Part shown: piece by piece, positions 1 to 64,000 of the stretch
Numbering within the stretch: the stretch's first letter is position 1
Layout of the letters: every line of letters starts with the position of its first letter
Assembly (NCBI RefSeq): GCF_019649055.1
Contig: NW_026570242.1
Span: forward strand, 1,302,001-1,366,000
Direction: 5' to 3'
Length of the DNA: 64,000 bases
DNA from: Paramacrobiotus metropolitanus
Lineage: Eukaryota > Tardigrada > Eutardigrada > Parachela > Macrobiotidae
Program-made: the position numbers and the translations under genes
The notes under the pieces: generated by a model
Told to the model about the DNA's origin: nothing
The model's database searches: none
What the model saw: only the letters and a program-made list of their open reading frames with translations

Positions 1-1607
1 TTCACGCGCGCCCCCACAGGAAAGATTTCAGAATGGTATCAGTATTCAGCAAGAAAATCCGCATCCGAATATCTACAGGCTACAGCCACCCCGCATACGT
101 GCACCTGATAGAACTCGCTATCGTGCATCAGAGCATTTGCTGGCGGTGACCGACGGTTTAAACAACAAGCGGCAAACATCGAAGTGCTACATAATTATGC
201 TTGTAAAATTGCTACAACAACAAAGTAACACATCTAACTTGGCTTTTGGCCTAATGTCAATGAACAATTAACCGTCAGATTTGCGGTTGACCCTTAAGGG
301 GACCACTATGAGATGACTTTTCGTTTAATAAGTTTCAAATTTTAACATCAGCTTGTAGGGAATTTTTCGGGCTTCCAGAGAGTGTGTACCAATACGATAT
401 CGTAAACTGTGATCATAAGTTATTAGTAAAAAAACATGACCGGGTCAGCAGCGGCGTAATAAATGCAGTGATGTTATCGGCTAGCCATGGCCAGCCACAT
501 GGCAGATATGTCCCAGAAGATCTCAGACAGAACACCTGATGCTGTCCTCTGGCCGGAGCAAACACATTCTTCCCTCTCAAGCTATGTCCTGTCTGATCTC
601 TTTCTGAAAGCGCGGGCATGGGTAGCCGGCTCTGGCACACATTGCTGCCGGTCAGTCAACAAGCCTCCATTCAGCTGACGTTTTCCAAAACTAGTTAAAG
701 GGCTTTAAAATCGATAACTTCATTGTAAAACTTGCTACACTTTCCAAATGGGCATCAGATAATGTGTTATTTTCTAGAAAGCTTATATACCGACACTCCG
801 CTGTAGTCCAACAAAGCATGTTTGAATATTTCAAAAAAACACTTTTCAAAAAGTGTTTTTCTCAATTTTTTTGTAAACTAACAACATTTTTTATTAACAT
901 GTTGGAGAATATAAGCTTTCCAGGCTAAAACACATCCAATGATGTGTATTGCATCTCATTCGTAAATACTTTCTCATTCAACTTTTGATTCCAAAGTTTT
1001 TTCTTTGTTTCTTGAATAGCTCTGTCTAGACAGAGCGCAGACAAGATCGCAGCACACCATTGTGTGGCGAAACCTTTTGCGCATGCAGTCAGAACAATGG
1101 CAACAGTGTTCTTTCAGTTGTTTTAAACTTATTCATGTTTTCCCAGACCCACTTTCATCTCATAGCCCTCCCCTTAATCGGTTGGTGGTACAGTCGTCGG
1201 CTTTTTTTGAAGTTTTTTTCAAAAGCTTCTCTGTAGGCTAATCATCAATATTCACTAATCTATCTACGGTACGGTTAGCTTAAACGCCTTCGCATGAAGG
1301 CTGACAATAGCCATAGTGTCTATCGTGGTGTCGTTAGCTGATCAGTAGTAGCCGCCACCAGTCCCACAGAAAGGTTTTACATCAAAGGTACCGCCAGCAA
1401 AAGGTTTTGTTCAGTCCGGCACTGGCAGGAAGGTTTACGCTACTTTTTTGGTCGCAAAACTAATCCTTAAACCTTTCCACCGAAGAAAAGCGTATACATA
1501 TTGTAGTACGTTGAAGTACCGTAATTTTGCAGTGTTAATTGTGAAAGCCTGCACCTTTGAACAAATTTGTTTGCTCCAATTTATTTTCCTTTGTTTGCAA
1601 ACCCAAG
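1..1607. other. No gene recognised; short inverted repeat
   Basis: I see no supported coding exon here, although the N-terminal exons of the CEP131-like gene that starts to be recognisable at 1608 would be expected upstream. The one clear structure is a 12-bp perfect inverted repeat (AAAAACACTTTT and its complement, 2-nt spacer) at 835-860. The rest is AT-rich non-coding sequence without a motif I can name. Confidence 0.5.
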
Positions 1608-4600
1608 GTGTGGAACCAGAAATAGAGCGTATATTATCTTTGCACAAGGATGAAATGCGACAAGTACAGGAAGCTTACGATCATCATCGCCGTAAGTCTG
1701 AAGAAACGGCGAACTTAGCTATTCAAGAGAAACTCAGTCATCTGGAACACAAATTTGCTCAACGTGCTGACGACATTCGGAAGCAGGAACGCCAATTAGC
1801 CGACGACCTGTAAGCGCAAAAATATGCAGCGTCATCCGATTCTGAATATCATAATAATCACACTTCAGATTATAAAAGAACTAGTCGTACTATAATAATG
1901 CCTTTGCAGTATTTTAATAAAAGGGGCAGGCAACTGCTTGGGCAAGGAATACCTGTGCTTGCTAACGTCACCCGGCTGGAGTATGACGTTGCGGTAACAC
2001 ATCTGGTTAAATCTGGCGCGGTACATAAGCACCAGTTTAGCCAAAACGTAAACACCAGCCGGGTGGCGGCACCAAGTACAGGGAGCGCTTGCCTAAGCAA
2101 CTGTCAGCCCTTATATGTCTGATTCTGTCGTAGTACTGTACTGACACTGTCTTAAGGGTCAGCAAAATCCCTGGACCGCCCGCGCTAGTTGTCGGTTCCT
2201 TTGACATCATTGAAGCCGACGCCTAGTGCGGACGGTCCAGGGGATTTTGCTGACCCTTAATATCGTGTCAGTACAGAACTTTGTATGAAACACATTTATA
2301 GTTCACACAATCTTACCGTTATAAATGTTGGTTTGGTTTTAAGTTACAATTACCTGGTAAGCCCGCACAAATTTTAATCACAATGCTCGTACCGGTGTAA
2401 GGTTAACGACGTCGACTATCATACGTACTTAGTAAGAAAAAGATCAATATTACGCGCGGCCTCCCCACAGTCTGGAGATCTCGCTAACCAAAAACTTTTA
2501 AAAAAATCTGATACCACAGTTAGATCGGCCGTGGTCCAGAACTGCGTCACATGACCTTTGTTTTTGAATACGTCCGATCAGAATCGTGGCGGCATGATGC
2601 CGCAAACGATCCAACCCAGTTTCAAGGTGACCTTGAAACTTTGAAAAATTTTGCCTGGATACAAAACGCAACAAATTTTTAAGTACGCAAAACGCAAGTT
2701 AAACGGAATAAAATGACCTCGTTTTCGTACAACACCAACCATAAAATTAAATAATCATAAGTCAGCTTATCGATTTTTTTGTCGGCACATTTGTAATATA
2801 ATGGTTGGTCTTAACCATACGGACATCGGGCTGTTTGATTTTGGCAGGACCACTCTTCTAAACAACTGCTAAAAGCAAATAGCCGGATTTATTATTTTAA
2901 GGTGAGTGAGTGGCCGAGATACCTTCACTGACCAGCGAGCGAAATCGCTAATTGAGTGAGTGAGTTACCGAGCTACCACTGCCGTCTAGTGAGCAATATC
3001 GCTAACTGAGTGAGTGAATTACCTACCGAGCTACCAGCCTACCACTGCTGTCCAGTGAGCAAAATCGCTAATCGAGTGAGTGAATTACCGAGCTACCACT
3101 GCTGTCCAGTGAGCAAAATCGCTAAAGGAGTGAGTGAATTACCGAGCATCACTACTGTCCAGTGAGCAAAACCGCTAATTGATATAGTGAGTGACCGAGC
3201 TACCACCACTATCTAGTGCTCAAAACGCTACGTGAATGTGTAACCGAGCAATTCATTGATTCAGGCCCTGGATTACAAGAAACGCGGAGGTGAGACCGCA
3301 TCTGTTTCTTCTAAACTAACACTAACGCTAGCTTTCAAAGACCATGCTAGCGCTGCTTTCCAGTGTACGGAACCCGTTAGGTGAACTAGTGACCGAGCTA
3401 CCACTACTGTCCAGTGTAACGAGTGACCACGCTACCACTACTGTCCAGTACAGAGAGTCCGTTAGGTGAACGAGTGATCAAGCTACCGCTACTGTTCTGA
3501 GCACAGAGCCCACTAGGTGGGCTAGTTACCGAGCTATCACTTCTTTCTAGTGGACAGAGCTCATTAGGTGAGCGGGTGACCGAGATACCGGTAATGTCCC
3601 GTGTACGCAGCCCGCAAGGTGAGCGGGTGACCGAGCTGCCCTTACTGTGAAGCATCAGGTTGGGGTTCAGAGAATCATGGATCTAGAGGAGAGATTCAAT
3701 ACTGGTCTGAGAGAATCGTAATTATTACATAAAACCGGTGTGTTTGCGCTATTGCGATGTACCGATCATATTACCACGAAATATTGATGTTGTATTAATA
3801 AGTAAATATTCAATCGAAATCAAATAAAGTGGCCGCGGATCACAAGAAACGCGGAGGCGAAGCCGAGGCTGTTTCTTGTACTTTACTATTATTACTTCAC
3901 ATAACTGGCGACCCCAAAACCAATTAACTTCAGAGTCCATAAAAAGTGTCATGTGAAGAACTTTTGACAGATGCAATCAAAAAGCTGCCGAGATTGAGCA
4001 GCGACTGCATCTGGAACTAGCTAAAAGAGATGAGGAAATGTGCGTTAACAAACAAATTTACGAAGAACGCCTGCAAACACAAGCCGACGATTTTGTCCGT
4101 TTGCGCTATGAATTTGGAAAGGAAAAACAAAAGGAGCTGGCGCAATGTAATGAAAAGGCCAAAGCCGATCTGACAGAATCAGAGCAACGGCATCAGGTAC
4201 CTTCGTATTCGGTACTAATCAGTAGTAAATACTTAGAACTATGTTGATAATTAATTACGACAGATACCAAACACCGCAAAACATAAATACAACAGATTAC
4301 AAAGCATACGATCGTCAACACAGTAAAAACGTTCCCGCTCGCTCTTCCATTCCGTATTTTTATGAGAACTATAGGACTGCTTTCAGCCGGCGCGGACGCA
4401 GGCGTCGCTCTTACTGTACGTACCGGAATTATCGGATTTTCCCCGCAATAAGAGCCCCGCCCCCGTAATTAGTGATGGGCCGGCCCGGCCCAGGGCCGCG
4501 GCCCGGGCCGAGGTCGGCCCGGCCCTTTTGGGAGGGCCGCGGCCCTCGGCCCAGGGAGAAGGGCCATGGCCCGGGCCGCGGCCCGGGCCGTGTAGACGAC

Positions 4601-7600
4601 GGCCCGGCCCTCTTGCTCGGGCCGGGCCGCGCCGGGCCTGGCCGGGCCGGGCCGACCCAACACTACCCGTAATAAGCCCCCCTTCCCGACCCTGTTTGAA
4701 AAATAAGACCACCCCCCGAAATTACACCCCAGGGGGCCGTTAATAAATGTCGAGCGCCGCAAAATGATAGGTATACCGCAAAATTCAGCCGCAAAAGTTG
4801 TTGTAATTTATTGAGAAACAGTTAACGGACATCAATATAATGCGGTGTTCGTTGGCAAACAGCTGTATAAGGAGGTATACACTCCAAAATGTTGCTCCCA
4901 AGGTAGTGCAGCTGCATATACCGTAATTATCGAATTGGAAGCCCAGGGTTACAAAGATTTCAAATGACCCACGGGGTGGGCTCCAATTACGGGCATGGGC
5001 TTGTATTTAGGGTGGGGCTTCAATTTTTCAAACCAGCTTTTTGGCATTTTTTAATATGGGCTTTACGGTATTTAATTAATTTGCCGCTAGGTGCGTGCTA
5101 CTTTTAGACTTACCAGTTACTGTCGGTAACAGGCGCTCTTCTTTGAACTTAAGTATGCGGTAACAGTGTAATGTTATAATATCTCACAAGTATATGTTGT
5201 ACGTGTTTCTCCCGTGATAAAGGTTCAACAAATCACCAGAGTTAGAGGGCGTGAAATTCATAGCTTGGCATATGCTCGTCTAGGTGGAAATTGAACGCCG
5301 CCTAGCAGAGGTTAATCAAAGCTTCGAACTATGGAAAAAGGACCACTTTAAGTCTCAAGTAAGCTTTCGAAAGGACTGTGAGATTGTGCCTGCTTGTGAT
5401 CAACACTTGTCTTACTTGTGCAGAGCGTATATTAAAGCGTAATCTGAGCACTAAAGATACGGACCCGAAATACAGTTACAGTGCTGCTCGTACGTACGGA
5501 TTGAAATCAGGGCCTATGTATGAATGGCTAGGATTGGCCAGTTTCCGGCTTATTAGAACACGATTGCATTCTAAAAAGCCGGAGATTTGCATTCGGGTTC
5601 TTATCAACACTCCATAGTGCGCAGGTTATGCTCTGTTAAAGCATTCGTGCGAAAATTTATTTTGTTACATAGAAGGAAGGGAAGCGAATTTGTTCTTGTT
5701 GCAGTCGTATGTCGTTACGAGAATCGCTTTGCATTTACCTGTTCATTAGCTTAACATGTACGAGTATGTGTAACTGAAATAGTAAAATGAGCAAAAGGGT
5801 ACCACTACAGGATCTTGTGCTAGCGAAAAAATTTGACGAGATGAAGCTTGCAACCAGGATTTCCCGCGATGCTGAAATAGCAGAAGCCATGGGCATATTA
5901 GCGAGCGAGATCAGCAGATTGCAGCTGGATATGGACGTTCGCATTAAAGCCAAGATGGTCCGGTTACACGAAGAGCACCAGAGCGAAGTTACTGAGCTTC
6001 AGGAAACAGCTGACCGATGGAAAGTGGTCGCTAACAACGCAACAGTTGAGTGGACGTTGTCCACAATTAAGAAACCAAAACAAACCCAAAACACTAAAAA
6101 AATTTGTGGAACTATATCTACAACGAATACTTTAATTTACTACCTTGCGAGCGTTTCAACGTTCGTTTTCTTTTTAAACGAGCGCGGCTTTCGCTGCATT
6201 AGCCTAACCGCTAAAAAAACTGTTTGTTTGTAGGAGCAGTTAAGATTTCGTGACAATCTTACTAAAAGTCACCAGGACATGCAAACAAAATTGGAATGCG
6301 AGTTGCGAGCATGCCAGCAGGTATTTGTAGGGATCTCGCAACGTACAAAACGATGTACGGTAATATTAGTTAACCACAAAAAAACTTGTAAAAAACTGCG
6401 TAGTTTGTGCTTGTGGTGATAGTTACTTATCCCCAGGTGAATTATTGAATGGCGTTTTTAAGTCCTCTTGCCCTTGCAATTATTACGACACTTAATTTTC
6501 ATGCAGTGCTGTTGAATGCACCACATTTTCTAGGTACGCTAAAACTGATTACAGACACATGACATTGTTTTAGTAGTGTGCCTTACCACAGACTGTGTGT
6601 AGTCACTGTAGTGTGCCTTGCAAATAAACAGTGCTACAGTACTTAAAGTTTAAATTTAAAGTGTTGTCAGAGCGGCATCCGCTCTCTATAGGATCGTTCG
6701 ATAGAATATTTCATTAGATTCGTATGCTTTGCCGATAGCCTAGTGGTGCCTCTCCCGGCCTTAGAGTATGGAGGTTGTGGGTTCGATTCCCTCAATCGGC
6801 AGATTTTTTGCGAGTGTCTGTGTGAGCCTAGCCCAGCCCTTTCAGTGTGCTACTTAAAGTTTTTTAAAGTTTAAATGTAAATGGCATTGGCTTGTACAAG
6901 TTGCAAATAAAGATATTAATATTATTTTCTAAAAAAAATAAAATAAAAAACAGTCCTGCTACTGTTTATTTGCAATGGTACCAGAACTCCTGTCATCGTA
7001 TATTCGTATGTACCTAAATATCGAATTCGCACCCCTGGGGTGCAATGCTCAAACGTACCGGAGGAGGAGGGCTTATTTCGGGAGGGGGACGCTATTTCGG
7101 GGGATGGTGTTATTTTTCAAACAGTACAATGTTTTTTGGAGTGAGTTGTTATACTTCTATTTCAAACAACTGCGCAGTCTGTTCTACTGAAACTGAATGC
7201 AGTAGTCACCGATATTTACAGTTTCAGTGTTCACAACCTCACCTTAAAAATGTTCTTTCTAGTGACGGTTTCTACCTACAGCTGTTTCCCAACGAATGGC
7301 TGTTTACGGTTTCCCCATTAAGTCATAAAATTATAATAAAAGAATTTGCAGTATGCCAAACATTTTGTGACGCTTAACATTTATTAACGCCAGCGGTGGC
7401 AGTAATTTCGCGGGGAGGTTCTTTTCCAAACAGCCATGCAAGGGGGGTTTATTACGGAGGGCGTCTTCTTATGAGGGCAGGTGTAAATTCGATGATTACA
7501 GTATTTGGAGAAATATTACGTACTCTACTCTTGCATCGATGTTTCGGTATGTCAAAAATCTGCGATTGTGTACCTACGTAGTCACTTGAAGCGATGAAGC

Positions 7601-8110
7601 AAGAGCGCACAACTTTACTGGAAGACACAGTGAAGACATATAGCGAGCGTCTGCAGAATATGGACATTCAAGTGCAACGGTTGACCAAAGAACTGGCGGA
7701 GAGCCATGACATACGAAAAACGGAAACAGATAGTCTACAGAAGCGAATTGCCATCATGAAACGGGAAAACGATTCTGCACTCGATGCTATAAGCGAAAAG
7801 TATTACTCCTGTTAGATGTTACTGTTGCTGGCTCGACTTTATCTTGTAAGTAAAAAAACAGTTAAGCATCGAATATCAGGTGGCTGTGTTTTGTTACAGA
7901 GTGAGGCCGATGTTAAGCAAAAAAGACGCCAAGATTGATATGCTTCGGCAGCAACTGTTAGCGGTACATGAGCAAAACGCACAAACAGCTGTTTCCCACA
8001 ACCGCAACAAGCTGCAGCCTGCCCAAATTCGTTCCATATCTGCCGCATCACGCTCGGGGTCGAACAGACATATCCAGCAAGCCCAAAAGCAGGGAAATGG
8101 GAAATCCTAA
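1608..8110 (+). CDS. CEP131: CEP131-like centrosomal/ciliary coiled-coil protein, C-terminal exons
   Basis: Seven exons join in frame with GT-AG introns: 1608-1809, 3971-4196, 5284-5358, 5811-6023, 6234-6320, 7582-7799 and 7900-8110 (stop). They encode a charged, almost continuous coiled coil. Blocks such as VEPEIERIL, RLHEEHQSEVTELQ and VRPMLSKKDAKIDMLRQQ line up in order with the C-terminal half of CEP131/AZI1, a centriolar-satellite and basal-body protein needed for cilia and sperm flagella (family knowledge). The exon 6 donor is a weak GTATTA, but it restores the frame and the family match. N-terminal exons are not recognised, so the gene is either partial here or has a diverged, disordered N-terminus. 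The introns (about 0.1-2.2 kb) hold a foldback element, two minisatellites, a hAT-type element and a SINE. No frameshift is seen. Another long coiled-coil family is possible but less likely. Confidence 0.72.
2133..2280. mobile_element. Foldback MITE-like element in CEP131-like intron
   Basis: Long near-perfect inverted repeat. The left arm (about 2133-2179) reads AGTACTGTACTGACAC, four unpaired bases, then TTAAGGGTCAGCAAAATCCC. The right arm (about 2232-2280) is its reverse complement with one extra C. A loop of about 50 nt separates the arms. There is no coding capacity. The internal TTAA motifs recall piggyBac-type target sites, but they lie inside the repeat, so the superfamily is unassigned. 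Confidence 0.7.
2903..3250. repeat. Minisatellite, ~55-bp units
   Basis: About six diverged tandem units containing GAGTGAGTGAATTACCGAGC, then CTACCACTGCTGTCCAGTGA, then GCAAAATCGCTAA. It lies in the first recognised intron of the CEP131-like gene. Units vary by substitutions and small indels. No coding function is apparent. Confidence 0.85.
3275..3312 (-). repeat. ACAAGAAAC hairpin repeat, copy 1 (diverged)
   Basis: About 38-nt imperfect hairpin beginning ACAAGAAACGCGGAGG and ending GTTTCTTC. One of five dispersed copies in this window; this one is in reverse orientation and is the most degraded. Confidence 0.6.
3368..3640. repeat. Second minisatellite, ~60-bp units
   Basis: Four to five diverged tandem units with CTACCACTACTGTCCAGTGT followed by a CAGAGCCCGTTAGGTGA-like block and GTGACCGAG. 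It shares the ACCGAGCTACCACT core with the 2903-3250 array, so the two look like diverged arrays of common origin. Confidence 0.8.
3842..3879 (-). repeat. ACAAGAAAC hairpin repeat, copy 2
   Basis: Hairpin ACAAGAAAC...GTTTCTTGT with core GGAGGCGAAGCCGAGG. It is the reverse complement of the copy at 25784-25821, and similarity continues a short way into the flank on one side. Confidence 0.75.
4470..4665. mobile_element. Non-autonomous hAT-type element, 196 bp, (GGCCC)-rich
   Basis: The element starts TAGTGATGGGCCGGCCCGGC and ends in the reverse complement of TAGTGTTGGGTCGGCCCGGC. It is flanked by identical 8-bp direct repeats CCCGTAAT (4462-4469 and 4666-4673). Eight-bp target duplications with TAGTG-type termini are characteristic of hAT transposons (established knowledge). 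The interior is almost pure GGGCC/GGCCC repeats with no coding capacity. It sits in a CEP131-like intron. Confidence 0.88.
6731..6801 (+). repeat. tRNA-like sequence heading a SINE-like element
   Basis: It contains a pol III A box (TAGCCTAGTGG) and a consensus B box (GGTTCGATTCC). A 7-nt acceptor-like stem, GCCGATA with AATCGGC, has one mismatch, and a T run follows at 6804. There is no good anticodon arm, and the A box overlaps the acceptor stem, so this is not a canonical tRNA gene. About 100 nt of body and an A-rich tail (about 6905-6950) follow, which fits a tRNA-derived SINE. Confidence 0.55.
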
Positions 8111-8155
8111 ATGATCGACGGCTCTAGACTCCAGTTGTTTGTTGTCAATTGAATA

Positions 8156-8284
8156 GACAATTTGGGCAAAGTGCGGCAGTAGCAATACAAATGGCTATAG
8201 CCATAGCCGTCTCGTAGACGGACCACGGGACGGCTATTGCTACAGTCATTGGTATTGCTACTGCCGCATTTTGCCCAAATTGTC
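8156..8284. mobile_element. Tc1/mariner-like MITE, 129 bp
   Basis: Terminal inverted repeats of about 33 bp with one mismatch: left begins GACAATTTGGGCAAA and continues GTGCGGCAGTAGCAATAC; the right end is its complement. TA dinucleotides flank both ends (8154-8155 and 8285-8286). There is no coding capacity. It lies between the stop codons of the CEP131-like and RIIa genes, which converge here. Confidence 0.75.
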
Positions 8285-8532
8285 TAATGTGTTCTAAAAG
8301 CTTTTCCCCATGGTTCGGTTTCTATCTTTTTGTTCGCAGTGCTCTACTACGTAGAAAGCGAAATTTTGTAACCTGCAAGGCACGTTACCTAGTTGAAAGC
8401 AAAAGTCATAAAACAAAGAACAAAGCTCTTAAAACGCTTAAACTCTTAAAACAACAAACTCTTAAAAAATACAACAGGTAGGTAAGTACGAGTACGTGCA
8501 GTGATTTAAAAAAAAATATGACAATTGAGCGT

Positions 8533-9321
8533 TCAGTGAGATTGTTGGCTGGCAAAACTGGCTCGAGACTTTTCTGATTGTTCGCCAACTGAACTAGCTG
8601 CTGTCGACGGCGCAGGTGATGCAGCGGGTGTCGTGCCTTTGCCAGCTTTTCTTTTGGCACACATTTGGCTGCGAAACTCTCTCTCCAAATTCCTCCTTTG
8701 GTCCACCTTTTTGGCGAAGTAGCTGTAAAATACGAATAATTAGCGCAAAATTAAGAGGCATTTGTACCGACTTATTACTCAGCAGAAAACGCGAGGACGT
8801 CCGTGGGCGAGTTACGCAGTACATCTTTAGCGTAGTCCTTCAGCATTATCCAGACTGCGTCGCTATACGCGCTTGCGTAAATCTTTGGAGCTTTGGCAAG
8901 CTTGGATGGCTCAGGTTTCGGTGGTTCCGGTTTTTTTTTCGGTTTCTCTTTTTCTTTGTCCTCTGCCGGTGGGGGTTGAGTGGTGGATTCATTTGATTTA
9001 GGAGATTTGTCAGATTTGCCGGATTTCGGGGATTTGCCTTTCTTATCAGTTTTTTTGTTGTCACTTTTACCTCCTTTTTTGTTGTCACCCTTACCATCTT
9101 TTTTAGCGTTACCTTTGCCTTCTTTTTTGACTGCAGAATCCTGTGGTCTTGTCTTTTTGTCACCTCCGGGACTGCTGCCGGCACTTTTTGTGCTTTTAGC
9201 TGCACTAGCTACAGATTTCGAATTAGATGAGAAACTGAGTCTACTACCTATAGACTGGTGTTAAACTGCCTGCAACCAGTGAGGTACCTTCTGAGCCTAC
9301 ACTTGACGAAGATCCAGCCAT
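8533..9321 (-). CDS. Small RIIa (R2D2) docking-domain protein, sperm/cilia type
   Basis: The proposed model on the minus strand has exons 9321-9301, 9254-8779 and 8722-8533, with introns of 46 and 56 bp, giving 687 nt and 228 residues. The N-terminus is Ser-rich. The middle is a long Lys/Gly/Ser and Pro tract with repeated KKxGK and KSPKS motifs. Near the C-terminus, LKDYAKDVLRNSPTDVL then AFSADYFAKKV matches the RIIa dimerisation/docking helix-turn-helix seen in PKA regulatory subunits, ROPN1, SPA17 and CABYR. The conserved AxYF crosses the second splice junction exactly, which supports the model. Family members bind AKAP-like helices in flagellar fibrous sheath or radial spokes. It converges with the CEP131-like gene. 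The first, 46-bp intron is the least certain part. Confidence 0.7.
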
Positions 9322-10380
9322 GAAACTAAACCGATGCTAGAATAATAATGCTCCGCACACTAGTAATTCCAGAAAGTACGTAATAAGAATTTTTAGAAAT
9401 ACACGAAAATGATAGGAATATTATTAGCATAAACGGAAGAAAGCACACTACATTACAAATCGGTTAGATTTGCAATTGGCCCAAATGAGTAAATAGTGCG
9501 TGTAATTAGCATATTGCGTATAAAAACACTTGTTACCACGTCATGTTTTGCATTGATACTTGTTATCTTATGCAACAACAACAACATGCAGTTTTGCCTG
9601 GATTCTATTAAGTATCGGCAGAGGATGACATCACCGTTGCTTTTTCCCAATTTCAGTTTTGCCAGTGATAAACTACTGACGGAATATCTGATCGAAGTAC
9701 TAGTATATGCACACATGCACTAACGATAAAGTAAGCGAATGGCAGTTCGATGAATTACAACTTCATTTTTCGGCATTAGCCAGTGCACATTTCCCACTCT
9801 TCAACCCATCCCCGACAAGATTTCAGCCCTGAAACGGTGAACGCGTTACAATGTTTAAAATTTGCTGACTCGCCGATACGGATCGTGATCCAAGAAGTTT
9901 TCATGACAAGAAGTATGAGTTTAACGACCAACTAAACGTGTTACATGAGGTTAATGTTACTTCGGCGGTGCTCGCTTTCCCTGCCGGCCCACCATTCAGA
10001 CGGGATGCCTTTCGGACGCTTTGATGGCTCAGCGGCGGCCGCTGCTTTGTTGCTGTTACGTTTTCCACACGTTGTTTCGAGCTGTTCTTGTCGCGTCTGC
10101 TCGTGCGCTAGCGTCACGATTTCTTATTTTTACGTTTGTTCAGTTCTTGTGGACAATGTTAATCTGTGGACAATGTCTGGAATAGATCACTCGCTCGCGC
10201 GGCACCACAAGCTCCCGCGGCATCCACGGCGGGCAGAGGACACGCGCAGCGGCCGAACTCAGCAGCGGCAGGAAGCGATCAGCGGACAATCCTGACGCCA
10301 CTTCCGCCACGAAACGGATAGCGTCTACGATCGTAGTTCCCGCTGAGTCCTCCATCAGTTCAGCATCACAGATCACGACT
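9322..10380. other. No gene recognised
   Basis: I see no supported exon, RNA gene or repeat family. The distal part (about 9945-10380) is more GC-rich and probably contains the 5' end of the DIRS-like element that follows. I could not define a terminal repeat. Confidence 0.4.
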
Positions 10381-11150
10381 TTGTCATCCCAGATTGCAGC
10401 CATGCAGCAGCGAATAAAGCACCTGGAGGTGCAACAAGAAAGCTCCAGCCGCAACGCGCTGGATGTTGACGGGTCCAGGCCACAGCGCTCTCTATCACCG
10501 TCCTCTAACCGGGTCACTGCGGTGCAAGGTAAGTATACCGACAGTGTACTTGAGGCTCCTTTACCAGCTCGCCGACCGGTGACCGAGCGGCTCGGAGACC
10601 AGTCAACAATATCCCGTCCAAGTGCAGAGACCTAACCGCAGTTCCGAAGAAAATCCGGGATCAGCTAGTGGACCGCGAGCGGTTCGTCGACCTGGCGGAC
10701 CGGCTGCCACAAAACAGAACACCATCCAAGCGGCTAGCTCCCGGCACGCGTATGGTGCTTGACGAAAGCACCGGCAAATACACCTTCACGGCCGCGGCAA
10801 AGAAAGAGCAAATCACGACTTTTGCCGCCTGGGCGCACGCCTTGGGAGTGTTCATGCACGCACCGGAATTCACGGGGCCAATGCTGAAATACCTGGGCAT
10901 GATGAGTCTATCCGCCGATCCCAGTCGCGGTTACAATCTTGGGCACGTCTTTGAATACCATGGTCAGAATTACGCAACGAACAATCCCGACGACACCAAA
11001 AACTGGACCAGAAAACATGACGACTTCTTCCAGAATGCCATCGTGAGCCCGGTTGTCACCGTTGCCAGCACAGTCCCAACGAGCAGCAATAAGTACAAGT
11101 CAGCCAAATGCAGTCGGTGTCATCAGGTTGGCCATATAGCAGCAAACTGA
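10381..11150 (+). pseudogene. DIRS-like gag with interrupted zinc knuckle
   Basis: Two segments: a coiled-coil start (AAMQQRIKHLEVQQ, 10381-10530), then 10640-11150 with a TFAAWAHALGVFMHAPEF block of the kind seen in DIRS/Ngaro gag proteins. It ends in a CCHC-like knuckle, CSRCHQVGHIAAN, at about 11107-11148. The residue expected to be the fourth ligand (Cys) is a TGA stop, one base from TGC. The product would be the RNA-binding structural protein. A GTAAGT donor-like sequence at about 10529 raises the possibility of an intron joining the two parts. Gag assignment is by analogy. Confidence 0.55.
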
Positions 11151-11233
11151 CCCGATCAAGAGCTTTTTCGGATTAACTCCGCCGCAGACGGAGAAATGTA
11201 ACGGAAGCTGAACCGCGGCATCTGCTCAACGCC

Positions 11234-12900
11234 ATGCGCTGGAAACCGCAAGCGTGTCTGCAGCTCCTGTGGCTCCGACTTTCACGGCGACTATGTCCAC
11301 CGTCAAGCGGGGACTTCCAGCAACAGCGGCCGATTCAAACCGGAGAACCCCGCTTAATGCAGATGAATTTGCGCGGCGGCTGGCTGATCATCGCGATCAG
11401 CAATTTGTTTCATCAGTTTCATGTATTACCAACAGCGCCGAGTTGAAATACAGCGGTTTATTACGTTCTCGTTTTACCCCCAATAGCTCACCTATAGATA
11501 TCCATAAGAGCATCGCACAGAGCACCATCGATCAGTAAGTGGAACTGGGACACACGAAAGGGTCCTTTACAAAGCCTCCGTTCATTCCTTTTACAGTGAC
11601 TGCGCTTAACATGCGCGTGAAAAAGAGCGGCGGTCATCGCATGATGATGGACCTTTCCTGCCCGGCGGCAGACTCCGTGAACATGCGCATTCCCAAAGAC
11701 GATCCCCCGTTACGATTCTACAACGTCGACGATGCTGTACGGTTGCTCTTGTAATTCCCAGTCTGTGCTGTGATAGCCAAGCTGGACGTGCAGTCAGCGT
11801 TCCGTCTAGTGCCGGTTAGAGAAAGTCAGCACCATTTGCTCGGATACAAAATGTGCTGAAAATACTACTTTGACGTAGTACTGCCTTTTGGGTGCAGGTC
11901 TGCCCCAGCATATTTTCTGCAAATTTTCTGACGCAGTTTTGTGAATATTTAAGCGCGAAACCGGCCAGGCTGCATTTTTTTATACTTGGATGACTTTCAT
12001 CATCGCTCAAGACGCGAGCGAGTGCGCGGATTTAATTCGTATACTGTACTGCTACCCTGCACTTGTCCATTTATTTTGCAGTGCAGGCGCACGTACGTTG
12101 TATGAGCCCATTCACGATTCACATACACGGCCTGCAACTGCGTGCAGAGAGCAGGCAGCTGACTGAACGTGAGCGGCTTTAGCTCTCACTCGACTACAGT
12201 GCAGTAGGCTCAAACCGTACAAAAGTCTGGACAAGTGCAGGGTAGCAGTACAGTATTCACAGATTTATGCGCTGACCTCGGTGTATCGCTATACGAACAA
12301 ACTAGAAGGACCGGCGCCGGCCATCATTTTTCTCGGGATCCGCATCGATTTTGTTTCCGAAACTCTTTCCTTGCCAGCTGACAGTTTGAGCGACATAATG
12401 TCACTCATGACCACCTGGGAGTCGACTCTGTGCCCGCTCCATGACCTGTAAAGCCTAATCGGCACGTTGCAGTTTGCATGCCGATGCGTGCCGGCGGCAA
12501 GGCTGTTCCTGTGAAGAATGATCCGGCTCATCAGTGGTAGCGACAAACGGCCGCTTGCTCAGATACACCTAAACGCTGGATGCCATTTTGATTTTCAGTG
12601 GTGGAAGAAGTTTCTGCCTCTATGGAACGGCACGAGCAAGTTCCTCCAGCCAACATGGTCGCATCCGAATATTTACGGACGCATCAGCCCTTGGCGGTAT
12701 CTGTGGTTCCTGTGACAGTGAGCGGTTTCAGTCTCGTTGCGTGGGTCATCGAAAGGAAGCCCAGCATCGAATACCTGTAAATGATGGCCATCCTATCTGC
12801 ACTGCATATCTGGACTCAGAAGCTACACCGCATGCAAGTACTGCTGCTTTGTGACAATCTAGGGGCCTCCCAAGCGTGGAAGAAGCTGGGTTCACAGCAT
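11234..12900 (+). pseudogene. DIRS-like reverse transcriptase and RNase H, broken
   Basis: In order across several frames: a pre-RT segment IDIHKSIAQSTIDQ (about 11500), VKKSGGHRMMMDLSCP (about 11610), AKLDVQSAFRLVPVRESQ (about 11780), VLPFGCRSAPAYF (about 11880) and LYLDDF, the RT catalytic box (about 11975). RNase H-like FTDASALGG lies at about 12670, and a LLLCDNLGASQAW block at about 12850. Stops fall after VDDAVRLLL (11754), within the fingers/palm (LGYKMC stop) and between the RNase H blocks. The motif order and LPFG..SAP wording are those of DIRS-group RTs. It is clearly inactive as read. Confidence 0.65.
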
Positions 12901-13578
12901 AGCAGAGTGGCTGTCTCTAACGATTTGTGGTATACTTGTCATGTATAGCTGCCGCCGTATCGCACGGAACCCTGCGCGCTGGCTACCCAGCTGTTGGTGC
13001 TGCTTACTGCTTACAGCACTCTCCGTTCTGTGTCTGAATTCTTAATCTGATTTAATGCCCGAGTACGATTAATACTGCTGGACAGCCTTCCATCGTAAGT
13101 CAGCAATTATTTTTAACATTATGTTAGTTTAGCAAAGTATGAGTTGGAATGAATTGTGTTGGTCGCATAACCTCATTTTTCATTTTCGGTCTGTATTTTT
13201 GAAAAAAAACTGTATACTCGTACCGTTTGGCGGGTTCCCGCTGATCTGGTACCCAGAACGCCAGAAGTGTTTTGAACCGTCTTCATTTCTTTTAGCTAAA
13301 AAAATACTGCATAGCAATACCTAAGCGCACCTTGTTTTGGTGGTCTTCAATAAGTTATATGGCATTATTTATGCTTTAAAATTGTGGTGATAAAATCTGG
13401 AAGCATAATGTCAGCACCCATCATGTCAGTCTCTGTGTCATGACTGTTGTGCGCATGCGGTCGAGTTTAGCCCGTACATACATTCATGCAAAACGTGTAA
13501 ACGGGCGCGGTTTTGCGTTCGATGTCTGTATGTCAAGGGTGAAAAACGGTGTAAGTCCGCGTTTGAACTCTGCGCATA

Positions 13579-13950
13579 TTATATAATACTGATATCGCTG
13601 ATTAGCAAGGTGCTCCGCTCGTCAAACTGACTGGGTGAGGGAGAAACCAACTCGCCTACTCGAAGCGCAGCAAAATACAGAACTGTGAAAGTGCTCCAGA
13701 CGAGACGTTTTTTGTAGTCGGTTACTGCGGCCGATCTGACGCTATCTTTCAGCTGCCGCTTGATGTCCAGAGTGATACGGAGACGGCAATCCGGCACTGT
13801 GGGGCGAATGGGCTTGCAGCCATCGATGGCTCTTCTGTTCACTGCCGGCGACACAGTGGGATTCGGAGATTAGCCTCAGCGTGCACATTGCCGATTTCTG
13901 CAAAGTAAACTCTGACTGTAGCAGGTGATATTTGCTAGAGAAAGAGGTGT
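13579..13950 (-). pseudogene. DIRS-type tyrosine recombinase fragment, opposite strand to RT
   Basis: A minus-strand frame of 91 residues at 13579-13854 contains RITLDIKRQLK, then RLVWSTFTVLYFAALRVGEL and LLISDISI. This is the N-terminal part of the catalytic domain of DIRS-group tyrosine recombinases, including the first catalytic Arg in ALRVGEL. Upstream minus-strand pieces to about 14060 appear to be the N-terminal domain in shifted frames. The H-x-x-R and Tyr motifs are not seen. The enzyme would integrate circular cDNA. Its inversion relative to the RT recalls kangaroo-like elements, but a rearrangement or separate insertion is possible. Confidence 0.6.
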
Positions 13951-14814
13951 CCTACAAACCGTAGCACGGTTGTTTCTGCTGCCGGGAGAAACAAGGCGCG
14001 TCACTGCAGAACTGTTCGAATCGTGACCAACCGGCGCCGTATGTTGTTCTTGTCGAAGAAGCAAGATGGTGATATTGTAGGCGCGCTACCGCTACGTCTA
14101 ATCTGTCGGGAGGTCGAACGTGGTTTCCAGCTCCGTCCAGATGTCCGGAATAGCTTCCGGAGAGTTTTTTGCGAATGGTGCCAACTTGCGGAAGCGTGTT
14201 ACCTGAAAGCGTGACAATGCGTCAGCAATTCCATAATATCGCATTTATTAATAGCACTATTTTCACAGTGGAACTGGCAAGGCTGATAGCGCTGACATGC
14301 GCCGCATTACGGAATCAATTATGTAATACGCTGGTCAGCTGCAATAGGATATCAAAACCAAATTGGACAATATGATCAGGCAACAAGTAATCAGTAAACA
14401 CGGGCGCACGTGGTCAAACGCTGACATTTTGCAGTCTAATCTGGAATCCCAGAACGCAGGCTTCCCTGCTGCATAAACCCGATACAGAAAAAAAAACTTT
14501 CTATTTTCCACAGTAATGATTTAGGCCAGTAAGTTTGAAAAATTAACTTAGAAAAAGAAGGAACCCGTTGTTTTACTCAGAATCTACTGCCATGATTGCT
14601 TATGCTAAGATAAAGTATGGGAAACAATCACGTGGTTTCGAATTTTGCCATTGGCGGTGGGCAGCCTCGATCTAACTCATAATGCTGACGCACCAATCAA
14701 GATCGCAAAAACGCGAAGTTTGTAAGTAGCTGGGCGTCGCTTAGACCCGTTACAAGGTACGCCTCTCTTCGTAACGGGTTTCGTCGACGCCCACCGACAG
14801 ACATCGAGCGAAAA

Positions 14815-14869
14815 GCGACTTACATCGAAGCCCAGCCAATTAGAACTTGGTCGCTTCGATGTAAGTCGC
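14815..14869. repeat. 16-bp perfect inverted repeat
   Basis: GCGACTTACATCGAAG at 14815-14830 pairs with its exact complement at 14854-14869, with a 23-nt loop. Related GTAAGTCCGCG words lie at 13551 and 14881. It could be a terminus or internal structure of the neighbouring DIRS-like element. Confidence 0.75.
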
Positions 14870-14909
14870 AGATGCTCGATGTAAGTCCGCGTTTTGACTT
14901 GGCGCATCC

Positions 14910-16014
14910 TTTCTATTCCCGGTTTTCTCGCGTGACAAAGTGTTTCACCTGGCGAACCGATCAATAACAGTTATGCCGGGTCGAACCCATGTTGCCTCAC
15001 CAAATCATCAATGGTACAGAACATCTGTCGGCCACCAGCAATGCGCTGGCTGATTTGTCATCGCTCATCGCAAAGCTTACGCATTTTGAACATCCTTTGC
15101 CGGCGGATGCTTGGAAGATTGGGTGTGCAAAGTTGTTACTGGAATGTCGGTCATTTCCTTCCTGGCGATCTTGTCGGTACGATTGTATTGGCATGGCAGT
15201 ACTGTTAATCGTTGTCATTTTGTTCCGCTTGCTTGTGAAACTTTCGGCAGACGGTGCAGCACATCTGCTAACTTGTTGAAGGATACCGGCAAGAAGCGAA
15301 AGTCGCTCCTCATGTTTTCTTTTTCAGCGTCTAAACCTTGAGATTTAACGTGGGAATGCCCAGTGCTCTGGGAACTGTGCCTTCCCATGTAAACTCGAAG
15401 GGATTTTTCATTTACATTAGATGTTGTTTATGCAGGAGTTGCCATTTGTAAATATATACTGTAGCTGAATGAAGTTATGATACCGATAAGAGTGATCCTG
15501 CGCTGCATTTTGTAAATTTTTCAGAGAAATTCACGGCTGTCATGATCACTTCTTTGGTTACTAATGCTGTTTTGGTTATACAAGAGAACAGTAACTGACT
15601 ATTCTTGTTTTCCAGTAAAATGACGGCCTGTAACAATTAAGACGATGGCCTGAAAAATGGCAATGGGCTGTAAATGATGGACACCGGGTAATTTACAACG
15701 CCTGCGAAAAGATGTTCAAGGCGTTACGACCAGTTTATGGCTGACATGCGCAACTGAGCAACACACGATAGCGTTCATCATGGTTATTCGTTGGAAAGCG
15801 ACAAATGTGATCGTCAAAATTATGGCGGCGGAATAGGTCTTGCTTATTGGGCTACGGTCTACGGTTCGACCCTGACCGAAAATTTAATTCTTTTATTCGA
15901 CTGCATGCATAATGTTACAGAAATATCACAAGCAGAGCGCAAATAGCACTTAGTGCCAGACACTACTGTAGAACTGCATTAATTCCGTACCGTGTCGACT
16001 CAAGTACACTGAAA
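14910..16014. other. No gene recognised
   Basis: Only short open frames without family features or splice support. It includes the 3' flank of the kinase gene, which is read on the minus strand and ends at 16015. Confidence 0.4.
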
Positions 16015-17877
16015 TCATGCCCTGGACTGCTCGTTCTTTTGTTCCTCCAGTAACACTTCACGATATTGCCGTCTTAACCATTTGTGGCGTAACGCATCGC
16101 TGATGGAGTGACGATCTTTCGGGTTCGGTTCCATCATTCCTTCAAGGAATTCTTTTAGCGGTTCGGATATTTGTGCATCTTGCGGGTACCGCCATTTCTT
16201 TGCCATTTGCCTGCGTACCATCTTCGCTTGATCAGAATCATCAAACGGCATGAAAAAGCAAGCCATGATAAAGATGATCACCCCGGTTGACCACATGTCG
16301 TACTTTTTAGGATCGTAACTCTTGCGCGACAAAACCTCCGGCGCAGCGTAAGCGACAGACCCGCAGAACGTACTAGACGCAACCGGGTGCTGCCCGGACA
16401 CCGCGGTTCCTTTTGGCGATCGTTGTGTTGACGTGGTGCTAGTTGTTCCGGAGCTGGACACAGCGGGAGCTTTATCGTTAAGTCTCGCAATTTCGTTTGA
16501 AAGAGCAGCTTTCTCAGATGCCCGTCGCGAGCGGGTAGGCGCTTTAAGGCAGCTTAGGGTGCCAACTTCGCTGCGCATAAATTCACGTATTTCCCGTATT
16601 TCATTCTGATCCATTTCGCTAGAATCTGCGAGGGGCAGTACACTTCGGGCAAAACCAAAGTCACCTAGTTTCAGCTTCGAGCTCGAATCAATGAGAATGT
16701 TTTCGCACTTAAGATCACGGTGAGCAATTTGTTGTTCCTCATGGAGATATCGAATTCCCATAAGAATTTGCAGACTCTTTTCGCGCGTTTCCTCTTCTTC
16801 CAGTGCGCGTCCTCGACGCTGGAGGTACCGCAAAAGGTCACCATTTTCGCAGTGCTGAAATTGTTTTGTAATTTTGTAGTTGTTTTTTTTGGCATTTACG
16901 TAAACGGCATCTTACATTATTCTCACTGAATACAAGACCACAACAACACCCCTGTATACGTACTTCGCTTGGTCCATTATTTTAATCAGTACCACTTTAG
17001 GGATCAATATATTAATCACTTTTACTGCAAAGATGCAGTGCTGGTCTTACTGCATAGATTGCATCCCTGATAAGCTGCACAGGCTGCATAGACTAAATGG
17101 AAATGCATAGACTGCATTTGAGTCAGCCGTGGTTGTTCATGTAGCCGCCCGCCACAGAGGCTGTCAATTCAGTAAAGTGATTAATATATTGATCCCTAAA
17201 GCGGTACTGATTAAAATAATGGGCAAAGCGAAGTATGGTAAATGCTAATTTTTTATCAATAATAACGGTGCGCGTATGAAAATAAGTAGCTAACGCCAAT
17301 ACTATACCGTAACGAATACGTACGTCCATGACTATGTAGAATAAATTGTGCGTTTTAAATATTCCGTGCACACATGTCACCCGCTCACTGTTGAATTTGC
17401 GGATTAACTAAAAAGAAGCCGTCCAAATATTGATTAGCTATACATTATAGGCGTACTTAGGAGTACCTTCAACTCACGCGGCAAAAAACGATCGACGAAA
17501 TTGCCCATATTTTTTTTCTCATTGATGATTTTGCATGCATACGTTTTCCCATCCTCCAGGTGTTTTGCAACGCATACAGAGGCATATGAACCTTCACCCA
17601 GTAAACGAGTAGGGTCAACTTGAAAAGGGCCAATTATTATGGTAGACTCAGGGGAAGACGCTTCTTCTTTTGTATCGGGCTGCTTTTTGATTTCTGTATC
17701 TGTAGTCTCTCTGATTTTCTGGTCAACATCTTCGGCTTTAGTGCCATCCCAAGCCGCCGCAGGATGTGAATCGGAAGTTTTGTGCGCGCGCTCTCTTTTG
17801 CCTTGCGCCGCACTACTTTGGCGTCTGCGAGATTTGGGTTCCGGGTCCACCATGGCTGTTGCACCATTTTTATCCAT
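16015..17877 (-). CDS. TSSK-like testis-specific serine/threonine kinase
   Basis: Minus-strand exons 17877-17467, 17407-17324 and 16854-16015 splice in frame to 444 residues. An N-terminal basic and acidic extension (about 85 residues) precedes the kinase domain. Motifs: P-loop GEGSYASVCVAKH, ACKII lysine, HRDLKCENIL catalytic loop (Cys instead of Pro, typical of TSSK), DFGFA, then GSVAYAAPEVL and DMWSTGVIIFIM. Between DFG and the APE segment lies a Ser/Thr-rich insertion of roughly 80 residues, unusually long for an activation segment. TSSK kinases act in post-meiotic spermatids. Exon 2 (RKFNSERVTCVHGIF then FYIVMD) restores the family spacing exactly. All catalytic residues are present and no frameshift is seen. 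Intron 2 contains a large foldback repeat. Which TSSK subtype it is cannot be told. Confidence 0.87.
16961..17235. mobile_element. Foldback element in TSSK-like intron 2
   Basis: Inverted arms of about 73 nt: left begins TACTTCGCTTGGTCCATTAT (16961) and runs to about 17033; right (about 17160-17235) is the near-perfect complement, ending AAGCGAAGTA. Only a few mismatches are visible. The ~125-nt centre repeats GCATAGACTGCAT-like words. Termini TA...TA fit a mariner-like MITE but do not prove it. Confidence 0.75.
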
Positions 17878-18210
17878 GCCAGTAAATATTCGAGTATAAG
17901 TTTAATGAGCTGGAATCCGTGTGCGTAGTCGATTTACACCAAGATAACACTATTACAATCACATCATTAAATATTTCAAAAGTTTTGTAATAATTCCCGA
18001 CTTTCGCACCAGAATACGTCATAAAGCAAAACAGTTTAATGAGACCCACAAAGACGTTATATCCCAAAATTTACATGCTTACATACGTACATACCAACAT
18101 TGTGGGAGCTTTCTCAAATACAGTATTGCTAAGCGAATTCATATTTGGCAGTATCGTTTCAGTTGAAAGCGTAAACGTTTTGCGTACTGTACTTAGGTAT
18201 TTTTCGAAAC

Positions 18211-18243
18211 TATGACAATACCAAAATTTTTGGTATTGTCATA
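18211..18243. repeat. 33-nt perfect palindrome
   Basis: TATGACAATACCAAAA followed by one T and its exact complement. It would form a 16-bp cruciform or hairpin. It lies just upstream of an ACAAGA hairpin repeat. Confidence 0.85.
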
Positions 18244-18249
18244 TGTACT

Positions 18250-18288
18250 ACAAGAGTCATCTTCGGCTTCGCCTCAGATGCTCTTGTG
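18250..18288 (+). repeat. ACAAGAAAC hairpin repeat, copy 3
   Basis: ACAAGAGTCATCTTCGG, then CTTCGCCTCAGATG, then CTCTTGTGGT. The core TCGGCTTCGCCTC is preserved. The outer arms differ from other copies (ACAAGAG rather than ACAAGAAAC), yet the 3' arm has the matching CTCTTGT, a compensatory change. Confidence 0.7.
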
Positions 18289-18632
18289 GTCTACAGTCGA
18301 TTCCCTAAAAAATAGTTTTTGTATGATCGGAAGTTTGAATATTTGATGTATCTTTATATTCATACAATCTTACCGTCCGAAACGTAATTAATTTTGTTTT
18401 TTATGGATTCGTCAACGCGTGGTCTGATTAAGTCGAGCTTGGTCTTAAAACAATTCATATTTTTCGTAGGGAATCATCCTGAATTTTGATTTTTTTAAAA
18501 CGTTCTGCTTAGAAAATTTTTCAAATGGTTCTTAAGTATAAGAAAACGTAAGGAGTACTTAAGATACTTAAGCATTCATAAGTAAAGATTACGTAAGTAC
18601 TGTACTGTAACCATGGATATTTATTTATTAGT

Positions 18633-18810
18633 TATATGAATACTAAACATCTCTTGCAGGTGTTCGGCCTCTCCTCGTTGTCCCGAGTGATCTCAGTTCC
18701 TACTGAACCAATTTTCTTGCTTTAAAACATTCTGGAATCTATTCAGGGCGGTGGGTGTTGTGCAGCTAATGACCTTTTGTTTTTGTGAAATTCCTAAGGA
18801 CAGCGGTCAC
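18633..18810 (+). repeat. Segmental duplicate of 19786-19803 + 20336-20520
   Basis: The TTATATGAATACTAAACATC context, TTCGGCCTCTC, GTAATCTCAG-like, CCAATTTTC and GGTCACTC...AAAGCTTGT blocks occur in the same order at 20336-20520, about 70-75% similar by eye. This copy is uninterrupted where the other carries a 532-bp hAT-type insertion. Confidence 0.65.
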
Positions 18811-18912
18811 TCAAAAGCTTGTTACCATGGATGCCATAGGGCTAATATGAGCTGGTCTGTTACCACGGGCATGTTATACATCATGCATGTTATAAGTACA
18901 GTACTGCACTTG

Positions 18913-18951
18913 CACAAGAAACAACTTTGGCTTCGCCTCTGCGTTTTTTGT
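18913..18951 (+). repeat. ACAAGAAAC hairpin repeat, copy 4
   Basis: ACAAGAAACAACTTTGGC, then TTCGCCTCTGCG, then TTTTTTGTG. The core is GGCTTCGCCTC and the 3' arm is slightly degraded. Confidence 0.65.
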
Positions 18952-19803
18952 GATTAACTGACGGAAAACCTGCATTAATAATTATATTTCAGTCAGTTCA
19001 TAATTTGATATAGTTACCTTTTAGATTTTGATGAGATCTGAAATAAGTCAAAAAGCACACCACCCTTTTCTTGTATTTCACTTTGTCACTGTCGCACCTT
19101 GGGGCCCAGTGCCCTGAGCTGTACCAACAGTTCGGTAAATCTCTCACCTACAGCAACCCAGCTCACTTAATACTACAACCTACCAAAAATCCTAACTCAC
19201 ATATTTACAGTACGCAGTACCTAGTCGTAAGCCAATATTCATCCGTGCTCAGCTTGTTAACTACATCCGTAACCACGTATACACGATTGATAATGTCGCT
19301 AATGTTTGGGCGAACGGCTGAACCGATTTCGACGCGGCCAAGTGCGCTAGATTCGTCTCAACGGCGCGAATGTTCTTACGTTATTGCGCCATCGATACGC
19401 CCCAACGGGAAGCAGAACCCCAAAACAAACTGTTGCCATGGGCCCCCGTAGGCTAACATAAGCTAATGCGGAATGACAGAGACAGACCGCGCCCTTCGGC
19501 ATCGCTTCGCTAATAATTCATGGAAAACTGTGAAAAACGCTACAAAATAAAGGTTTCTTATATTTCTTCGGAGTCTTAAGTTTTCTTAGGTTTCTTAGTC
19601 TTCTTAGACTTCTTAAATTTTCTCAGAATTATTCTCACATTCTTAGTTTTCTTGGGTTTCTTAGGGTTTGTTAGGTTACTTGTTTTGCTCAAATTATATT
19701 TCCAGTTTTCTTGAGCGGCTGAAATCAACCTTCGTCGAACTAGTGCACGACACAAAATTTGGTGCGGATGTAGATACCGTAAACTGGTTATATGAATACT
19801 AAT

Positions 19804-20335
19804 CAGAGGTTGCCCATCTCCATTTTATTATGGGAATGGATCCCATTTTTTCCCCATTTACCATTTTTCCATACTAAAATGGTATGGATGGGAAACTGTA
19901 TTTATGGATGGAGATGGATGGGAAAAACGAAGAAATGGGCGGAAATGGGAAATTAAGAAAGTAGGATAAAAATGACGAATTAATACATTTCTAGTTGGCA
20001 AAATTCACAAAAACCCCCGACACCTTCGCGCTTCGCGCGAAGATTTACGAAGGTCGTAATATTTTACACGTTAGGATCGAGAAAATTTTGGCAAAAACAG
20101 CGCTGAATTCTCGCTTTCCATGAATAGCTCATTGCCAACGAGGTATTCCGTAAGCCGGCGTCAAGCAAGTTTTTGGTTGTGCGCTAGAATTTCATTTTTA
20201 AAAAATGGGGCGCTGAAATGGGGACGGAAGAAAATGGGTCTGATCCAAAAATTATGGAACGGAGATGGGTGGGAAAAATTGGAAGAAAATGGGGTATGGA
20301 TGGGATATGGAAAAAGGAGAAATGGGCAACCTCTG
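19804..20335. mobile_element. Non-autonomous hAT-type element, 532 bp
   Basis: Terminal inverted repeat CAGAGGTTGCCCAT at 19804 and ATGGGCAACCTCTG ending at 20335. Identical 8-bp target duplications ATACTAAT lie at 19796-19803 and 20336-20343. The interior is rich in ATGGGA/GGATGGG-type words near both ends. No transposase is encoded. The paralogous segment at 18633-18810 shows the same site without the insertion, which confirms the boundaries. Confidence 0.92.
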
Positions 20336-20343
20336 ATACTAAT

Positions 20344-22330
20344 CATCTGTGCCAGGATTTCGGCCTCTCTTACTCGGCGCCGGTAATCTCAGCTTCCACA
20401 AACCCAATTTTCCTCCTTTAAAATGCGTTAGAAACCTCTCGATCACGCGGGTGTTCTAAGACCAATTACTGCCTGCTGTCTGCAGAACCTCCACACCAGT
20501 GGTCACTCTAAAGCTTGTAAATACGTATGTGAGTAAGACTGTGAAAGAATTAGCCGAATAAAACGATCGCAAAGTAAAAGAGCAAAAGAGCAAACAAGTA
20601 AAAGTAAAAAGTAAAAGCAAGGAAAAGAATCGTAGAGCGTCAGATATTTGAATCCGTCCAAGAGGGTAGTGCCGAGCGCGGAGCGCGAGGCATACCTTGT
20701 ATATATAAAAAGTAATGCTTAATATATTGTCCAAGATTTATTTATTAGAAGTTTAGAACGCAGTATAACGAGGCGAGGAAAAATTTAAAAGAATCTTATT
20801 ATTTCCGTCTATTTTTTAACATCATGGTTTTTGTGTGCGTTTCTTTTTAGAAGATTGCGTAGCGTCGAGCATTACATTACGTGCTAGGACAGCCCCGAAC
20901 ATATAGTACGAGATATTATTTGAACGTATATTATTTGATTTACTGCACTTCGCGGTCTGAAATACAGGCCGCAAAGTTTCGACCAGACAAAGCTTTGTCA
21001 TTTTTAACAACTGTAACGTCACTGTCGAAATTCCATGGAAGGATTGCCTGCTCCAGAAAGATGACAATAGTAAAAATAATAATACTAGAACGCTATGCGA
21101 TGCCGCACTGTCTCCCGTTCATATGCAATAGCAGGTCCTGTAATTTCCGTCCATTGGTATGGACTACGGGTTGAATAGTTCTGAATTTCGATCGCTTCAG
21201 AATAAATATTTCATTCTGAAACGAGAAAATGCATTTGACACAATTCGTTGACACAGATTGTTGACGGTTCTGGTCTCATCTGGTCTACGTTGTACGGTTC
21301 CCGTTTCTTGTGTAGGTTTGGTCAGTGGAAAGTGTGACCCTTTGTGTGATTCTGTGCACTTGGCACCTCAAGTACTGATTGTGAGCAGTGAGCAGGGGTA
21401 TCGGTTCCGTTGTCACATAGTCTTAATTTCTGGGAATAGTTCACACCAGTTCCCGTAATTTGCGTTCATTCAGCTGACCTGATCAGTAGTCTCGTACTGC
21501 ACACACACAATGGGCAAACATTCCAGGGGTGTTTTTGGTGGGCGTGCTTCGTGGTCATACACTCACTTGTCCCTTGTCAGCAATTTTGCGCATATGCACC
21601 GAGAGTTTTTGATTACAGTAATTTGATCAGACAGTCGCAGTTTTCCACTCGCTTCCATCGAGCAGACGATGCGTTTTCGTCTTCTGCTCATGTACGTCTT
21701 CTGCTCATGTACGTTCTGCTCACGTTAAATTTTAAAATATGCCAAAACTTTTAAAATGCTTGAAAGAATTGAGGGGTACAAAAGTCTCATTATAGATCCA
21801 ATCCAAACGATCCGATCGATCTTTTCCAAATTTTGCAAGCAAACGTATAATTAACTATGAGTAGCAGGTAGTACGTAAATGTAGGTCGTTTTCACCGAAT
21901 TGGAACGATTTCCACTATTTTGCTTTCAAAATATACCTTTGCAAATTTATACGATTTAAAATTTACGATGTAATTATGCATAAGAACGCGCGAAAGCAAA
22001 AGTTCCCATGCGGTACCCTGCCGATAATAACTTGTTCCGCTTACAAACAGAAATTCTCGGGGATAGTCGCGAGAATTACTTTATGTGGCGTTAATAAAAA
22101 TCTAAGCGCGTGAACTTCTGCTGTTTCCGCTTGTTTCAGCCCACCGGAAGTGCGTCATCGTCACGTGCAGCGTTCGGTCGGTAGAGGGCGCTGTAGCTGT
22201 CACGTTCATGCGGAGACATGCTTGCAGATTGTCAAAACTCCAAACCAGCTCCAACCAGCCGTTGATGTTGAACGCTGCGTATTGCGCAGAAGGCCAGAAC
22301 TGATCGGTACTAGTTATAAAACTTTAAGAA
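20344..22330. other. No gene recognised
   Basis: Duplicate segment to about 20520 (see the 18633 entry), then AT-rich sequence with no splice-supported exon, RNA gene or tandem repeat I can identify. Confidence 0.4.
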
Positions 22331-22333
22331 TTC

Positions 22334-25214
22334 CGGAGCTCCGACAGTTCTAGAATAGTTTCGTTTACTCAGATTGGAATTTTAAGTTTCCCAGATTGTG
22401 GACCTATCATCACAAGTCAAGCCGTACGTCATACTGGAGTGGCTGCAGCTTGCCACAGTTTATTTGATCGCCAGTTTCCTGACGGCATAGACTTGTGTAA
22501 GTGGTTGAGTGGCGTTGTTTTAGTTGGGGTTTTGCTGCAGGTTGAGACGATCGTGGGACGTTTCTGGAGCATCCGTGTTTGCAGCTGTTTATTCATCGCA
22601 ATAGACGAGATATTTTTGGGCTGCTCATCCATTCGTGCTGTGCCTAGTCAGGTTAGTCGTCTTTGCAAAAGTTGGTAATATTGGGTTTTTTGCTTATGAT
22701 CGCATTTCGACTGAACCAGTTTAATTTTACGACCTAGTACAATTCTTCTGATGATCACATAATGTAGAAACTAGGAAAATTCGGAGCTCCGATGGTTGTT
22801 AATGTTGATGTGCGTTAATTTCTTGATGGCTACAAGTATTTCGTATCTAGTTTTTATGACATTTTTATCTTAAATTGATAAAACCTCCAAACTGATCGAC
22901 ATCGACCGCGGAAGGGTGCTTAAGAATACGATCAGTCGTACTGACGCTAATCAACTCTCAGGCGACATTCGGTATGGCAGAATCCAGCGAAGCGCTTTTG
23001 TACGATATCATCGGATCTGAAAATCAGAAGCGATATTCTAAGTTTTTTTAATTGCAGAACATGTTTCCGGCTTCAAGCATGGAGCATTTCAGTGCTCATC
23101 CGCCCCCAGATCCCAAATATTCGGCCAGGTTCCGCCGACGATACACCGGAGCCAACTACCATCAGCCGGACCCCGGTATGTAGTGAAAACACATCGGTTT
23201 CAGACTTGGATTAGAGAGTTGTAATTTTGTTTCTTAGGTACACAAGGCCTGGAAGTTCTTACTGCGACGAAAGAAAGCGTGATTTCATTAGAAGGTAAGT
23301 TAGTTTCAGTACTGCGTGCGAGATAGCGCTGTTTCGGTTATCTGCACAGTCAAAATGTTGCCTCTGAATTCGGAATAAATCTTTGTTACTGTTATCGAGA
23401 TTTCGTAAAATAAATTTAATACGTAGTAAGCGCTTAAACGGCAATGTTTAAGTTCTTAAACAAAAGTTAAATTATTATTGTTTGTTTCATCTGTCTTGAG
23501 ATTTTCAGTTTGTAGGCGGTCACTACCTGACGCGTGGAGAACGGTTCGCACGGCGTATTGGCCAATATTACGCGCGAGGAGATTTCGGGCAGAGGAAAAC
23601 GTTGGCACGTGTATGTATAATTAAAACTTTGTGTATGCTTTTGGTGTGATGTTGATTTAAGAAGTTTCTGATGCTTATAGCCACGCAGACGTGGAAATTA
23701 CCGCCTGTTCCAGCTGCAAAGATTCCGCAAGCAGTGTCATTCTATGTCAACGTTGCTGGACTCCACGTCGCTGTTAAGAAGTACTTGTACATTCCTGCAG
23801 ATCTTGTGCGACGGTTTCCATCTACTGGGAGCTCCCAGGAAATCGTAGGACGCGGGGTTGAGAAACGTATTTATCTGAGTCATTACCAGATAATTCGTCT
23901 GTTGAAAGCTATTTCAAAGTACGTGTATCTGACGCCGGTCTATTCGTACTATTTTTGTATCGGTGGTTTCGCAGGGGTGAACCTACCGACGACCATCGCT
24001 TTGCCTGCGGCGTTTACTCCCAATGGATGTATTCCAAGTGGAACGCAGACCAGGCTGTTGTGTTAATTGAGCTTATTTTCGACGCGGGAGCTCCCGATGC
24101 GCTCATCTTAGACTTGTGTCGACCTTGCGGCGTAGCGTTGAACGGGATTCCTGACGTACGCACAATGCAGCAGTGGATGAATGCTTTTCTCACAGCAGCA
24201 TTCTATAGAGGTCGTCTTGAACTGGCAAAGCAGTTAGCTATACGCATGGATTTGTATGGAATGGCTGTAAATATCCAGAAAAAACTGGACGAACGTCGTG
24301 ACTATCATTTCTGGTAATCAAAAATTCAAATTTTAATTTTTAGATACACCTTTACTTTTTCGGTCATTAAGTTAGTGAAGTTACTGATCATATTTTCTGC
24401 AGCGGGTTATGTTATGATGCTTAATGTAGCAGCCCTTTGAAAGTCAATATTTTACTTTGTATTATTTACTTATAGGGATTACGACGCAGCAGCTACTTTT
24501 GTCCGACGGGAGATGCGGGACGACATGAAGATGCAGTTGAAAATGCGGGAGAAATCAGACACGTATGTATTTACCCAAATTTTATTGGCTTTTATTTTAC
24601 ATCGTGCGAATGAGGAGTATTTTGTATTTTGACAACAAAAATTAATTTTCATTGTAGACCGCTCACTAACCATCCGTGTGCTTACGCATCAAACCGGTGC
24701 AGGGTTACGGGCACTGTTCTATTTATAAATCGTCATATCAGTATTTGCGCTCGTAAACTGCCGGAAGTCAACTGTCCTGTGCCGCGATTGTGGATTGCTG
24801 TTACCGCCCGGAGCTCCGGATGCACTCCACAATCTGCGGCACTCAGCGAATTGCGAGCGGCGTACCGTTGTCTGGACCGATGATCTTCTGCATTCGGATG
24901 TTTTTGAGAATCCACCGTTCCCTCCCGCTGGGCCGCTGGGGCAGCTGTATCTGGTGCCGGCTAATAATGTTGACCGACTGGTTTGTCAGGTAAATAGTAT
25001 ATTTTAAGACTATGTTAATAAATTTTAATAGTATGTTTTTAAAATTAATATTTTTCGTCTTTTTTTACGGTTGCTATTGCATGCACAAAAGTGGGTACAA
25101 AATAATTCAGGCTTGTTTTGTAGGTGTTCGAGCATTTGGCTGATTCCGGGCGTAGTTTCATGCTTCGCTTGAGCGAAGTGCGCCGGTACTGAAAAACTGA
25201 AAAGAGGAGCTCCT
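22334..25214. repeat. GGAGCTCC palindrome array, cluster 1 (6 sites)
   Basis: GGAGCTCC begins at 22335, 22783, 23828, 24087, 24810 and 25206. All six extend to 10-bp palindromes with different but complementary flanks (C/G, C/G, G/C, G/C, C/G, A/T). Sites lie upstream of, inside and just after the multi-exon gene at 23058-25192. They are probably protein-binding sites of a transposon. No function is demonstrated. Confidence 0.85.
23058..25192 (+). CDS. Unrecognised multi-exon gene within GGAGCTCC cluster 1
   Basis: Exons 23058-23175, 23238-23294, 23516-23608, 23681-23918, 23975-24313, 24476-24562, 24658-24989 and 25124-25192 splice with consistent phases up to exon 7. There the frame must change once before LLPPGAPDALHNL, so a single indel is likely. 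The first exon is basic (RFRRRYTGANYHQP). The centre has FYVNVAGLHVAVKKYLYIP and a helical block NAFLTAAFYRGRLELAKQL. The sixth exon is highly charged (RREMRDDMKMQLKMREK). GAPDAL occurs twice (exons 5 and 7), both times because GGAGCTCC is in the coding sequence. I do not recognise the family. The start exon may lie upstream (about 22440-22680). Sharing the palindrome with the transposase region suggests a transposon-encoded accessory protein. Confidence 0.55.
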
Positions 25215-26888
25215 GTTTTTGGTGTAAAGTTAGGTGTGAGTTTTCATATTTTCTCCCGAGGCAGGACAGCATTATGCCGTTGTGATTGGTTATGCGATAA
25301 TTCTGACATTTTTCCTGCTCATTTGACTTTTTCTTACTTGCCCATTTGACTTCTTTTTTTTGCTTGCTTTCTCACAGTTTCCGCGGCTGCGTACTTTTGT
25401 TTGCTTGTTCTGCAACTGTTGTTGTGTGACTGTGTCCTGCACCTATTTGCTTGTGTGGTAATGAACATTTGTGCTAATGAACATCTTTCGTAGTTGTGCT
25501 GTTGTTGATAAAACAGAAATGATTTACTCGTACCGAAAGCTAACGCTATCGTCGTGCGTGGTCTGCAAACTCTTCATTATGTCTTCATTATTTCTGGGCT
25601 GCAAATGTTATTATTCCATTACGGAAACTAGTCTAGCAGCTACTTCTTGCAATTCGGCTCGTGCATACATCTTTTGCCTTCTCTGTCAAACTCTCGCACC
25701 ATATGCACGCATCCTTGTTCTACCGCCATGCCCAGCAAGACGGAGACGATACGGAAAAGTAAGTGTTTACTGGTATATATTGTACAAGAAACAGCCTCGG
25801 CTTCGCCTCCGCGTTTCTTGTGGTCTAAAGTCTACGGCCGGTTTATTTAAATGATTTCGATCAGCTATTTAGTTAACACCTTATTCCTTCAGCGAAACGA
25901 AATGGTCCGAAAACAGCGCTAAAACGCAGATAAGATAAAACGTGAATTTATGGCTTTTGTGCACTCAGATGCAGTCCCTTTGACTCAGCAGGAAGTTTTT
26001 GTTAACTTTCCTTCCCGACTCTGAGACTACCAGATACTAAATTTTTACCTAGAGAATGCTTGCAGTGGTACTTCGGTCACTCGTTCACCTAACGGGCTCA
26101 GTGAATGTAATACCGCGCCGGTCTTTTGTATATGGGCATTCAGATTATGGAAATGTTTTCTGCGGATTCTGTACGGGAATGTTGGGTTCGTGTATCCCTT
26201 TTCATTTTTTGTGGTAATAAAAAACCTAGAATATAGATACCGTATTATTATTCCGTATTATACGGAATAATTTAAGGACTGGTATAAGCTGATTAATTAT
26301 TACTCACTGTCCTTAGTTTTGCGCGGACTGTAACGAAAGGTCAGCCCGTTTGAACGATTTCTTTTGGTCGCAGTCACAGCTAAACGGCTTTTAACGAGCG
26401 GTCTTATCCTTAAGTCATGTTTTCGAAGCCATCCACTAGCAGCATCGTCTGTGTTACTGCTAATTGGCTTTTTAAATTTTGTAGGAGTTACAGTGAAACC
26501 TTTTTAATTTGTTGATCTAAAAAAGTACGGCCAGTTTAAATTTACTGATTTTGTGCCCTATGCAACCGGACTTTGAATTTGTTTTCAAGGTCACCTTGAG
26601 CTTTCAGCTCTACCGGCACCGGAGCTTGTGAACGGGAGCCGGAGCGGATAATTACCAAAACAAAATGCATGTGACACAGTTTCCAGATATGCTGAATCGA
26701 ATGGCGTTAGCAGTTTTTCGATTAATTTTTTGATTTGTTCTGACCAGATCGTACGGGGTTTTCCGTTGTAATATAGATCTTTACCTTGATATACTAAACG
26801 CTTGATCCGGCTATTAAATTAACTTTCACCCTACTCGCGTCTGTTTACCCGATAATCAAAGTTTTACAAAGCTGAATAATACCTAGTC
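25215..26888. other. No gene recognised; GGAGCTCC array stops here
   Basis: No supported exon apart from possible 5' parts of the SLC5A-like sequence. It includes one hairpin repeat (25784-25821). The GGAGCTCC palindrome is absent from here until 30529. Confidence 0.4.
25784..25821 (+). repeat. ACAAGAAAC hairpin repeat, copy 5
   Basis: ACAAGAAACAGCCTCGGC, TTCGCCTCCGC, GTTTCTTGTGGTCT. It is the best-preserved copy and is the inverse of 3842-3879. Confidence 0.75.
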
Positions 26889-29678
26889 ATGATTGCCGTG
26901 GGGATATCGGTAAATGCGTCCACGTGTTTTGCCAATCGAAGCACAGTATCCGGATTTTTCCTGGCCGGACGGCAAGTGAACTGGATTATCGTATGTTGCT
27001 ACAGCTATCGTGGCATTTGCTTCATCTTTATAAGGCATAATTTAATTACTAGGAGTGTAATTCAAAAATATTATAACGACCAGTATATTTGCGTTTGTTG
27101 TGAATGGCTTCTCTTAAAGTTTTTTCTTTGTCTGGATTAATTCTGTGTTGCGTAACCTGCAGATGGGAGCCAGCTTTTTCGCTTCGAATATCGGCAGTGA
27201 TCATTTCATCGGGTTGGCCGGATCCGGCGCCGCAGAAGGTTGAACTGTTAATTGTCTGAAATTTTTATCAAGTGCAGTTTGCGAAACATTAATCAGTGAT
27301 TCGTAATAAGTCATTACTGGTGGGAAAAGTGTTTCTTGGGAGGAAATAATTCATGATGCTGGTCGTTTACATTTATTTTGCCTTTAAAGGTGTTCTTTTG
27401 TTCACAGGCATCAGCGTCGGAGCCTTCGCGTTCAATGTAAGATACGTAATCGTTTGTTATGTGTAAGACGAGCAGGCAGTCATTTTATTTTGGAACTTTT
27501 ATTTTGGGAACTGCGTTCCCAAAATGTCCACTCGACTTTTGTGTAATAGTTTTTTTATGAATATTTATTTTGGAAATCTTTTTTTAGTTGTCAGTAAGAC
27601 TTATTGCGTATGATACGTTATTGCGTATGATACGGCTGCAAGCTTATTAAGGGCGCCAACTGTTTATGGAATGTACGTTTTTAGGCTACAATTATATTAC
27701 AACTACTCGTATGGGTGTTTTTTCATGTTTATATCCCGAGCAAGGTACGTCGCTTAGAAGGATGTTGTTAGTCTATTAATTCATTAGAACTCGTACTGTT
27801 ATTTGATTTGAAGTGTTTGTTGATTTGTCCACTTTATGGTTTTATTGCATTAGGCTTACGTACGCCTTCTTGAAATGCCGCACATACGGCCGACGGCAGA
27901 CCTTTTTCGAAAACTTTATAATGTGTAATATTATTGTTATTTGTGTCGAATATTTTTGAAATGAACAGGTGCTCACGTTCCAAGAATATATGAGCAAACG
28001 ATTTGGAGGGAATCAAATTCCCGTCTATCTTGCCGCACTTTCTCTGGTTTTGTACATTTTCACCAGAATATCAGTAAGTGGTTGCCGGTTGTTCTTACCC
28101 GTTTTGAACAGTATATTCCCGGCATCTTTGTGTGTGTATATAAAATTTTGATGGATAAATGGATTTAGAAAAATTGACAGTGTGATGGTCACAGTGTGAC
28201 GTGAAAAACATGAACTCTTTAGGTGGACATGTTTTCTGGCGCACTGTTAATTAATCAAAGTCTTCGTTGGAATTTGTATGCATCTATTCTTTTACTGCTG
28301 GGAATTACCGCATTGACATCGATAACAGGAGGGCTCACTGCGAAGTAAGTCGATGACATATTATGGGACTTTTATGTCACACTAGTAACTGCATTCTAAA
28401 ATAACTTTCAAATAAATTTCCCGTGCGCTTTGGGGAAAAAATTGCTTCTACATACGTTTTTCTCGAATTCTATACTTTTCAGGGCCATATTTCTTGTAGT
28501 GCTGCAGACATGCGCAATTCTAATCGGATGCGTTTCGATTGCTGTAATATGTGACTTGTTGCAAGAATTGTAACCTTAGTGTCTCTCATGTTCAGTAGTG
28601 GCTTTTAAATTTTAACTGTGCTTCTACCTAATTATCGCGGCTTGTAGCTTTTGTGGAAGTTGGTGGGTATGCCGGTTTGCGGGAAGGATACATGAATTCA
28701 GTGCCAAATACTACACGGTTAAATCTGACCAAATGTGGTCATCCGGAGCCTGATTCCTTCGTCATGCTGCGCGATATTCGCGACCCTGGGATGCCGTGGT
28801 TGGGGTTTGTTATCGGCCAGACGCTTACTCAATATGGTACTGGGCTGCTGACCAGGTAAATTATGTGGTAGAATAAAAACTAGGGAATTCATTGTTTTGC
28901 ATAAATTTTGTAGCGTCAGTTCAAGATGTAAGTAATGATTGATTTTCGGGGCTGTTAATAGAATTAACAATAATATTGATCGCGTTTTGTGTGGTGTAGA
29001 TGATGGTGCAGCGTGTGTTATCCTCGAAAATTATATCGCATGCCCAAGGTGGCTGTATTCTTGCTGGATATTGAAATTGCTGCCATTGTTTAATATGGTC
29101 ATGCCCGGTATGAATAGCCGTGTGTTGTGGCCAGACGAAGTGGGATGCGTCAATCCAGACATTTGTGAACGGATTTGCGGGAACCGTGTTGGTTGCAGTA
29201 ATACTGCATGCCCCAGACTCGTGATGCGTCTAATGCCGGCGGGACTGCGCGGGTTAATGATAGGTACATAAATGCTGCACGGGTGAACGATATCTTGTGG
29301 CTAGTTAGAAAAATCGTCGGGTTTGCGCTACCACCGTAACAGTTTTATTACCAAACTGCGCGCTTTAAACTCGTTAACGTTAGCAACTTCGTACCGCACG
29401 CTAAGTTATAATTATAAGTGTTCTGTAGCGATCATGTTGGTATCCCTGGTGTCCGACTTGTCTTTTATATTCAACGGTGCTTCCAGCTTAGAGTATTTAC
29501 TATTGATGTGTGGATACGTGTACATCAATAAATTTAGCATTTTTAAACACGTGTGGGCTATATGCATACTTATTGTACTAGTACAGTGCGTTTCGCAGGT
29601 ACGTTTCCGCTCAAAAGCCACTCCGAGGGAAATGCTTATTGTTTGGAAGAGTGTACTTCTCGCGGTTTCAATCGCTTG
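26889..29678 (+). pseudogene. SLC5A-like sodium/solute symporter fragment, truncated and frameshifted
   Basis: Eleven exon-like blocks follow the SGLT/SLC5 family order: 26889-26990 (STVSGFFLAGRQVNW), 27162-27238 (GASFFASNIGSDHFIGLAGS), 27408-27436, 27685-27744, 27969-28073 ([20 protein letters not shown]), 28223-28344, 28483-28543, 28648-28855, 29000-29263 ([15 protein letters not shown], then CGNRVGCSN), 29429-29519 and 29599-29678 (ending VSIAW). GT-AG borders and phases fit except for single-base losses near 28648, 28829, 29072 and 29492. Each lies in or beside a T run. The protein would be a multi-pass plasma-membrane Na+-coupled transporter. Blocks for the remaining C-terminal helices are absent before SREBP-like sequence begins, so the gene is truncated. 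It is either a pseudogene or captured fragment, or a real gene with assembly errors. Confidence 0.75.
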
Positions 29679-29902
29679 GTGCGTACATTCCTGTTTCCAG
29701 CGTTTACGTGATTGTTTTACTTACAAAATTACAATTAGACTCAGCAGTACCTGCTATATAAATGTCTTGCAAAAAGCTAACTTACTTTCTTGCAAAAAGC
29801 TAATATGATTCCATTAATCCAGCAAATGCAATGCGGTTAGTTATATATCTACATCCAATCTATTGCAATTGTCTGTGTTTTATCTGAATTAATTGTCTGT
29901 AG

Positions 29903-30251
29903 TTGGTTTTACAACAACCGCAACCGGTTCAAAATTCTGGACTTCCAGCTGTACTATCACCATTCCCATACAGCCAGCAACTACCACACCCGTATCTCTA
30001 ATTACGCTACGCCTGAAGGACTATCGACACCTGAAAAGCTGCCAATCAGAAGGTGTTTTAACTGGCAGATATGCCATTTGTCAAAAATATTTTCATGGAA
30101 TTTGAATAATATCTTTTGTAGATTGGCATAGGAAAATGTGAAGCAGTTAAAAAGCGGGTATCGCACAACGAAATTGAACGCAAATATCGGACAAGCATAC
30201 GATGGAATCGCTGAACTTGGTCAGCTGCTGTCTCGCCCTGATGAAATAAAG
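29903..30251 (+). pseudogene. SREBP-like bHLH transcription factor fragment, frameshifted
   Basis: Exon-like block 29903-30052 starts with a Gln/Pro-rich stretch (LVLQQPQPVQNSG) and, after a frame change, ends PEKLPIR. In SREBPs an EKLPI motif precedes the bHLH domain. Block 30122-30251 encodes KKRVSHNEIERKYRTSI, a bHLH basic region with the Tyr that marks SREBPs in place of the usual Arg. Two bases appear lost, then DGIAELGQLLSRPDEIK gives the rest of helix 1 and the loop. Helix 2, the membrane segments and the regulatory domain are not found downstream, where the transposon cluster begins at 30529. SREBPs control sterol and lipid gene transcription after release from the ER membrane. The assignment rests on short motifs. 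Confidence 0.58.
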
Positions 30252-30569
30252 GTACGAGTAATTAATTACCTTTGTAAAAGTACTGTAATTGTGCGTTCAG
30301 TAAAAGTATAATTTATCTGCAATTCTACACTATTACTACCAGCACTGAACTCCTCCACGACCACCCCGTCAGCGTGGCTGGTTCCTGCTCGCTGCTGACG
30401 TGCATTGAAAATGTGTGTTGTAAAGAAAGAACGTCCGAATTCTAACAGAAATTCGTAGTTTAATCATTGAACTCTGGGCAACAACAAGAATACCTAAAAA
30501 AATTGTTGTAATGTTTTAATTAAAATCGGGAGCTCCTATATTAAGTAAAATTTAGACACTAGATGCACA

Positions 30570-33500
30570 CTAGATTGGCGTTTGAGCCATTATAGAAACA
30601 ACCAACTCATTACCAGATCTGTCTTGAATGAGCATGCCGTTATTGCGAACAGAACCGGTTTTTAGAACGGCCAGCTGGTTAGAAATTTCGACACAAGTAT
30701 AATTTTTCTGAAATAAAGTATTATTCAGAAAACGATCTTTGCTGAACTCGTAATATCTCCATGCTTTCCTCTGGAGAACGGTAGCGATGATAAATGCTGC
30801 TCTTCGGTTCACTAAAATTATAGCCCGTGCAATGTACGGATTGCCCTTTTGATCCAAAAATACTGAGTCGACATGGTTTTCTTTCCTTTTATAGGAAGCA
30901 ATATCCAGGCGCGAACCAGATTCTGTGATACATCGCTTGTATGTCAACAGCTGAGGAGCTCCTCTTAAAATTCCCAATCCGTGAAGGTAGGCATACACCG
31001 GACGATCTGTGGCTTGCAGTTCTTCGATCGATTTTCCTTTTCCACACAGATATGCCGCTCCCGTGAGCGACTTCAGCTTTATTGCGCTTGCTGGTAAGTT
31101 CTTTGTCAAGGACTGACGCATCCGTTCCACTTCCGGTGTAACGTTGTCTCCAAAGCACGCCATCAAAAAATCAGAAGAAAGTCCAAATGCAACCTTTCCA
31201 GCGATTTCCTTGTGCTCGTTGGCTCCTTTCAGGTGAGATTTCATCTTTCCGGCACCCAATCATTTCGGAAACCATTCATTTCGGAAACCATTCATTTCGG
31301 AAATCATTCATTTCGGAAATGCATTTCAACACTTTTCCTTTACAGTTAGTCACAGAAAACGTTATTTCGGCCATTATTGTGTAGAAACAATTATACAATT
31401 GTGAATTGTCAACGAAAAAGCATTTCAGGGATCTTTTTCATAAACTTTTATGTACTGTTCTGAACTGACAAGTGCCATGTCGAGGGTTCGATTTGCTTGT
31501 GTTGTGGGTTACAATGAGAGCACAAGAATTAACTGCATCATAATCGAGCGCAGCATTGTTACCAACATTTAGCAACTATTAGTGCGCACGATCGAACACG
31601 GCCGCAGATAAGCGGCGTCATAACCAAAACAATAATCTCTGATACACGAAAAAAAACCACAGCAGTTGCGCGTAGAAGTATTTCATAAACCTTGCCCATA
31701 AGCCATGCATTTGCATGTTACAGCCTAACGTGAGACGTGGCGATAAAATAATGTTGCGATATGTTGCGTTGATGTTGCGCTGAAATGAAGATTGTACAGA
31801 ATTTGTACATGGGTTACTGTTATTTCGGGAACCCGTTTAATTGTACAGATACAAGTACAAAGTACACAGACTGTACACTGGCTACTAAACATAATAGTAC
31901 CAGTTATAATAATATTAAACTACTGTTATAATGGTATTGCAATTACAAGTGATAACGTATGGTTTCCGAAATGAATGGTTTCCGAAATGAATGGTTTCCG
32001 AAATGAATGGACACCATCTTTCCTACGTAGTCTTCATGCTCGAAAGCCCAAAACGATGTTGGATGGCCTAGTAGATACACGTATTCGACCAGATGGCAGC
32101 ACATTTGGTGCAAATTATACGACATGCTTCTTGTGCCAAAAGTTTGTTGAATTTCTAGGCCAAACTGGATCAGTAGAAAGGAGGTTTCCACTTTCCAGCA
32201 GTCCAGCTTCAGTGATATCCTGACCGAACAAATACTGCGTGGCGGCAGCAAACTTAGCGTACACGAGGAGCTCCTCTTCTGGCACAATTCCGTGCAAGCA
32301 AGGTAAACTGTAATACAACGTGAAAGCCATGTACATGGAACCTTTCCACTGGCCTATCTCATCTAACGTTTTAGGCTTCCGTAATGTAGACGGCGGTTGC
32401 AGTTTTTCTAGGAAAGAATTAATTTTTTTCCGGTTATCTGGCGTTAACTTCCACGCTCTGCCCTTTAAGCGATACTCCATAAATTTCTCTTCCAGCCCTT
32501 CGAAACACAAGTGCATAGGCTCTACCGGCATTTGGGCAGGTAAGTTATAATCTGTCAGTTTCATCAGTTCAGACATTCCTTGCAGTCCAATAAACTCGTG
32601 CAGTTGATCAGGAGCTCCTAAAACTACTGCACGCGCACGCGCTCGCTCTTTCGTGATCTGAGGATCTCGAAGTTTTGGTAGGCGGAATGGCGCCTGCTTT
32701 GAATTTACCATTGGGTAGCATTTTATCGTTCTTTCGTCTACGCCAGGATTCAAAAGAACTCTTTCCCCAGCATCTTCACAGTGAACGCATCCAAAGTCAG
32801 CCATGAAGGAGCTCATATGCGCAATCGGCCATCGTTCCTGGCTGTCAGCGATATAAGTAAGAACTCTCACAGGCAGTATTTTTTGTTCACCATTTTCCGT
32901 GTAAATAATGCCGTTTTGTTCCAGGTCGAGGAGCTCCTGCATAACTGGATGTAGAAGTGCCTGCTTCCAGTTCGCGGGTTGCTGCCATTTTTGTTGAAAC
33001 AATTTTTCACTTTTGTTCCATAGTCCTAGAATGTGCGGTGTTGGCCGTTTGTTTTTCACTGGTAAGTGGTAGCTTAAAATCCATATATTTGATTTTGACG
33101 ATTTCGCTGTTGCCGCTCCATCGGAAAATAGCGCTATCGGTAGAAATCGTCCAAGCTTTCGGGCATAATTTTTATAAATCTCACCATCTGTAAAAGAAGT
33201 AATGCAATCTTCGCCTTGTGCTGGCACATTGTAGGAGCTCCTAAATTTGGCCGATTGCGCTAACGCTGTTATCCTTGGCTTTAATGGGAAATGCACGAAG
33301 GTAAACAGGCTGAGTGAACCTTTCGGATACTGGCTTTCGCATTTTGGGCAGTTGGTAGTTCCTTCGGTCCGCTGTTCTGCGCCAATGTAACTGCCACACA
33401 AAGGGCATGCAACATGGAGGTCGTATTTTGGGAACATATTTCTTTTTCGGAGTCCCGCTTCCAGTTGGTACACCGTTCTGGGGAATTTGGAATTTTCAGG

Positions 33501-34091
33501 TAACAATAAAGAAATTAAATTAAGCAACGATTCCTGCGCGTCGTAAGATATTTTAGACTTGTCACAAGTCTTTAAAAATAATCCCAAAAATTGACCAATT
33601 GTGATTTTAGCAGATGGGACAGGAACACGATCCCAGTCGTCGAGGAGCTCCTCGTGGACTTCTTGTGGCTGTTGTTGAAATTCTTCATGATCTATAACAA
33701 TAGTATTCTCGGCTGCTAGTGTGCTACGTAATAGATCTACTCGTACCATTTTCGCCAGGTTCTGCCGCAACAGCTTCAATCAACTCTTGCTGATCGGTGG
33801 CATCCACCCCGTTAAGAATTTCTGTCCAGTCGTCGAGGAGCTCCTCACGAACTTGATGGTTTCCTGCGTAGCACATAGCGGTTCAATCACACTTCCGTTC
33901 CAGATATATCAAGTATTAAATTCTTGATGAATTTGAGATTTAATATATCCGGAACAGCAGTGTTACTTGCCGTCGCCGATACCACCATCATCCCGATAAT
34001 CAGCGAACAAAGCTGCTTCTGAAATTGTGGTTTTCCGTCTGCGGTTCCGGTTGGCATGCTGCCGCATGCCAACTTTACGCCTGCGTTCCAT
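30570..34091 (-). CDS. EnSpm/CACTA (Transposase_21-like) transposase, interrupted
   Basis: Minus strand. Likely first exon 34091-33967 starts with a basic, NLS-like Met segment (HANRNRRRKTT). A second piece spans about 33900-33780 (REELLDDWTEILN). The main frame is 33779-32115 (554 residues), followed by 32160-32024 and 31241-30570. It contains two Cys pairs (CPLCGSYIG and CPKCESQYPKG), then a DDE-like core: LFSDGAATAKSSKSNIW, YIADSQERWPIAHM, CVHCEDAG and PVEPMHLCFEGLEEKFME. After two apparent single-base losses in A/T runs near 32150, NLHQMCCHLVEYVY follows. A 764-bp MITE then splits DYVGKM from KSHLKGANEHKE. Such proteins cut and paste CACTA-type elements. Seven GGAGCTCC sites lie in it. 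Inactive as assembled. Confidence 0.75.
31251..32014. mobile_element. 764-bp MULE-like MITE inserted in the transposase gene
   Basis: Flanked by 9-bp direct repeats CATCTTTCC (31242-31250 and 32015-32023). Removing the element and one repeat restores the conserved transposase reading frame. Ends are inverted: GGCACCCAATCATTTCGG on the left and the complement of GTGTCCATTCATTTCGG on the right. The subterminal regions carry three to four tandem ATTTCGGAAACCATTC units in opposite orientation at the two ends. A 9-bp duplication and G-starting termini fit Mutator-like elements. No coding capacity. Confidence 0.88.
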
Positions 34092-34447
34092 TTCACAAGG
34101 TAAACGATTTTATAAATTATTTTTAATTTTAAAATAATCAATGAACAACTAAAAAGTAAACAAACCTTTCCAGTTATAATTAACAATAAATTTTTTAAAT
34201 GAAGAACAGTTATTTTCACCTCTTTCTCTAAGCGGGTAGATGTGGCGTGCCGAAGTTGCGCGCGGAGTCGCGAGCACAGTTTTGAAGGGCCTTCTTTGTG
34301 TGCAATATTAGCATATTAATTCCCGCTTGTGCTGATTTTTGAGCGGAAGTCTTACTGGGAACGATTCCTGCCCACTGTTATTTATGAAGTTTTAAACTGT
34401 GTGTTTTGGAAATAACGGCTAGCTTCACGAGTCACCAGTGACATCGA
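34092..34447. promoter_or_regulatory. Divergent promoter interval of the transposon genes
   Basis: About 350 bp separate the proposed transposase start (minus, 34091) from the first segment of the plus-strand accessory gene. By position it should carry both promoters. The first GGAGCTCC site on the plus side is at 34461, embedded in the 14-bp palindrome CGCGGAGCTCCGCG. No clear TATA box is assigned. Confidence 0.4.
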
Positions 34448-37355
34448 TTGCTTTCTCCGCGGAGCTCCGCGTTGGTTGTTTCGTTTCAGTTGTTTAACAT
34501 GTTGTTTCTGACTATTTTATTTTTCACGTTGCAGAAACTGAGTCAGATTTTAGAACAAACCATTTTTCGATCGCTTATGAAAATGTGTAGTAAAATTACG
34601 ACTGTTCGGCAGGACCAGAGAATAAAATTTAATGCCTGCGTTTGTCGTTTAGCGGCAAAAGGAGGTAATTCAGTATGCATGCAAAATTCGCCGATATTAT
34701 TTGCATGGCCGCGGATATTTGCAGGTGCTGTTATTTCCCTGTTCCACGATGGAATTTATCATGTTTCGGGAGCTCCCTTTTCTGATATCAAGTATTATTA
34801 CGCGGCAAAGAATCAGTTTGATGAGGACTTTGTTCCGGGCGATAAGTACAAATGCTATTTCCCTGAATCGAAGAAGGACCACGTAGCCGAATTTGTTGGA
34901 TGGTTTCCCACGGAAGAGCGAGCCGAAATGCGACTCACCGAGCTGCAGCAGCGGGTAAATATTATTACGAAGTGAATATTATTATTAAGTAAAGTGAATT
35001 TTTAAGATAAACTAGTTGATTATACTTTGTGTGTGTGATTTTATTTTAAGGACGGCAAAAAGTCTGGAGCTCCAGCAAAGCGCCGGGCGACAAAGACGAC
35101 CGACACGGAAATCCACAAGAAAGCGAAGCAGCCGGACGATAAGCAAAGTGGCTGCCAAAAACCGCTAACGTTTCAGGAGCGAATGCGACAGAATGGCGTT
35201 GTATTGGGGAATTTAGCAGGCAAGTTAAGAACCGTGCAATCTGTCGCTTGTTTAATGGAAGTGTAGGAGCTCCTAACGATACTTTAACTAAAACATTTAG
35301 AAACTGATTTACATAATTGTTCCACGCACAGAAAGCCGTAGCGGTGGCCATCAACCGAGCACGTCCACAGGTAAACCTTCCTAACCTGTGCAGCTAATGT
35401 GACCGCATGTTTAAAGGGTAGCCATCACCGCGTAATTTTTGGCAAGATTTCTGTTCGGCAAAATAGGAATCACCAGCCTGGCATCAAAGGAGCTCCAGTT
35501 GCGAGTGCAGCTGTGTGGAAACACATAGCTGCCACACGCTTTGCCGACAACTTCAACCAATGGTAGGGTTTGCATTTTGCATCACCATTAATGTCGCGTA
35601 GCGTCATATTTCGCAGATCATTCGAACCAGCCGCTGGAAGAGCCGTCTGCTTCATATACGGAATTGAAACGTCGGAAATTCGCGTGCAAAAATATTTTAA
35701 ATAATAAAGCTGTTTTAATTTTTCTAGGAATGCAGCCATTGCAGTGTCCAGCGGCAGATGTATCTTTTGATCGTAAAGTTGGAAAGTCGACCGACTTTTA
35801 CAACTTATGGGACACATTAAGCACTGGTATTTAAAATCAATTAAACGATTTAAAAACATCAAGGAGCTCCTTTTTTTCAGATGGTGCTTGGACAAGCCAG
35901 ACGGATTTAGTGGAAAAAATTGCTTTCGATGTTAAACAAGCGGAACTGGATCGCGATGCATCATTCGGTTAAATTTAAAAGGAAAGTTTATGTCTACGGC
36001 TAACAAAATGGCATATTACAGAAATGTGGGAGAACGCTGCTGTCCAACAGCAAAGAGCGCAGGGGTTGTCGGAAGACGATTTATACGTGGCACCGGACAC
36101 GGAGATTTTTCGCGCCCTGGCCATGGCGGAAGTTCCGGTGGTTGAAGATGGGCCGACTCGCAACACCGCCATCGTCACGTTTCCACAAGCCGTTTTAATG
36201 GGAGCTCCCTGTATGAAAACCATCTCGTATAACACGTTTGCTTATAATTACAGCTGTGCATATTAGTGATATTACTGATTTCTGATTTTTAGCCGACGGG
36301 ACTGCTAATAGCTCAGATGTGAAAGTGCCCACTGTACTCGTAAAGAACACAGCGGACATGCGTAAGTAATTAACTCAACACACCAGCGCTATTATTTTTC
36401 TTGCTAGCTGCTCTTGATATTTTTTAATCAACATTTTGCGACTTTTATCGTTTTTTTTGTAGTGAAAAAGGAGTTCCATGTTGTCCAGCTGCCGCAAATT
36501 TCAGACAATGCCGATTTGTTGGAGGAAGGGTTTCCAGTGAAATTCAAAGATCACCGTTGGAAATGGCCAGAAGTAGGAGCTCCTGCTACGGCTGATGACG
36601 GTGCGTTTCATCTCCTCCGTTTTGAAGTAGACTGCTATTTTATGAGGTTTTTGCGATCGTTTAAACGTTTTACAGAATACTATAATCCTCTGCGCACCTC
36701 AGAGCGGGAATTTCATCTAAAGAATCCCCCGAGGGTGAACCGTTCTGCAATTACTCTGCGCGACCAGTTGTCTCCATGGTTTTTCCAGTTGGGAGGACCC
36801 GGAAAGAAACACCTGGACGTCGCCTTTCCAGCCGTTTTTGTGGACGATGATTGCCATTTTTTAGAGGCTCAGTTTCTTAATCGGAAGATCACCGCAGAGA
36901 AGTTTTCGTGGTACCTGATGTCGCGAATGATGGGAGGAGCTCCTGGCCTCATTCGTTTGGCGACGCTGTACGAAATGCACAAACAAACTGCCACTAACAA
37001 GCGGCAGTATAACTTCTACGAAAGAGTTTTGGGAATTGACTTCTTCCGTTCTGTTGACAGTAAGTGCTTGTGCGACTCCTACTACGGGTTTGTGGAAAGT
37101 AATGATTTCTTTAAAAATTCATTTAAATTAAGTAAATCTGTTTCCTTTTCAGAAAAGACTCGGGATTTAATTCGCGCTATGGTGCCCACTAATTCGGGCG
37201 GCGCTGAAGCAGCTGCTCGCGCTGCAGTAATTAAAGGCCTCCCGGAAATCCCCAAATCCATGCAGTCCCACTTCGGCCACAAGTTTGCCAACTGGATGGA
37301 CAAGTTCAAGGAACAGCACGAAAGAAAAAGAGCTGTGGACCGCGCATTTTTCTAA
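34448..37355 (+). CDS. Unrecognised transposon accessory gene, multi-exon
   Basis: Plus-strand exons with GT-AG borders: about 34535-34954, 35051-35223, 35332-35370, 35467-35563, about 35728-35811, 35880-35969, about 36022-36220, about 36293-36361, about 36463-37060 and 37153-37355 (stop). The N-terminal exon has a compact beta-like pattern (FHDGIYHVSGAPFSDIK, then FVPGDKYKCYF and AEFVGWFPTEERAEMRL) resembling Tudor/BEN-associated modules of other transposon proteins, which is weak inference. The C-terminal part (LRDQLSPWFFQLGG, then FPAVFVDDDCHFLEAQFLNR, ending KEQHERKRAVDRAFF) is unrecognised. GAP tripeptides recur because GGAGCTCC is embedded in the exons. The junction at 35370/35467 does not keep frame as assembled. 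By position, head-to-head with the transposase, it resembles the second, DNA-binding gene of CACTA elements. Confidence 0.55.
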
Positions 37356-37373
37356 CCATCTGAAGGAGCTCCT

Positions 37374-37801
37374 ATTGTGGTGGTATTTGTTGCTGTTGAA
37401 ATAAAATTTTGTTCCGTTACTTCGATGCCTGCGCATTATTGATATTTCTTCTGTTTACGTTTTTTCGTTACCGGGGTTACGATTTTATGCTGTTTATATG
37501 CTGAACGTTGGTCTTATGATTGGTCGGTTTGTGCGCGCACGGTACGGGCTTTTATGCCGTTTGAATGCTATGATAAAAGTTACTGAATTTGGCGATTGGA
37601 GCATTTATTTCAAACCCAGCCAATAACTAGCTAGCAGTATGACGTCATTACACACGCCTGCCAACCACATAGCTATTTCTAATTGGCTTATTTCTAACCA
37701 TATAGGAATCGGATGAAACACGCATTGCACCAATGCGAGAGCGGACATAGTAAACAGTCCCGTTGATATGTGGAGTCATATTCTCGCAACGAGCTACGAT
37801 C
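37374..37801. other. No gene recognised; 3' flank of the transposon cluster
   Basis: The last GGAGCTCC is at 37365. I found neither a CACTA-type terminal repeat here nor a matching left terminus near 30300-30530, so the transposon limits are unresolved. Confidence 0.35.
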
Positions 37802-38191
37802 TCACTTTTTTCGGCAGGGTATGTCACTATCACAGTATGCTGTGCAAGTCAAAGAATTGTAAATCCTAGTCCCATTTTCCGCCCAGCGCTCTGTGGTTTT
37901 GCAGATCTTTCCGAATTCCTTCGATTTGGAGCCACAACTTTGAAAGGACATTGTCTTGACCCATGGTATAGTGTGGCTCTCAAAATCTTGCCTGCATGTA
38001 TCAATATTATCTGGACAGTTTACGGCATTTGTTGATACAGAGCAAGATGGTCCATATTCCTCTTTGCCGTAGGTAATACCTTTTCCTTTCATTATTTCAT
38101 TGCAGAAATAGCACTTAATACCTGTCACCACGACATTCTGGTGTTCAAAAAATGCAACAATACAGAGTTGAAGAGTTATCCAAATCTCCAT
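37802..38191 (-). CDS. Ly6/uPAR-like secreted or GPI-type protein
   Basis: 129 residues from the Met of MEIWITLQLC, chosen because a hydrophobic signal-peptide-like segment starts there. After cleavage the domain has the Ly6 cysteine pattern: KCYFCNE, CSVSTNAVNCPDNIDTC, SFQSCGSK, ICKTTERW, SLTCTAYCDSDIPC. Ly6/uPAR domains are small three-finger folds acting outside the cell. The frame stops right after the last Cys (CRKK, stop), and a GTGAGA donor overlaps the stop. A further exon with the C-terminal tail, for example a GPI signal, is therefore likely but not identified. A second Ly6-like gene lies at 59837-60782, beyond the LTR element. Confidence 0.68.
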   Translation of the reverse strand: MEIWITLQLCIVAFFEHQNVVVTGIKCYFCNEIMKGKGITYGKEEYGPSCSVSTNAVNCPDNIDTCRQDFESHTIPWVKTMSFQSCGSKSKEFGKICKTTERWAENGTRIYNSLTCTAYCDSDIPCRKK

Positions 38192-38270
38192 GAACTTTTG
38201 TAAAGCCAGTAGTGCAAAATTGTAACGACCAATTTTATAATTAATATTTTTTTTGCCCTTATGCCAGTAT

Positions 38271-38289
38271 GTTGTTGTTGTTGTTGTTG
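38271..38289 (+). repeat. (GTT)n microsatellite
   Basis: About six tandem GTT units just upstream of the Ly6-like start on the minus strand. Confidence 0.9.
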
Positions 38290-38437
38290 CATAAACATAC
38301 AGCGTAGTCCTTTCAAGGACCATTGCTCCAACAAATATAAAATTATTAGAATTGCCAAGGGAACAGAGTAAGCACAGACAGTAAAAACTAGTCGCTTATC
38401 ACTGGATCACCGAAATCTGTTTGAGAACTCCAAAACT

Positions 38438-39680
38438 TTAGAAAGCAGCGGCAACGGAAAGGAAACCCAGTCCTGTAAAGCCAGCATGTTCCAGGGAACT
38501 TCGCAAAACAGTAAACGAGGGATGCTTATAAATAGAACAATGATAGAAAAAATGGTATGTTGTTTCCGGTGCAAAACCACAAGAGCACAAAGATGGATTC
38601 CCATATATCTGAGAAGGTCGGGACGCGTTAAGTCTAGAATAGTCCATTCGAAGTTGGGTCAGAAGTGCCTGCATTTTTCGTGTGACCGGTACTGGCTTTC
38701 TCCATATCGAGTAAGACACATTCGGTTGGACATTGTAGAGAGCTCTCCCTTTTTGAGATGCTGACCAATTTTTCTGCCATTCGGCAGAAATGGAAGTGCT
38801 TAATAGTTGTCTAAACGACGCTTTTGACAACGGCAGTTGCAAACCTCCGTTTTCCGGTAAATGCGCTCCTTGTTTTGCCGCCAAATCTGCCATTTCATTC
38901 CATAAATACCAATATGAGCTGGGATCCACTGAAGGGTTACTTCAACACCGCGCGAAAGCAACCACAGCAGACTTCTTTGATGTCTTTGTTAGGCGAACCA
39001 TAAATAGTGGCACTGATACCATCCAATACAGCTTTCGAGTCAGAATATAGAAAAGCACGACGCACTTCCGACTGCCCCATGTACAGCAAAGCTTGATGGA
39101 CTGCATACAATTCCGCTTGCGCAACAGTTGCGTGAGCCGGTAGTCGGTGTTCTTTCCGTTACACTTGTTGGCCAGTAAAAACAACAACAGCAGCTCCAAC
39201 ATTATCGCCTTGTTTTGATCTATCGGTATAAATTAACATATGTCCTGTAGAGAGGAGACGCTTGGCAGTTATATGGTGATTCACGGCTGATGCCTGCAGT
39301 GCTGAAATGATGACCCTGGAGCGCAAAGACGCGTAGAAGTAGGGAAGAACTTGCTGTACACGAAAAACAACATTGGTAGGAAACTTAAATCCCATCGCAT
39401 CCAGGCGCTGCACAATGTACGACGATGGAGATTTGTGCAAATGTTGTTGTTCAGGGTATTGTACCAAAGCATGTGCTATGTTCATATCTTTCAGTGTTTG
39501 TAAGCGATAGAGGGACATCGCAGCCACTTCAAGAAGATGTAAGTTCATTGGAGTTAACTGAGCAACCTGATGTGTCCAAGTCAGCTTGGGATCGAACACT
39601 ATTCCCAGGTATTTCAGCTATTGTATTCCCAGGTATTAATGCCCGTATCGCCTTCAGCAATGTTGACGATGGCGTATAAG
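38438..39680 (-). pseudogene. LINE 3' fragment with RNase H domain
   Basis: Minus-strand frames, broken by stops, encode an RNase H domain: LIYTDRSKQGDNVGAAVVVF (first catalytic Asp, Gly of TDGS replaced by Arg), then AQAELYAVHQALLYMGQ (Glu), then LYSDSKAVLDGI (Asp) and EMADLAAKQGA. A downstream CSCGFAPETTYHFFYHC module follows. The upstream part (39159-39599) has the helical thumb/linker seen before RNase H in non-LTR elements. RT and endonuclease are absent, so it is 5'-truncated near 39680, as is usual for LINE insertions. It is probably an I/Jockey-group clade with RNase H. Inactive. Confidence 0.72.
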
Positions 39681-39699
39681 ATCAGCGCACCCTAGCGAC

Positions 39700-40191
39700 C
39701 GTAAATCTGTAAGTTTTGTGTAAGGCCCAGAAAGTCCTTACACAAAACCGACACTCATAACTCATAAGCAGTGCGATCATAAGCAGTGCGCCATACGATC
39801 GAAGCGAGCTCAGTTGCAGCGATACGGGGCCAAAACATAGGATTCGATACATGAAACCGAAGAGAGCCCCCTCTAGATATGCGCAGTCTGTACTGTACCT
39901 TGGTGGCGCGCATCAAAGGGTGTCCCATTTCTGTACCGTAATGAATCTAGCTACGCTTAAGTACGAGTATCTAAACTAGACACGCATAAGAAATCAGACG
40001 AGGCCTTACAGGTTTGGTGCTAGCTTAGCAACACGTTAGTTACTTTAGCTAGGATTGCATTAGAATTTACAACGACTGCAAAAAATATAATAATTACAGT
40101 ACAGTAAAACTTTTTACAAGACTTTAATAGTCAAATCAAAAGTTCTTCAGGATTTGTATCTTAACCAGTGCGATTCTTGATTTTGTACTAC
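39700..40191. other. No gene recognised; 5' flank of the LTR element
   Basis: Between the LINE fragment and the 5' LTR. It includes a short inverted repeat (GTTTTGTGTAAGG and CCTTACACAAAAC, 39714-39749). CTAC at 40188-40191 is the left target duplication of the LTR element. Confidence 0.45.
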
Positions 40192-41125
40192 TGACGTGTA
40201 CTGGTGTCCCTTAGTACACATCGGTACTACTTTACTACTTCTACCTCTACAACTAAGGCTTAGGCTTTACTACATCTTCTACGCGAGTCCTGACCCCGAG
40301 TCTCTACTTCGACTTCTCAGAAATCCCCAGCAGAGAACTTTGACCGCGACTTGCCATTTCGACGTGACCGCGCTCCGATGACGTAGCTCAACCTATTGTT
40401 CTAGTGTATTAGTTGACCTGATGTTCTCATTTGTCCACGTGTAGTGATGCAGCGGTGTGATTAGTCCACGTGTCCTTAGATGTCTCTAATTGGTTAGATT
40501 CTAAATCCCTATTGTTCTCAGACCCGTACCTGCGCGTACGAAGAGCCAGCACTTGCGGTGCCAACGGCTATATAAGGCGCTCGTCGCCCACACAAATGTC
40601 AAGAGTTGTAATCCCAACAAAAGTAGAGTCTTGTTACTCGATCTGATTAACTTCAGGCTTTTGCTCTGGTCTTCTCTTTCCAAGTGAGGCTGTTCAAACT
40701 GACCTCTGGGTGACCTTTCACCTATTGTCAGGGGTCATTCCTCTATCTCGTCGACGTGCATTATCATCTTCGGATAATCTCGTGACGTAACAGGTTACCC
40801 GTTTGATCCCACTTGATTTGCCATGACCTTTCGGTCTCATCATCATCTTCATGCCCTGTAGCGCCAGGTTGATGGATATCCCTTATCGCTTCTGCTAACA
40901 TCTAGCGTCGGACAGGTAACGTATACTTCTCCGTCGTGTGTGTATTTCTCGTGTTTGCAGGACCCGGACCTCTTCTTCTTTTCCTTTCCTACTTCATACC
41001 AGATCAACGTAATCTTCTACCATCTTCCGTAACAGTTTGAGACAGAGTCGCTCTATCCGACTGGACGTGGTCGGACAAGTGGATACAGTACCCACTTCAC
41101 TGTGTTAGGTCTTTAATTCACGTCA
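40192..41125 (+). repeat. 5' LTR
   Basis: 934 bp, TG...CA. A TATA box TATATAA lies at 40569-40575, roughly 380 nt from the LTR start. The right edge is set by the primer-binding site at 41126, the left edge by comparison with the 3' LTR and the CTAC target duplication. Confidence 0.95.
40569..40575 (+). promoter_or_regulatory. TATA box in 5' LTR
   Basis: TATATAA in the context GGCTATATAAGGCGC, the only good TATA box in the LTR. The same motif is at 59207-59213 in the 3' LTR. It is the likely start site for the full-length RNA. Confidence 0.7.
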
Positions 41126-41143
41126 TGGCGCCCACCGATGGTT
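41126..41143 (+). promoter_or_regulatory. Primer-binding site, tRNA-Lys type
   Basis: TGGCGCCCACCGATGGTT directly abuts the LTR end. TGGCGCCC is complementary to the 3' end of tRNA-Lys, including CCA. Complementarity beyond the first 8-9 nt is not verified. Confidence 0.7.
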
Positions 41144-41789
41144 CTTATTTTCCCGATGTTACGGAAAATTGTAGATGGTACGTTATTTTGTATTTTCTTT
41201 TGTAACCGTAAATCGAAAATTGGTCCAGGTCAGAGTAAGGGTATTGTAATCCCACAAAACTGACCGAGGGTCTCTTCCCTCGCCCAAGCCCCCGGGCATC
41301 TGTCTCTCATCTTTCTCTCTTCGGGTGAAATAATCCCACTTTCTTTTCTGATCAACTGATCTGGTGTGCCCTTAAGGTACTAGTGTCCTTAAGGCACAGG
41401 GTGGCTATAGGGGACCGTACAGCATAGGCCTCCCTTGAAGCGAAAGCTGTACTAATTCTAAAATAAAATTGATTATCATTTGATTATTCTGTGTGGTATT
41501 CGTGGGCCGACAAGCCGCCAGTGTGTGTGAATTTGCAGCATCATTTTAACAGTGAAATTTGGTTAAAGTAACCGTACAGTAGCCGAAAAACCACAAAGGT
41601 TGGCTACGATAAATCAACGATTGGATTTGGACAACTGAAACCTTAAAGGTCAGTTGTGATCTCGCGAAACGAACGGCAATATCAGCAAGGAAACGCTGAG
41701 TGGAATTTGTAAGTAAAACGTGCGAAAATTCGCAGAGATTTAGCCGTTCTTTAAATCGAAACCTTGCAAAACATTGAACTTTCGTATCT

Positions 41790-41918
41790 GAGTTAGTGGA
41801 AAAGCCACTACTCCACGATTTTGAAAATTCTCGAGTTAGTGGAAAAGCCACTACTCTACGATTCTGAAAATTCTCGAGTTAGTGGAAAAGCCACTACTCT
41901 ACGATTTTGAAAATTCTC
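41790..41918 (+). repeat. Three tandem 43-bp hairpin units in the leader
   Basis: Starts at 41790, 41833 and 41876, nearly identical. Each holds TAGTGG-AAAAG-CCACTA, a 6-bp stem with a short loop, in the plus-strand RNA. In the 5' untranslated leader. A packaging, dimerisation or translation role is possible (inference). Confidence 0.9.
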
Positions 41919-42199
41919 GAATTTCGGTAAATCAACAGAGCGGATATAACCGTCTCGTGTTGTGTTAACGCGGTATCACTGATAGGCGGAATTCAGCCAC
42001 AGTGTGTAACTAGCGGTAAAATACAGTAAACAGCTGAAACCTGAAAGGTCAGCTGTGGTAAATTGAAACGTAACGAAAGCAAGTTGTACATGCATACTTA
42101 AGTGTATGCTGTAACAACGAAATACGAAACCAGCGTTAAGCAGTACTTTTCGTCTGGTGGGTTCAAACGAAACGGTTCTGTCAGTTGTTCTGTCAGCCC

Positions 42200-42790
42200 G
42201 TGGGTAATACAAACTGGGTGATTCGTCATCCAGTGGGAACGGTGCAATTGCTCCTACTTAATCCACTTAGTGGTACGGTATGTAGCAGTAGCACTGAAAT
42301 ACGAAGTGAAGCTTCTGAAACCTTAAAGGTCAGTAGCATAAACGAAATAATACAAGTAGCTTTTGCACGCGAAGGTGCGTGTGAAGCGGTAATACGAAGC
42401 AGATCGTTGCGGTGTACTTAATCCACTTAGTGGTACGGTATCGCGGTAATCGGTCGGTGGGTAATACAAACTGGGTGATTCGTCATCCAGTGGGAACGGT
42501 GCAATTGCTCCTACTTAATCCACTTAGTGGTACGGTATGTAGCAGTAGCACTGAAATACGAAGTGAAGCTTCTGAAACCTTAAAGGTCAGTAGCATAAAC
42601 GAAATAATACAAGTAGCTTTTGCACGCGAAGGTGCGTGTAAAGCGGTAATACGAAGCAGATCGTTGCGGTGTACTTAATCCACTTAGTGGTACGGTATCG
42701 CTGTAATCGGTCGGTGGGTAATACAAACTGGTTGTGTAATCAACCAGTTGGAACAGAGCAACTTTTGCTTACCAAAACCCGTTTAAACGG
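42200..42790 (+). repeat. 257-bp tandem repeat in the leader, 2.3 copies
   Basis: Copies start at 42200 and 42457, and a diverging partial copy at 42714. The two full copies are almost identical. Each contains two CCACTTAGTGG inverted repeats and a CCTTAAAGGTCAG word that also occurs elsewhere in the leader. The length is not a multiple of three, so this is not a coding repeat. Confidence 0.93.
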
Positions 42791-42913
42791 TACGGTACAG
42801 CCGCGGTTGCCTGAAACGAACAAAATGTCGGTCGCAGACCCTGATACGAAAAAATCTCGGGCCAATCAGCAGTTTGATTCACACCTGGAGGAAGTAAAAG
42901 CGTAAAAGTCAGA

Positions 42914-43339
42914 ATGGCATTAAGGCAGAGTAAGTCTCAGAACACAGCGGTTATGTCAGATAGGCATTTTAATAGTGTCACGGTAACTAGCGGTAGTTCC
43001 GGGGTAAATAAGGCTCCTCTGGTAGACCTGTCAAACGGTTCTTCCATTGGCGCACAAATTATGAATCCTTCCTCTCAGCGTATGCAGTCAGTAACTGGTT
43101 GGTCAGTGCCGGTGGTAAATCCATATAATGCGGTAAACCCGAATAATTCGGTAACTCCACAAGTGGTAATTCCACCAGTGGGAAACTCAGATGGGCAGCT
43201 TGTAATCTCCCAAGTGAATAATTTTGGTGAAAAAGTAAATTGGTCGACAGTAACAAACGCCCGGAGTGGTGGTGTAAATGTCGGTCAGAATATATGGCAG
43301 TCGGATGATTCAAGTTCAGGCGGTAACATTTCGTGTTGA
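42914..43339 (+). CDS. Leader open reading frame of the LTR element, 141 aa
   Basis: ATG-started frame of 141 codons, rich in Ser, Asn, Val and Gly, with repeated NP/NNS-like words (VNPYNAVNPNNSV) and no recognised domain. The composition matches the low-complexity Asn/Gln/Val-rich parts of the Gag-Pol frame downstream, so it could be a separated N-terminal Gag segment or a leader protein. Start chosen as the first ATG. Coding status is unproven. Confidence 0.4.
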   Translation: MALRQSKSQNTAVMSDRHFNSVTVTSGSSGVNKAPLVDLSNGSSIGAQIMNPSSQRMQSVTGWSVPVVNPYNAVNPNNSVTPQVVIPPVGNSDGQLVISQVNNFGEKVNWSTVTNARSGGVNVGQNIWQSDDSSSGGNISC

Positions 43340-43392
43340 GGATGGAATAATACGTTGTCGTCGCAATTATCAGCGGTAAGCAGTGCATTAAG

Positions 43393-43899
43393 TCAGAATA
43401 AAATCAGTAGTTCAGAAAGGAGCGATGTTTGGCTTAATGTTTCGTTTAACCTTCTTATTTCGTTTTGGGAGTCAGTTTGTTGCTGTCGTAGGATAGGAAA
43501 GTGCCTTGTACAACGTATTAGAGTACCGGCATTTTCTGTGACTGCAGATCTCACGTCTTGTTCGGACTGCAAAGTTTGCAATTTCTGTACCACTTTAAAC
43601 ACTTCTTGTGGGAATTCTGTCGGTAATGGGCTGGCGCCCTTTTCCTGAATAATTTGTGATAAATCAGACGACCATTTATCTGTGTCATTTCTCGGTAAAT
43701 CAACATCCAATAAGGAGTGACTACCATAAATTACCTGCCTCGATTCGTACCGCATAGAGGGTTTTGAACTTGCGCCAGCACCGCTTTGCGGTGCTTCCTT
43801 ATTCAACCAAGAGTAACTATCGAAATTAGTTTCATTGACCTCGAAAATACTTTCCTCTGACGACTGGGGTCTGCCCCATATCCAGTCATCGAAATTCAA
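43393..43899 (-). CDS. Antisense 168-aa open frame in the LTR-element leader
   Basis: Minus-strand frame with protein-like composition: acidic/aromatic N-terminus (FDDWIWGRPQSSEES), then a helical C-terminal part (VVQKLQTLQSEQDV, ILRQQQTDSQNEIRRLNETL). The frame also stays open upstream of its ATG. No corresponding long plus-strand frame exists here, so the plus-strand coding sequence before Gag is interrupted by exactly this stretch. Either an antisense gene or an internal inversion of Gag N-terminal coding sequence. GTCAATGG...CCATTGAC, an 8-bp hairpin, lies at the right edge (43914-43937). Confidence 0.35.
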   Translation of the reverse strand: MNFDDWIWGRPQSSEESIFEVNETNFDSYSWLNKEAPQSGAGASSKPSMRYESRQVIYGSHSLLDVDLPRNDTDKWSSDLSQIIQEKGASPLPTEFPQEVFKVVQKLQTLQSEQDVRSAVTENAGTLIRCTRHFPILRQQQTDSQNEIRRLNETLSQTSLLSELLILF

Positions 43900-44021
43900 A
43901 TCATCATCCTTGTCAATGGGCTTAGTGCCATTGACGTGAAAAGTATGAAAACAGCATACTGCACGGGGAATTGAACGTCGTAAAACAGAAATTTTCGGGA
44001 TTGGTAGCAGATTTCAAATTA

Positions 44022-47000
44022 ATGGATGAAAAGCTGAAAGCTGTATCAGAGAAATGTGAACTAACAGAAAAAATTAATAAGAAATTAGAGCTTGATAAAA
44101 GTAACTTTTCAGAAATAATGGAAAGTTATTTGGAAATTGATTCTGAATTGAAATTCGTAACAGAACAGATGCAACAGTTAAAAGCGGAAAATGAAAAGCT
44201 GATGCAAGTGCACCAAGCAACTTTGCTTGCAGTATTCAAAGAAAATGAGCGAAATGCACGAGAAATTGAACAGTTAAATAGAAATGTAAGTAGGGCAGAG
44301 CAGGCCAGAGTATTCTTGAACGAAAAGTTAAGTGAGGCCATTAAAGAAAATGAAAGATTGCATGAGGAATGTGTTCGGAAAGACGGGTTTTCAAAAGAGA
44401 TTCAGGACAAAGTGCAAGCAATGCACGAATACATGGGAAAGTCACAGTATATTTTCGAAGAGCTAAGTAATCGGCTTAATTACAGCACGGTTACTGGCCA
44501 AGTGTCGTGTTTCAGTAAGGAGAAATCCTTCGAAGCAGAAAAACCTGTGAGCACGGCTAACATAATGTGTTGTCGGCCGCCGATATCTGAAAACACCAGG
44601 CAGTCAGATGTTACGATTAATAACTGCAGTTCGCCAGGAGGCTTCAAGGCCATGAACGTAAGTAATACGTCGCAGTCAAACTCTGTAAGAACTCCATTTA
44701 ATGGAAGTACCGGCGCATATCAAGTTTGCGGGGGTGAATTTTCTCCGGACGGTGGTGGTAAAGTTTGCGGGGGTGAAACTCTCCCGGTTGGCCAGTTGGG
44801 ATCACCCGTTGAAAGGGAGAATGTACCTAAGCAGTACGGAGAACAACCGAATCGGTCAGTACCGGGTATTGAGACCCAGGTCAAGGAAGTAAGATTTCAA
44901 GTGAAAAATAATGAAGCAATCGAGCGGATAAATCAGCAAAGGACACAGGTCGGTCATAACGCAGCACAGCACAATAATGCAGTCGAAGACGGAAATCGTC
45001 CGAATCAGGTAAGAAGGTCACGTGATGACCATGTTTTACAGCAGGTAAATGGAACTGCAGATACTGGTGAATTTTCGGAAATAATGAAACTGATACAGAG
45101 TGTAAATAAAAATTGTTCTGATCGTAATGAAATAATGAAATTACAGTCGTATAGCGGTAAAACGAAATCTGGTTCAGTACGGAAATGGCTTTTACAAGTC
45201 GAACAGTGTCGTACTTGTAATGGCTGGAATGATAATATGACATGTCGCCAAGTATTAGCCGCTCTGGAAGGCAATGCAGTTGTGTGGTTCCAAAATTTGA
45301 TAAGAGATAAACCAAATGAATCTTGGGAAAATTTTTATAAGAAAGAAATTTTGGAACATTTTAATGACTCGTTCACGTCGCAAGAAATAAGGCGAGAAAT
45401 GTCAGCTCGAAAATTCAGTGAAAATGACACAGTGGACAGTTACGTGGACAGTTTTATACTGTGGTTTGAAGAATTGAAATTATCACAGGAGGAGAGAGTC
45501 AGTATTTTGTTAGAGGGATTGAACCCGAACAAGCTTGACTGGTATGAAAAATTGTTTCTGAGGAAAATTGTTAATCAGCATGAGTTAATTCAAGTAATGC
45601 GTGACTTTGAGAAAGTGGAAATCAATTTGGGTCGGAGTTTTACCGTGGCCGAAAACGAGCAGTTTCATAGCGATGAAGACGGCGGTTATCAGGCAGATTT
45701 AGAGAACGATTTTCAGGCCGGTTTAGGCAGCAGTCCTCAGGAAATTATTACTTATGCGGATCAGCCAGGAAATAATTTTGAAAACTGCGATATTGAGCAA
45801 CAGGTTGAGGCAAATAATAATTATCAGGCAGATCCGAGTGCCGTTGAACCGACAGTTATGGGTAATAATTACCAGGAAAACCTTCAACCAGTAATTGATG
45901 TAAATTATTCCGATAATGAGCAACAGAATGATGGTTGGTCGTCCGAAAACCAAAACGTGTTGGCAGGTCAAGAGTTTACGGAAAGAAATAGTGTTCAGAA
46001 TAATATGATCGAATCGAGTTATAATACCAATTCGTTGAGGAAAGGTAAAAAGCGAAATAACGTCGCGGTAAATGTGGACTTATCTCAAGTCCAAGTTTCT
46101 AATCTGGATATGCATAAGCCGACGATTGATGCACAAACATGGATGTGTGTGCTCAATGTTAATCACCGGCAGTCCAAGGTCATGATCGATACTGGGGCAA
46201 GTATTTCGATAATTCCGCTCAAGTTAGCTCAAAAGATGGGTTTAGCAGTTATGCGGTGCGATGACCATATGGAAGAAATGATGGTAGATTCTGCATATGA
46301 AAATTTATGTAAGGTGGAGCCTTTATCTGCAATAATTACGATTCGTGAATTTGGTACGATTTTTGAACATACGTGTACAGTTAGTTCCAAAGTTGATCGT
46401 GATCATATCATTTTGGGAATGGATTTCCTTTTTGGGAAACCATTTGCGCTTGATTTTAACACTATGTCTTTGCGTCTTTGTTGCCGAGACGAGGAGCGTC
46501 ATGCGTATACAAAGCGTACTAGGTATAGGTTTGATGAGATGATTAAATTTCATCACTTTAATCCCGCAGCAGCGCCATACATTTTGGAAACTCCAGCAAT
46601 CCCGGCGTTATTACGTACGAGGCCTTTGGGGCTTGCACCTTATGCTGAAAATGCTGAATTTGTAACGTATGAAACAGCACATAACATTTTCGCCGACGCA
46701 CCAAAAGAGTGGAGTCAGGCTGGATTGAATGATGCTAACGTAAGATGGCCGAGAGAGCCAGAATCGTTCGATTTTGATGGAGAAATTCAGAATAATAACC
46801 CGCCCATAGATTCGTATGCGATTAATGCTAATTCTGCAAAAATTCGCAAACCTATTGGAAAAACGAAAGTAAATTTTGCTAATAATTTTAAACAGTCTGA
46901 AAACGTGAATCAGGGACGGACGCAAGCAAGTTTGCGGGGGTATAAGAATCAGTCTTGGTCGGATAATATTATTAGTCCTCAGTTTTCCGGAAGCAGTGGT

Positions 47001-49061
47001 CAAGTTTGCGGGGGTATAGCTGGTAGTTCAGCAGGAGCACCGCCCGGTAATTCTGTGACGAAACGTACAGGCAATAACGTGCGAAATTCTCAGTCTAATC
47101 AGAATACGAGTACAAAACAGCCAGTTGAGAGGAAAGTTCAAGAATTAACTGTTGGTGGTAAAACGTTGAATATTGTGTCAGTAAACCAGCGTGGCAGCGG
47201 TAGCGGAAATTTTCGGAATAATATTGAAGCACAATGTAGAGGTATGCCTCAACGTGTTAAGAGAGATACTAATTTTAAAAATTGGATGACTCCGCGGGTA
47301 GACCCGAAATTTAAGGATTATATTCCCTCGTTTGATGAATTTCTTGATATTAAATTCTGGCGTGAACAGCAGAAAATTCAGAAGGATTCGAAGAGTTGGT
47401 ATCATATGTTTACCCACCCAGAAAAAGCGGATACTAAATTCATAAGAGAAGAAATTAATGATTTTACGGTACGTGATGGTGTGTTATATCGTAAAAATGA
47501 CGCTAGAGCCTCTAACCCGAGACTTTTTGTCCCATTTAACTGGAGAGTGAAACTAATTCAGAGCGTACATTTTGCTATTAAGCACGATAATTTATTGCAA
47601 GGTACGACGACTTATCGCTACTTGGTTGAAAACTTTTATTGGTTTGATATGTTGCTACAAATTGATCAAGTAGAACGAGAGTGTGAATTATGTAATCAGA
47701 TGCGTCAAGGTGCAGCGTTGTCTCAGAATACCGGTAGCAATTATGGTACGCAGAGTGTGGCGGATCCGAAGTTTTCTAATAGATTTGCGCTAGTAGAAGA
47801 CAACACAGCCGAGTTCGTAAATGGGCAGTTTGTACCGGCTAATGATAGTCAGGACGTTTATATGGGTAAAGCGCCGATCTCAGCGGCAGATCATCGCGCT
47901 TCGGTACAGTTAGATGCGAGCAAGTTAGCTAAAGCTAGGAAATTACCGGCAGGAGTAGCTAAGGTTGATTCGTCAAAATTTGCGAATAATAAGCAGAGAA
48001 GCGGTAATGTGCGTAAAGAAAAATTCGCGAATAACGTAGCTGGTCAGCAAACGCAAACAGGTACTGAAAAACAGAACGGAAATTCTGATAATGAACCGCA
48101 GAATGAGATTCCGACATTAGAGGAAACACGGCGAAACCGGCCGAAGCCGATTGCAGAATTTAATAGGATTGAATTGGTGCCACAGCATGAAGTCAGTATT
48201 CAGCCTCGGACGAAAGGAATAATTCGGGCGAAAATTAATAAGTCGGATGAGAAAATTGCAGATTGGGTAAGTAAAGGCTTAGTTGAACATGATTTCGAAT
48301 ATGAAGGTAGACGAGTCGGTCAACTTTTATTGTTTGACGGTGTTATCGACGTAAGTGAAAAAGGCTTTTGCCGTATACCTGTTATGAATATGTCGGATGA
48401 ACGTATAGAATTTGATCAAAATTTTAACCTGGGAAATTTATCGCTCGTTGAAGAAGTTTATAATGTTGACTCGAAAGAATTTAAGGAAAATTATCACGAT
48501 GCAGTATGTAGTGTAGCTACCACTTGTGAGTGTATGGCTATGAATATTCATAAAATGCCCGATGCTAATATAATTGACGAGGAAACGGAAGAAACTTTTA
48601 GTAAAATTAAATTTGGAAATTTAGCGAATCAGGAAGATAAAGCAGATTTTAAGCGGTCAGTGTATAAGGCTAAAGGTGTGTTACCGACTAAGGATAGGCC
48701 AGTTGGCTGTTGTACTATTTATGAGCATCCGGTAAATACGGGAGATAGTCCGCCTGTGAAGTCTCCGCCGTATCGCACATCATTGGAAGACCGTAAGTGG
48801 TTAAGATCTAAAACTGAAGAGATGATTAAGGACGGAATAATCGAACCTACGAATTCTCCGTGGGGAAGTCCGATTTGTATTGTAAAAAAGAAGGATGGGT
48901 CACGTAGGTTGACGGTTGATTTTCGTAAATTAAATACTAAATTATTGGGAAGTAGCTATCCGTTACCGAGAGTCGATGATATTTTGAACGCACTTCGAGG
49001 TGCTACAGTTTTTAGTAAAATTGATTTAAAAAGCGGTTTTTGGCAAATTAAGCTTAAGTAA
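44022..49061 (+). CDS. Gag-Pol part 1: Gag, protease, extra zinc-binding-like domain, RT N-terminus
   Basis: The frame is open from 43935; the first ATG is at 44022. The first 150 or so residues are a coiled coil, followed by a disordered Gly/Asn/Gln region with VCGGE repeats. The retrotransposon Gag (capsid) domain spans about 45165-45640 (RKWLLQVEQC, ALEGNAVVWFQNL, LLEGLNP). No CCHC knuckle is seen. The protease has VMIDTGASISIIP at about 46180 and IILGMDFL at about 46410. An H/C-rich domain at 47441-47712 resembles the integrase zinc-binding domain, and a barrel-like pre-RT segment covers 48140-48460. RT begins about 48700 (KKKDGSRRLTVDFRKLN, KIDLKSGFWQIKL). The frame then ends at 49061 because of one extra A. 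The downstream frame resumes at once with the next RT motifs, so this is one broken polyprotein. Gag and Pol share one frame without a visible stop. Confidence 0.88.
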   Translation: MDEKLKAVSEKCELTEKINKKLELDKSNFSEIMESYLEIDSELKFVTEQMQQLKAENEKLMQVHQATLLAVFKENERNAREIEQLNRNVSRAEQARVFLNEKLSEAIKENERLHEECVRKDGFSKEIQDKVQAMHEYMGKSQYIFEELSNRLNYSTVTGQVSCFSKEKSFEAEKPVSTANIMCCRPPISENTRQSDVTINNCSSPGGFKAMNVSNTSQSNSVRTPFNGSTGAYQVCGGEFSPDGGGKVCGGETLPVGQLGSPVERENVPKQYGEQPNRSVPGIETQVKEVRFQVKNNEAIERINQQRTQVGHNAAQHNNAVEDGNRPNQVRRSRDDHVLQQVNGTADTGEFSEIMKLIQSVNKNCSDRNEIMKLQSYSGKTKSGSVRKWLLQVEQCRTCNGWNDNMTCRQVLAALEGNAVVWFQNLIRDKPNESWENFYKKEILEHFNDSFTSQEIRREMSARKFSENDTVDSYVDSFILWFEELKLSQEERVSILLEGLNPNKLDWYEKLFLRKIVNQHELIQVMRDFEKVEINLGRSFTVAENEQFHSDEDGGYQADLENDFQAGLGSSPQEIITYADQPGNNFENCDIEQQVEANNNYQADPSAVEPTVMGNNYQENLQPVIDVNYSDNEQQNDGWSSENQNVLAGQEFTERNSVQNNMIESSYNTNSLRKGKKRNNVAVNVDLSQVQVSNLDMHKPTIDAQTWMCVLNVNHRQSKVMIDTGASISIIPLKLAQKMGLAVMRCDDHMEEMMVDSAYENLCKVEPLSAIITIREFGTIFEHTCTVSSKVDRDHIILGMDFLFGKPFALDFNTMSLRLCCRDEERHAYTKRTRYRFDEMIKFHHFNPAAAPYILETPAIPALLRTRPLGLAPYAENAEFVTYETAHNIFADAPKEWSQAGLNDANVRWPREPESFDFDGEIQNNNPPIDSYAINANSAKIRKPIGKTKVNFANNFKQSENVNQGRTQASLRGYKNQSWSDNIISPQFSGSSGQVCGGIAGSSAGAPPGNSVTKRTGNNVRNSQSNQNTSTKQPVERKVQELTVGGKTLNIVSVNQRGSGSGNFRNNIEAQCRGMPQRVKRDTNFKNWMTPRVDPKFKDYIPSFDEFLDIKFWREQQKIQKDSKSWYHMFTHPEKADTKFIREEINDFTVRDGVLYRKNDARASNPRLFVPFNWRVKLIQSVHFAIKHDNLLQGTTTYRYLVENFYWFDMLLQIDQVERECELCNQMRQGAALSQNTGSNYGTQSVADPKFSNRFALVEDNTAEFVNGQFVPANDSQDVYMGKAPISAADHRASVQLDASKLAKARKLPAGVAKVDSSKFANNKQRSGNVRKEKFANNVAGQQTQTGTEKQNGNSDNEPQNEIPTLEETRRNRPKPIAEFNRIELVPQHEVSIQPRTKGIIRAKINKSDEKIADWVSKGLVEHDFEYEGRRVGQLLLFDGVIDVSEKGFCRIPVMNMSDERIEFDQNFNLGNLSLVEEVYNVDSKEFKENYHDAVCSVATTCECMAMNIHKMPDANIIDEETEETFSKIKFGNLANQEDKADFKRSVYKAKGVLPTKDRPVGCCTIYEHPVNTGDSPPVKSPPYRTSLEDRKWLRSKTEEMIKDGIIEPTNSPWGSPICIVKKKDGSRRLTVDFRKLNTKLLGSSYPLPRVDDILNALRGATVFSKIDLKSGFWQIKLK

Positions 49062-51795
49062 GGATGAAGATAAGCAAAAAGCAACTATGGTAGGTGAAGA
49101 CTTTCAGTATCAGTATGACTATGCAGTACTACCTTTCGGGATGAAAGACGCTCCAGCGGCTTTTCAGCGCGCCATGGACCTGTCACTTGTTGGTATTAAA
49201 TGGAAGAATGCGTTAGTTTTTATTGATGATATTATTTGTTACAGTAAGAATAAAGCACAGCATAAGAAAGATATTGCAGAATTACTGTTACGATTAGAAG
49301 AGTGTGGCTGGACTATTAGTCCAGAGAAGTGTGAATTTTATGTTGATAAAATTAATTTTCTTGGTCATGTTGTTGACAAGGATGGAATTTCGTGTGATCC
49401 GGAGAAAACGGAAGCGGTACAGAAGTTCGGTCCGTTCAAGGACAGGAAGGATATTATGCGGTTTTTGGGTATGGTCGGTTACTACCGACAGTTTATTGAC
49501 CACTTTCAGGAGAAGGCAGAACCGTTGCAGCGGTTGATTCCTAAAAAAGCGCAATTTAAATGGGGTCAGGAACAGGACGGAGCAGTGAAAGCCCTCAAGA
49601 AAGCGTTAATGGAAGCCCCAGTACTAGCACGGTTTGATCCGGGAGCTAAGACGAAAATTCATGTAGATGCGAGCAGAATAGCAGTCGGTGCAGTATTGCA
49701 GCAGGAAATTAATGGTGAGTGGAAACCGGTAGCATTTTTAAGTAAAGTAATATCTGGTTCGCAGAAGAAAAATTATTTCCCGACAGAACTCGAAACTTTT
49801 GGTTTGGTTTCAGCTTTTAAGAAATGGAAACATTATATTGGTGATAAGTACGTTGAAGTCCACACGGACCATCAAGCGTTAACATTTTTGCATAATTTAA
49901 AAGATATGGGTAGTCGCATCGGCCGATGGGCACTCTATCTTCAGCAGTTTAATATTAAGCCAGGGTATGTAAAAGGCAAAGACAACGTTATAGCAGATGC
50001 ATTATCGCGTAATCCGGGTGATCAGCCGGAACCGGCATCTAATGAGTCGGATGTAGAAGTTGATTATAGGGAAGGTGAACCGTTTAATGGTGATGAGAAT
50101 TTGCAAAGGCAGTGCGAGAAAGTTAGACTACGCGAAGCTAAAATTGAGTCTAGTAGATTGCAGTGTATGACTATGGAAGTTAGAGCGTTTACTCCCAATG
50201 ACCAGAATGGTCCGGCAGGAATTAAGCAGTATATGTTCGTACCACAGGATAAGGCACAGTTTTGGGCGAATGAGCAGTCTAAGGATCCTGCTATTCAGAG
50301 GTGGCGTTTAGCAGCTAAAAAGGAAGCTGATGGTATTAAATTAGCACCGTTCGAAATTAAGCAGCTGAAAAAATTAGTTTTAAGACAGATAGTACTGTAT
50401 TACCGATATACCATGGAAGGTAAAGAATATTTTATGTTTTATGTACCTTTTCAGTGGCGATTGAAATTTCTTCAAGAAAATCACGATAAAGTACATAGTG
50501 CACATTTAGGTGTCACTCCGACATTTTTGAGAATGTATAGGCATTTTTATTGGCCTGGTATGAGAATTGATATTGAGAAGTATTGTAAGTCATGTGTGCA
50601 GTGTCAGGCGATCAACCCGCAGAACACAGCAACACCCGGTTATATGATGACGAACCCGATCGTAGAACCGCGTTCAGCATGGGCAATTGATATTGCACCA
50701 GCGCTCCCTACCAGTAAAGATGAAAATAAGAATATTATTATTGCATTAGATTATGGGTCAAAATACGTAGTAATGGAAGCTGTGAAAACTATTGATGCTT
50801 TTAGGTTAGCGCAATTTTTATATAAAAGAATTTGTATGGTTTTCGGTATGCCGGTCAGTATTACGAGTGACCGTGGTTCAAATTTTATGTCTGAAGTATT
50901 TAAGGAATTAATGGCACTTACGGATACTACGCATGTTCCGACTACAGCCGGACATCAGCAAGGCAACGGTCTTGTGGAGAAACGTGTTGGTGAAGCTAAG
51001 AAAGCTATCGCTAAGTATATTAATGATAAGCAAACAGATTGGGATTCATTTTTACCCGGTTTGTGTGCAGCTTTTAATTGCAAGGTAGTAAATCGTACTG
51101 GATTTTCACCCTTCGAAATAATGTACGGTACTAAGATGCGTCTTCCTATTCATAATTTTATCCCGGAGGTTGATCTCGAAAAGTATCCTATTCCAGCACA
51201 TGTGTATGTGCAGAAGCTACAGCAGACTTTAGCGGAGTGTTTGGATCTTGTCCATACTAATGAATTGCAGCATAAATTCAGGGATAAAATCAGGTATGAT
51301 GAAAATAAAATTGCTGTTGAATATAAAGTAGGTGATCAGGTAATGATGCATAAGATTGGTCAAACTAAGGGGAAGAATAATTCTTTATTACCGAAATGGA
51401 CGGCAGGATATACTATTGAAAAGAAAGTGGATGATGCACATTATATTGTGACCTCGAATACGCGTGGTAATGTAAAACGTGACAGAGCGCATGTGTCGAG
51501 ATTGAAGCCCTTTACTTTTCGCGAATTTGCGTCAGAAAATGAGCCCGAGGACAAGGTTGCTAAACCGTTAAAATGTAAAGAAGGTATGGAAGTACAAAGT
51601 GAGAGAGTTCTGTTACCAGAACCGACGTTCCCTGAACTTAAGGAAAATGACTTAACACCCGAACAAATTCAGATGCTAGCTCCTAGTCCAGTCGTAATTA
51701 ATCGTACTAAGAGCGGTAGAATTATTAAGCCTGTTGAAAAATTTGGTATGCAACCGAAAGCGGCAAAACCGGCTAAAGCGAAGAAGAAAACGTAA
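49062..51795 (+). CDS. Gag-Pol part 2: RT, RNase H, integrase
   Basis: Continues RT after the one-base shift: YAVLPFGMKDAPAAFQRAMD, LVFIDDIICYSKN (catalytic DD), FLGMVGYYRQFI. RNase H: IHVDASRIAVGAVLQQ, ELETFGLVSAFKKWKHYI, VHTDHQALTFLH, IADALSR. Integrase: HHCC domain at about 50340-50620 (HDKVHSAHLG, FYWPGM, CKSCVQC), catalytic Asp in WAIDIAPAL, Asp in TSDRGSNFMSEVF, Glu in QGNGLVEKRVGEAKKAI. A GPY/F-like end (LLPKWTAGYTI, HVSRLKPF) and a basic Ala/Lys tail follow. No chromodomain is seen. All catalytic residues are present, so only the frameshift at 49061 would prevent a full product. The first ATG in this frame is at 49087. Confidence 0.93.
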
Positions 51796-54700
51796 AGTTT
51801 TTAAGAAATATACTTCAGTAGGTTATTACGAAAAATCGCTTGTTGAAACCTATTGACTCGAATATTAAATTCTGTGTCGGAAATTAACATAATTATTATG
51901 GTGAAAGCAGGCTTCAGTAATGATCAAGGGATGAAAATTTTTAAATTATTACGATAATACGCTGAATTGAAGTGTAGTGGCTCGGAGCGATAAGTTTGTC
52001 TTATCTATGTTTACTTGCTCATGATATTAAGCATAATCAAAGGTTAGCAGGATTTAACGTAAATTTTTGCAGAAGCGCAGTAGTAGTGTGGCAAACTTAA
52101 GCGCACTTTGAGACTGAAATTATATTTGCAAGTTATTCAGTATACGTGTTTCAAGTTAATGAAACTTCAAGAAAACGAATTAAAATCTTCTGAGAATTTC
52201 CTGGAGAATATGAGCATATTTTTGAGAAGTACAAAATGCGAATAATCTTATGAACTCAGTGGACTTATGTAGTACGAAATTTGAAATTTGGGTTAGTACG
52301 ATGAATTGTAGTACAGTGGCTACAGCAGTAGAAAATCCGTCCATACGGTGTATGCTGTTATGAGTTGTTAGAAAACCTGGAAACGTAAACCGGCATTTTG
52401 GCGACAGTAAAATAAATTTTGTTAATTAACGTGAAATTAAGCTGATATCAAATTGGCTGTAAAATTTAAGTGATGGAAGAGTGTTTGGGATTGGTGAAAT
52501 GATGAATGTTGGGTTTTTGAATTTTGAAAAAGCTCAGTTTCTGTCATGAAGCAATGGTAAATCCTATGTGATAATTCTGTGAGGCGGTGTTGTGAGTCGT
52601 AGTAAAGGATTGGTCATTATATGAAGTAATTATTATCACAGTAAAATCTGTAGATTTTGAGCTTGCGAAGTACATTGAATAATTTGAATTACTTAAACGG
52701 CATTTGTGAGAAACTCACTAATATGGATAATTTTAGAAGAGATTAACTTTCCCAGACAATGGTACGTCAGTATCTCATCGTGTGACTGTCAGTACCAGTT
52801 ATGACGAAGCGAGAATTTTCAAATATAACATAGCAGGAGTTTTAGTTCACGTCATGCGCCCAAACGATGGATCTGTTATATAAGTCGTCGGATTAAAAAG
52901 GTATCGATATAGTTTACCGAAACGTAATATTTTTAAAGAATTATGCAGTGATCAAATTTAAGGATAATGTTTTGAATATGAACGAGCGGTAAGCAATGCG
53001 TATTAAGTATAAGTACTTGGCTAAGAGAATTGTTGATATTTATCGAACTACAACTGTGAGCGGAAAATATCTACTATGAATTCGCGAAATATCTCCAAGC
53101 TAGAGAAATGCAGTAATTTTCAGCGAATAGAGGATAAGTTATGATTATGAAGACAAAATGCGTACAGCGCAACTTGACGCAAAACTCGTATAAGTGGAAG
53201 TTTTGGTAATGTGATGTAATTGAAATATGCGGAATCGATTAATAATTTACGGTTATAACCTCTGAAGAAATGGAAATATGTTGGCTAATACGTAATGACC
53301 TTTCGAGTTACAGAAATCTCAGAATCAATAATATAGGCATTATTCTGTTGTATGAACTCGGGAAGTGGACAAATAGTCCCACCCACCCTTAAAACCCGTT
53401 TAATTGAAACAGAATACCCAGCAGTATAATTTTTAATAATTTTCGAAGAAGAATTATCGTTGAGCGGAATGAAATATAATTTCCCGAGCTTTTGATCGAT
53501 AAATTATTGAGGTTTTATCTTTTACCGGATCAATGAACACTTAGGTTTGGTAAATGAAATGTGAATATACAGTAGGTTTCGGTTTTAAGAATTGAGAGAG
53601 AAAATCCAACCGATATTGGGCAGTAACGGTGTTGGTGACTCCTGGTGTCACCTTTCCACACCATTCACTAGCCGCAATTTCAGCCGTTTACATTGTGTGA
53701 TAATTTATGTTACGGAGAGATTTATATCAATTTTTGATAAATGACGAGCAGATTGTCTGAAATATTTAGCCTATGTAAATTGTATGGTTTTGTTGAGAGG
53801 AGAAGTCAGAGTTTCGAGAATAAGACAAACTCAGCCGGTATATGATAAAAGGTTCTCAAATAGTTATATCACGGCATGGCACTCCACCATGGTTCTTATT
53901 ATTAATTATTCGGAATTTTATGAATCTTTTGCTGAGAAATGAAAACTTGGTTTCGACACGGTGAATTAGTGACTAAGCGGTGTAGCGGATATGTACATAA
54001 TTATGACGGTAATTGGTAGTTGTACCGATGTACCTCCACGGTACATATTGTAATAATTATAACATGGTGCTTTTTGATTGTAATGAAGTTTTCCTATGCA
54101 CAGTACGTGTTTATTTCACGTCATGGCATACCACCATGGTTTCCAACCGTTTGTTAAAATAACCGTCATAACTGAATACTGTATGTGGAAAATGTTAACA
54201 TTTTTGTATTTTTGCACAGAGTGAAAATTACGATTGAACTGTTTATTCGGAATGGTATACGGGTTAAAAGCCATGAATATTGGGTAATTCGAAATTTAAC
54301 GGATAAATACGTGTACAGAGATCAGTACTCAGTGAGATACTAATTTTTACAAATTTTTATGGGAATTTAAAAAATGTTAAGATTACAGCAGTAATTACCT
54401 GCCATCTCGAGCAGCATCAGATAAACTGATGATAAAAACTCGTAGCGGCGCAGTGAGTGCGACATTCAGAATACCTTTGCAATATGCACGGAGTGAATCG
54501 GTATCAAGTTCTGAAATAAATTTTTGTAATGCATTATTTTTCCTCTTTTGCCAAGTGTGCAGTAGTAAGGATACAAAATAGGAAAGTGTAAATTTTACTT
54601 ATAATTAAGTATAATTACGGAATTCGGTATTTAGTTGTAGAAATTGTAATTTCAGATAATAGTATGGTGAGAATCCTAGTGTAGTAGCTTTTCAAAACTG

Positions 54701-55556
54701 AGCAGTACAGCTATAGATTTTGTATAATTTGAGAAATGGAATCTCGTAGTCCAGAGAAATTAGCTTTGTCTAAAATTCCAGTAAGAAATTGTTTTGAGCA
54801 GCGAAATAAATACAAGCCTAACGAAATGTGGCAGTGATGGCGCCCCCCGGTGTCATCTTTCCACACCATTCACTGGCCAGTTCAGAAAGTTACCGTAATG
54901 TTGCGTATAATGAAATTTGTAATCGAGGTGGTTTCTTAATACATAATTATTACATCATAATTTTTCTGTGTGAAATTATTACTGGAAAAGTGAACTCTTT
55001 ACAGAAAAGGTGTCAATCTTAAAATTATTAGTGCCGCGGTGAAAGTGGCGATTATCGTTTCTAATTGTGACTTGAATATTTCACTGAATTAATAAAGAAA
55101 CGTTGATAGGAAAGTGAAAGTTTTCTTGGTGAAAGTACCAAATTGTTTTCGGAAGGGATTATGCATAATAATACAGTTCAGTCTTAACGCCTAAAAGATG
55201 ATAGTGAGCTGAAGTACTGTACTTCATGTTGAACAAATAATAATATGATTAGGTGAAAATAACGGAGTTATCAGCTCCTCAGTACTTAGTAATTCAGGAA
55301 AATATGAATTAGTAGTTAAAAGTAAAATTTTACATGAAATGTTGTTAACAAATAAAACCTACCGTAGTAAAGTAAGAAAATTCGTGTGTTAAGTTTTCAG
55401 TGTGTAGCGTGGTGAGCCGAAGGCTCCGAAATCAGCTGTGTCGGTATGACTTGCAAATTTTGTCAATGTTGAGGTTTTTAATTCTTTAAATTTACACCTT
55501 ATCCTTGTTACACTGCGATTGGCATTTTTACTGTTATTGACTGTTCTTATCTGGAA
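51796..55556 (+). other. Non-coding 3' region of the LTR element, part 1
   Basis: About 3.8 kb, AT-rich, without a supported ORF. It contains degenerate copies of the LTR-end/primer-site junction at about 52850, 53870 and 54115, and paired diverged blocks (for example TTTCCACACCATTCACT at about 53655 and about 54867). No signal peptide plus transmembrane frame that could be an envelope is seen. Confidence 0.6.
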
Positions 55557-56743
55557 ATGGCTGACGATTCTTTTGATTCATTTGTGTCGGTTGAATTTGT
55601 TGGGAGTAAATCTCCTCCTAAGGCGTCGGAAGGTGTTCATATCTCTGTGAAACGAACCACGGTGAAAGAGAGCGTGATTATGAAGAAAAGTCCTTGGGTG
55701 ATTGTGGATGGAAAGTTGTCCCGTGTTGATACTGTCAAACCGGTTGTTCGTAAGGCACCAGTAACGCGGAAGAAGAGAACAGTCGGTCGCCCAGCAGGAT
55801 CGGGCACGGCAGTCAAGCATGTTGGTCCGAAAAGACGCGTGGGACGCCCAGCGAGAGTTGTCTCTGTTGAACCCGATGAGAAGGAAAATCAGGTCTCTAA
55901 ACCTCCAGTGACGAAAGTTGATGTTGCAACGCAGGTTGAAGGATGGCCAATCGTGAGTGTATCGTCTCGGCTATCTTTACCTCCAAAATTAACCGCGGTA
56001 CCCTGTGATGAAGATAAGAAGCAGTCAGTTGTCGCAAGCGAATGGATTGTCAATGATCGGAAATTAACCCGTAAGCGAGGCCGTGTGAGTCCGCTAAATG
56101 AGAAGGAAAAACGTGTAGCTTTGGATGTGGGATCTGAACGACCGGTGCAGTTGAAGAAAGGAGGGGATAGTGATCAGATTGACAAGATAGATTTTGTGTC
56201 ACCGAAAGTGAAACTTACTGGTATCAAAGAAGCCGTCAAGCAGAAGAATGTTGGTGCAAATGTGCGAGAAGCGATGGACAGAATGCGTTTTCGTCCGAAA
56301 GGCAGCTCATCCTCAGTCGTTGAAAGCCAGAAAGTGATTACGCGGAGCCAGTCTGTTTTGTCGAAACTAGGTCGTGTGAGTCCGCTAAACGTGAAGGAAA
56401 AACGAGTTGAACAGAAGAGTATTCGCTCAAAAGTCAGTGAAGGTGTGGAGCAAATATTTGAGCGTCTTAAGGCCATCTCAGCAGCAGAAGTCGAACGTAA
56501 AAAGTGATTCCACGAAGACAGTCTGTGTTATCAGGAGTTGGCAGTGTGCTTAGCAAGGATGCAGTAAAGAGTCCGAAGAAGCAGCAGAAAATCGTCAAAA
56601 CACGAGCTGGAATGCGCGAGTTGAGAAGCCTTAACAGCGGCGGTGGTTGGGCTATTCGTACTGGTGGTAGACCCAAGAAGGACGTTCCCGAGGATATTCC
56701 GAAACGTTCGTATGGTTTTGCCCGTCGTGGAGGCACTAAAGAC
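55557..56743 (+). CDS. AT-hook accessory protein of the LTR element (one frameshift)
   Basis: The frame 55557-56507 gives 316 residues, very rich in Lys, Arg, Val and Ser. Two AT-hook cores sit about 18 residues apart (KKRTVGRPAGSG and PKRRVGRPARVV, residues about 72-102), and RKRGRVSP follows near 172. GRVSPLN-KEKRV occurs twice. At about 56503 one base is missing in an A run. The next frame (to 56743) repeats a KVI-R-QSVLS motif seen at residues about 260-270 and adds a third hook, TGGRPKKD. AT-hooks bind the minor groove of AT-rich DNA, so a chromatin-targeting, cDNA-binding or silencing-related role is plausible (inference). It lies between integrase and the 3' LTR, where envelope or accessory genes usually sit. 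It is not an envelope: no membrane segment is present. Confidence 0.68.
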
Positions 56744-58829
56744 TGACGTAATCAGTGGTACAGTATTAGCTAAATTATTCAATTTTTACTTATGTGATAA
56801 CCTGACGGCAATCCTTCTGTCTGGTCATTATTTTCAGTATTTTTACTGTTTTAATCTTTTAAATTTCCTACAGTATGATATGAACAGATTTTATCGCCTA
56901 AATCGTCTGCATGCTTTTTATCCTATTGGAAATTGACGATGACGAATGCAAGAAGATTTGGTGTTTGGATTCTGAAGTCGTAAGAGCACCTTTTTACGAA
57001 ACAGTAGGAAAAGAAATTGCCGTGCAAGAGGAGAGATGGAGATGATTAATTCTACGGTGGAATTAAATTTTAAGCTAAAAATTGAACTGATAATGTTGTG
57101 AAACTAGTGCTAGCTCATGAACCTGAAATATTCAATTTAAGTGGTTATAAGCTGGAAATTGTTCGTAAATGATTTTGCCTTGGTTGTTTACTGTTTTGTA
57201 TGAAGCGGATTAGGTCTCTTGTAGCAGCTGATTACTTTCCATTGAAGAATGTGCGGTATCGTGATTCTAGTTGGGGTTACTGGTCACTGTGAATTATGAT
57301 TTTATCTTTTGTTGTGTATATGGGTGGATATTCTTTTGTGTACAGAAATTTTCCAGTTTTAGCGTGCTTGTATCCGGAAATATGTATAGCGGCACAAAGG
57401 ATGTTGTGTCCTCTGATTTTAAGAAGTTCTAAGCAGTGAAAAATCCCAGCAATGCCAGAACTATGCAGATGTAGATGTGGCGGTATGATGCTTCTGATGA
57501 TTGGAATTTAGTACGGAATAAGCCAAGAAAATGGACGTATAGTATTGAGCTAAGTTCGAGTTATGTGAAACGTAACAATTCAGGATTGTCCGGGATAACC
57601 AGTAAAACTGTAAGAATGTCGAATGATTGTAGTGTAGTGGCGTGCGCATGGTTCGTACAATCAAGTTAAGCGTAGTTTAGCCTATCTCCTTTACCCTAAC
57701 GTCAGAAAAATAATGTTTGTCAATTTTTGCGAAATTAGGACAATTACTATAACTAATTACTACTAAAGTCGTATAGTTTATGAATGCAGCGGTAATAATT
57801 CCGATTTTAAGAAATTTTAAATTCTATGTGCAGAATACAGTAAAATGCTTTTCAATAATTGGGTGTAGATACCTAAACCCGAGTGAAACTAAATGCATAA
57901 TCAGTAGAAGTGTTAACGATGATTACTTTTTAATGCAGTTTTGTTCCCACCCGCCCTAACCCGTTTCAGGAATTATTATGAACGAACGTAAAACACAAAT
58001 GTTTTGAGCATACTATGTTGAATTCTTGTTGAATTTCGTGGGTATTGTTTGTTTGAGTAATGTTGTACAGTGTATTGCCATATGATATATGCAGTTATTT
58101 GTAACTTCAGTATTTGTCAGACTTCGTAGTATAAGGTCTTTTAGTTCGCCTACCAGTTCCGCAGTAAGATGTAAATATAATCGACTTAACGAATAAGCTT
58201 TAACACTATGTTTCGAAGTAGCAATATTTTTGTTAATTACGGTCAATTACACCAACAGCAGATTTAGTATTTTTAAATGGTACAGTATTTGTCAAAACAT
58301 TTACTATTGCATAAAGTCTGGGTATTGTTAAATCTTGTTTGTAGCAGTTAACCTTTTAATCCTTTAATTTTCACTAGTTGATCGTAGTACAGTGGATTTA
58401 GTCGACCAATACTTTCGTCCTGTTGCCAGTTAGAGAAATACGAAATAACATCAAATGATCAATTTACAGCACTTAATGCTTAGAACAAGAACTTTTTGTC
58501 GTTTATACGTTTGGATCTCATGGACGTTCCTGCTCTCCGCCTTTCCACTTCCTTGGACTTCCGGATTGCCAGTTACGCTCCAGGATCCGATGACCTTTAA
58601 CTTTAACTCACTAACAACTTACCGGACCGAGCGATGTTACTTACTCTTTTGATGGCACCGGATAGTCGGGATGGAATTTGGCGATAGTGCTAGATGTTGC
58701 ACGCACTATGCGGATGGAGCAGATGTTACGATTTCCTATGTCCCTATGTTCGCTTCCTCTACGTTCCACGTCGTTCCGCAGAGCTTCACTTTTGTTCCAC
58801 TACGATGCAGCGAAATCTCGTTTGCGGGG
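56744..58829 (+). other. Non-coding 3' region of the LTR element, part 2
   Basis: About 2.1 kb without a supported gene. A CCCACCCGCCCTAACCCGTTT block at about 57946 echoes one at about 53379. The sequence just before the 3' LTR (TTTGCGGGG) is only a weak polypurine tract. Confidence 0.5.
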
Positions 58830-59763
58830 TGACGTGTACTGGCGTCCCTTAGTACACATCGGTACTACTTTACTACTTCTACCTCTACAACTAAGGCTTA
58901 GGCTTTACTACATCTTCTACGCGAGTCATGACCCCGAGTCTCTACTTCGACTTCTCAGAAATCCCCAGCAGAGAACTTTGACCGCGACTTGCCATTTCGA
59001 CGTGACCGCGCTTCGATGACGTAGCTCAACCTATTGTTCTAGTGTATTAGTTGACCTGATGTTCTCATTTGTCCACGTGTAGTGATGCAGCGGTGTGATT
59101 AGTCCACGTGTCCTTAGATGTCTCTAATTGGTTAGATTCTAAATCCCTATTGTTCTCAGACCCGTACCTGCGCGTACGAAGAGCCAGCACTTGCGGTGCC
59201 AACGGCTATATAAGGCGCTCGTCGCCCACACAAATGTCAAGAGTTGTAATCCCAACAAAAGTAGAGTCTTGTTACTCGATCTGATTAACTTCAGGCTTTT
59301 GCTCTGGTCTTCTCTTTCCAAGTGAGGCTGTTCAAACTGACCTCTGGGTGACCTTTCACCTATTGTCAGGGGTCATTCCTCTATCTCGTCGACGTGCATT
59401 ATCATCTTCGGATAATCTCGTGACGTAACAGGTTACCCATTTGATCCCACTTGATTTGCCATGACCTTTCGGTCTCATCATCATCTTCATGCCCTGTAGC
59501 GCCAGGTTGATGGATATCCCTTATCGCTTCTGCTAACATCTAGCGTCAGACAGGTAACGTATACTTCTCCGTCGTGTGTGTATTTCTCGTGTTTGCAGGA
59601 CCCGGACCTCTTCTTCTTTTCCTTTCCTACTTCATACCAGATCAACGTAATCTTCTACCATCTTCCGTAACAGTTTGAGACAGAGTCGCTCTATCCGACT
59701 GGTCGTGGTCGGACAAGTGGATACAGTACCCACTTCACTGTGTTAGGTCTTTAATTCACGTCA
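58830..59763 (+). repeat. 3' LTR
   Basis: 934 bp, same length as the 5' LTR and about six substitutions from it. TATA box at 59207-59213. Followed by the CTAC target duplication at 59764-59767. Confidence 0.95.
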
Positions 59764-59836
59764 CTACTCACTGCATACATCGTTAAAACGCGGCAATTTT
59801 GTTGCACCTTGGCCAGAAATAGTATAAGACTACACA

Positions 59837-60782
59837 ATGATTCACAGAATTCTTCTTATTCTCTTACTGTCCTATAACACTTGTCGTGGTGAAAGTCTTG
59901 TACAACCATCCGGTAGCGTTATGTCGTATGAACAAGGGCGCACGGGATTTGGCTGTGGTCTTCTCCCTGCCTATATCTCAGTCGGTAGAGCACTCTTAAA
60001 TCCCAAACTGGTACTGCGAAATAACTTGGAGGATCGATGGAGGTATGCGTAAAACTCAGGAACCAGGAATCCCTATCAGGAGCCTTGCGAAACACGAACG
60101 AATGCCTTACTTCTCACTTCCGGTCTCGGTGTTTTACGTGGATTAGATAAAGGCGATGGCCTGTGCGGCGCGAGTATACTGCGGTTCCCTAAAGCTAAGA
60201 TTAGACTCGAATCCCGAACTTCTAGGTAACCTTTAAAAAATACTGCCCTTTAATCCAATACACATCGTAATCCTCGACACATGGAAGTCAGAAAAGTAAG
60301 AATGTCAGAAATCAAGAGACTAATTCCTGACCCGTACCGATATTAGAGACACATCGAGCTTATATAGACTTCCAGTAGTACACGGCATACATCGCTAGGA
60401 GTTTAGCGTACAACCAATCACAGGTAGAGAGATGACTAGATAATAACACGGCGCTTTGTATTTAGAGGTGAAGGCGGGCATCATCGTGGCATCCGGGTGG
60501 TGTACATCCTCCTCCCCACGTCACACTTACGCCACGACATGCAAGAGAGACTGTGCCCAACCCAACGGCGACAACTGCCAAACGACAACATGCGAAGGCG
60601 CTAAGCCTCTATGTGGAGTGATGTTCAAACCGTCGGGTGAATACTGGGGTTCTGGGTGCGGCAATATAGAAAGTCCCGACTTGAAAGCTCCGTTTTGCTT
60701 TCTGATGAACAACAATGAAATCAGCCATGGGTGTATATGCGACACAACCAACTGCAACCAACTTTCCCGACTTCCGAACTGA
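59837..60782 (+). CDS. Ly6/uPAR-like protein, signal peptide plus three-finger domain
   Basis: Exon 1 (59837-59888) encodes a signal peptide (MIHRILLILLLSYNTCR). A 577-bp intron and exon 2 (60466-60782) follow in phase, giving 122 residues. The domain has the Ly6 Cys pattern, ending with the diagnostic CICDTTNCNQ. The frame stops at TGA 60780-60782. Downstream in the same frame 44 codons stay open to TAA at 60916-60918, ending in a hydrophobic stretch (FSAAVSVILLAGV) typical of GPI-anchor signals. As read, the protein is secreted. The ancestor was probably GPI-anchored, or the TGA is read through. It is separated from the first Ly6-like gene by a LINE fragment and the LTR element. Exon 1 is supported by phase and signal-peptide character only. 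Confidence 0.68.
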
Positions 60783-60918
60783 TCTGTGTACGATCTTTCC
60801 AGTAAAACTCCTGTACTGGTATCAGCAGGAAGCCTTGCTGTAAAAAAGATGGTCAACACTCAGTTGTTCAAAATGTTTTCCGCCGCTGTCAGTGTGATTT
60901 TGTTGGCCGGGGTGTAAA

Positions 60919-62024
60919 CTTTATTTACATATGTGGCAGTACGCTTCTAAGTAAACATATGCTTCTAAATAAACATACATTCTGTATACGCTTGTCCTGC
61001 TTATAGATACTCGTACCAAAATGCAAAAGATTCAATATTTTACTCTTATCAGTCTTAAGTACTGATTTTAATGCGCTGTAGGCCACAACCGCTGCATCCG
61101 CTGCAGAAATAATTTGCGATGCTTACGGGTAGTTGTTGCGCTGTCAATATAATCTGAAATAAAACGGCTGGATAAAAATAAAAATACGGAACTGAAAAAG
61201 ATAAAATTTCGATATAAGGCGGCAATTCTTCAGACCGGCACAACAACAGAGTGGTACAACAACATCCTAGAGGACTACGTTTAAAGTTTTATACAAACGC
61301 ATCTCTGATACAAATTGCATCTTTTCTCGATATGAGAAACAATGATATTATTGGAGCTTAATTATCGGTTACGAGTGCATAACAAAATATCCTATTCTTC
61401 TGTTATCTTTCTGATATGGCACCGACGACAAAACGGAGATTCCTTAACCAGCGCAACTGTCATAGGTAGCACTACGTACATATCCATAAATCCTACCAAG
61501 AACTTACTATAGGTAGAGTCCTGGGAAGCGACTCTGCAACGGTCGACTATGTCATCACTGTCGCATACAGAATGCACTGGTGTGCTATTGCTTACCATAG
61601 GCCCACAGATTTTATTGTCCCTTTTTAAAGGTATTCTCAGTTCCTTTCTCCTCTAAAGCTTTCCGATATTTCACAGATCATATTGAATTTAGAAACCCAA
61701 ACACGAGGGGCTAGAAATAGAAGAGAAAAGAAATATGCTGAGAAAACTGACAAAAACCGTAAAAAACGCGCATATGTCACCATGGCAGCCGCCCTCCCGT
61801 GTATGCGAGAGTGATGACGTCAAACGGTAGGTTACCAGTCCTCTTCACACTATAGTAAGTACTTGATTCTACATAAATCCACCTACATAAATCTATAATA
61901 TGGGGAGAAATGGTGTGTCCCTAAATAATGGCTTTTATGCATAAAATGGGAGAAATGGGAGAAAACACATAAAAAAGGGATAAATCAAGATCAGAAGCTC
62001 TGATATTCAAGCGGAAAATCCATA
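60919..62024. other. No gene recognised
   Basis: AT-rich, with no splice-supported exon. AAATGGGAGAAATGGGAGAAA words at about 61920-61980 resemble the subterminal sequence of the hAT-type element at 19804-20335 and may be a degraded relative. Confidence 0.4.
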
Positions 62025-62032
62025 AATAGGGG

Positions 62033-63107
62033 CAGGGGCGTCAAAGGGGGGGGGTGTCAACCGGCAAATTTTCGGAGTTTGACTCCCCCTGGTTTTCGAA
62101 ACCGGTTGCCCCCCGTCAATTTTTTAGAGGTTCTGGAAGCCAGTTGCCCCCCTGTCAAGTTTTGACTCCCCTGTCAAATCATTTTGCATGAGCTGCTGCT
62201 ATTTAATTTTCTAAATTACGATAAGAAATTTACAAATTTACAGTACGACTAGGAAACAACCGTGCTCAAATCTACTGAATCAAAAACTTTTAGGCGTCGT
62301 CTCGAATTCGAAGCAATCTCGTTATGGTACGGTTGCTCAACCGCACGAGGTAGCTGTATCCAGTGGCCACTCCTTCAGATACGGTACGCGAAGCCACCTC
62401 GCGAGGTGGAGTTGCTGTATCGCAACAATCTTCGCTGCGAATGCGGGACGAGGCCTTATTGAGCAGTAAACAATCACAAGACAGGACAGATTTAAGTCGA
62501 TTTCTCGTGAACATTTAGTCACTTTAATGTTTAATGCATTTCTGTACCAAAAAAACTAAAATGTACAGTACAATTTTGAGATTTTCAAACTTCAAAAGCA
62601 CGTTATTGTGTGCTCACAATTCACAAATTTCAAAATTTCAATTACTATTCATACACACTAACACTGTCCACTGATAATCTCATTACTGAAAATCATAGTC
62701 TGTTACACTTTAAACGATACATGTTGTGTTATCTAACGGTACTTGTGTATTAGGTCTCTGTTATCTAATTTCTTATAAATTTCTACCACTAGCCTGAAAA
62801 GTTTCAAATGACATGTGGTGCTGGGGCGCCGGGCGGTGACATGTAACATCACTGCGCTTTGAATTTATTCATTAATAAGAGAAATTCTTAAGCATAACCG
62901 GTAGATTTGCAATTTTTTTCGGGTAAACCTCGCCTCAAAAAATCAATATTCTGTTCAATTTAAAAAATTGTCATTTGACACCCCTGTCAAATTACTTTGA
63001 CTTCAGAAAACCGTTTGCCCCCCGTCAATTTTTTTGATTTTTCATATTAAGTTTGCCCCCCTGTCAAAATTTGACACCCCCATTTTGCCAGACCTGTGAC
63101 GCCCCTG
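62033..63107. mobile_element. Non-autonomous hAT-type element, 1,075 bp
   Basis: Ends CAGGGGCGTCA at 62033 and TGACGCCCCTG ending at 63107, flanked by identical 8-bp duplications AATAGGGG (62025-62032 and 63108-63115). Subterminal regions on both sides are rich in TTGCCCCCCGTCAATTTTT- and TTTGACACCCC-like words, mostly in the same orientation. No transposase is encoded. Confidence 0.9.
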
Positions 63108-63115
63108 AATAGGGG

Positions 63116-64000
63116 CATTTCCATTACAAGGCGGTTACAGTGTTGCCCGTGACGCCGTCTAAGAATTATCAGTTTGACGGCTGAGGACCTAATCACAGAC
63201 CCGGTGGAAGATCGTTGGAAATCAAAAGTAGTGACAGCGAATCTGCTTCCGATGTGTTTGAATCAGAAGACGATAATGCGGTTTTTCTTAGTTTAAATTC
63301 GTTTTTTTGGATGTACTGTAGTAAGAGGCGTAATAAACTACTCTTGGTTTGTCTGATAGATGGTATGTTTTTGCTTCAATTTGGCCTTGCGACCAATTGT
63401 CTCGCGGTGTGGTGCCCTGCCGACTAAAAGTGCTCAAGGAAACGTTACGGTGCTCTGATCTTTCCTTGAAGACGCGTGTAACAGCACCTCGGCACGTGTA
63501 ACAGTCCCGTAGTAATACTTGGGTCTTCGTGGCATGCATGTGGTGTCATTTGAGGTAATTACGAAGCGCAGATTTGGTGATCTGCGATTTCTCAAAAAAA
63601 AAAAATTTACTTCGTAAAATTCCGTTTTGGTGAACAACGATGAGGCGGCGGAAGTGTGTGCACGGATTGTGAGGATAGCTCGGACAGCCCGTGCACCGGT
63701 GGACCTGTACGGCAGAGTAAAAGCTAGCATGCCGAATGTACCGGGTATATCGTTTTCATGTTTTCGGTGGATCAGCTGGAAGCACACGAGATAACACAAA
63801 AGAAAGTATTATTGCGGTTGATGCTTACTTTGCTTGTTTTGAAATTTGAAATGATTCTGAGATGTGTTTTAACAGTTCTGGAAGAGTTACTTGCACACTC
63901 TGTTTGACCCATTTTAGTATTCTAGATAATGCAGACTGCAGTTACTGTTAAGTGTTAATCTGTGGTACAGCATCAACCCTTACGTTTGAAGGTTGGAGTA
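63116..64000. other. No gene recognised
   Basis: Short open frames only. An acidic Ser/Glu/Asp-rich stretch at 63215-63290 could be part of an exon, but no family or splice evidence supports it. Confidence 0.35.

Follow-up and report, generated by a model that had tools for sequence, protein, structure and literature searches.

Arrays of short motifs in transposons have so far been known at the ends of elements or in non-coding repeats. The closest described systems are the TnpA repeats of CACTA (En/Spm) elements, whose motif varies between close families, and the VANC motifs of the Arabidopsis VANDAL elements, from the Mutator group. As described for soybean Tgmt*, the CACTA repeats occupy the ends (159 and 732 bp) and can pair into palindromes (PMC2613891), and a methylated promoter is reported to be reactivated by TnpA (PMC1636069). 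VANDAL elements carry many copies of a short, family-specific motif that is rare elsewhere, and the VANC21 motif, YAGTATTAY, is reported mainly from non-coding DNA, in tandem repeats and in a single orientation (PMC5735166). Among animals, the TRC element SmTRC1, of the CACTA superfamily, has terminal inverted repeats (TIRs) starting with CCC, a Transposase_21 transposase and a length of about 9 kb or more, and no dispersed palindrome array is described in the available text of its report (PMC1636069). Arms of inverted repeats can also be made identical by quasi-palindrome template switching (PMC3820800). That is a mutation process, however, and yields no shared core, spacing or family specificity. 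We know of no eukaryotic DNA transposon marked from end to end in the way reported below. No earlier description of such arrays was found in the openly licensed literature, an absence that carries little weight, and the available text of a tardigrade repeat-curation paper (PMC11071193) deals with two other species.

The window analysed comprises 64,000 nt of Paramacrobiotus metropolitanus (GCF_019649055.1, NW_026570242.1:1,302,001-1,366,000, forward strand). It holds a copy of a CACTA-like DNA transposon, here called family A, and three further copies (C278, C109 and C19) were retrieved via the transposase. The parts of the window copy are the following.

22016..37819, no strand: family A CACTA-like DNA transposon, whole copy with nested insertions, bounded by homology to C109 and C278
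22016..22024, plus strand: left TIR, CCCTGCCGA
23063..25000, plus strand: region of a possible second accessory gene, short open stretches
25473..28463, no strand: nested insertion without sites, missing in C109 and C278
28464..29601, no strand: segment without sites, common to the window, C109 and C278
29602..30454, no strand: nested insertion without sites, right edge at 30454 against C278 and 30508 against C109
30573..31259, minus strand: open stretch, possible C-terminal part of the transposase, judged by position
31251..32014, no strand: nested MITE-like insertion without sites, inverted arms built of 16-nt tandem units
32118..33779, minus strand: transposase open stretch, 554 aa, tnp2-like, RAG1/Transib-like fold in a predicted model
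35730..37355, plus strand: accessory gene LOC129586759, 388 aa, seven exon matches
37811..37819, minus strand: right TIR, CCCTGCCGA

Both ends start with CCC, as in the animal TRC type, and the plant-type start CACTA is absent from them. The target duplication is TCA/TCA in C109, AAC/AAC in C278 and TA/TA at the flanks of the window copy, which fits the 2-3 bp expected of CACTA/TRC-type elements in all three; that of SmTRC1 is 2 bp (PMC1636069), whereas two tardigrade copies have 3 bp. The earlier note had called the locus a transposon complex; it is indeed a transposon, but a single element with later nested insertions. The segment at 28464-29601 is perhaps an older insertion, and subtracting it by hand leaves a site interval there of about 300-340 bp. 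Since the window copy is broken, a present function there is unlikely. tRNA and Rfam scans over the 64-kb window gave no matches.

The predicted model of the family A transposase presents the DDE (RNase H-like) fold of CACTA/TRC-type transposases. The ORFs of the window, C57 and C11 gave no Pfam match above the cut-off, but two homologues from the profile search, P0004 (38.4) and P0008 (35.1), passed the PF02992 cut-off of 28.6; P0001, P0005, P0006 and P0007 matched below it, and P0003 and P0009 had no PF02992 match at E 0.01. Through its relatives only, the family A transposase can be placed by sequence in the tnp2 (Transposase_21) type, a likeness to CACTA elements, and its superfamily differs from that of the VANDAL transposases. 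The open stretch at 30573-31259, from its place, may belong to the transposase; a frame change and a 765-bp insertion set it apart from 32118-33779, and the alignments of relatives fall at 32003-32209, in a different frame. For the accessory protein Pfam gave no match, the predicted model is unusable (mean pLDDT 33.8), and homologues come from the same locus only, with none in the family B, C and D loci described below. The stretches 23656-24063 and 23862-24314 of the possible second accessory gene also lack Pfam matches above the cut-off. With tnp2 relatives and an accessory protein of this kind, the locus does not present a Mutator-group element with a VANC protein.

Within this element lies the array of the palindrome GGAGCTCC, which the earlier note had counted at 24 exact occurrences in 64 kb. 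The recount agrees, with all sites between 22335 and 37372. They are listed below without strand, with the next base pair outward.

22335..22342: site 1, C/G
22783..22790: site 2, C/G
23828..23835: site 3, G/C
24087..24094: site 4, G/C
24810..24817: site 5, C/G
25206..25213: site 6, A/T
30529..30536: site 7, G/T; A/T in C278, C109 and C19
30955..30962: site 8, A/T
32267..32274: site 9, A/T, inside the transposase ORF; core changed in C278 and C19
32611..32618: site 10, A/T, inside the transposase ORF
32930..32937: site 11, A/T, inside the transposase ORF
33234..33241: site 12, A/T, inside the transposase ORF
33644..33651: site 13, A/T (T/A in C278, C109 and C19), inside the transposase ORF
33837..33844: site 14, A/T
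34461..34468: site 15, C/G
34769..34776: site 16, G/C; core changed in C19
35066..35073: site 17, T/A
35266..35273: site 18, A/T
35489..35496: site 19, A/A; A/C in C278 and C109, A/T in C19
35863..35870: site 20, A/T, in an accessory-gene intron directly 5' of the 3' splice site; core changed in C19
36201..36208: site 21, G/C, at an accessory-gene exon end; core changed in C19
36576..36583: site 22, A/T, in an accessory-gene exon
36936..36943: site 23, A/T, in an accessory-gene exon
37365..37372: site 24, A/T, directly 3' of the accessory gene's last codon

The outermost sites lie 319 bp in from the left end and 447 bp in from the right. The sites thus span the whole element, the earlier note having observed them throughout the coding region, and are not confined to subterminal DNA as TnpA-type repeats are. 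At least eight of the 24 lie in coding exons, the others being in introns or outside genes; the five transposase sites use all three frames (offsets 2, 0, 2, 1, 2), and the accessory exons hold three. Because sites occur in exons of every frame and also in introns, it is the DNA that is conserved and not the protein, and a protein-level cause (GAP, EELL or RSS peptides) is rejected. The VANC21 motif differs in this respect, as the tardigrade sites are palindromic, occur also in coding DNA and lie outside tandem repeats; none of the tandem units of the window carries GGAGCTCC, and the non-coding, tandem, one-orientation arrangement is not that of the family A array. With nested insertions allowed for, the spacing is more even than random (CV 0.46, P 1.5e-4), and the shortest interval, 193 bp, was unmatched in 20,000 simulations. 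Nine periods tried for nucleosome or helical phasing revealed no strong phase, a result that carries no P value. An origin by insertion of an 8-bp mini-element is unsupported, as relatives mostly align at coding sites without length change in the protein alignments inspected (an exception is C57:558673, a family B site that adjoins an indel).

The symmetry of the sites continues beyond the core. The next pair is complementary in 22 of 24 (13 A/T, 4 C/G, 4 G/C, 1 T/A), the figures of the earlier note, against 9.75 expected with the base make-up of both columns kept, and 22 was reached in 0 of 20,000 permutations. Complementarity at the second pair reaches 13 of 24 (6.4 expected, P 0.003) and at the sixth is weakly raised (12 of 24, P 0.015, eight positions having been tested); pairs 3, 4, 5, 7 and 8 are not raised at the 24 window sites. 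As a control, the next pair is complementary in 28, 27 and 29% of the window's other 4-, 6- and 8-bp palindromes. The unit is then about 12 bp, including pairs 1 and 2, and the claim of sites reaching 12-14 bp stands at its lower value, since 14 bp occurs in only 3 of 24. Two window sites are unpaired at pair 1 (one G/T, one A/A), and site 19 is so in three of the four copies.

Genome-wide there are 1470 GGAGCTCC in 169.8 Mb, and 907 of the backward-read control. Outside the four family A copies the density is 8.2 per Mb; at this background the element should hold 0.13 occurrences and the window 0.5. The word is scarce elsewhere, and the genome-wide count, proposed in the earlier note as a refutation test, refutes nothing.

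The other family A copies hold 23 (C278), 24 (C109) and 14 (C19) sites, with the next pair complementary in 22/23, 22/24 and 14/14, far from the random level of about 25% against which the earlier note had set them. Aligned cores are unchanged at 23 of 24 sites in C278 (79% for random 8-mers, P 0.03) and 23 of 24 in C109 (78%, P 0.02), where the lone exception, one base fewer in a C run, does not disrupt the core, hence the 24 sites. In C19, the most diverged copy (81% identity), 14 of 18 aligned cores are unchanged, against 23% of random 8-mers (P 1.4e-6); base agreement is 140/144 in the core, 32/36 at pair 1, 30/34 at pair 2, 23/34 at pair 3 and 355/442 at bases 8-20 out from the core. The alignment suggested in the earlier note thus shows that positions as well as density are conserved.

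Family B, a related family, carries another word, TGNNN-GTCGAC-N'N'N'CA, about every 405 bp, and covaries far more strongly than family A. Its copy C57 has 19 GTCGAC in 10 kb (1.4 expected), the next pair being complementary in 18; pairs 1-4 are complementary in 18, 19, 18 and 17 of 19 (expected 6.6, 7.4, 6.8 and 13.0). With chance site 556196 dropped, each of the 54 variable pairs is of Watson-Crick type, and 12 triplets are represented. Spacing (mean 405, CV 0.20) was unmatched in 20,000 simulations. Family B copies C19, C122 and C116 have sites at the same transposase positions as C57, and two-sided changes occur between copies: TGCGGGTCGACCCGCA in C57, C19 and C122 against TGCAGGTCGACCTGCA in C116, a change silent in the transposase, as each translates to AGRPA (by hand, with the standard code), and TGCGGG...CCCGCA in C120 and C347 against TGCTGG...CCAGCA in C54, C371 and C479. 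One-sided departures are also found: near C57:556816, one homologous site has imperfect symmetry in C57 (at pair 4), C122 (130318) and C116 (277967), and C116:278419 has one of three pairs. Of 50 listed occurrences of TGNNNGTCGACNNNCA, 27 stand in clusters, with full complementarity in 23 and two of three pairs in four; the 23 isolated ones include none with full complementarity.

Family C (C9b) has 22 GCGA-NN-TCGC against 0.13 expected, with random spacing and no covariation, so symmetry of the free positions is not general. No TIRs were established for family B, the C1 cluster or family C within the stretches examined.

The sites are thus dispersed over the element, evenly spaced in families A and B and conserved as DNA; the core differs in each of three families, and the free positions are complementary in A and B, where self-complementarity appears, from sequence comparison, to be under selection. 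This agrees with the earlier note on constrained symmetry and on sites that are not subterminal. Its inference of a dimeric DNA-binding protein is not warranted by the covariation, because half-sites read independently do not force complementary free positions and a dimer explains the fixed bases only.

We give about an even chance to the palindromes forming a family-specific array of dispersed recognition sites for a DNA-binding factor, element-encoded or recruited, which would coat or mark the whole element in a role like that of TnpA or VANC. Three steps of this reading are our inference: a protein as reader of the array, the element as the source of that protein, and marking or mobilisation as the result. 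The array would label the DNA as 'self', which would stay accessible, be expressed or be assembled for transposition, and the predicted factor would make its base contacts at the fixed core. CACTA subterminal repeats differ from the tardigrade sites, which run through exons and introns, are perfect self-palindromes and covary in two families. Free but paired arms, which a plain dimer leaves unexplained, suggest that the halves of each site pair together as hairpin or cruciform arms, at least transiently. A fuller symmetry code can be proposed only tentatively: evenly spaced sites in which the core names the family and the free arm positions take any base if paired. Such sites would be written by substitution within coding sequence, and along the whole element they would be recognised through hairpin or cruciform arms or through copy-copy pairing.

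Somewhat more doubtful is that the sites act as structures, as extruded hairpin or cruciform DNA or as hairpins formed on a displaced single strand, which a structure-specific factor would read; the core would be the loop and the arms would need only to pair, leaving coding freedom. The free yet complementary arms (54/54 in C57) and the two-sided changes fit this, and four B sites, folded as single strands of DNA, form a 6-bp stem around a 4-nt loop (-3.5 to -6.9 kcal/mol), but three A-type sites tried fold poorly (0, -1.0 and -1.9 kcal/mol). Extruding 12-16 bp palindromes from duplex DNA is unfavourable, a pure structure needs neither fixed core nor outer TG/CA, and family C lacks covariation. 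It is rather unlikely that plain homodimer sites, needing fixed bases only, gained their free-position symmetry by template switching in imperfect inverted repeats. Such mutations, extending arm identity, are described in yeast (PMC3820800), family C is a plain dyad, and site 14 could have served as donor for a conversion of site 13. Isolated B-pattern matches, however, are asymmetric (0/23 and 0/12 symmetric), although fully symmetric places exist at C22:7446, C38:998779 and C72:160763, and broken copies or fragments lose symmetry instead of keeping it (window site 7; C55:950818).

A conserved loop on a covarying stem usually points to RNA structure, and sites occur in exons and introns, but stem-loops in element transcripts, recognised by an RNA-binding protein or through transcript self-pairing, are very improbable: G-T occurs in none of the 54 free pairs of C57, though RNA would tolerate G-U, the palindromes are identical on both strands with genes in both directions, and A-type stems are short. 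Least probable of all is a host signal attracting or escaping a silencing, insulation or nuclease factor; the word differs by family, as an arms race might produce, but each is rare outside its own family's copies, which makes a separate host protein for each unlikely.

In these tardigrade elements a near-even self-complementary word is kept through genes, differs among related families and shows paired changes in some copies. One can now test directly if recognition of a DNA transposon extends over its full length, what does the recognising and which form of the DNA is involved; the arrays also give an animal case to compare with plant sequence-specific anti-silencing, and a clean one for reading DNA-level selection against protein coding.

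The array comparison covers families A, B and C and subfamily D, other transposase relatives such as C105, C46, C214 and C82 (44-47%) lying outside it. The three subfamily D copies (C11, C76 and C9a) have no A-, B- or C-like array among perfect palindromes, gapped dyads and enriched 6-8-mers; C11 contains seven GTCGAC (1.3 expected), one of the seven being symmetric. These copies are about 70% identical to each other and 37-40% to family B, with which they have further coding-like segments in common.

The 24 sites lie in a transposon, as the earlier note described, and its "complex" proved to be a single DNA transposon with insertions, as follows.

22016-37819: DNA transposon carrying all window sites and bounded by 9-bp TIRs CCCTGCCGA; the stretch homologous to two other copies has the same limits
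25473-28463: insertion in the window copy
29602 to 30454 or 30508: insertion in the window copy
31251-32014: MITE-like insertion in the window copy

Target duplications are TA/TA in the window, TCA/TCA in the copy on contig C109 and AAC/AAC in that on C278. The available text of one source proposes CCC-start TIRs for animal CACTA-like TRC elements (PMC1636069), and the window element, whose ends, unlike plant TIRs, have no CACTA core, is called CACTA-like, TRC type. A direct search with its transposase found one homologue (Leptopilina, 26%) and a profile search seven further ones; the Pfam Transposase_21 cut-off was passed by two. The predicted transposase structure (mean pLDDT 68) aligned best with RAG1, followed by Transib and P-element transposases. 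The window copy is damaged: at 32.0-32.2 kb its relatives align on in a different frame, and it carries the three insertions listed above. The accessory protein matches LOC129586759 of Paramacrobiotus metropolitanus exon for exon. The MITE-like insertion (31256-32010) has inverted arms built of tandem 16-nt units TCATTTCGGAAACCAT, which are 93-98% complementary with ~640 bp between them. A repeat of 43-65 bp is common to 18234-18298, 18910-18952 and 25768-25832, the last copy within the nested insertion 25473-28463.

The 8-bp palindrome GGAGCTCC occurs 24 times in the 64-kb window, always inside 22335-37372, and the next pair outward (pair 1) is complementary at 22 sites, the exceptions being sites 7 and 19; a recount thus reproduced both figures of the earlier note. 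Permutations keeping the base make-up of both columns gave 9.75 as the expectation, and 0 of 20,000 reached 22. Pair 2 is complementary in 13/24 (P 0.003), and the window's other palindromes have a complementary next pair in 27-29%. The word is not equally common elsewhere: the genome holds 1470 in 169.8 Mb, and the density excluding the four family A copies (the window element and those on C278, C109 and C19) is 8.2 per Mb, or 0.13 expected per element. These four copies contain 49 of the 157 occurrences of AGGAGCTCCT, the remaining 108/1385 (7.8%) being close to chance level. Among isolated GGAGCTCC sites read with their surroundings, the next pair is complementary in 1/4; it is not complementary at C109:185276. 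Groups of two or three GGAGCTCC spaced 136-149 bp (C1:3033040-3033338, C3:2966989-2967134, C6:2549215-2549360) are probably another repeat family.

The other family A copies carry 23 (C278), 24 (C109) and 14 (C19) sites. Their alignment showed that the site positions themselves are kept, with cores identical to the window in 23/24, 23/24 and 14/18, compared with 79%, 78% and 23% of random 8-mers; the one differing core of C109 lacks a base of a C run, and GGAGCTCC itself stays whole. C19 is 81% identical over the aligned part, which covers 18 sites, the other half not being located in the DNA read. Its agreement is 140/144 at core bases, 32/36, 30/34 and 23/34 at pairs 1, 2 and 3, and 355/442 at bases 8-20 outward. 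Pair 1 is complementary in 22/23 (C278), 22/24 (C109) and 14/14 (C19), against the ~25% that the earlier note had set as its refuting level, and pair 2 in 11/23, 12/24 and 7/14. Sites in transposase-coding sequence occupy all three frames and one site sits within an accessory-gene intron, so the constraint acts on DNA, not protein. At site 13, pair 1 is A/T in the window and T/A in the three other copies, a two-sided change that conversion from the adjacent site 14 can also explain. As counter-evidence, three of the four copies have a non-complementary pair 1 at site 19, as the window has at site 7; cores were lost once in C278 and four times in C19.

A distant relative at C57:553-561 kb (family B), with a transposase ~22% identical to that of the window, has no GGAGCTCC at this locus. 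It carries 19 GTCGAC in 10 kb, with the next pair complementary at 18 and the consensus TGNNN-GTCGAC-N'N'N'CA. The variable pairs 1, 2 and 3 are complementary in 18, 19 and 18 of 19 (expected 6.6-7.4), pair 4 in 17/19 and the nearly fixed pair 5 in 19/19; pairs 6-8 are at or under chance. Without the chance site 556196, all 54 variable pairs are Watson-Crick, with 12 triplets and no G-T. Mean spacing is 405 bp (CV 0.20 versus 0.93 for random, one core-mutated site being included and one position used 5 bp off). The TGNNNGTCGACNNNCA pattern has 363 matches genome-wide versus 236 for its reversed control. Among the 50 matches listed, 23 of the 27 clustered ones are fully complementary and four are so at two of three pairs, compared with 0/23 isolated ones. 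Clusters of 2-5 sites, among the matches listed, lie on C1 (two), C3, C4, C5, C6, C7 and C9. In the cluster that was read, C1:1898039-1902063, three sites are perfect and two core-mutated, and likeness to C57 extends over 120 bp only; it thus appears to be a non-autonomous element, with the array kept and the genes lacking. TGGCGGTCGACCGCCA occurs at C57:569034, C19:1017575, C116:268598 and C122:98036, 5-28 kb past the last known site of each family B copy, so these four elements may be much longer than the stretches read.

A search with the C57 transposase found open-frame copies on C19 (92%), C122 (90%) and C116 (77%), whose sites occupy the same transposase positions as in C57. The TGCGN... 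pattern is fully complementary at 17/17 sites in element copies and 0/12 elsewhere, and the TGAAG... pattern at 14/15 places. The TGCGGGTCGACCCGCA site is absent from C116; a pattern chosen to look for a paired variant found TGCAGGTCGACCTGCA at the corresponding place, C116:275039-275054 (offset 1823 versus 1820), with both arms altered and the encoded AGRPA the same (standard code). In another group, TGCGGGTCGACCCGCA of C120 and C347 corresponds to TGCTGGTCGACCAGCA of C54, C371 and C479, the adjoining sites being in register (for C479, by one interval only). One-sided departures are the counter-evidence: the homologous site near C57:556816 has pair 4 as G/T in C57 and keeps two of three pairs in C122:130318 and C116:277967 each, C116:278419 keeps 1/3 and C479:5089 2/3. 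The sites at offset 810 in C19 and 2292 in C122 were not found with the patterns tried. Fully complementary words, recorded as words only, also occur at C22:7446, C38:998779 and C72:160763.

In a third family (C9b, 872-aa transposase frame), GCGA-NN-TCGC occurs 22 times versus 0.13 expected, with NN complementary in 6/22, flanks at chance level and random spacing (CV 0.85); this site is an ordinary dyad, dispersed too. A fourth family (subfamily D: C11, C76, C9a) has no site array. Coding-like segments common to it and family B (C76:216862-217158 with C57:556477-556692; C76:219898-220251 with C57:554064-554294) lie outside the transposase, on the opposite strand, and are candidate accessory genes.

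From the covariation, the earlier note proposed a dimeric binder or a cruciform. A putative dyad-binding factor would account for the bases that are fixed in the three array families, but not for the match between free positions on the two sides of the dyad in families A and B. Pairing between the two site halves would account for that match, and for this reason we favour the view that the factor encounters a site whose arms are paired, at least for short times, or that symmetry is selected for another reason. As single strands, four B sites have favourable predicted folding energies of -3.5 to -6.9 kcal/mol; three A sites fold weakly (0 to -1.9), and one site of the third family gave -2.3. 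Template-switch symmetrisation, an established process in the available text of PMC3820800, could have produced symmetric arms, but isolated pattern matches are asymmetric (0/23 among the matches listed; 0/12). RNA stems are less likely, because no G-T occurs among the 54 variable C57 pairs and the genes lie on both strands.

The even spacing across the whole element, genes included, argues that all of it would be coated or marked. The nearest known roles are those that TnpA has at subterminal repeats (PMC2613891) and VANC at VANDAL arrays (PMC5735166, PMC10398659); as far as the available texts describe them, both systems differ from the tardigrade arrays in motif place and form.

In the window, a near-palindromic stretch of ~60 nt, spotted by eye between divergent genes (33895-33955), is a possible hairpin; a 43-bp unit forms three tandem copies, 96% identical, at 41790-41923; and a Ty3/gypsy-type polyprotein with two long open frames (gag, protease, RT, RNase H and integrase domains) lies at 43935-51792.
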